From the IMG/VR virus record IMGVR_UViG_3300018405_000050, positions 1 through 29,774 of that record: a stretch of DNA of 29,774 nucleotides; one strand, written 5' to 3'. The position numbers and the translations under genes are program-made. Positions 1 to 29,774 of this stretch are shown piece after piece (within the stretch, counting starts at the first letter, position 1; each line of letters begins with the position of its first letter). The notes beneath the pieces were generated by a model, which saw only the letters and a list, made by a program, of their open reading frames with translations, ran no database searches and had not been told where the DNA came from. The DNA is from a virus.

Positions 1-2
1 GC

Positions 3-50
3 GATGCGGCCAAGAAAATGTGGAAGACAAGAAGGCAGGCGCAGGCATGA
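3..50 (+). CDS. 3' end of an upstream gene (partial, unknown product)
   Basis: In the third forward frame the window opens with the last 15 codons of a reading frame (DAAKKMWKTRRQAQA) ending at TGA 48-50. That stop overlaps the ATG of the small terminase gene as ATGA, the same junction style used repeatedly downstream. The junction is the main reason to call it. The fragment is too short to assign any function, and its basic, alanine-rich composition is not diagnostic. Confidence 0.35.
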   Translation, partial: DAAKKMWKTRRQAQA

Positions 51-733
51 AAGACGAAGTAGAAGACAGGCTGCAACGCCTCACCGAGACCAAGCGGCAG
101 GCACCGACGACGAACGGCCTCTATGCAGACCCCCTCAACCGGGGCGTCTCGGTGGCGTGGCTCGCCCACGTCTTTCGGATGGAGCAGGCGGCAGTAAAGC
201 GGAAGCTGGAAAATTGCCCGGTCAAGACCCAGCGCCGCCGGGGCGACAAGATGACGACCGTGCTCTACGACCTCCCGACGGCGGCCGCGTTCCTTGTGAC
301 GCCCGCGTTCTCGACGGCCGAGTATATGCGAGCGGTGCGGCGGCGCGATCTGCCGCCCGCCCTCCAACAAACGATCTGGGACGCGCTGCTGAAGCGGCAG
401 AAGTGGGAAGAGAACGCCGGGCAGCTCTGGCGAACGGAGAAGATCAGGACCGTGCTCGGCTCCACCTTCCAGACGATCAAGTTCACCATGCAGCTCTGGA
501 TCGACACGCTCGAACGGCAGGTCGAGGTCTCCGACGAGCAGCGCGAAATCATCGTCGGTCTGGTGGACGGTCTTCAGGCGGAACTCTATGACGCCCTGAT
601 ACAGCAGATGAACGAGAACGCCACCGGGCCGCAGCTCGAAGAGATGGACGAGCTGGTGGGAGAGAGCGGGACGGTCGGGGAGACCATCGCCCGGGTCGAG
701 AGTGAAGATGACGAGATCGAGCAACTGATATGA
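47..733 (+). CDS. Terminase small subunit-like DNA-packaging protein (Nu1/DUF1441-type)
   Basis: Likely DNA-recognition subunit of the terminase that selects and cuts phage DNA for packaging. Residues of about 30-95 form a helix-turn-helix-like segment (VSVAWLAHVFRM then VKRKLENCP) followed by a YDLPTAAAFLVTP stretch. This layout is typical of Nu1/DUF1441-type phage proteins, in which a DNA-binding helix pair precedes a YDL-x-x-A motif. The rest is helical and charged, with an acidic C-terminus (ESEDDEIEQLI) suitable for contacting the large subunit. I chose ATG 47 because it forms an ATGA overlap with the preceding frame and has AAGG at 32-35; a GTG at 20 would add nine residues. The stop overlaps an ATG at 730, directly before the large terminase. 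The family call rests on position and motif recall, so it is moderate. Confidence 0.7.
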   Translation: MKDEVEDRLQRLTETKRQAPTTNGLYADPLNRGVSVAWLAHVFRMEQAAVKRKLENCPVKTQRRRGDKMTTVLYDLPTAAAFLVTPAFSTAEYMRAVRRRDLPPALQQTIWDALLKRQKWEENAGQLWRTEKIRTVLGSTFQTIKFTMQLWIDTLERQVEVSDEQREIIVGLVDGLQAELYDALIQQMNENATGPQLEEMDELVGESGTVGETIARVESEDDEIEQLI

Positions 734-774
734 AGATCGCAGGCCGCCGAGAGCTGAAGGGGAGACCCGCCAGC

Positions 775-2907
775 ATGAACACTCTGGAATCTCTGATCGT
801 GGATTCCGCTGCGGCCGCGCGCCCGCCCGAACGCCTGACGGTTTCGCAGGCGGCCGAGAAATACCGTCAGATCAACAACCCCGGGGCCTACGTCGGCCCG
901 TGGGAGAACGACACGACGCCCTACCTCGTCGAGCCCATGAACGAGCTGCAATCGCTGCTCTACGACAGCATGATCTTCGCTGGCCCCGCGCAGTGCGGGA
1001 AGACGGACATGGCCCTCAACTGGATCGGCTACAGCGCGGTCAGCGACCCGGCCGACATGATGGTGATCCAGACCTCGAACGTGACGGCTCGCGACTTCTC
1101 GATGCGCCGGATCGACCGTCTGCACCGCCATAGCCGCGCCATCGGGGAGAAGCTGGTGCCCGGCAAGGCGGCCGACAACACCTTCGACAAGCACTACCGA
1201 TCCGGGATGCTCCTGACGCTCTCGTGGCCGACGATCAACGAACTCTCGGGTAAGCCCATCCCCCGGCTCTGGTTGACGGACTATGACCGGATGCCCGAGG
1301 ACGTGGACGGCGAGGGCAACGCCTTCGACCTCGCGCGGAAGCGCGCGACGACCTTCAGGCGCTATGCCATGTGCGCGGCCGAGTCCTCGCCCGGCTACGC
1401 GGTGGAGAACCCGAAGTGGGTGCGCAAGACCCGGCACGAGGCCCCGCCGACACGCGGCATCCTCGCGCTCTACAACCGGGGCGACCGGCGGCGCTGGTAT
1501 TGGCGCTGCATCGAATGTAGCAACGCCTTCGAGCCTTCCTTCGAGCTGCTGGACTGGCCCGACTCCGAGGACATCATGGAGGCGGCCGAGGGCGTCACGC
1601 TCGTCTGCCCGCACTGCAACCATCGCTACCACCACGACCCCGGCCACGGCCCCGGAAAGCACGAGATGAACCGCTCCGGCCGGTGGATCAAGGACGGCCA
1701 GCTCTGGACGCCCGAGGGCCTGATCGTCGGGACGGCCTCGCGCTCGTCCACGGCCTCGTTCTGGTTGAAGGGGGTGGCGGCCGCGTTCTCCGACTGGAAA
1801 ACGCTCGTGCATCGCTACCTGACGGCCGAGGCGGAATACGAGAGCACCGGGTCGGAGGAAGCCCTGAAGGCGACGGTCAACACGGATCAGGGGGAAGCCT
1901 ACACCCCCAAGAGCCTTGCGAACGACCGGGTGCCGGAAGCGATCAAGGCCCGGGCTCGCGATCTGGGCGACCGGGTTGTTCCGGTCGGCGTCCGGTTCTT
2001 GGTCGCCTCAATCGACGTGCAGAAGAACCGCTTCGTCGTGCAGGTCCACGGGATCGCAGCCAATGGCGACATCTACGTGATCGACCGCTTCGAGATTCGG
2101 CACTCCAAGCGCCCGGACCCGGAGCGCGAGGATCAGGTGCTTTGGGTGAACCCCGGGGCCTATCCCGAGGACTGGAAGCTGGTGGCCGAGCAGGTGATCC
2201 AGAAGAGCTACGAGCTGGGCGACGGCTCGGGACGCAAGATGGCGATTCGCTTCACCGTCTGCGACTCCGGCGGTAAAGAGGGCGTCACGGCGAACGCCTA
2301 TGACTTCGTGCGCTGGCTCCGGCACGGCGACCCCGTGGGGGAAGACGGCAAGCCCCTCCCGACCGAGGACCAAGGCGAGTATGAGTGGCAGCACGGCATG
2401 GCTGGGCGGTTCACTCTGCTGAAGGGTGCCTCGACCAAGAACGCCCCCCGGGTGAAGATTGACTTCCCTGATTCCCAAAGAAAAGACCGACATGCAGGCG
2501 CACGCGGGGAAATCCCGGTGCTCTTCATCAACACGAACTTGGTCAAGGATATGGTCGATCACCGGCTGGATCGCACGGAGCCCGGCGGCCGGTTCGTGTT
2601 CCCGAACTGGCTGGGCGACAACTTCTATACCGAGCTGACGGTCGAGGTCAAAGACCCGAACAAGGGTTGGCTCAACCCCAAGAGATACCGCAACGAAAGC
2701 TGGGACTTGCTCGCTTACTGCATGGCGGCTACTCTGACACCGACGATCAACCTTGAACGGCTCGATCTCGTAGGGGAACCTCCGCTCTGGGCTGCTGAAT
2801 GGGACGAGAACGATCTGGTATTTGACCCGGTTGTGAACGATAAGCCCTTTGACGCGGAACAGAAGACCCGGCGCTCGTTCAAAGACCTTGCAGGGAGCCT
2901 CGCATGA
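775..2907 (+). CDS. terL: Terminase large subunit (lambda GpA family ATPase/nuclease)
   Basis: Motor ATPase and endonuclease that pumps DNA into the prohead. Numbering from ATG 775, the Walker A motif is GPAQCGKT (70-77) and a Walker B-like stretch is LWLTDYD (165-171). A four-cysteine zinc ribbon follows (CxxC at 245/248 and 278/281), a hallmark of GpA-type terminases. The C-terminal nuclease shows the expected acidic residues: Asp414 in ASIDVQ, Asp497 in CDSGGKEG and Asp644 in WDLLAY. The 710 aa length is near that of lambda gpA (641). ATG 775 has AAGGGGAG upstream (757-764) and starts just before the usual RLTVSQAAEKYR segment. An in-frame ATG at 730 overlapping the previous stop would add 15 basic residues and is the alternative start. 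The next gene begins in an ATGA overlap at 2904. Confidence 0.96.
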   Translation: MNTLESLIVDSAAAARPPERLTVSQAAEKYRQINNPGAYVGPWENDTTPYLVEPMNELQSLLYDSMIFAGPAQCGKTDMALNWIGYSAVSDPADMMVIQTSNVTARDFSMRRIDRLHRHSRAIGEKLVPGKAADNTFDKHYRSGMLLTLSWPTINELSGKPIPRLWLTDYDRMPEDVDGEGNAFDLARKRATTFRRYAMCAAESSPGYAVENPKWVRKTRHEAPPTRGILALYNRGDRRRWYWRCIECSNAFEPSFELLDWPDSEDIMEAAEGVTLVCPHCNHRYHHDPGHGPGKHEMNRSGRWIKDGQLWTPEGLIVGTASRSSTASFWLKGVAAAFSDWKTLVHRYLTAEAEYESTGSEEALKATVNTDQGEAYTPKSLANDRVPEAIKARARDLGDRVVPVGVRFLVASIDVQKNRFVVQVHGIAANGDIYVIDRFEIRHSKRPDPEREDQVLWVNPGAYPEDWKLVAEQVIQKSYELGDGSGRKMAIRFTVCDSGGKEGVTANAYDFVRWLRHGDPVGEDGKPLPTEDQGEYEWQHGMAGRFTLLKGASTKNAPRVKIDFPDSQRKDRHAGARGEIPVLFINTNLVKDMVDHRLDRTEPGGRFVFPNWLGDNFYTELTVEVKDPNKGWLNPKRYRNESWDLLAYCMAATLTPTINLERLDLVGEPPLWAAEWDENDLVFDPVVNDKPFDAEQKTRRSFKDLAGSLA

Positions 2908-3140
2908 GCCTTACTACCGAACAGCGGACCCTCTACGAAACGCGCCTCGCGGACGCAGAGACAGCATACCACGACCTGCGCCTTGGCAAGCAAGCCCGGG
3001 TCTTCGTTGACCAGAACGGCGAGCGCGTGGAGTTCGCGGTTGCCAATGCAGGTCGTCTTCAGGCATACATCACGGAACTGAAGTCCCTTCTCGGCAAGCC
3101 GACGGGGATCACCGGGCCGTTGAACGCATGGATGCTCTGA
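2904..3140 (+). CDS. gpW-like head-to-tail connector protein
   Basis: Small protein (78 aa) of the lambda gpW family, which seals the packaged head below the portal and forms the platform for tail attachment. The sequence follows the gpW pattern: an N-terminal helix with AYHDLRLGKQ, a beta hairpin (RVFVDQNGERVEFAVAN), then the helix GRLQAYITELKSLLG and a short tail. Lambda gpW is 68 aa with the same helix-hairpin-helix layout. It lies exactly between large terminase and portal, as in lambda. Its ATG overlaps the terL stop (ATGA), with AGGGAG at 2892-2897 as ribosome site, and the TGACATG junction at 3138-3144 couples it to the portal gene. Confidence 0.92.
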   Translation: MSLTTEQRTLYETRLADAETAYHDLRLGKQARVFVDQNGERVEFAVANAGRLQAYITELKSLLGKPTGITGPLNAWML

Positions 3141-3141
3141 C

Positions 3142-4836
3142 ATGGAAGACTTGACCACGCACGAGCTGCGGGAAATTGACAGCCTAGTCGGATCGCCCCT
3201 GCCGGTTTCTGCCGCGCTGGGGCGTGGTGGTTACGACGGCGCAGCCCGCATGGACAAGCAGATCGCCGGGTGGCGGCCCGCGCTTCAGTCGGCCGACCTC
3301 GACATGCTCCCGGACAAGGACACGCTGGACGCACGAGCGCGCGACCTCGGCCGGAACGACGGCTACGTCCAAGGCGGTGCGCAGCTCCACAAGGACTCCA
3401 TCGTCGGGGCCTTCTACATGCTCAACGCGAAGCCCTCGTGGGCCGTGCTGGGCAAGGATGAAGAGTGGGCCGAGGCTTTTCAGGAAGAGGTCGAGCAGAA
3501 GTTCACCCTCTGGGCAGAGAGCCCGCAGAATTGGGTGGACGCTTCCCGGCAGAATGACTTCACTGGCCTGATCCGGTTGGCCGTGGGCGTGACCGTCTTC
3601 GGCGGCGAGGTTCTGGCGACGGTCGAGTGGCCGAAGCAGCAGGCCCGGGAGTTCAACACGGCGATCCAGATGATCGACCCTGACCGACTCTCGACGCCGA
3701 CCACCATGCAGTTCGATTCGCGCATCCGTGGCGGGATCAAGAAAGACCCCTACGGTGCTCCGATCTCCGCGTTCATCCGCACCCGGCACCCAGCCGACTA
3801 CCACTTCCCCTACGGCTCGGCCGGAAGCATGGAGCAGTGGTGGAAGGAAGTGCCGTGGCGCAAGCCTTGGGGCCGTGCGCAGGTTCTCTACTTCCGGGAA
3901 CAGAAGCGCGTGGACCAGACCCGGGCCGTGGCTGACATGGCTGCCGGTCTCCGGGAGATTGCGATCACCCGCAAGTTCCGGGACGTGACGCTTCAGAAGG
4001 CCGTCCTCGCGGCGACCTACGCGGCCACCATCGAATCGGAGCTGCCCGCGCAGGCGGTCTACGAACAGCTCGGCGCTGGCGGCGGCGGGCAGGGGTCGTT
4101 TGGCTCCGGTGCGGTGGACTATGCCTCGCACTTCCTCGAAGCCGTCAACGAGTATGTCGGGGCCTCGAAGAACATGCTGATCGACGGGGTGAAAATCCCG
4201 CACCTGTTCCCGGGCACCAAGCTCAACTTCCAGAACGCCGGGGCTCCGCAGGGCGTCGGTCAGGACTTCGAGCAATCGCTGCTGCGCTACGTCGCGGTCT
4301 CGCTCGGCGTGTCCTACGAGGAACTGTCCAAGGACTACACCAAGACGAACTACTCGTCCGCCCGGGCGGCGATGGCGAACACGTGGAAGTTCATGCAGTC
4401 CCGGAAGCGGATCATCGCGGACGCGATGGCGAACTCGATCTACCGGCTCTGGCTGGAAGAGGCGATCAACAAGGACATGCTCACGACGTTCCCTGCGTCC
4501 GAGGCCGACAAGCTCTACACCAACGGCTATCAGAACCTCATGTTCGACGCGCTGGCGGAAGCGGACTGGATCGGCGCGGCGCGCGGCCAGATCGACGAGC
4601 TGAAAGAAACCCAAGCGGCCGTGTTGCGGATCAAGTATGGTCTCTCCACGCACGAAGACGAACTCGCGCGACTCGGCAAAGACTGGCGCAAGACCTACGC
4701 CCAGCTCGAACGCGAGAAGAAAGAACGGGAGCTGCGGAATATCGAGCTTCAGGAAGACAACAGCGTCAACGCCGCCTCCGGGACTCCGCGAGAGCAGGAA
4801 GACGACGGAACGGGAGGCCGAGATGCCGACGAATAA
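3142..4836 (+). CDS. Portal protein (lambda gpB family)
   Basis: Forms the dodecameric portal ring through which DNA enters and leaves the capsid. The sequence carries the family's N-terminal signature (ARDLGRNDGYVQGG followed by SIVGAFYML, about 65-95) and the C-terminal core signature LGVSYEELSKDY then NYSSARAAM, with Tyr404 starting YSSAR. This is the lambda-type rather than the HK97-type portal. The C-terminus is charged and probably flexible (EKKERELRNIELQEDN). The 564 aa length is close to lambda gpB (533). No strong ribosome site precedes ATG 3142, so the gene probably relies on coupling from the gpW-like gene through the one-base gap. The 3' end overlaps the protease start at 4823 by 14 bases. 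Confidence 0.95.
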   Translation: MEDLTTHELREIDSLVGSPLPVSAALGRGGYDGAARMDKQIAGWRPALQSADLDMLPDKDTLDARARDLGRNDGYVQGGAQLHKDSIVGAFYMLNAKPSWAVLGKDEEWAEAFQEEVEQKFTLWAESPQNWVDASRQNDFTGLIRLAVGVTVFGGEVLATVEWPKQQAREFNTAIQMIDPDRLSTPTTMQFDSRIRGGIKKDPYGAPISAFIRTRHPADYHFPYGSAGSMEQWWKEVPWRKPWGRAQVLYFREQKRVDQTRAVADMAAGLREIAITRKFRDVTLQKAVLAATYAATIESELPAQAVYEQLGAGGGGQGSFGSGAVDYASHFLEAVNEYVGASKNMLIDGVKIPHLFPGTKLNFQNAGAPQGVGQDFEQSLLRYVAVSLGVSYEELSKDYTKTNYSSARAAMANTWKFMQSRKRIIADAMANSIYRLWLEEAINKDMLTTFPASEADKLYTNGYQNLMFDALAEADWIGAARGQIDELKETQAAVLRIKYGLSTHEDELARLGKDWRKTYAQLEREKKERELRNIELQEDNSVNAASGTPREQEDDGTGGRDADE

Positions 4837-6136
4837 CCTTCACCCGCTGGCGCAAGCCTTCTCTGGGGAGCCACTGCTGATCGAGCCTGCCAAGGTCGAT
4901 GTCATCGCCTCGACGATCCAGTATCTCTCGACGGACCCGGACGCGGCCAAGCTGCTCAACGAGGGTATGTCGGCCGCGTCCATGCAGGCAGACGAGTTCT
5001 GGGGCCGGGATGAACACCCCTACCGCCCCTACGTCGTCCACAACGGCGTGCTTCAGATTCCGGTGCAAGGCACGCTCCTGAATCGCTTCAGCTACCAGTT
5101 CGGCCGCTGGGCGACCGGCTACAAGTATATCGAGATGGCACTGGCCCGGGGCGTTGCCGACCCGCAGGTGAAAGCCATCGCTCTGATCTGCGACAGCCCC
5201 GGCGGCGAGGTCGCGGGCTGCTTCGAGCTGGCCGACAAGATTTACGAGGCCCGGCAGGAAAAGCCGATCCGTGCGTTCGCGGCGGATCACGCCTACTCTG
5301 CGGCCTATGCGCTCGCCAGCTCGGCAACCGATGTCGTCGTCACGCGCTCGGGAGGCACCGGCTCGGTCGGCGTCGTCACCGCGCATATCGACGTGTCCGG
5401 TGCGATGGAGCGCATGGGAATCAAGATGACCCTGATCTACGCCGGGAAACATAAGGTTGACGGCAATGCCTACGAGAAGTTGCCTGATTCGGTAAAAGAC
5501 CGTATTCAGGGGAGAATCGACAAAATCTACGGTTCGTTCACGGGAATGGTTGCCCGGAACCGTGGGATCGAGGATAAAGATGTCAGAGCAACCGAGGCTT
5601 TGACTTACGACGCGCAGGACTCCACGGCGCAGGGTTTTGCGGATAGGATCGGGGCGCTTGACGAAGAGATGGTCATCTTCACGCAAGAAGTGGCCGAAGC
5701 AGAGGATGAACAAATGAGCTTCACGCAGGAACAAATGGACGCAGCGATCTCGGCCGCAAAGGCTGAAGGACATGCGGCCGGGTTGGCCGAGGGCAAGTCC
5801 CAAGGCACCAATGACGGTATGACCGCAGAGCGCGAGCGCGTGACTGCGATCATGGGCTCGGACGAGGCGAAGAAGCGCCCGGCCGCAGCGCAGATGATGG
5901 TCGATCTCGGCGTCCCCGCCGACAAGGCCAGCGAACAGCTCGCGAAGCTGCCGGAAGAAGCCGTGGCCCCCAAGGGCGACGCTCCGAAGGGCAAGCAGAA
6001 GTCGGGCTTCGAGGCCGCGATGGAAAACGGCAACCCGAACGTCGGCGCAGAAACCGGCGACGAGGGCAACGACCAGATGTCGGTTCCCGACTCGATCTTC
6101 GCATCGGCGGGCTACTCCCCGGCGAAGGCCAACTGA
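4823..6136 (+). CDS. Prohead protease with C-terminal scaffold (S49 family, lambda gpC type)
   Basis: ClpP/SppA-fold serine peptidase that processes the prohead, with the scaffold fused at its C-terminus as in lambda gpC. The catalytic serine is likely Ser159 in AYSAAYALA. The catalytic lysine is likely Lys211 in AGKHKVDGN, the usual S49 Ser-Lys dyad. The stretch CDSPGGEVAG (about 130-139) matches the oxyanion-side motif of the family. After about residue 295 the protein turns charged and helical, typical of a scaffold. The frame is open further upstream to 4637, but ATG 4823 is preferred because GGGAGG lies at 4812-4817 and family homology begins near LHPLAQAF. The gene is 437 aa, compared with 439 for lambda gpC. 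GC content dips around 5440-5760, just before the internal scaffold start. Confidence 0.92.
   Translation: MPTNNLHPLAQAFSGEPLLIEPAKVDVIASTIQYLSTDPDAAKLLNEGMSAASMQADEFWGRDEHPYRPYVVHNGVLQIPVQGTLLNRFSYQFGRWATGYKYIEMALARGVADPQVKAIALICDSPGGEVAGCFELADKIYEARQEKPIRAFAADHAYSAAYALASSATDVVVTRSGGTGSVGVVTAHIDVSGAMERMGIKMTLIYAGKHKVDGNAYEKLPDSVKDRIQGRIDKIYGSFTGMVARNRGIEDKDVRATEALTYDAQDSTAQGFADRIGALDEEMVIFTQEVAEAEDEQMSFTQEQMDAAISAAKAEGHAAGLAEGKSQGTNDGMTAERERVTAIMGSDEAKKRPAAAQMMVDLGVPADKASEQLAKLPEEAVAPKGDAPKGKQKSGFEAAMENGNPNVGAETGDEGNDQMSVPDSIFASAGYSPAKAN
5714..6136 (+). CDS. Nested in-frame scaffold protein (Nu3-like)
   Basis: Probable independently initiated scaffold protein of 140 aa, sharing frame and stop with the protease gene, as Nu3 does within lambda C. 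Its ATG at 5714 follows GAGGATGA (5702-5709), a credible ribosome site eight bases upstream, in a locally AT-richer stretch that would be poorly structured. The product begins MSFTQEQMDAAISAAKAEG and is rich in Ala, Glu, Lys and Gln with no globular motif, as expected of a capsid scaffold that is later degraded. The nested organisation is known for lambda-type protease genes. That this start is used here is inference from the ribosome site and the domain boundary. Confidence 0.7.
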   Translation: MSFTQEQMDAAISAAKAEGHAAGLAEGKSQGTNDGMTAERERVTAIMGSDEAKKRPAAAQMMVDLGVPADKASEQLAKLPEEAVAPKGDAPKGKQKSGFEAAMENGNPNVGAETGDEGNDQMSVPDSIFASAGYSPAKAN

Positions 6137-6198
6137 TCTTTCACCCGGCGACCCCATAAGGGGCGTCTTGCAACCCCAAGCCAAAGAGGTAATCCAAC

Positions 6199-6648
6199 AT
6201 GGCTACGATTAACCCGAAGAACGGCGACCTCACGGCTGGCGTCGCCGGTCAGTCTTCCGACATCATCAACGCCAGCCCCGATCCGCTGGTCACTGGCGAC
6301 GCCCCGGCGCTCTACACCGAGCCGCTTCCCGTCGCTGCTGACATGGTGCTCGCGGCTCGCGAAGTCGTCGGCTTCGATGCCAACGACAACATCATCCCGG
6401 CCGTTCTGGACTCCGTCACCCCGGCGAACAGCGTGCAGGCCATCGGCTTCGTGATGTATGCCATCGACACGACCGGCGAAGCCGACGGTGCGGTGGAAGT
6501 CGAAGTCGTTCGCGGCGGCGTCTTCAACCCCGACCTGCTGGTCTGGGAAGATGGCTTCGCCACCGATGCCGACCGGCGTGCTGCTTTCCGTGGGGCTCCG
6601 AGCCCGACGGCGATCATCATCCGCAAACCCACCACCATGACGGTCTGA
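6199..6648 (+). CDS. Head decoration protein (lambda gpD family)
   Basis: Trimeric capsid-stabilising protein that binds the outside of the expanded head. The C-terminal part contains the family's GGVFNPDLLVWEDG stretch. The whole 149 aa protein is beta-rich with little charge, like gpD (110 aa) and its longer relatives. It sits between the protease-scaffold gene and the major capsid gene, exactly as gpD does. AGAGG at 6185-6189 is the ribosome site. A 62-base spacer precedes it, a departure from the tight overlaps seen in the packaging genes; I see no convincing promoter there. Codon use is strongly GC-biased, consistent with high expression. Confidence 0.9.
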   Translation: MATINPKNGDLTAGVAGQSSDIINASPDPLVTGDAPALYTEPLPVAADMVLAAREVVGFDANDNIIPAVLDSVTPANSVQAIGFVMYAIDTTGEADGAVEVEVVRGGVFNPDLLVWEDGFATDADRRAAFRGAPSPTAIIIRKPTTMTV

Positions 6649-6689
6649 TCCAGACCTGAAGCGAGAGACAGAAAGGAAAGAGGACCGAC

Positions 6690-7775
6690 ATGGCACTCGA
6701 CATTTACACTCCGCTTGATCTCTACCGGGTCATGTTCGACCCGCGCCAGACGATCAAGACGAGCCACTGGCTCGACATGTTCTTCCCGAACAGCTTCTAC
6801 TCCACGCAGGAGCAGATCGCGTTCGACAAGATCAGCGCGTCGCGCCCCATCGCGCCGTTCATGCTGCCGAATGAACCCGGCAAGCCGATCTACCGTCGGG
6901 AAGGCGAACGGATCGAGACCTTCAAACCGGCCTACACCAAGCCGAAGGACGCGATCCGTCCGAGCGAGATGCTGGCACTTCAGCCGGGCGAACTGGCCCG
7001 CCGTCAGGCGCTTCAGTCCCCCGCCGCGCGCTACAACGCGGAAGTGATTCGCATCACCAACTACCAGCGCGACGCGATCATGCGCCTCTGGGACTACATG
7101 GCGGCGAAGGTCATCCTCGACGGCCAGATCACCATCACCTACCAAGGCCCCTCCGGCGGCCCCGGTCAGCGCGTGGTGCTGGACTTCGGCCGGGATGCCG
7201 GGCACACCATCATCCTCGGGGCTGGCGCTCGCTGGGGTGAAGCTGGCGTCAACATCTTCAACTCGTGCCAGACCTACATCGACACCGTGGCGAACGCGGA
7301 GTTCGGTGGCTCGGTCACGGACATCATCCTCGGCTCGGCTGCCGCCGTCCCGTTCATGGCGTCCGACGACATCGACAAGAAGATGGACTCGAACTTCACC
7401 AACACGACCGGCGTGGACATCAATCGGGGCCTGATCCGCACCGATCCGATGAACCCGTTCACCATGCTCGGCACGCTCGGCTCGGGCGTCCGCGTCTGGC
7501 GCTACGCCGGGCCGGGGTCGAAGTTCCAGAACAACGACGGCTCCTACACCGACATCATGGACCCGCGCGATGCTCTGTTCATCAGCCCGGCCGTGGACGG
7601 CGTGAAGGCGTTCGGGGCGATCCTCGACAACGCGGCGAACCTCGAAGTCGCGGACATCTTCACGAAGATGTGGGATCAGGAAGACCCGTCGGCTCGCTTC
7701 GTCATGTCGCAGTCGGCTCCGCTCATGATCCCGACCAACCCGAACTGCACCCTGCGCGTTCGCGTGGTCGCCTGA
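6690..7775 (+). CDS. Major capsid protein (lambda gpE family)
   Basis: Main shell protein of the icosahedral head. The 361 aa length compares with 341 for lambda gpE. The N-terminal segment (YTPLDLYRVMF, then DMFFPNSFYS), the internal RPIAPFMLPNEPGKPIYRREG region with a following GELARRQALQS, and the closing MSQSAPLMIPTNPNCTLR segment match the Phage_cap_E layout. The E-type fold is expected to be HK97-like. Two good ribosome sites lie upstream (AAAGGA at 6672 and AAGAGGA at 6678-6684), the strongest initiation region in the window, consistent with the most abundant virion protein. A strong hairpin follows the stop (7796-7817). Confidence 0.95.
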   Translation: MALDIYTPLDLYRVMFDPRQTIKTSHWLDMFFPNSFYSTQEQIAFDKISASRPIAPFMLPNEPGKPIYRREGERIETFKPAYTKPKDAIRPSEMLALQPGELARRQALQSPAARYNAEVIRITNYQRDAIMRLWDYMAAKVILDGQITITYQGPSGGPGQRVVLDFGRDAGHTIILGAGARWGEAGVNIFNSCQTYIDTVANAEFGGSVTDIILGSAAAVPFMASDDIDKKMDSNFTNTTGVDINRGLIRTDPMNPFTMLGTLGSGVRVWRYAGPGSKFQNNDGSYTDIMDPRDALFISPAVDGVKAFGAILDNAANLEVADIFTKMWDQEDPSARFVMSQSAPLMIPTNPNCTLRVRVVA

Positions 7776-7795
7776 TCTGACGGCCTGAGACAAAG

Positions 7796-7817
7796 CCCGG
7801 TCCCTTCGGGGGCCGGG
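7796..7817 (+). terminator. UUCG-loop hairpin after the capsid gene
   Basis: A 9-bp stem (7796-7804 with 7809-7817; eight Watson-Crick pairs plus one U-G) closes a UUCG tetraloop with a C-G closing pair, an exceptionally stable RNA structure. It lies 20 bases after the capsid stop. No U-tract follows, so it may be a partial terminator, a processing site or an mRNA-stabilising 3' end rather than a full intrinsic terminator. Confidence 0.65.
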
Positions 7818-7856
7818 TGAACCGCAAGACCACCAACCCTGACCACGGAGACCAAG

Positions 7857-8165
7857 ATGGACCTCATCGCACTGACCACCATCCAGCGGGCCAAGAAGCC
7901 CGGCAAGGACGCCACCGCCACCACCAAGGCCGTTCCGCCCGAGATCGAGACGATCAAGAAGGGCGCGAAGTTCTCGGCCGACAAGGAGCAGGCCGAAGAG
8001 CTGATCGCCAGCAAGGCCGCCGTCGAGGACAAGGAAGCGGCGAAGAAGACCGCTGCCAAGGCCCCGGCCAAGAACACCAAGACCAGCTCGGCCGCTGCCG
8101 CGAAGCAGCAGGACGACAAGTCGGGCGACGACGACAAGTCGGGCGACGGCGAGGATATGGTCTAA
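7857..8165 (+). CDS. Small FI-position protein, Lys/Ala/Asp-rich, unknown function
   Basis: This 102 aa protein lies where lambda encodes gpFI, an accessory packaging factor, but I see no clear sequence similarity to gpFI. Residues 1-56 may be folded (MDLIALTTI, then GAKFSADKEQAEELIASKAAVE). They resemble short phage proteins in which an alpha-helical EAxxLI segment ends the domain. Residues 57-102 look disordered and highly charged (lysine/alanine, then acidic), and include two copies of DDKSGD. The ribosome site is GGAG at 7847-7850. It could influence packaging or head completion by position; that is inference. Confidence 0.72.
   Translation: MDLIALTTIQRAKKPGKDATATTKAVPPEIETIKKGAKFSADKEQAEELIASKAAVEDKEAAKKTAAKAPAKNTKTSSAAAAKQQDDKSGDDDKSGDGEDMV
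8112..8147 (+). repeat. Perfect 18-bp tandem duplication within the FI-position gene
   Basis: The unit GACGACAAGTCGGGCGAC occurs twice back to back (8112-8129 and 8130-8147), encoding DDKSGD twice in the acidic tail. The reading frame is preserved, so copy number could vary without disrupting the gene. Confidence 0.9.
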
Positions 8166-8168
8166 GCC

Positions 8169-8567
8169 ATGTCCATCCGCCGGATCAAAGAGACGGCACG
8201 CGGGGCGCTCCATGCTTTCATGGGGCGTCCTGCTCACCTGTATCTGGATTCGACCACGGCCGACTTCACGGCCATCACGGTTCGCCACCACGAGAAATTC
8301 ACGAAGGTTGGCGACCTCGCCGGGACGAACCTGAGCTACGCAGAGAACCACGACGACGAAGAGACCATCGTGTTCTGGTGCGACCAGCTCGTCCCCGTCG
8401 TGGGGGCCACCGCATCGCCTCCCCGGGGCGCGCTGGTGGTCCTGTCCGAGACGGAAGGCTACTTCGTGGACAACGTGCGTCCTCGCTACGGCCAGACGAT
8501 CTCGGCGGAAGTCACCCCGGCCTCCACGGCCGACCTCGCCGGGAAAGTCGCACCCACGGAGACCTGA
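8169..8567 (+). CDS. Head-tail joining protein (gpFII-position)
   Basis: Probable connector protein binding the bottom of the filled head and providing the docking surface for the tail. The 132 aa protein begins with a basic helical segment and is beta-rich thereafter. The stretch RGALVVLSETEGYFVDNVRPRYGQTISAEV resembles the last strands of FII-type joining proteins, where a short gEnYwVdrV pattern is followed by a solvent-exposed tail. Lambda gpFII is 117 aa and lies in the same position, between capsid/FI and Z. The gene is separated from its upstream neighbour by three bases and joined to the gpZ-like gene by a TGACATG junction (8565-8571). The assignment leans on position as much as on sequence. 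Confidence 0.7.
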   Translation: MSIRRIKETARGALHAFMGRPAHLYLDSTTADFTAITVRHHEKFTKVGDLAGTNLSYAENHDDEETIVFWCDQLVPVVGATASPPRGALVVLSETEGYFVDNVRPRYGQTISAEVTPASTADLAGKVAPTET

Positions 8568-8568
8568 C

Positions 8569-9186
8569 ATGGCAGAACAGTTCGCCGTCTTCATGGACGG
8601 TCTGGAAGTCGATCTGCTGCAAGGTCTGGACTCGCAGAGCCGCAAGCTGGCCGCCGTCCGCGCGATCAACAAGGCCGCCCGGGATGCTCGCGCGGCCGCT
8701 GCCCGGCAAATCCGGGATCAGGTAAACCTCCCCGCCCGCTACGTCTCCCCCGCGCAGAAGCGGCTCTACGTCTCCAAGCAGGCGCAGAAGGCCAGCCTTG
8801 AAGCCCGCATCACCGCGCAGGGCCGCGCCACGTCGCTCGCGCAGTTCGTCTCTGGCGGCGCACGGAAGGGGCAGCGCGGCGTCTACGTCGAGGTCGCCCC
8901 CGGCAAGGCCCGGATGATGAAGAAAGCCTTCGTGATCCCCCTCCGGCGCGGCAACGAGTTCACGGACACGAAATACAACCTCGGGCTGGCGATCCGCCTT
9001 CGCCCCGGGGAGCGCCTTCAGAACAAGACCTTCGCCCGCCGGATCGAGAGTGGCCTTTACCTGCTCTACGGCCCCTCCGTCTCCCAGATTTTCCGCGCGA
9101 ACGACGGCTCGGGGGTTGCTACCGACATGGCACCTGAAGTAGCCAATAAACTGAGCGACGAATTTCTCCGACTGCTGGACATCTGA
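8569..9186 (+). CDS. Minor tail protein (lambda gpZ-like)
   Basis: Tail-completion protein expected at the head-proximal end of the tail. The 205 aa length matches lambda gpZ (192). The N-terminal half is a helical, basic segment (AAVRAINKAARDARAAAARQIRDQ). It is followed by the conserved LPARYVSP and the charged core of the prophage minor tail protein Z family, and then a KKAFVIPLRRGN stretch and the PSVSQIF motif near the C-terminus. It is flanked by TGACATG junctions on both sides (8565-8571 and 9184-9190), suggesting coupled translation with the joining and terminator proteins. Third-position GC falls in the last 60 bases. Confidence 0.85.
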   Translation: MAEQFAVFMDGLEVDLLQGLDSQSRKLAAVRAINKAARDARAAAARQIRDQVNLPARYVSPAQKRLYVSKQAQKASLEARITAQGRATSLAQFVSGGARKGQRGVYVEVAPGKARMMKKAFVIPLRRGNEFTDTKYNLGLAIRLRPGERLQNKTFARRIESGLYLLYGPSVSQIFRANDGSGVATDMAPEVANKLSDEFLRLLDI

Positions 9187-9187
9187 C

Positions 9188-9703
9188 ATGCCCCTAGACA
9201 ATCCCCTTCGCCTCGAAGTTCACAAGCGCCTGACGGAGCTGCTGAAGACGATCACCCCGGCCAACGGCTACGCGGTGGACATCGAAGGGCACGTCTACCG
9301 TGGTCGGCTCGTCTTCGGCACGGAAACCCCCCTCCCGGCGCTGGCGATCCTCGAAGTTCCGATCCCCCTCGACCAGCTCCCGCCCCCGGCGACCTCCCCT
9401 GTCAGCTCCGGCCAGTGGGAACTCATGATCCAAGGCTGGGTCGAGGACGACCGGGAGAACCCCACCGACCCCGCGCACGTGCTCATGGCGGACGTGAAGA
9501 AGGTGCTCGCCAAGGAGCGCCGGAAGATGGATTATGACGGCGGACCCCAGAATGGTATCTTGGGCCTTGGCCGGAATGTCACCGGCATGTATATCGGAGC
9601 TGGGGTTGTCCGACCGCCTGAAGAGGTTTCTGCGAAAGCCTATTTCTGGCTCACGGTCACGCTGGACTTGGTGGAAGACATGGAACAACCTTACGAAGAC
9701 TGA
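9188..9703 (+). CDS. Tail terminator/completion protein (gpU-position)
   Basis: Probable hexameric protein that caps the tail tube and stops polymerisation. At 171 aa it is slightly longer than lambda gpU (131). It shows an N-terminal helix (RLEVHKRLTELLKTI), a beta-rich centre with LPALAILEVPIP, a helix (HVLMADVKKVLAKE), and a closing strand (SAKAYFWLTVTLDLVED). This helix-sheet order and the closing strand are usual in tail terminator proteins. It follows the Z-like gene and precedes the tail tube gene, the lambda Z-U-V order. The identification rests on topology, size and synteny rather than a diagnostic motif. Confidence 0.75.
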   Translation: MPLDNPLRLEVHKRLTELLKTITPANGYAVDIEGHVYRGRLVFGTETPLPALAILEVPIPLDQLPPPATSPVSSGQWELMIQGWVEDDRENPTDPAHVLMADVKKVLAKERRKMDYDGGPQNGILGLGRNVTGMYIGAGVVRPPEEVSAKAYFWLTVTLDLVEDMEQPYED

Positions 9704-9731
9704 CGCAGGAGCCATCTGAAAGGAACACGAC

Positions 9732-10514
9732 ATGGCAAAGCAGAACTACACCCTCGGCCGTGGCAAGGTCTACCTCTCCCGCTATGTGAACGGCGTGGCG
9801 AGCGGGGCCTTCCGCTACATCGGCAACACCCCGGAACTCTCGCTCAACATCGAGTCCGAGACTCTGGACCACTACAGCTCGGACGAAGGCATCCGCGAGA
9901 AGGATGACTCCGTGCCGCTGGAAGTGAACCGCACCGGCTCGATGACCACCGACAACATCGACCCGGCCAACGTCGCGCTGTTCTTCTTCGGCTCGTCCGA
10001 AGTGGTCACGCAGGCGTCGGTTGCCTCGGCCGTCGAAACCCTGTCCAGCATCGAAGCGGGCCACAGCTACAAGCTGGGCGTCTCGGCCTCGAACCCGGCG
10101 GGATACTTCGGCATCGACGAGGCGGGCTTCGACGTGGCGGTCAACGGCGGTGTCACGGCCCTCGTCGCGGGCACCGACTACGAGATGGACTTCGACAACG
10201 GCATGATCCACTTCCTCGATACGTCGGCCGTCGCCGTCGCCGGGGTGGACATCGACGTGACCTACGCCGTGGCGGCCTCGACCCGCTCGCGCGTTCTGTC
10301 CGGGTCGGAGCCGGTGGAGTGCGCGATCCGCTACATCACCAAGAACCCGAAGGGCGACGACTGCCAGTTCTTCTTCCCCTACGTGAAGTTGACGCCGAAC
10401 GGCGACTACGCGCTGAAGGGCGACGAGTGGCAGCAGATTCCGCTTTCGCTGGAAATCCTGAAGCCCACGGGTGCCGAGGCGATCTACCGCGACGGCAAGC
10501 CGGTCCTGAGCTAA
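9732..10514 (+). CDS. Major tail tube protein
   Basis: Builds the hexameric rings of the tail tube. The N-terminal half has the tube-fold signature (YTLGRGKVYLSRY, then FRYIGNTPELSLNIESETLDHYSS). The C-terminal part, CAIRYITKNPKGDDCQFFFPYVKLTPNG, returns to the tube sheet and ends in LSLEILKPTG. Between them (about 110-185) lies an inserted beta-rich domain (GYFGIDEAGFDVAV, then DYEMDFDNGMIHFLD), likely exposed on the outside of the tail. The 260 aa length is close to lambda gpV (246), which also carries an extra Ig-like domain, though at its C-terminus. AAAGGA at 9719-9724 is the ribosome site, and a hairpin follows at 10534-10551, as after the capsid gene. Confidence 0.87.
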   Translation: MAKQNYTLGRGKVYLSRYVNGVASGAFRYIGNTPELSLNIESETLDHYSSDEGIREKDDSVPLEVNRTGSMTTDNIDPANVALFFFGSSEVVTQASVASAVETLSSIEAGHSYKLGVSASNPAGYFGIDEAGFDVAVNGGVTALVAGTDYEMDFDNGMIHFLDTSAVAVAGVDIDVTYAVAASTRSRVLSGSEPVECAIRYITKNPKGDDCQFFFPYVKLTPNGDYALKGDEWQQIPLSLEILKPTGAEAIYRDGKPVLS

Positions 10515-10533
10515 GGCCCGGAACACCAACAGC

Positions 10534-10551
10534 CGGGGGCTTCGGCCCCCG
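10534..10551 (+). terminator. UUCG-loop hairpin after the tail tube gene
   Basis: A perfect 7-bp G/C stem (10534-10540 with 10545-10551) closes a UUCG tetraloop. It is followed by a pyrimidine-rich but not U-rich stretch. It lies 20 bases after the tail tube stop, mirroring the hairpin after the capsid gene, and probably limits read-through or protects the upstream mRNA. Confidence 0.6.
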
Positions 10552-10589
10552 TCTGGACTCTTCTCTCCAACTGACCAAAGGACACTGCT

Positions 10590-11060
10590 ATGGGCAGCCT
10601 GAAATCCATCAAGATCAAGCGCGAGGCGGTAGACCTCGGAGACGGCCAGAGCTTCGACGTTCGGGCCGTTTCGACGAACGACCTCATGATCCTCGTCGCG
10701 GAGCACGGCTCGACGCTGGGCCTGCTGTTCGGCAAGCTCTCCGGCGGCGCGCGGGAGCCGGGGTCGCTGACCACGGACACCGTGAAGCAGCTCATCTTCG
10801 ATCTGGCCCGGGAGTTCCCCGGGATCGCGGCCGAGGTCATCGCCCTCGCCTCCGACGCCTACGACCCCGAGGGCATCAAGCTCGCGGGCGACCTCCCCCT
10901 GCCGTCGCAGGTGGATGCCATCGAGAAGGTCTTCCGCCTGACCTTCAGCTCGGAGGGCGACGTAAAAAAGTTCGTGGAGTCCCTGACCCGGATGCTGGTG
11001 GGGGTCTCTGGGGCTCTGACGAACGCGGAGCTTCCTTCGCTGACTGGTATTGGGGAGTGA
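10590..11060 (+). CDS. Tail assembly chaperone, short form (gpG analogue)
   Basis: Cytoplasmic chaperone that coats the tape measure during tail assembly and is absent from mature virions in lambda. The 156 aa product is the un-shifted form. It is mainly helical after residue 25 (STNDLMILVAEHGSTLGLLFGKL; then TVKQLIFDLAREFPGIAAEVIALAS). Its position between tail tube and tape measure, and an overlapping -1 extension, identify it as the G/GT chaperone gene. Direct sequence similarity to lambda gpG is not obvious to me. The ribosome site is AAAGGA at 10577-10582. The slippery heptamer at 10964-10970 lies at codons 125-127. Confidence 0.87.
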   Translation: MGSLKSIKIKREAVDLGDGQSFDVRAVSTNDLMILVAEHGSTLGLLFGKLSGGAREPGSLTTDTVKQLIFDLAREFPGIAAEVIALASDAYDPEGIKLAGDLPLPSQVDAIEKVFRLTFSSEGDVKKFVESLTRMLVGVSGALTNAELPSLTGIGE

Positions 11061-11302
11061 GGCGTCAAGCCAACCTCTGCCTCAGTCACAACCACCACGA
11101 AGCCTTCGACTACCCTCTCGGGCGGCTGGCCGACGAAGCCAACTTCATCGTCGCCCGGGAGAACGGTCGGATCACCACAGAAGCAACCTTGCTTCAGCTC
11201 GCCATCGGAGGGATATTGTCGAAGGAAGCGCGTGGTGCGTTCAAGAAACAGGTCGAAGCCCTCAATGTGGATACGAAACCGATAGAGGGTCTTCTGGATT
11301 AA
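10590..11302 (+). CDS. Tail assembly chaperone, -1 frameshift fusion (gpGT analogue)
   Basis: Longer chaperone form produced when a fraction of ribosomes slip back one base at A AAA AAG (10964-10970). The fusion comprises 127 codons of the zero frame to 10970, then 110 codons of the -1 frame from 10970 to the stop at 11300-11302, giving 237 aa. The -1 frame has no good ribosome start of its own and reads on past the zero-frame stop at 11060. It yields a plausible folded segment (ADWYWGVRRQANLCLSHNHH, then EANFIVARENGRITTEATLL). In lambda the T segment contacts the tail tube protein while the G part binds the tape measure. The extension ends ten bases before the tape measure ATG, as expected for this family. 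Confidence 0.85.
10964..10970 (+). promoter_or_regulatory. -1 programmed ribosomal frameshift site (A AAA AAG)
   Basis: The zero-frame codons GTA AAA AAG (10962-10970) form the canonical X XXY YYZ heptamer A AAA AAG, the same one used by Escherichia coli dnaX. An SD-like GGAGGG lies at 10952-10957. A candidate bipartite stem starts 10 bases downstream (10981-10983 with 11010-11013; 10985-10989 with 11002-11006). Both could stimulate slippage. The -1 frame is open from here to 11302. Confidence 0.85.
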
Positions 11303-11312
11303 GGAGCTGCCG

Positions 11313-14300
11313 ATGGCGCGGAAAGATGTTGACCTAGTAATCCGCGCAAAGGATGAAGCTGAGAACGTCGTAAAGAGCATCACCAAGGCGCTCAACGGCT
11401 TCATCGACGCACAGAACGGGCTCCAAGAAAACGCTGAAGGGACCGAGGGCGCGCTGCGTGGCCTCGGTTCCGCAGTGGCCTCTCTCGACAAAGCGATCTC
11501 CGGTCTGGACGTGGGCAACAAGCTCTCGGCCGACATGGACAAGGCGGCCGGTGCGGTCGCCCGGCTCGAAAAGCAGGTCGCCTCGTCGCAGGGTGAGTTC
11601 GCCCAGCTCGAACGCCGGGTGAAGAACGCCGAGACCACGACCGGCCGATACCAGCAGAAGCTCGATGGCGCACGCGCTGCGCAGGAGCGGCAAACTGCTG
11701 CCGTTGCCAAGGCCAAGAAGGAGAGCCGCGATCTGGCGGCCGCCTACGAGCAGTCGGTCGGCGCGGTCGGCAAGCTGACCACCCGGTTCGACCAGCTCCC
11801 GGCGCGGATCATCAAGACGCAGGACGCCTTCGACAAAGCCTCGGCTCGGGTGGCCGATCTCCGTGAGCAGATGGCCGGGACGACCGAGCCCACGAAGACG
11901 CTGGTGGGTCAGCTCGCAGCGGCCGAGCGCAACCTGTCTTCCCAGACCGAGAAGCTGGCGAAGCTCCGGGGCGAATACGCTGCCGTGGAGAGCGAGCTGC
12001 GCGCGGCCGGTTCGGCCGTAACCCTGTTCGCCGGTCAATCGGCCAACGCGGCAGCGGACCTCGCCCGGCAGGAAACGATCCTCGGCAAGATCACCGGCAA
12101 TGTGTCCGATCTGGGCGTCCGCGCCCGCACGGCGGCAGGCGATCAAGGCCGCCTTGAAAGCGCGCTCGACAAGACGAGCAACGCGCTCGCCCGCCAGCAG
12201 GAACAGCTCGGCCGGGCCGAAGGGGCCTATGTCGATCTGGCGGAAGCTGCGGGCCGGTATGACGCCGCGCTCGCCTCGACCGCGAATGTCTCCCGGGGCA
12301 ACCTCGACCAGCAGCTCGTGGATCAGGGGATCGCGGTCAGCAAGGCCCGAGAAGAGCTTCAGCGGCTTCAGCGCGTCTCTGACGGCTACGCGGCCACGAT
12401 GCTGAAGGCCGGGCCGCCCACCCGGGAGGTCTCGCAGCGAATCCAGTTCCTCGGCCAGCGCGCAGACGAGGCGCAGTTCAAGCTCATGGCGCAGGAGGAA
12501 GCCCTTCAGCAGATGGGCCAAGCCTACCGTGACGTGACCTCGGACATGACCTCCGTGACGCAGGGCCAAGCCCGGTTCATCGCCGCGCAGAACCAGCTCG
12601 GCGTCGCGATGCAGTCCGTTGCGAACGACGGCTTCCGCGAGCGGCAGGCGATCCGTGATGTCCACAAGGAGGCGTCCACGGCGGCGGGCTCCGTCACGCG
12701 CCTCGCCAACGCCACGCGCGGTCAGGCCGACGGTGCGGCCCGTGGGGCCACGGAGACGGGCCGTCTGGCGCAAGCCTACCGGCAGCTCTACGGCGACACC
12801 CGGAAGTCCCTGTCCTACACGCAGCGCCTCCGGGGCGAAGTCCTCTCGCTGATCGCGGCCTACGGTGGCTTCTACGGCGTGGTGCAGCTCCTTGGCGCGG
12901 TCGTTGACGCCTATCAGGTGCTCGAAGCGGCGCAGTCTCGCCTCGGCGTGGCGCTTGGCGGCGATGTCGAACAGACTGCGCAGGAGATGGACTTCCTGCG
13001 GCGCACGGCCAACCGGCTCGGCGTGGACCTCGGGACTCTGGCGACCGAGTATTCCAAGTTTGCCATCGCCACGCAGGGGACGGCGCTGGCCGGGGAGAAC
13101 ACCCGGAAAATCTTCATCGCCGTGGCGGAAGCCGCTCGGGTGAACCGCTCGACCACGGCCGAGATGCAGGGCGTGTTCACGGCCCTGACCCAGATCGTGT
13201 CGAAGGGCGCGGTCCAGATGGAAGAGCTGAGGCAGCAGCTCGGGGATCGCTTGCCCGGGGCTCTGCAAATCATGGCTGACGGCCTCGGCGTGACCACCGC
13301 CGAGCTTATCAAGATGATGGAAGCCGGGGAGGTCACGGCCGAGGCGCTGGTGCCCTTCTCCGAGGAACTGTCCCGTCGGTTCGGCCCGGGTCTCGGTGAG
13401 GCGCTGGCCTCCACGTCGGTTGCGCTCGGCCGCCTGAAGAACGCGGCCTTCCAAGCCCTCGTCCAGTTCGGGGAAGGCGGGTTCATCCAAGCCTTCACCA
13501 AGCTCGCGAACGATCTGACCGATCTTCTGAAGAGCGCCGACTTCGGGGCCTTCCTCGGGCGGGCGTCCGCCGCCTTCGCGGTGCTGATCGACACGCTCGG
13601 CGTGCTGGTGGACAACTTCGATCTGGTGGTCGCTGCTGGTGCCGCGTTCCTCGGGCTGAAGCTGACCCCGTTCATCGTGGTCCTCGCTGCCGAGATCGGG
13701 AAGCTGCCGGGCCTGCTGGCTGCCGGGGCTGGGGCCTTGCGCGGCTTCGCTGCTGGCTCCACCGCTGCCGCTGCCGGGGCGACCACGGCTGCTGCCGGGC
13801 TGGGCCGTCTGACCATCGCTATTCGCGCGCTCATGTCCTCCACGGGCATCGGCCTGCTGGTCACGGCGGTATCCGTCGGGATCGGGCTCTGGGCGACCAA
13901 GGCCGATGAGGCCAGCGAAGCTCTCAACGAGCACAAGAAGATGGTTGATAAGGTCCGGGACGCCTACGACGCCGTGGGCGGTTCGGTCGAAGAGTGGCGC
14001 AACACGCTCAACGATCTGACGGCCACCGAGGCGCAGGCGAACCTCAACCGGATCAAGTCGGCCGTGAAGTCGCTCGAAGATACCCTCGACGCCACGGCGA
14101 GCGGCACCGAGGACTTCTGGACCAACTTCTTCGGCTACAACCTGCGCGCCTCGGTTCGCAAGGTTCCGGGTGAGCTGCGCGACGAGATCGAGCGCCTGTC
14201 CACCGCCTTCTCGAACGGCGACATGACGGCCGAAGAGTTCTACGACTCGGTGGACAGCGCCGTGTCCAGCTTGGGCGACGGCAAGGAGGAATCCACCGAG

Positions 14301-16376
14301 TTCGCGGAGCGGGTCATCCAAGCGGCTCGTGCCCTCGAAGACGCCCGGGACTCGGCCGACGACGCCCGCAACATCGTCCGCGCGCTTGGCGACGACATGG
14401 ACGACGCGCAAGACGCCTTCGACGATCTGGGCAACTCGGCCGCCGACGCAGGCCGGAGCCTCGAAGACATCGCGGAAGAGAAGGCCGACAAGTTCAAGGC
14501 GGCGATGGACACGATGGCCGAGGGCGTCGCCTCGGTGAACCGCGAGCTGGAATACATCGCGGCCTCGGAAGCCCTCAACAAGCTCGGCCGGGAAGCCATC
14601 GAGAACGCCTCGAACCTCGACGAGCTGGCGGCCGCGCTGGCGCGGATCAAGGAGGCGCAGGACGCCCTCGACCAAGAGTATGTCTCGGACGCTCTCTCCG
14701 GCTCGCTGGTGGACCGGATCATCGGCGTGGAGAGCGGGGGCGATCCGGGGGCGCGCAACCCCAACTCGACGGCCACCGGCCTCGGGCAGTTCATCGAGTC
14801 CACGTGGCTCCGCATGTTCAAGCAGTATTTCCCGGATCGCGCGGCCAGCATGTCCGACGCGGCGATCTTGGCGCTGCGCGAGCAAGCGGACATCTCGCGG
14901 CAGATGGTTGAGCTGTATCTGCGGGAGAACGCGGAGCACCTGCGCCGGGCCGGGCAGGCCGTCACCGACGCCAACCTCTACCTCTCGCACTTCCTCGGGC
15001 CGGGCGGCGCGGCCGCGCTTCTGGGGTCCGCCCCCGGCACGCTCGCGAACGACGTGCTCTCGGCCGGGCAGATCAACGCCAACGCCTCGATCCTCGACGG
15101 GAAGACCCGGGAGGAAGTGATCGCGTGGGCGCAGCGCAAGGTCGGCATCTCCGAGCAAGAGCTGGCCGTGGCCGAGCAGCTTCAGGACTCCGAGCGCGAC
15201 CGCGCCGAGGAAGCCCGCAAAGAGGCCGAGCGCCGGGCTGAAGAGGCCGCCAAGCAGCGCGAGGAAACCGCACAGCGGATCGACGACAACGACTTCGAGA
15301 TCGAGCAGCAGCGGCTTCGCAATGCCGAACAGGAGAAGGAAGCCGCGATCCGGGCCGCGATCCGCGACGCGCGAGCTGACGACCCGAACATCACCGAGGA
15401 AGAGATCGCCCGCATCCGCGAGCAGGTCGGGGCGCTCTACGACCTCGAACACGCACAGGAGCGGGCGAACGCGGCCAAGGAGCGGGCGAAGGAAGCCGAA
15501 GAGCAGGTGAACCTCCTGCTGGCGGAACGGAACGCGCTCAACGACCAGTTCGAGATCGCGAAGCAGACGGGTGACACGGAGCTTCAGGAAGAGCTTCGCC
15601 AGAAGATGACCGAGATCAACGCAGAGCTGATCGCGGCAATCGAGCACGCCCGGGAACTCTGGGGCGTCGTGGGCGGTCCCGAGGCGGACACGGCCATCGC
15701 GAAGCTGGATGCGGCCAAGGCGTCGGCCGAGCAGTTCGGGAACGCGGCCGTCAAGAACTACCTCGACTGGACTCGGGTGAAAGACCTGCTGGTCAACGGC
15801 CTGACCAACGCCTTCGACAAGTTCGCGCAGGCGGTTGCGAACGGCGAGGACGCGGGCAAGGCAGCGCGCGACGCCTTCCTTCAGTTCGCCTCGGACTTCC
15901 TGCTTCAGATCGCCAAGATGATCGTGCAGCAGGCGATCTTCAACGCGCTTCAGGCGGCCTTCGGCGGGACGCCCTTCGGGGCCTTGATCGGCTTCGGCGC
16001 GGGGCACACTGGCGGCACGGTCGGCAGCTCTCGCGTGGGCTCGGGGAACCAGACGCGGCAGGTAAACCCGGCAGTCTTTGCGGGGGCCATGCGCTACCAC
16101 GTCGGCGGCCTGATCGGCCTGCGGCCGGGGGAGGTTCCGATCATCGCGAAGCAAGGCGAAGAGATGCTGACCCGGGACGACCCGCGCCACGTCCTCAACG
16201 GCGGTCTGGCAGGCGGCCAAGCGGCCCCGGCCAAGGCGGGCAACACGCGCGTCGTGAACGCCTTCGACGGCACGTCCTTCCTCGAAGAAGCCCTGAAGAC
16301 TCGGGCGGGCGAGGAAGTCATTCTCAACTACGTGTCGGCAAACCGCTCGGCCGTGCGCTCGGCTCTGGGGGTCTGA
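11313..16376 (+). CDS. Tape measure protein with an embedded lytic-transglycosylase-like domain
   Basis: Sets tail length and is ejected with DNA into the cell envelope. Order along 1687 aa: coiled-coil N-terminus (1-420); tape-measure core at about 535-720, with the pattern FLRRTANRLGVD, GQ-free LATEYSKFAIATQGT, then QMEELRQQLGDRLPGALQ; hydrophobic, alanine/glycine-rich segments likely to enter membrane (770-860); an SLT/lysozyme-like domain at about 1130-1240 with likely catalytic Glu1140 in GVESGGDPGARN and TATGLGQFIESTW; charged coiled coil (1260-1450); and a C-terminus with GGLIGLRPGEVPIIAKQGE, common in lambda-type tape measures. The ribosome site AAGGAG (11301-11306) overlaps the chaperone stop. 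Lambda gpH is 853 aa; at about 0.15 nm per residue this protein implies a tail near 250 nm. The muramidase-type domain probably helps cross peptidoglycan. Confidence 0.93.
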   Translation: MARKDVDLVIRAKDEAENVVKSITKALNGFIDAQNGLQENAEGTEGALRGLGSAVASLDKAISGLDVGNKLSADMDKAAGAVARLEKQVASSQGEFAQLERRVKNAETTTGRYQQKLDGARAAQERQTAAVAKAKKESRDLAAAYEQSVGAVGKLTTRFDQLPARIIKTQDAFDKASARVADLREQMAGTTEPTKTLVGQLAAAERNLSSQTEKLAKLRGEYAAVESELRAAGSAVTLFAGQSANAAADLARQETILGKITGNVSDLGVRARTAAGDQGRLESALDKTSNALARQQEQLGRAEGAYVDLAEAAGRYDAALASTANVSRGNLDQQLVDQGIAVSKAREELQRLQRVSDGYAATMLKAGPPTREVSQRIQFLGQRADEAQFKLMAQEEALQQMGQAYRDVTSDMTSVTQGQARFIAAQNQLGVAMQSVANDGFRERQAIRDVHKEASTAAGSVTRLANATRGQADGAARGATETGRLAQAYRQLYGDTRKSLSYTQRLRGEVLSLIAAYGGFYGVVQLLGAVVDAYQVLEAAQSRLGVALGGDVEQTAQEMDFLRRTANRLGVDLGTLATEYSKFAIATQGTALAGENTRKIFIAVAEAARVNRSTTAEMQGVFTALTQIVSKGAVQMEELRQQLGDRLPGALQIMADGLGVTTAELIKMMEAGEVTAEALVPFSEELSRRFGPGLGEALASTSVALGRLKNAAFQALVQFGEGGFIQAFTKLANDLTDLLKSADFGAFLGRASAAFAVLIDTLGVLVDNFDLVVAAGAAFLGLKLTPFIVVLAAEIGKLPGLLAAGAGALRGFAAGSTAAAAGATTAAAGLGRLTIAIRALMSSTGIGLLVTAVSVGIGLWATKADEASEALNEHKKMVDKVRDAYDAVGGSVEEWRNTLNDLTATEAQANLNRIKSAVKSLEDTLDATASGTEDFWTNFFGYNLRASVRKVPGELRDEIERLSTAFSNGDMTAEEFYDSVDSAVSSLGDGKEESTEFAERVIQAARALEDARDSADDARNIVRALGDDMDDAQDAFDDLGNSAADAGRSLEDIAEEKADKFKAAMDTMAEGVASVNRELEYIAASEALNKLGREAIENASNLDELAAALARIKEAQDALDQEYVSDALSGSLVDRIIGVESGGDPGARNPNSTATGLGQFIESTWLRMFKQYFPDRAASMSDAAILALREQADISRQMVELYLRENAEHLRRAGQAVTDANLYLSHFLGPGGAAALLGSAPGTLANDVLSAGQINANASILDGKTREEVIAWAQRKVGISEQELAVAEQLQDSERDRAEEARKEAERRAEEAAKQREETAQRIDDNDFEIEQQRLRNAEQEKEAAIRAAIRDARADDPNITEEEIARIREQVGALYDLEHAQERANAAKERAKEAEEQVNLLLAERNALNDQFEIAKQTGDTELQEELRQKMTEINAELIAAIEHARELWGVVGGPEADTAIAKLDAAKASAEQFGNAAVKNYLDWTRVKDLLVNGLTNAFDKFAQAVANGEDAGKAARDAFLQFASDFLLQIAKMIVQQAIFNALQAAFGGTPFGALIGFGAGHTGGTVGSSRVGSGNQTRQVNPAVFAGAMRYHVGGLIGLRPGEVPIIAKQGEEMLTRDDPRHVLNGGLAGGQAAPAKAGNTRVVNAFDGTSFLEEALKTRAGEEVILNYVSANRSAVRSALGV

Positions 16377-16377
16377 C

Positions 16378-18168
16378 ATGGCAAAGAAGGCCATCTTCAT
16401 CGCACTGGACAACTCCGGCTCGATGGCGGGGGAAAAGGCGGCCAACCTCCGCATGGCGATGATCCGGCTCGTCGAGAGTTTTTCGGACTTCATCGACACG
16501 CCCGGGAACTCGCTCGACCTCGGCATCTGCATCTGGGGCGACACGGCGGACACGCAGGTCTGGCGCGGCGTGTCCCGGGCGGGGGTCAGCGGGGCCATCG
16601 CGTCGCTCGACCGGCTCAACGGGCAGGGCGGCGGGACGAACTTCGCGGCTTTCGCTCCGTCGGCCTTGACCTTCTTCCAAGAGACGATTGGCGAGACCTA
16701 CGCCGACCGGACCATGATCTTCCTGACGGATGGAGACCCCACCCCTCCGTCCACGGCGGACACGGCGGCCGCGACGCTGGCGGACGTGCTGGACCAGTCC
16801 ACCGCGCCCTTCACCACGCTCAACGGCACGGAGGTCAACTGCTACGCCGCGAACATCGACTCGGGCACGACCATCCACACGGCGAAGCTCGATAACACGG
16901 GCGCGGACGGGGTGCCGGTCGTGGCCGGGAACGCCCGCGCGCTGACGGCCTACCTGAAGGCTGTGACCCTGCCCGTGCAGGAGCACCGGCTTTGGGGGTG
17001 GCCGATCCAGTGGGCGCAGGGCTACGACGAAGAGATCGCCTTTCGCACCGAGATCATCGTCAGCCGGGACGGCACGGAGCAGCGGATCGGCCAGCGGATC
17101 AACCCCCGGGTCAACTACGACTTCGAGTCCGTGCTGCGCGGGCGCAACCTTCGGACGGCGCTGGCCCGGGTCGTGGACAAGCAGGGCGGCCAGTTCTATG
17201 TGCCGCACCCGCGCGAGCCCGCAGTTCTGGCGGCCGACATGCCCAGCGTCGCACTGTCCGCGCAGATCGCCGGGGCGGCCCCGAGCTGGCTGGTTCCCGG
17301 CGTCTACGCGATCTTCGAGAGCCCGACCGGCGATGCCTCGCTGGGCGTGGTAATCAGCGTCTCGGGAAGCACCGTGAATTTGGCGGCTCCTATGGGCCGC
17401 GCGTTCCCGGCCGGGTCCAAGTTCCGCCTCGGCGTCGAAGGCCGGTTCGACGGTGCGACGCAGTTCAACCTCCTGACGAGCGACAAGGCGCGCGTGCAGA
17501 CGCAGTTCACCGGAGACCCGGTGGACACCCCGCACCCGACTTTCGGCGCGGCCCCCGTGACGCTGGAAGGCACGGAGCTGTTCGACATGCGACCGAACTG
17601 GCGGCAGGCCGGGGAGATCAGCGTGGAGCAGGCCGTGGACATTCTGGACCTCGAACGCGGGGCCATCGACGCGATCTTCCCCATCACGTTCTCGCCGCGC
17701 ACCCAGAAGCACACCTTCACAGCCCGGTCGGTGGCAGAGCTTGACCGCATCCTCGGGCTGTTCTACCGCGCCTCGGGCCGCCGCAAACGGTTCTTCATGC
17801 CGCTCTGGGCCGACGAGATCAGGCCGCTCGGTGTGACCTACTCGGGGCAGACCGGCATCACCATTCTCGGGTCTGATTTTGCCGAGACCTACGGGGGCCT
17901 GAGCACCTACCGGCGCGTCATCATCCGCCGCCGGGCACCGCTTGCCGACCTCATTCTCGCCGTGGATTCCGTGACGCTGGACTCCTCGAACAACTCGGTC
18001 ATCAACTTGACCGATCCCGCACCTGACGACATCATCGAGCAAGAGATCACGAGCATGAACTGGATCATGCCTGTCCGGTTCGCGAGCGATAGGCTGACGG
18101 TGAGCTGGCTCACTGACGCGGTTGCCGAGATCACCCTGACCGTCACGACCTTGGAGGGCGAAGCATGA
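16378..18168 (+). CDS. Distal-tail-like protein with N-terminal von Willebrand A domain
   Basis: Residues 1-200 form a vWA domain with a complete metal-ion-dependent adhesion site: D11-x-S13-x-S15 in LDNSGSM, Thr87 in GGGTNF and Asp118 in FLTDGDPT. After it, from about 205, comes a tail-tip segment: LWGWPIQWAQGYDEEIAFRT, RDGTEQRIGQRINPRV, and a second similar element (VAELDRILGLFYRASGRRKR, FFMPLW). This paired pattern occurs in phage distal-tail or DUF2460-like minor tail proteins that form the ring joining tube to tip. Its place directly after the tape measure, one base after its stop (TGACATG), supports that role. The vWA domain is paralogous to the one in the tip protein at 19464-22493. 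The tail location is well supported by synteny; what the vWA domain binds is unknown. Confidence 0.82.
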   Translation: MAKKAIFIALDNSGSMAGEKAANLRMAMIRLVESFSDFIDTPGNSLDLGICIWGDTADTQVWRGVSRAGVSGAIASLDRLNGQGGGTNFAAFAPSALTFFQETIGETYADRTMIFLTDGDPTPPSTADTAAATLADVLDQSTAPFTTLNGTEVNCYAANIDSGTTIHTAKLDNTGADGVPVVAGNARALTAYLKAVTLPVQEHRLWGWPIQWAQGYDEEIAFRTEIIVSRDGTEQRIGQRINPRVNYDFESVLRGRNLRTALARVVDKQGGQFYVPHPREPAVLAADMPSVALSAQIAGAAPSWLVPGVYAIFESPTGDASLGVVISVSGSTVNLAAPMGRAFPAGSKFRLGVEGRFDGATQFNLLTSDKARVQTQFTGDPVDTPHPTFGAAPVTLEGTELFDMRPNWRQAGEISVEQAVDILDLERGAIDAIFPITFSPRTQKHTFTARSVAELDRILGLFYRASGRRKRFFMPLWADEIRPLGVTYSGQTGITILGSDFAETYGGLSTYRRVIIRRRAPLADLILAVDSVTLDSSNNSVINLTDPAPDDIIEQEITSMNWIMPVRFASDRLTVSWLTDAVAEITLTVTTLEGEA

Positions 18169-19010
18169 CCTATGACGCCATTGAACGAAGCCAGCAGGAC
18201 GGGATCGCCGCATCCCTCTTCCTGATCGAGTATGGGGACACCGACGACTCCTACTTCGCCTACACGGACGCCGATCAGCCGATCACGCACGACGGCAAGA
18301 CCTACCTGCCCACCACCATCGGCCGGGACAAGATCGAGAGCGCGGGCAACAGCCTCGACAACACGACGCTGAAGATCGACATCACGCCGAACGCCTCCAT
18401 CGTGACCCTCTTTCGGGGCCGCCTGCCGTCGCACCAGATCAGGATGACGATCTATCAGGGGCACCCGGAAGACCCGGACGCGGACTACAAGGTCGTCTGG
18501 ACGGGCCGGATCATCTCGGTCGCCCGGAAGACTCGCTTTGCGCAGATCGCGGCCGAGCCGGTCAGCACGTCGATGAAGAGGACCGGGCTGCGCCGCCACT
18601 ACCAGTATGGGTGCCCGTGGGCGCTCTACGGCGCGGAGTGCAAGGCCAACAAGGCGGCAGCGCGGGTGAACCCGCTGGCGGCAGCTCTCGGAAAGAACTA
18701 CATCGACTTCGAGCCGGGCTGGTTCAATGACCTCCCCGTCGAGAAGTTCATCGGTGGCTACGTGCAGTGGACGGACAACGAGACGGGCATCTTGCAAACC
18801 CGGACGATCCTGACCATGAACGGCAGCCAGCGGGTCATCCTCAACGGCGACGTGTTCGGACTGGACGTGGGGGAGCAGGTCAACGCATACCTCGGCTGCA
18901 ATCACCAGCTTTCCGATTGTGAGTTTCTGCACCACAATGTAGTAAACTTTGGAGGGCAGCCGTGGATTCCGAAGGACAACCCCACGAAGCTGACCAACCA
19001 GTTCTATTGA
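18165..19010 (+). CDS. Tail hub protein, BR0599/DUF2163-type (gpL-like, probable [4Fe-4S])
   Basis: Probable tail-tip hub protein linking the distal ring to the tip. The N-terminal half (VWTGRIISVARK, then AAEPVSTSMKRTGLRRHYQ) matches DUF2163 tail proteins. The C-terminal part has the BR0599-type ending DCEFLHHNVVNFGGQPWIP. Four cysteines, Cys150, Cys159, Cys245 and Cys252, form C-x8-C and C-x6-C pairs. As I recall, lambda gpL binds a [4Fe-4S] cluster through cysteines 173, 182, 205 and 212, the same pair spacings; gene transfer agent hubs are reported to do the same. Here the inter-pair stretch is far longer (85 residues against 22), consistent with an inserted beta domain. GGAGGG at 18153-18158 and an ATGA overlap set the start. 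Confidence 0.86.
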   Translation: MTYDAIERSQQDGIAASLFLIEYGDTDDSYFAYTDADQPITHDGKTYLPTTIGRDKIESAGNSLDNTTLKIDITPNASIVTLFRGRLPSHQIRMTIYQGHPEDPDADYKVVWTGRIISVARKTRFAQIAAEPVSTSMKRTGLRRHYQYGCPWALYGAECKANKAAARVNPLAAALGKNYIDFEPGWFNDLPVEKFIGGYVQWTDNETGILQTRTILTMNGSQRVILNGDVFGLDVGEQVNAYLGCNHQLSDCEFLHHNVVNFGGQPWIPKDNPTKLTNQFY

Positions 19011-19022
19011 GGGGGTGCGCCC

Positions 19023-19256
19023 ATGCCTTTTTGGTTCCTGATCCAGCTCGCCATCGGCGTCGCCCTCATGGTGGTGGCCTACGCCCTCGCGCCCAAGCCC
19101 AAGGAGCAGAAGCCCGCAGCTTCCTCCGACCTTGAAGCCCCCACGGCCGAGGCGGGCCGCCCGATCCCCGTGGTCTTCGGATCGCTGGAAATCAAGGGCG
19201 GGAACGTCATCGGCTATTGGGACAAGCAGAAGCACGACTTCAAGGTGAAAGCATGA
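19023..19256 (+). CDS. Small membrane-anchored-looking tail tip protein
   Basis: A 77 aa protein with one hydrophobic helix at residues 3-25 (FWFLIQLAIGVALMVVAYALA), a short proline/lysine linker, and the motif GRPIPVVFGSLEIKGGNVIGYWD. That motif recurs at the start of tail tip proteins of many lambda-like phages, often as VVFGTvxIxxPNVxWYGD. Its location between the gpL-like hub and the gpJ-like tip suggests a tip-assembly role, perhaps split from or complementary to the tip protein's N-terminus. GAGGGGG (19009-19015) precedes the ATG. The 3' end overlaps the next gene as ATGA. The biochemical role is unknown. Confidence 0.75.
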   Translation: MPFWFLIQLAIGVALMVVAYALAPKPKEQKPAASSDLEAPTAEAGRPIPVVFGSLEIKGGNVIGYWDKQKHDFKVKA

Positions 19257-19471
19257 CGACGGCGCAGGACACCGGGGACTTCATCGTCACCATTGCGGAC
19301 GTTCGCAAGAGCGGACACTGCGCCTCCGGGGCGCGCGAGTTTTTTGAGAGCAACGACCTCGACTTCCGGGACTTCCTGAAGAACGGGGTGAAGGCGAGCG
19401 TCCTGCTGGCGACCGGCGATGCCCGGGCCGTGCAGGTCGTGAACCGCACGAGGGAGCGCCGTTATGGGTAA
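19253..19471 (+). CDS. Small conserved tail-tip-locus protein, unknown function
   Basis: A 72 aa protein without predicted membrane segment or signal. The order of motifs (IVTIADVRKSGHCASGAREFF, then NDLDFRDFLKNGVKASVLLATGDA) resembles short proteins seen next to tip genes in many phages, with a pattern of LCxxGxRxWFxxxxLDWxxFlxxGi. It may be a chaperone or structural tip component; no function is known to me. ATG 19253 forms an ATGA overlap with the preceding gene, so an upstream in-frame start at 19217 is unlikely. The 3' end overlaps the tip protein gene by eight bases. Confidence 0.75.
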   Translation: MTTAQDTGDFIVTIADVRKSGHCASGAREFFESNDLDFRDFLKNGVKASVLLATGDARAVQVVNRTRERRYG

Positions 19472-22400
19472 GGGTGGCAGCAAGCCTAAGATGCGAGTGA
19501 CGGAGTATTTCTGCTCCGTCCAATATGGCCTCTGCCAAGGCCCGGTCGATTCGCTCAACCGCATCCGCATCAACGAGAAGATCGCGTGGGAGGGCCGGGT
19601 CGGCTCGGAGTCGATCTTCGAGATCAACAAGCAGAAGCTCTACGGCGGCATCAAGAAAGAGGGCGGCGTGCAGGGCTACGTCGTCTGGCAGCCGGGCAGC
19701 TTCACGCAATTCTGCTCGGAGACCGTCGCGGCCAAGCTGGGGCGCACCCCGGCAAACGCCCCCGCGTATCGCGGGCTGGCGAACGTCATGATGACCGGGA
19801 AGCCCAGCCTGAAGGGGGAGGATGCCCCGATTGAAGAGGCCAACGACGGCGGCATCCAAGACAGCCCCATCAGCAACTTCTTCCAGCTCTTGATCGGCAG
19901 CCTGTTCGCAGGCGTCGGCAAGGAGAACGGCAAGGACTCGGCCGTGGGGAACCGGAACGGGTTCTATTGGGGTGCGAACCAGCCCTACATCTGGCCGTGC
20001 GCCTTCCACCTGACGCGCATCCCGCGTGGCTGGTATCCCGAGAAGGCGGCCATCGTCTCCGGCACGACCACGCCGCGCTCGGTCCACTTCGCCATCGACA
20101 ACTCCGGCTCCATGACGGCCGTGCGACGGAACACGGTCAAGGCCGCCTTCGCGACGCTCTTCTCGCAGCTCCGGCAGCAGATCGACGAGTTCGGCTTGCA
20201 GATCAACCTCGGGATCAACCTCTGGGGCGGGACGACCAACGAGCGCATCTGGAACAACGCCACGAGCGCGAACATCGACGCGGCCGAGACCTTCATCCAG
20301 AACGGCCTCAACGCAGGCGCAGGCGGCACGGACTTCACGCAGGCGGCGAACGGCGCGGTGGGGTTCTTCGATCAGTCGCTCGCGCAGACCCTCGACCGCC
20401 GCATCATGTTCCTCATCACCGACGGGGAGCCCACCGACGGCTACCCCGTGTCGGCCGCGCAGTCGATCATGTCGGACCTGTTGGATCGGGGGTCGGGCAG
20501 CTACTCCACGGCCGCCGGGACAGCGGTGGACTGCTACGCCGTGAACATCGAGCTTGAAGATACGCAGTATTCCAGCGCCCTCGACAACACGACCGGCACG
20601 GACAAGAGCCTGACGACCGGCGGCGCGGTCCCGGTTATCGGGGAGGGGGACTCCACGGTTCTCGCGGACCTCATCATGGACGCCCTTGGTAACGGGAACC
20701 CGCCCTCGGCCAACCCGGCCCACATGATCTACGAGGCCCTGACGGATCGCTCGTGGGGCATGGGTGCGAACTCGGCCGCGCTGGACGACACCAGCTTCCG
20801 CGCCTCGGCCGACATCTTTTTCAACGAGAGCTTCGGCCTCTCGATGATCTGGACGCAGCAACAGACCATCCAGTCCTTCGTGCAGGAAATCCTCGACCAC
20901 GTGGAAGCCAACCTCTACGTGGACCCGAGCACCGGGAAGTTCGTGCTGAAGCCGATCCGGGACGACTATGACCCGGAAACATTGGAGGTCTTCGACGAGT
21001 CGAGCTGCACCATCCGGGACTTCCAGCGCCGCGCGCCCACGGAGATCGTCAACGAGATCAACCTGACGTGGACCAACCCGGACACCGAGGAAGAAGAGGT
21101 CATCACGCAGCAGGACATCGGTGGCATCGTCGTGAACAACGGTGAGATCATCTCCGACAACCGGAACTACTACGGCATCCGGGACCGCAGGCTTGCGGCC
21201 ACCGTTCTTGCGCGCGATCTGGCGGCCGTGACGGCCCCTCTCGCAACGGCAGAGATCGAGATCGACCGCTCGGCTTGGTCCTACGCCCCGGGCTCCGTGC
21301 TGAAGCTCTCTTCGGAAGAGCACGACGCGGAAGAGCTGGTCATGCGGGTAGCCAAGATCAACTACGGCAAGCCGGGGGACTCCAAGATCGTCGCCTCGCT
21401 GACGCAGGACATCTTCAGCTTCGCGCGGCCGCAGGTGGTCTTGCCCCCCTCGACCGAGCTAGACAGCGGCGGCAAGGAGCCCACCCTGATCGAATACGTC
21501 GAGTTCATGACCTTCAACTACTTCTTCACGGTCAATCTCGTGCCGCCGGAGACCACGGCGAACGTGGACTACCCGGACGTGTTCGTCGGCATCCTCGCGT
21601 CGTCCCTCAACACCGATGTCGCGTCCATCGACGTGCTCGGGGAGGTTCTGGACGCGGCGGGCAACACCTATACCGAGCCGACCGGGACCATCATGCCTGT
21701 CTCTCGCGGCCAGCTCGCAGTGGCTTTCGAGCAAGAAGCCGAGACCCTGACGCCGGGTTTCAGCTCGCTCACGGTAGGCTCCGGGCCGACCCCCGGTGGC
21801 TTCGCCCTGATCGGGCTGGAAGACGGGACCGAGCAGGGCCGAGAGCTGGTCATGTTCGTGGAGAACGACGGGTCGAACTGGACCATCAAGCGGGGCATCC
21901 TCGACACGGTTCCGCGCGAGTGGCCCATCGGCACGCCGATCCGCTTCTTCGGCCCGGGGGACTTCATCACCGACGCCGAGCTGGAAACGGCCTTCGCGGA
22001 GCGGGACTACAAGCTCGCCATGCAGACGACCCTCGGCGCGTTCCCGGAGAGCTTGGCCCAGACGGAGAGCTACACCCCGAGCGAGCGCCCCTACCTCCCG
22101 GCTCGCCCGGCGAACGTCAAGGTCGCAGGGGTCGGCTTCGGGGACGTGGACGCCAGCGACCTCCCGGACGTTCCTGTGACGTGGGCAAACCGAAACCGCC
22201 TCACGGAAGATTCGCAGGTTCTCGCTTGGGATGACCCGGGAGTGACCCCGGAGCCCGGCCAGCTCACCAAGATCACCATCCTCGACGCGGACACGCGCGA
22301 GATCGTCAACGAGATCGCGGACCTGCCCGACGAAAGCTATACGCTACCCAAGGCTTCCTTTGGGACCGCAACCCGGGCTATTGTCCGGGTGACATCGACC

Positions 22401-22493
22401 CGGGGCGGCTATGAATCGCTTCAGGGCCACGAAATCGGAATCACCATCGCTTCTGGCTACGGCTTCGGCTACGGCCTGTCCTACGGAGAATAA
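19464..22493 (+). CDS. Tail tip (gpJ-like) protein with an inserted von Willebrand A domain
   Basis: Central tail tip protein likely to contact the host receptor. Residues 1-200 and 415-720 match tip proteins of lambda-type siphophages: VTEYFCSVQYGLCQGPVDSLNRI near the N-terminus; NPAHMIYEALTDRSWGMG at 417; and APTEIVNEINLTWTNPDTEE. A vWA domain is inserted between them at about 207-410, with intact MIDAS residues D212-x-S214-x-S216 (IDNSGSM), Thr289 (GGTDF) and Asp320 (ITDGEPT). The C-terminal region (about 720-1009) is beta-rich and ends in aromatic/glycine repeats (YGFGYGLSYGE). The length, 1009 aa, is near lambda gpJ (1132). AGGGAG at 19451-19456 is the ribosome site. Its vWA is clearly paralogous to that in the distal-tail-like gene (both keep an LGI-x-x-WG and a CYA-x-NI segment). 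Confidence 0.88.
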   Translation: MGKGGSKPKMRVTEYFCSVQYGLCQGPVDSLNRIRINEKIAWEGRVGSESIFEINKQKLYGGIKKEGGVQGYVVWQPGSFTQFCSETVAAKLGRTPANAPAYRGLANVMMTGKPSLKGEDAPIEEANDGGIQDSPISNFFQLLIGSLFAGVGKENGKDSAVGNRNGFYWGANQPYIWPCAFHLTRIPRGWYPEKAAIVSGTTTPRSVHFAIDNSGSMTAVRRNTVKAAFATLFSQLRQQIDEFGLQINLGINLWGGTTNERIWNNATSANIDAAETFIQNGLNAGAGGTDFTQAANGAVGFFDQSLAQTLDRRIMFLITDGEPTDGYPVSAAQSIMSDLLDRGSGSYSTAAGTAVDCYAVNIELEDTQYSSALDNTTGTDKSLTTGGAVPVIGEGDSTVLADLIMDALGNGNPPSANPAHMIYEALTDRSWGMGANSAALDDTSFRASADIFFNESFGLSMIWTQQQTIQSFVQEILDHVEANLYVDPSTGKFVLKPIRDDYDPETLEVFDESSCTIRDFQRRAPTEIVNEINLTWTNPDTEEEEVITQQDIGGIVVNNGEIISDNRNYYGIRDRRLAATVLARDLAAVTAPLATAEIEIDRSAWSYAPGSVLKLSSEEHDAEELVMRVAKINYGKPGDSKIVASLTQDIFSFARPQVVLPPSTELDSGGKEPTLIEYVEFMTFNYFFTVNLVPPETTANVDYPDVFVGILASSLNTDVASIDVLGEVLDAAGNTYTEPTGTIMPVSRGQLAVAFEQEAETLTPGFSSLTVGSGPTPGGFALIGLEDGTEQGRELVMFVENDGSNWTIKRGILDTVPREWPIGTPIRFFGPGDFITDAELETAFAERDYKLAMQTTLGAFPESLAQTESYTPSERPYLPARPANVKVAGVGFGDVDASDLPDVPVTWANRNRLTEDSQVLAWDDPGVTPEPGQLTKITILDADTREIVNEIADLPDESYTLPKASFGTATRAIVRVTSTRGGYESLQGHEIGITIASGYGFGYGLSYGE

Positions 22494-22495
22494 TC

Positions 22496-25156
22496 ATGGT
22501 CATGCGACAAACCCCCGGCCTCGGCCTCAACGCTTTCTGGGACTTGGGGGCGGATGGCTGGAACACCGGCATGGACACGAACCTGCGGCTGCTCTCGGCG
22601 GTCGTGGGTGCCCGGGTGCAGTCCCGGGTAACGGCCCTCCCGGCGTCCCCGGCAGTCGGCTCCATCTACATCGTGCCTGCATCGGACGCGACGAACGGGA
22701 ACAAGCTGGCGGTCTGGGACGGCCCGGACGGTGCGCGGCAGTGGGTCTACCTGACCCCGCAGGTCGGGTGGCACTTCTTCGTCGTGGACGAGGGCGTGAA
22801 CGTCCAGTGGACCGGCGCGTCGTGGGTTGAGTTCGCTGGCGGCGGCGGTGGTGGGGGCGCCTCGATCTACGGGTCGCAAATCCTGATCCAGCTCGCCCAG
22901 AGCGCCGGGCAGACCATTGACTCGACGACCGCGACTCTGGCCTTCGGGGACGTGATCTCCGACGATAACGAGTATTTCAACGCGGCCGACAACACGATCC
23001 GCATCCCGGCGGCGCAGGAGGGCCGCACGGCCATCTTCGTCGCCAACACGCGGCACACGACTGACGGCACGGGCGCGGTGGACACCACGCTCGAACGCTC
23101 CATCGACGGGGGCTCTACGTGGGAGCCCATCGCCAGCTCTTCGGACGACGAGGACTACTTCGGCATCACGACCATGACCGCGCTCGTCACCTTCCTCGGC
23201 GGGGACTGGTATCGGCTGCGCCACACGACCAGCAGCTCGAAGACGACGAGTGGCGACCAGCAGACCTCGCTTGCGGTAACGACCGTCGGCGCGGGGCAGA
23301 TCGGCCGGATCGTCCGCACGACCTCCAACCGGGTCGTGACCAACAGCCGCTTCGAGTCTGGCGACTTCACCGACTGGACCACCAACACGGCATCCGGGAC
23401 GCTGAAGGTCTACACGCCGCCGGATCGGGAGGCGGACCACGTGCTCCACCCGGACGGCTACGCCTACATGGGCCTGTCGGGGGATTCCGGCGGCCCTTGG
23501 TGGATTGAGCATGTCGTCGATCTCCCGAACGACCCCAGCAGCATCACGGTCTATTGGGACCAGCACACGCGCTTTGTCGAAGACATGATCCGGCTGGAAG
23601 TCTTCTACCTCGACGCCAGCGATACGGTGATCGGCACCTATGTCGGGGGCAACCGTCTCAACTCGGCCATCCAACTCTGGGAGACCTTCGCGGACACGGC
23701 GGCCAACGTGCCGAACGGAACGACCAAGGCCCGGATTCGCCTGAATACGGTCGTGACCGGCGGCTCCCAGCAGATCAACCTCACGAATATGCGGGTCGTC
23801 ACCACGACCCTCGGCGTGTCCGGGATGCTGCCGGGCTCGGTCTACGCCTACCTCCCCGACCTCGCGGGCAACGCGAACAAGGTGCTCCGCGTGACGGAGA
23901 CCGGGGACGACGTGGAGTGGGGCGGCAGCCCGATCCGGTTCCGTGCCGGGTCGCTCGACGAGCCGGAGGTCATGGACCTTCAGTTCCTCGGCACGGCCTT
24001 CAACGCGGTCAAGACCGGCGACACGATCCAGCTCTCGTTCACGGGCGGCCTCGCGCTGCACGGGGCGGCCGGAGAGGTCAGCGGCGGCGTGACCAAGCTC
24101 ACGATCACCGGGGACGGTGCGTCGATCACGTCTCCCGTTCCGGGGGAGATCGAGATCGCCATCCCGGGCGGCGGCGCAGCGACTCCGGCGGCCACGGCAA
24201 TCGAAGAGATCGACGGCATCGACGCGGTTCGCTCCGGCATGTCGATGGACCAGAACGGGCAGCCGCTCGTCTGGGACCACGCCGCGAACGCCTTTGTCCC
24301 GCTCCCGGCAGGCTTCAGCCCGATTGCCTATGGCGGCGGCGCGGACCTTCTCTGGTCGGGCGATCTCGCCGGGGTGCGCAACGTGATCCTGACCGACGAG
24401 GACCACGGGCTCTACCAGTATGACGAGCTGCACTTCGTCCTGCGCAACGCCAACGACCACGCCGATGTCGCGATCTCTACGGACGGCGGCAGCACGTGGT
24501 CCACGGTCTTCTATGCGTGGGCTGGCGTGGGTGGCACGGGCGAAGGGACGGCCAGCTCCGATGCTTTCCGGCTTGGCGGCTACAACTCGGACGTGGACCT
24601 TCAGATCGCCGTCGGCGTCTTGCGGTTCATGAGCGAGGCCGGGATGCCGACCACGTGGGACATGTTCGGGTCGGTCCCTTCGGCCAGCGGGGATATTCAC
24701 TATCGGGGCTTCTCGGCTGCGGCAGCGGCCCACAACACGGTCATCTTCCAGCGGGACAGCGCAGGCAACTTCACGGGCGGCCAGCTCTTCATCATGGGCG
24801 TCAAGAAGACCCGGCAGCCGGTGGACATCTCGGGCCGTGTGGAGAACGGCGGCGTGCTGGCGGCGGATCAGGAAGTCCTCTTCCACGAGACGCTGGGGCT
24901 GAAGTTCGATCAGGGCTCCCCGGTCGGCCGCATCCGCGTCAACCCGGCCACGGCCGCACCCACGACCTTCGCGTTCCGGTCCTTCGACGGGACGGAGCTG
25001 TTCACCGCCACCATCGCAGCCGGGGAGACCTCCGTGGAGATCAGCCTGCCGTCGCCCGTGGTCGTGACCGACGCGCTCCGGGTCGTGGCTCCGTCGAGCC
25101 CTGACGCCAACGTGACGGACGTTTACGTGGCCCTGCGCGGGGAGGCCGCCCGATGA
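22496..25156 (+). CDS. Tail fibre with DUF2793-like N-terminal domain
   Basis: Large probable receptor-binding fibre (886 aa). Residues 1-115 follow the DUF2793 layout: LGLNAFWDLGADGWN, the LPASPAVGSIYIVPA turn, and GWHFFVVDEGVNVQWTGASW. A run of glycines (near residue 120) links it to a repeat-rich beta stretch. Residues of about 280-430 look like a jelly-roll sugar-binding module: VTNSRFESGDFTDWTTN with later GYAYMGLSGDSGGPWW, an arrangement typical of CBM4/9-like domains. The rest is beta-rich with several S/T/G-rich blocks. The ATG follows GGAGA (22485-22489) by six bases. It directly follows the tip protein and shares the ATGA junction with the subtilase gene. Fibre function is inferred; the specific sugar is unknown. 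Confidence 0.8.
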   Translation: MVMRQTPGLGLNAFWDLGADGWNTGMDTNLRLLSAVVGARVQSRVTALPASPAVGSIYIVPASDATNGNKLAVWDGPDGARQWVYLTPQVGWHFFVVDEGVNVQWTGASWVEFAGGGGGGGASIYGSQILIQLAQSAGQTIDSTTATLAFGDVISDDNEYFNAADNTIRIPAAQEGRTAIFVANTRHTTDGTGAVDTTLERSIDGGSTWEPIASSSDDEDYFGITTMTALVTFLGGDWYRLRHTTSSSKTTSGDQQTSLAVTTVGAGQIGRIVRTTSNRVVTNSRFESGDFTDWTTNTASGTLKVYTPPDREADHVLHPDGYAYMGLSGDSGGPWWIEHVVDLPNDPSSITVYWDQHTRFVEDMIRLEVFYLDASDTVIGTYVGGNRLNSAIQLWETFADTAANVPNGTTKARIRLNTVVTGGSQQINLTNMRVVTTTLGVSGMLPGSVYAYLPDLAGNANKVLRVTETGDDVEWGGSPIRFRAGSLDEPEVMDLQFLGTAFNAVKTGDTIQLSFTGGLALHGAAGEVSGGVTKLTITGDGASITSPVPGEIEIAIPGGGAATPAATAIEEIDGIDAVRSGMSMDQNGQPLVWDHAANAFVPLPAGFSPIAYGGGADLLWSGDLAGVRNVILTDEDHGLYQYDELHFVLRNANDHADVAISTDGGSTWSTVFYAWAGVGGTGEGTASSDAFRLGGYNSDVDLQIAVGVLRFMSEAGMPTTWDMFGSVPSASGDIHYRGFSAAAAAHNTVIFQRDSAGNFTGGQLFIMGVKKTRQPVDISGRVENGGVLAADQEVLFHETLGLKFDQGSPVGRIRVNPATAAPTTFAFRSFDGTELFTATIAAGETSVEISLPSPVVVTDALRVVAPSSPDANVTDVYVALRGEAAR

Positions 25157-27669
25157 CCAGCCAGATCATTGTCACCGTCATCGACCCGAAGTTCCGAGGC
25201 CCTGTCATGGAAGCCTTGGAGCCCTTCGGGGACATGGTGCCCTCGGAGAGCCTGCCGCGCGTCTTTACGGCCCATGTGGCGGAAGAGGTCGAGGCCGACT
25301 TCATGCTCTCCGTGGCGAACGACCACCGCATCTCTGGCGCGGCGGATGGCGCAGGCGTCGTGGCCCCTATGGGCTACGGCGAGTCCTTCATCTACGAGCC
25401 GCGCATGTGGAACGAGAAGCACGGCGCGCTGCGGCTGAAGGCGACGCAAGACCCGAAGAGCGGGAACTTCAATCCGTGGTGGCTTCAGCCCGACTTCTTC
25501 AAGTGGCGGTTTGACAGCGACCGGCTTGGCGACGGCGTGATTATTGCCATCGTGGACGGCGGGATTCGCTGGGGGCACCCGGAGTTCCGCAAGAACCCCG
25601 GCCGGGTCACGCGCATCCACAACTTCTCGTCCATTGACTTCGGGGCGTCCAACCACGGCACGACCTGCGCGGCTCTGGCGGCGGGTGATAACCTCGGGAT
25701 CGCACCGGAGGCCGAGCTTTGGGACGTGAAGGTTTTTAGCTCTGCCGGAGGCTCCACCACCAACGAGGCGATCACGGCCGGTCTGGAAACGCTCGCGGCT
25801 CGGGCGGTCGATCCGGCCTACAACCCGGACGGCAAGTTCGTCGTCGCTAACCTCTCCTTCGGCTCGACGGGCACGAACTACGCCAACCCCTACGGCTCGA
25901 TCATCCAAGACCTCATGGACATCGGCGTGCTGGTGTTCATTGCGGCCGGGAACGATAGCCAGAACCTCGACACGACGTTCGACGCTTGGCCCGCTGAAGC
26001 CTCGGACTATGCGGTCGGCGCGATCCACTACGACGGCCGCCGTGCCGCGTTCTCGAACTACGGCAGCCGGGTCCGATTCTACGGATTCGGCCACCGCGTC
26101 GTGACCGTCACCGACGGGGCGAAGTATGGGGAGGGCTCCGGCACGAGCTATGCCACACCCTACCTTTGCGGCTGCCTCGCCACGTGGCTCCCCGGGCGGT
26201 GGGTGCCGCAGGACTTCGAGCAGGTCCGCACGCTCCTGTCCGACTACATGGCCTTCTGCTCCGAGGGCATCTACGGCGAGTCCGTCCGGTCGGTTTTCGG
26301 GGACGACAAGATCGAGGGGGTCGTGATCGCGCGGGCCTCCTATTTCCCCATCGTCCCGGGTGACGTTATCGTGCCGCAGCTCAACGCCGTCGCACGCTTC
26401 GGCACGGCCGAGTATGGCGTCCTCGGGTGGAAGAGCCGGGCGACCCCGATCATCGGCGGGTCGAGCCACGGCGTCACGGGGCAGAGCGCCAAAGGGGCCG
26501 TGTTCTTCCGTGAGCCCTTCGGCTTCCCGAACGGCGGGCCGTGGATGGACCCCGCTTATATCCCGACCGGGTGGGGGATCGACAATGACCAGATCAAGAA
26601 TCGCTCCGGCGCTGCGGGGACCGGCATGTTCGCCGTGAGCAGCCAGAACCTCGCGCTCGGGGAGTATTGGGAGATCGAGCCCCGGGGTGCGGTGGCGGGC
26701 ATGTCCGTGGGCATCACGAAGGTCTCGAACCTCGGCAACTACAACGAGGCCACGACCGGAATGGGCGCGGCTGGCGTCGAGTGGTTCTCTGACGGCTCGC
26801 TCACGGCCGACGGCGTGGCCCAGACGGCCACGATCAGCTATGTCGAGGGCGACCGCCTCATGCTGGCCTATGACAACGCGACCGGCGAGTTCTGGTGCGG
26901 CAAGAACGGCGTCTGGGCCGCAGAGCCGGGCGTAGACGCGGCCCTCGCAACGACGGCAACCGGAGCGTCCCGGGCGGCCGTGAGCGTCCCTGACGGGTCG
27001 CAGGCGCAGCTCTACGGAGAAAGCACGCACGTCCTCTATACGGTCGCGGGGTTCACCCCGTTCGATCTCGGCGCGGAGATCGAGTGGAAGATCGACCCGG
27101 CGCTCATCTCGACGGGCCACACCCTTTCGGAAAACGACACGCGGCTCACCAACACCAGCGGCGGCTCGGACTACCGGCCCGTGGCCCCCTCGGATCGAGT
27201 CATCTCGGCAGCGCAGGCAGGCATGGTCTATTGGGAGATGGCGCTTCTCGCAGGCCCCAGCTCTTACACGGGCTACCTCGGGATTGTCGGCACGGCCTTC
27301 CTCGCGGCTAACCCGCCGCCCAACAACGTGACCAACCCGGTCTACGCGGGAATGTATAACTGGCGCGGCAACGGGACGATCTGGGGGCCGACCGGGAGCC
27401 AAGCGATCTCTGGCGTCCCGACCTACGGTATCGGGGACCGCCTCATGTTCTGCTACGAGCCGACGACCGGGAAGTTCTGGTTCGGCAAGAACGGGACGTG
27501 GGACCGCAACCCGGAGACGGAAGCCCCTCGGGTGACGCAGCCTATCGAGGACATGCGGCCCTTTATCCAGACGCGCGACACGGGCGTTTCCGCGAAGCTC
27601 ATTTCCCTGTCCTCGGACTTCCTCTATTCTATCCCCAGCGGGGCCGTCGCGCTCGGCACTCTCGCCTGA
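25153..27669 (+). CDS. Subtilisin-like serine protease (S8) with C-terminal SPRY-like repeats
   Basis: A complete subtilase in the tail fibre block. Catalytic triad: Asp135 in IVDGGI, His168 in NHGTTCAALAAG and Ser332 in GTSYATP, with oxyanion Asn267 in FIAAGND. Residues 1-68 (IIVTVIDPKFRGPVMEALEP, then RVFTAHVAEEVEADFM) have the beta-alpha-beta pattern of an I9-type propeptide, suggesting autoproteolytic maturation. Two repeats follow at about 474-630 and 643-838, each with the SPRY/ConA-like signature: GDRLMLAYDNATGEFWCGKNG at 566-586 and GDRLMFCYEPTTGKFWFGKNG at 761-781. SPRY domains are protein-binding modules. There is no signal peptide, so virion assembly rather than secretion is expected. 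GGAGG at 25141-25145 and an ATGA overlap support the start. Virion incorporation and substrate are inference. Confidence 0.9.
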   Translation: MTSQIIVTVIDPKFRGPVMEALEPFGDMVPSESLPRVFTAHVAEEVEADFMLSVANDHRISGAADGAGVVAPMGYGESFIYEPRMWNEKHGALRLKATQDPKSGNFNPWWLQPDFFKWRFDSDRLGDGVIIAIVDGGIRWGHPEFRKNPGRVTRIHNFSSIDFGASNHGTTCAALAAGDNLGIAPEAELWDVKVFSSAGGSTTNEAITAGLETLAARAVDPAYNPDGKFVVANLSFGSTGTNYANPYGSIIQDLMDIGVLVFIAAGNDSQNLDTTFDAWPAEASDYAVGAIHYDGRRAAFSNYGSRVRFYGFGHRVVTVTDGAKYGEGSGTSYATPYLCGCLATWLPGRWVPQDFEQVRTLLSDYMAFCSEGIYGESVRSVFGDDKIEGVVIARASYFPIVPGDVIVPQLNAVARFGTAEYGVLGWKSRATPIIGGSSHGVTGQSAKGAVFFREPFGFPNGGPWMDPAYIPTGWGIDNDQIKNRSGAAGTGMFAVSSQNLALGEYWEIEPRGAVAGMSVGITKVSNLGNYNEATTGMGAAGVEWFSDGSLTADGVAQTATISYVEGDRLMLAYDNATGEFWCGKNGVWAAEPGVDAALATTATGASRAAVSVPDGSQAQLYGESTHVLYTVAGFTPFDLGAEIEWKIDPALISTGHTLSENDTRLTNTSGGSDYRPVAPSDRVISAAQAGMVYWEMALLAGPSSYTGYLGIVGTAFLAANPPPNNVTNPVYAGMYNWRGNGTIWGPTGSQAISGVPTYGIGDRLMFCYEPTTGKFWFGKNGTWDRNPETEAPRVTQPIEDMRPFIQTRDTGVSAKLISLSSDFLYSIPSGAVALGTLA

Positions 27670-27682
27670 CGAAAGGACCACC

Positions 27683-28633
27683 ATGACCGACTACCTTATC
27701 ACCAACGACCCGTTCGACCTCGGGGGGCTCTACGACAACACGGCGGGCCTCTTCGACCCGGACTTCGCGGACCACGCCATCGCTCTGTCCGAGGACATCA
27801 TGCACGGGGTCGCGCTTCCCGAGACGGATTCCATCTGGATCGCCTTCGATGTCTACTTCCCGGCCATGACCACGGCCGAAGACGGCTACTGCTGGCAGGT
27901 GTTCTCGCAGGACAACGTGGTCATCGGCAATGTGACCTTGACCGACGGTGTGTTCCGGTGGCGCTCGACCTCGGCCGCCGACGAGTTCATCACGTTTGGC
28001 GTCCCGCAGGGGCAAGTCGTGCGGATCGACATTCACATCGAGACGAACATCGGAGCCAACCCGAACCAACACCGGGAGACCGTCTACGTGAACGGGTCGC
28101 TCTCCATCAAGACCCAGATCAACGCCAATGGCGGTGGCGCTCCGGCCCTCTTCCGGTTCGGGGGGCTGGACTACATCAACGGGGCGAACTGCTGGGTCTC
28201 GAACATTCGGATCAGCGACGAGAACACCGTCGGCACGAAGTTCAAGGTGCTGCCGCCGACCGCGCAGGGGAACTACGACGAGTTCACTGGCGGCGCGGAA
28301 GAGCTGGGCGACTACCTCTCGACGACCGTGGCCTACGCCACCGCAGGCGGCCAGAGGACGAGCGGAACGCTCACCCCGGGTGCCCAACCCCCCGGGTCGC
28401 TCACGAAAGTCTTCTTGTCCTCTACGACGCGCTCCACGGGGCCGGGGGCAGACCCCAGCCAGATCGGGCTCTTTGCGCGAATCGGCGGCGTGGACTACGA
28501 CGGGGCGCTCTACACGCCCGGCGCGGCGATCCTGCCCATCGTGGAGGAATACGACGTGAACCCGGCGACCGGGGAAGACTGGACGTGGGCGGACCTCGCC
28601 ACGCTCGAAGTTGGCCTCCGGGCCGTAACCTGA
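27683..28633 (+). CDS. Fibre-associated or tail protein with lectin-like N-terminus
   Basis: A 316 aa protein, unrecognised by exact family. Residues 1-190 look like a beta-sandwich, lectin- or laminin-G-like (SIWIAFDVYFPAM, RETVYVNGSLSIKTQ, NCWVSNIRISDE). Residues of about 190-316 follow a widespread phage structural pattern: FKVLPPTAQGNYDEFT, a serine/threonine-rich beta segment, and the ending VNPATGEDWTWADLATLEVGLRAV. That closing module is usual in accessory fibre or surface proteins. AAAGGA (27672-27677) is the ribosome site. It lies between the subtilase and the endolysin genes, closing the fibre block. A capsid or tail surface decoration is the other possibility. Confidence 0.7.
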   Translation: MTDYLITNDPFDLGGLYDNTAGLFDPDFADHAIALSEDIMHGVALPETDSIWIAFDVYFPAMTTAEDGYCWQVFSQDNVVIGNVTLTDGVFRWRSTSAADEFITFGVPQGQVVRIDIHIETNIGANPNQHRETVYVNGSLSIKTQINANGGGAPALFRFGGLDYINGANCWVSNIRISDENTVGTKFKVLPPTAQGNYDEFTGGAEELGDYLSTTVAYATAGGQRTSGTLTPGAQPPGSLTKVFLSSTTRSTGPGADPSQIGLFARIGGVDYDGALYTPGAAILPIVEEYDVNPATGEDWTWADLATLEVGLRAVT

Positions 28634-28644
28634 CGGAGAAGACC

Positions 28645-29774
28645 ATGACCAAGTTCACGACCTTCCAAGGGGCCGCTCGACGGCTCGATGACATCGACCT
28701 CCCGATGCTGGGCTACCGGATCGGGGTAGGCGAGGACGAGGTTCACGCCCTCATGGACGTGGAGGCCCGCAGCTCGGGATACGACCGGCACGGCCGCCCG
28801 GCCATGCTGTTCGAGCCGCACGTCTTCTACCGCAACCTGACCGGCGAGAAGCGCGACGCGGCCGTGGCTGCCGGGCTGGCCTACCGGGAGTGGAAGCGGG
28901 ACTATCCCTCGGACTCCTACCCGCGTCTGAAGCAGGCGATGGAGATCGACGAGACTGCGGCGCTGAAGTCCGCCTCGTGGGGCCTCGGCCAAATCCTCGG
29001 GGAGAACCACCTGTCCGCCGGATACGCCACGCCGCAGGAGATGGTCTCCGCGTTCATGGAGGACGAGGAAGAGCATCTGGAAGCCATGATCCGGTTCATC
29101 ACGAACGCCGGGATCGCGGACGACCTGCGGGCGCATCGTTGGACGACCGTGGCGCGGGCCTACAACGGCCCCGGCTACGCCGCGCACGGCTACCACACCC
29201 GGCTCGAAGCGGCCTACCGGAAGTGGGCCAAGATCAAGGATACCGAGTGGTCGCCCGCCCGGGAGCCGCAGGTGCCGGTCAACGGCGAAGAGCTGAAGTC
29301 GGTGCAGCGCCGCCTCCGCGCGCTGGGCTACACGGAAGTCGGCCAGCCTGACGGCAAGTGGGGCACGCGGACTCGCGCGGCCGTGCTGGCCTTCCGGGCC
29401 GACCGGGGGCTGCCGATCTACGTGGGCATCGACGACGAGATGATGGCCGAGCTGCTGCGGTCCTCGCCCCGGGAAGTCGCGGCCGAACGCCGCACGGCCA
29501 CGACCGAAGACCTCCGGCAAGGCGGCTCCAAGACCATCGCGGCCACGGACAAGGCCAACGGCGCGGCGGCCGTCGTGGGCGGCACTGGCGCGGTCGGTGT
29601 GGGCCTTCAGGCGCTCGATGCGCTCGGCGGGCAGCTCGACACGGCGCAGGGCCTTCTCGACAAGATCGAGCCGCTGAAGGAAGCCCTCGTCGCGGCCGGG
29701 CCGTGGATCATGGGCGGCGTCGCGGCCTACCTGATCTACCAGATGGTCGTGGTCCAGCGCGCCCGGGTGGACGA
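28645..29774 (+). CDS. Endolysin, N-acetylmuramidase (DUF3380) with PG-binding domain and C-terminal membrane segment (partial)
   Basis: Cell-wall hydrolase for lysis, running off the window end without a stop (376 codons visible). Residues 1-205 match DUF3380 muramidases: the likely catalytic Glu40 in DVEARSSGYD, then RPAMLFEPHVFYR, and ASWGLGQILGENH. Residues 213-272 are a PG_binding_1 domain (LKSVQRRLRALGYTEVGQ, DGKWGTRTRAAVLAFRADRGL). Two hydrophobic stretches follow: a weaker one at about 305-325 and a clear membrane helix at 353-371 (PWIMGGVAAYLIYQMVVVQ). A C-terminal anchor is seen in some alphaproteobacterial phage muramidases. GGAG at 28635-28638 sits six bases before ATG. No separate holin gene is visible; it may lie downstream. 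Confidence 0.88.
   Translation, partial: MTKFTTFQGAARRLDDIDLPMLGYRIGVGEDEVHALMDVEARSSGYDRHGRPAMLFEPHVFYRNLTGEKRDAAVAAGLAYREWKRDYPSDSYPRLKQAMEIDETAALKSASWGLGQILGENHLSAGYATPQEMVSAFMEDEEEHLEAMIRFITNAGIADDLRAHRWTTVARAYNGPGYAAHGYHTRLEAAYRKWAKIKDTEWSPAREPQVPVNGEELKSVQRRLRALGYTEVGQPDGKWGTRTRAAVLAFRADRGLPIYVGIDDEMMAELLRSSPREVAAERRTATTEDLRQGGSKTIAATDKANGAAAVVGGTGAVGVGLQALDALGGQLDTAQGLLDKIEPLKEALVAAGPWIMGGVAAYLIYQMVVVQRARVD

Follow-up and report, generated by a model that had tools for sequence, protein, structure and literature searches.

What does a von Willebrand A (vWA) domain with an intact metal-binding site (MIDAS) do at the tip of a phage tail, and how did it come to lie there? These questions are raised by a 29,774 nt stretch of viral DNA, hereafter the window. 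This 29.8-kb virus record carries genes for terminase, S49 protease, capsid, tail and muramidase, and its tail-tip genes are ordered as tape measure, a 596 aa open reading frame (ORF), hub, two small ORFs and a 1009 aa J-like protein (Table 1). The 596 aa ORF (16378-18168) begins with ATG 2 bases past the tape measure stop codon, directly after that gene as the sequence-only reading had it, and is considered real because full-length 596 aa homologues at 74% identity are encoded on other contigs. A 1761 aa minus-strand ORF (11334-16619), antisense to the tape measure gene, is most likely an effect of the high GC content (65.5%) and not a gene.

Table 1. Tail-tip features of the window.
Feature	Position	Strand	Basis
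Tape measure protein, 1687 aa	11313..16376	+	ORF; directly upstream of Dit
vWA domain 1, Dit N-terminus, residues 1-201	16378..16980	+	PF00092/PF13519/phrog_15205; fold match Z 12.9, low pLDDT
MIDAS DxSxS, D11/S13/S15	16408..16422	+	invariant in every copy spanning the motif
MIDAS T87	16636..16638	+	kept in 53/54 copies
MIDAS D118	16729..16731	+	kept in 54/54 copies
Dit core, residues 206-596, JBD30 gp49/Chi type, DUF2460	16993..18168	+	profiles, fold
Hub/upper baseplate protein	18165..19010	+	Gp84_N + BR0599, conserved cysteines
Small tail protein, conserved in module	19023..19256	+	phrog_1180
J-like tail tip protein, 1009 aa, JBD30 gp53/Chi J type	19464..22493	+	profile, structure matches
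vWA domain 2, inserted in J, residues ~203-413	20070..20702	+	PF00092 36.9 bits; pLDDT mostly 85-95

vWA domains in the distal tail and J-like proteins

The 596 aa protein is an intact-MIDAS vWA domain fused to a distal tail protein (Dit) of the JBD30/Chi/GTA type. Its N-terminal part matched PF00092 (24.0 bits, cut-off 23.8) and PF13519 (E 2e-5), and phrog_15205 matched residues 4-207 (E 6.5e-24). The remainder matched DUF2460 (E 4e-7) and phrog_1082 (E 8e-70), and the profile of the Dit family matched JBD30 gp49 (E 1e-87); both the core fold and the position after the tape measure gene are those of a Dit. The fusion itself had been recognized correctly, with D11, S13, S15, T87 and D118 as its MIDAS, but it had been compared with the lambda-type distal tail protein, and the core is not of the lambda M kind. 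The bare spacing pattern of the MIDAS is weak evidence, as it was matched by chance in 215 of 2000 shuffled sequences (10.8%); what places vWA 1 beyond chance is its profile scores, together with the conservation seen among 54 copies of the domain.

The structure prediction suggested for the fusion was obtained with AlphaFold2 and was informative mainly for the core, which was modelled at pLDDT ~90; residues 197-596 aligned to JBD30 gp49 with Z 33.7 over 392 residues, and the core matched the Chi distal tail protein with Z 31.7. The vWA 1 part was modelled at low confidence (pLDDT 35-68) because the domain is present in only 5 of the 42 aligned Dit proteins, yet its best match was still a vWA domain, that of an Aeromonas adhesin (Z 12.9). 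By homology, the 596 aa protein would form a ring on the virion where the tail tube ends, and each vWA would be present in three copies per tail, since the Dit core shares the tandem architecture of the trimeric JBD30 gp49.

The single vWA domain reported earlier is real, but a second one with a full MIDAS (D212, S214, S216, T289, D320) had been missed in the J-like protein. The two domains share 33% identity across 172 residues, and profiles, models and conservation assign the vWA fold and the complete MIDAS residue set to both. The J-vWA was modelled confidently, with Z 17-20 to vWA/I domains including those of pilus-tip Mfa5, SpaC, integrin alpha I and the anthrax toxin receptor, and the solved proteins nearest in sequence to the phage vWA include an RTX-adhesin vWA. 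RTX adhesins and integrins have vWA/I domains (9das, 9no5, integrin alpha I) with the fold and the MIDAS of the phage domains, but these belong to cell-surface proteins, whereas the phage vWA sits on tail-tip proteins and its ligand is putative.

The architecture around these domains is familiar. The JBD30 baseplate (PDB 8rk3, PMC11445458) has the gene order and the Dit, hub and J folds of the window, and the J-like protein matched JBD30 gp53 by profile with E 6e-136. The J and Dit of phage Chi (8vjh) are likewise homologous to those of the window, whose J insertion point maps between Chi residues 146 and 155. No vWA insert is present in the solved J homologues (JBD30 gp53 and Chi), and the Dit proteins of both phages also lack the domain. 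RcGTA (PMC7296036) resembles the window in its DUF2460-type Dit, cysteine-cluster hub and megatron-like J; its Dit differs in that it is shorter, assembles as a hexamer, contains an OB insertion and has no described vWA.

Occurrence and movement of the domain

A set of 255 loci was drawn from IMG/VR, GTDB genomes and phages on the basis of tail-protein similarity, with J alignments serving for the scans. All 129 vWA-bearing ORFs were orthologues of Dit, hub or J, and the family is thus confined to tail-tip proteins in the examined loci. As these loci were picked by similarity to tail proteins, relatives outside tip proteins are possible; eight complete or nearly complete vWA phage genomes searched as a whole had no copy outside them. 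With these numbers, and with two copies in the window, the domain is not the isolated rarity at the tip that it had been taken for.

By tblastn, the domain was found in 18-25 phage records, from phages of Bordetella, Xanthomonas, Stenotrophomonas, Pseudomonas, Erythrobacter, Rhodobacter and Variovorax. It lies in J in phages Elanor, ZS04, R6L and Bhz59, in both hub and J in MW2, CN2, Mallos, PaMx28, QH3 and V45iii, and in Dit alone in RcSpartan. The phrog_15205 proteins of Bordetella MW2/CN2, PaMx28 and Mallos belong to the same vWA family and the same tip module and are accompanied by a J copy, but carry the domain on the hub N-terminus, whereas the window carries it on Dit and has a vWA-free hub. 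The Titanvirus RcSpartan Dit (gp22) retains the MIDAS as in the window; its vWA is located between the two Dit core domains and not N-terminally, and its J has no copy. RcTitan likewise bears one vWA, in Dit, and both phages have R. capsulatus YW1 as their laboratory host. Among the named prophage hosts, Rhodobacteraceae predominate; the remainder include Halomonas, Pseudomonas, Gilliamella and Acinetobacter. One J protein of a known phage is already annotated as 'von Willebrand factor type A', but we found no paper in the open-access literature on vWA domains in siphophage tips or on this family, and the papers on the related phages Lydia and R6L do not mention vWA.

The MIDAS is almost perfectly conserved among the 54 distinct copies: D11, S13 and S15 are invariant in all 53 copies that span them, 53 of the 54 copies keep T87, and all keep D118. 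A family signature, DNTxxDGVPV, is found at positions 172-181. Outside the MIDAS, the copies diverge to ~25-35% identity.

Comparison of the copies indicates that the domain has been transferred repeatedly among tip genes. In the maximum-likelihood tree, the hub copies formed one clade (support 96/95), while the Dit copies required at least four changes, with Dit groups nested with J copies; RcSpartan is a long branch of unsure placement. In J, the insertion always falls at one site, which separates the N-terminal domain from the MNPAHIIREC segment. In Dit, three sites are used, namely the N-terminus (the window clade), the inside of the first OB domain (loci L024/L025) and the junction between the core domains (L082 and RcSpartan); on JBD30 numbering the insertion points are 174, 257/271 and 350-353. 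Because the J site is constant while Dit gained the domain several times at three sites and the hub once, J was probably the original home of the vWA in these phages, from which a mobile cassette would have been copied into the other two genes.

Locus L082 provides a clean pair of filled and empty sites and illustrates how a domain can be duplicated within a phage genome in nature. Its Dit (3342-5012) contains a ~183 aa insert that is absent from six relatives (L257-L262) with 80-90% identity, and over 552 nt the insert DNA matches the vWA in the J gene of L082 itself at 77% identity. The relatives with the empty Dit site retain the J copy. The insert is best read as copied from J to Dit within one phage lineage.

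Lateral fibres and vWA domains

The window differs from JBD30 most clearly at the Dit N-terminus. In JBD30, the N-terminal domain I of the Dit trimer wraps the lateral fibres gp47/gp48, which bear pilus interaction surfaces (PMC11445458), and the genes of these fibres sit between tape measure and Dit. The tail-tip gene order of the window is that of JBD30 from gp46 minus gp47/gp48: no gp47/gp48 homologue and no fibre gene lies between its tape measure and Dit genes, and it therefore lacks lateral fibres of the JBD30 type as defined by that position. vWA 1 occupies the place of the fibre-holding Dit arm.

We then compared the occurrence of the two features in 95 non-redundant loci. The vWA was found at none of the 30 loci with gp47/gp48 but at 32 of the 65 others (Fisher 2.4e-7, a value that ignores relatedness), and it was also absent from a further 76 fibre loci (0/76). 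When independent evolution was simulated on the J tree under a symmetric trait-rate model, the asymmetric one having run to the boundary, the probability of zero co-occurrence was about 0.001 (0.001-0.012 by conditioning). The independent-pairs test alone was not significant (0 pairs the same way, median p 0.5); the pairs were few and all in one direction. Within this sample, vWA and lateral fibres are mutually exclusive. The vWA is not the sole alternative to the fibres, since 33 of the 95 loci bear neither.

Dit N-terminal extensions of ~150 aa without upstream gp47/gp48 occur at L011 and L019 (both 5784-7373) and at L071 (3893-5467), and those of L011 and L071 have no Pfam match. These extensions are perhaps another adsorption module in the slot of the vWA or the arm.

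Candidate roles of the tip vWA domains

The vWA seems to be an alternative to lateral fibres, which favours a role in adsorption. Our main reading, to which we give a probability of roughly 0.6, is that the window encodes a JBD30/Chi/GTA-kind tip with two MIDAS vWA domains, that these derive from a mobile cassette, and that they may mediate host adsorption as a substitute for lateral fibres. vWA 1 would be displayed at the Dit N-terminus and vWA 2 in a loop of J, and each vWA would coordinate a divalent cation at its MIDAS and engage an acidic group on a host-surface ligand, the domains thereby doing the job of JBD30 gp47/gp48. Surface exposure, ligand binding and adsorption are predicted properties here, and metal dependence is suggested by the invariant MIDAS residues only. 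The broader proposal that MIDAS vWA cassettes on Dit, hub and J constitute an undescribed class of adsorption device, with metal-dependent ligand binding in place of lateral fibres, is more tentative, falling somewhat short of even odds. If it is true, phages use the metal-gated adhesion fold of integrins and bacterial adhesins in a form movable among tip proteins, proteobacterial phages have a new kind of receptor-binding module with a recognizable annotation signature, and binding by some siphophages without lateral fibres is explained.

The earlier reading had left assembly and adhesion side by side. Adhesion is now the better supported, and a required part in assembly is disfavoured by close relatives whose Dit or J lacks the domain, which on these comparisons is dispensable for both proteins. 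A metal-dependent assembly or trigger clamp is unlikely but deserves more weight than the remaining alternatives: the MIDAS might bind an acidic residue of another tip protein and so hold or sense the closed tip. vWA domains are common in the assembly of intracellular complexes, and where the ring (Dit or hub) carries a copy, J almost always carries one too. Nevertheless, J carries the only vWA at 21 of the 32 vWA loci and Dit does so in RcSpartan, so that a vWA-vWA pair is not required, and vWA-free Dit and J orthologues exist, including the Dit proteins 80-90% identical to that of L082. Obligate pairing of the Dit and J domains was ruled out, as most loci are single-copy.

Rates of change bear on both adsorption and the internal clamp. 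Between the window and its closest relative, L004, vWA 1 is 80% identical and the Dit core 72%; such a slow domain is unusual for one that faces a receptor, which counts against adsorption and in favour of the clamp. The same pair shows the reverse in J, where vWA 2 is 57% identical and the remainder 72-87%. The J copy is also fast in L024/L025 (59% versus about 80%) and likewise in L071/L079, but fast evolution of the vWA was rejected as a general receptor signature because it is absent in most pairs besides these three. It is suggestive only that the J-vWA appears freer to change and the Dit-vWA more constrained, so that the two copies may differ in role.

Tail proteins frequently exchange decoration domains, and the vWA could accordingly be a compact spacer, binding without metal or inert. 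We regard this as quite improbable, since virtually every one of the 54 copies retains the MIDAS, in three proteins and across large divergence, and dN/dS is about 0.2-0.45. Jumbo-phage MoxR-vWA pairs have been proposed as assembly cochaperones (PMC7824862), which sets a precedent for vWA in virion assembly, but a cochaperone of a MoxR-type AAA ATPase is hardly credible for a domain fused to virion structural proteins. A MoxR AAA_3 gene was found in none of nine records, comprising the eight complete or nearly complete vWA phages and the window, itself a fragment.

Downstream of J, the window encodes a putative tail fibre of 886 aa (22496-25156) with an N-terminal DUF2793 and a weak BNR/Asp-box repeat. 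It is followed at 25153-27669, in tail-fibre position, by a subtilisin-like protease (Peptidase_S8, E 1.5e-22) whose C-terminus is weakly SPRY-like; an S8 protease gene is similarly placed in Xanthomonas phage Mallos, another vWA phage. An N-acetylmuramidase with a peptidoglycan-binding domain is encoded at 27958-29772 by a gene that continues past the window end.

Follow-up and report, generated by a model that had tools for sequence, protein, structure and literature searches.

Why would a phage place a complete subtilisin-like protease directly behind a tail-fiber gene, and where would such an enzyme act? The question is raised by virus record IMGVR_UViG_3300018405_000050, of which positions 1 to 29,774 were analyzed (the window), a linear sequence with the gene order of a phage: terminase, portal, S49 prohead protease, tape measure, tail-tip genes and endolysin. 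Known tail enzymes mostly cleave sugars or peptidoglycan, and in the literature searched we found no description of a tail-mounted S8 protease. An earlier annotation of the locus made from its letters alone (the sequence-only reading) had proposed a tail that binds and cuts a host surface protein.

The Protease Gene and Its Neighborhood

Sequence comparisons confirmed the 838-residue protein (Table 1) as an S8 subtilase with a complete predicted catalytic set. Pfam Peptidase_S8 (PF00082) covers residues 126-344 (E=1.5e-22), the top relative in the PDB is proteinase K (E=6.6e-23) and the top phage family is phrog_3677, "protease" (8e-36). The Asp, His and Ser motifs that define family S8, together with the oxyanion Asn, were recovered by Pfam, PDB profile and alignment, and the four residues singled out in the sequence-only reading align with the catalytic positions of other S8 proteins, in a comparison that took in all other phage S8 enzymes whose aligned region was complete. 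Genome scans with the whole protease returned no bacterial or prophage relatives, and an alignment scan gave distant S8 proteins and nothing closer.

Table 1. Features of the protease locus (positions in the window; residues are those of the protease).
Feature	Position	Strand	Basis
Upstream tail-fiber gene, DUF2793 N-terminus	22496..25156	+	DUF2793 and tail-fiber PHROG matches; ATGA overlap with protease gene
S8 subtilase gene, SPRY repeats at C-terminus	25153..27669	+	838 aa, free of internal stops; complete frame kept in L009, 61% identity
Probable I9-like (ferredoxin-like) propeptide, residues 1-72	25153..25368	+	Predicted topology; similar N-terminus in Mallos and V45iii
Junction to mature enzyme, putative processing site	25369..25509	+	NPWW.. 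resembles proteinase K mature start APWG..
S8 catalytic domain, residues 120-375	25510..26277	+	PF00082 1.5e-22; 71% identity, approximate dN/dS 0.24 vs L009
Catalytic Asp135	25555..25557	+	Alignment with other S8 proteins
Catalytic His168	25654..25656	+	Alignment with other S8 proteins
Oxyanion-hole Asn267	25951..25953	+	Alignment with other S8 proteins
Catalytic Ser332 (GTSYATP)	26146..26148	+	Alignment with other S8 proteins
Linker, residues 376-445	26278..26487	+	71% identical in L009; no family match, no PHROG match
SPRY repeat 1, residues 446-627	26488..27033	+	AF2 model and Foldseek
SPRY repeat 2, residues 628-838	27034..27666	+	PF00622 E=0.0007; 29% identical to repeat 1; approximate dN/dS 0.64
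Downstream gene, phrog_6368, no assigned function	27683..28633	+	PHROG match
Endolysin: N-acetylmuramidase and peptidoglycan-binding domain	28645..29774, continues past window end	+	PF11860 2e-49; PF01471 7e-9

The gene had been described as locked between two fiber genes. Both the ATGA overlap upstream and the short gap downstream (13 bases, containing AAAGGA) are as claimed, and the upstream neighbor is a DUF2793 fiber gene; a fiber flank can be claimed on that side only, because the downstream gene belongs to phrog_6368, whose relatives are not consistently near structural genes. They adjoin the lysin in Rhodobacter phage RcXuper, and in the N4-like roseophage DSS3phi2 they lie in a non-structural region. 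The family occurs in very dissimilar phages of roseobacter and Rhodobacter, a distribution that suggests an alphaproteobacterial host for this phage.

Two tail proteins encoded farther upstream contain von Willebrand A domains with MIDAS-like DxSGS motifs, about 35% alike. One (residues about 4-190 of the 16378-18168 protein) is fused to a DUF2460-type protein and the other (residues about 205-410 of the 19464-22493 protein) is inserted in a tail-tip protein. Similar insertions occur in Xanthomonas phage Mallos and in L011 and L012, two phages with a similar fiber N-terminus; a third such phage, L010, is without the tip insertion.

A Probable Propeptide and No Signal Peptide

The sequence-only reading missed what is probably an N-terminal propeptide. 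In an AlphaFold model, residues 1-60 form a strand-helix-strand-strand-helix arrangement (pLDDT about 55-85) at the place where I9 propeptides sit; the mean pLDDT of this full-length model is 33 and we used it for N-terminal topology only. Pfam gave no I9 match in this region and the PDB profile search no propeptide match, so the assignment is an inference from topology and from the relatives in Table 1. The matches that this profile search gave for the N-terminal domain were all at chance level and were discarded, among them the Milano short tail fiber (E=0.01 for the whole sequence, 10 for the best single stretch). The PWG motif of the junction also occurs in the S8 enzyme of Mallos, and relatives share 66% identity over residues 76-119.

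A simple hydropathy scan detected no hydrophobic N-terminus of signal-peptide strength in the protease and did detect one in the control protein. By this measure the protease lacks the export signal of a secreted bacterial subtilase.

The C-Terminal SPRY Repeats

Are the two C-terminal domains truly SPRY-like, as had been claimed? The Pfam match in the full protease is weak (E=0.0014, below the Pfam cut-off). Despite this, the claim holds, because the two halves of residues 446-838 are homologous to each other (29% identity, E=1e-13) and a fold search with the first of them found SPRY proteins only: with a model of repeat 1 built by AF2 from seven related domains (pLDDT 61), 50 of the 50 top Foldseek matches in the PDB were SPRY (best E=2.6e-5). 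The predicted structure thus has the B30.2/SPRY beta-sandwich fold. The best viral match of the same model was a tail fiber of Burkholderia phage AH2, and the phage SPRY relatives include tail fiber proteins of other phages. The occurrence of SPRY lectin domains on phage tail fibers has been noted before (PMC7824862). The SPRY part also shares the motif GDxLxxAYDxxTGKFWFGKN with large fiber-like proteins in other phage contigs, which carry laminin-G or discoidin-type domains. A tblastn search with the SPRY half gave no match in cultured phages.

Conservation in Close Relatives

One possibility was that the protease is a stray or transient insertion, which its absence from all related phages would have indicated. 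Our search of related phages for the same gene order led us to reject this: contig L009 has the same protease gene, 61% identical, in the same place behind a 79%-identical fiber gene. Conservation is highest in the catalytic domain (71% identity). The L009 fiber gene is truncated by the contig end. The start of the same gene is also present in L006. Approximate dN/dS values against L009, for which synonymous sites are near saturation, were lowest in the catalytic domain (0.24), followed by SPRY 1 (0.32), the propeptide (0.62) and SPRY 2 (0.64), so that purifying selection is strongest on the enzyme itself. By these values the gene is kept and its product looks active, with a distal end that changes fast; such a pattern is consistent with an enzyme whose target-binding end varies.

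More distant phages with a similar fiber N-terminus (L010, L011 and L012) have no S8 gene, nor does Elanor, a Xanthomonas phage related to Mallos, in the Mallos slot; the S8 gene is therefore optional. In L010, the last protein of the fiber block (13170-14903), standing where the window phage has its protease, resembles by eye a polysaccharide deacetylase.

S8 Enzymes Beside Fiber Genes in Other Phages

At least two phage groups that are unrelated to each other have S8 enzymes beside tail-fiber genes. In Xanthomonas phage Mallos (URA07153.1) and Variovorax phage V45iii, an S8 gene directly follows a DUF2793 fiber gene with a 4-bp overlap. The enzymes of these two phages are 68% identical to each other, and the window shows the same succession of DUF2793 fiber, 4-bp overlap and S8 gene even though its S8 sequence is only about 30% like theirs. 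The sequence-only reading overlooked that Mallos, a cultured phage, already has an annotated tail-slot S8. Further viral scans with the Mallos-type enzyme gave no additional matches.

Contig L049 and the jumbo phages Phosso and Atu_ph07 have an S8 gene encoding 1250-1320 residues, and a large gene, fiber-type in Phosso, begins no more than about 6 bases behind it. The C-terminus of the Phosso enzyme matches a virion structural family, and no lysis gene is annotated near the S8 gene in Phosso or Atu_ph07. The paper on Atu_ph07 reports 131 virion proteins detected by MS, mostly encoded in CDS 31-76, 170-215 and 284-329 (PMC6102473). By our count along the record from gp288, gp292, gp293 and gp327, the S8 enzyme is gp329, the last gene of the third cluster; all three clusters, as given there, span exactly 46 genes, so this position at a cluster edge is no proof that gp329 was detected.

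The pairing of S8 and fiber genes is thus conserved in separate phage lineages. In a tree of S8 domains the three tail-slot lineages grouped weakly (support 60/49) and did not resolve as one clade, a result that fits single and repeated acquisition alike. The tail linkage is confined to some S8 lineages, as can be seen from the contexts of Bacillus phage subtilases and from contig L029, in which a distant S8 protein (5914-7032) lies two genes past an amidase, an arrangement suggestive of a lysis cassette with an S8 member. Matches filed under Acinetobacter "phage" MD-2021a were set aside because the adjacent genes look bacterial; in L022 (CAKLQH020000012), bacterial housekeeping genes flank the S8 gene and the record looks like a bacterial contig.

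What Is the Protease For?

The best reading of these sequences, in which we have moderate confidence, is that the window encodes a zymogen protease located on or next to the tail and aimed by its SPRY repeats at a protein of the host or of the lysate. The protein would be an active zymogen of the subtilisin/proteinase K type, a member of the tail-fiber module that is co-produced with the fiber by means of the 4-bp overlap. We infer its activation, its attachment to the virion and its substrate as follows: the N-terminal propeptide would keep the enzyme inactive until folding and self-cleavage, the enzyme would reach the cell exterior on or beside the tail rather than through secretion, the two SPRY domains would tether it to a protein or glycan of the target surface, and it may then trim surface proteins that obstruct or constitute the receptor. 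This reading is supported by an S8 domain whose catalytic residues are intact, by the SPRY fold, by the pairing with a fiber gene and by the pattern of selection. We favor tail linkage because fiber coupling occurs in separate lineages, the binding domains are of fiber type, a conserved enzyme is joined to a variable tip and there is no secretion signal. Against mounting on the tail, the 838-residue protease has no recognizable virion anchor, and the Mallos and V45iii enzymes are without any binding domain. The optional presence of the S8 gene and the weak grouping of the tail-slot enzymes in the tree also count against this reading.

Could the enzyme instead be a late soluble protein that is freed at lysis and is not part of the virion, cutting surface or debris proteins, aiding virion escape or harming competitors while its SPRY repeats bind debris or surfaces? 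No other rival is as strong: the gene stands immediately ahead of lysis genes (one gene before the endolysin, with a similar placement in Mallos), and the Mallos form, like that of V45iii, has no anchoring module. A propeptide architecture is, moreover, typical of a free enzyme, and the L029 enzyme keeps company with an amidase. However, the overlap is with the fiber gene and not with lysis genes, repeats of tail-fiber type are fused to the enzyme, and the jumbo-phage S8 gene heads a fiber block away from any annotated lysis gene; we consider release at lysis unlikely, if quite conceivable. What the sequence-only reading said of the tail is upheld in part: the fiber-S8 pairs and the SPRY relatives favor a tail-linked enzyme that acts externally, the closeness of the endolysin fits lysis as well, and the S-layer or outer-membrane targets it named are guesses.

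Proteases commonly serve maturation in phages, and coupling to a fiber gene would suit an enzyme that cleaves the adjoining fiber or another tail protein during assembly. A maturation role has been argued for the conserved structural peptidases of jumbo phages (PMC7824862). The fibers of this phage and of Mallos and V45iii, however, are clearly similar only in their N-terminal 120-280 residues, so no common substrate region is evident; the S8 gene is optional among phages that share the fiber N-terminus, and maturation would leave the fast-evolving SPRY repeats unexplained. To us this makes a maturation protease a rather poor prospect. We attach very little probability to superinfection exclusion or competitor interference, an alternative named by the sequence-only reading in which the enzyme would destroy the tail proteins of rival phages, or the phage receptor on cells that are infected or close by. 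It suits a surface-acting protease, but the hydropathy scan gave no sign that the enzyme could be exported to act on the infected cell before it lyses.

Extending the preferred tail-linked reading, we tentatively propose, at somewhat under even confidence, that several unrelated tailed phages have subtilase zymogens mounted on the tail, each type with its own targeting module (SPRY, Ig-like or none), and that these enzymes digest surface proteins of the host during entry. As far as the literature searched shows, both the S8-SPRY fusion and the recurrence of tail-slot S8 enzymes across phage groups are new. If the tail-linked reading is true, protein barriers too are breached by some phages, and targeted proteases could be drawn from such enzymes. 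A direct test is feasible, since cultured phages (Mallos, V45iii, Atu_ph07 and Phosso) share the gene arrangement.

Comparison with Known Systems

Proteinase K and subtilisin (S8A) have the same order of probable propeptide and catalytic core as the 838-residue protease. They are secreted by means of a signal peptide, whereas the phage enzyme has none and carries SPRY repeats instead. The Mallos and V45iii enzymes share with it an intact triad, a propeptide-like N-terminus and the fiber slot with its 4-bp overlap; they differ in their length of about 400 residues, in the lack of SPRY and in sequence (about 30% identity), and in Mallos lysis genes follow directly, whereas in the window the phrog_6368 gene intervenes before the endolysin. 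The jumbo-phage enzymes of Phosso (XYS97278.1) and Atu_ph07 (AUZ95088.1) likewise combine S8 with an N-terminal extension and C-terminal beta-rich modules and stand first in a fiber block, but at about 1250-1290 residues they have He_PIG Ig-like domains where the protease of the window has SPRY. The intracellular-type subtilases of Bacillus phages (SP-15, BSP12), included in phrog_3677, belong to the same catalytic domain family; those Bacillus phage genes that were examined have non-structural or unassigned genes as neighbors, in contrast to the fiber-adjacent gene described here. Tail-fiber proteins with SPRY, such as those of Burkholderia phage AH2 and of contigs L033 and L036, are alike in the SPRY fold, to which the two contigs add the motif GDxLxxAYDxxTGKFWFGKNxxW, and differ in that the protease domain is absent. 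Tail-mounted subtilase zymogens, if they exist as proposed, would be the protein-cutting counterpart of the tail depolymerases.
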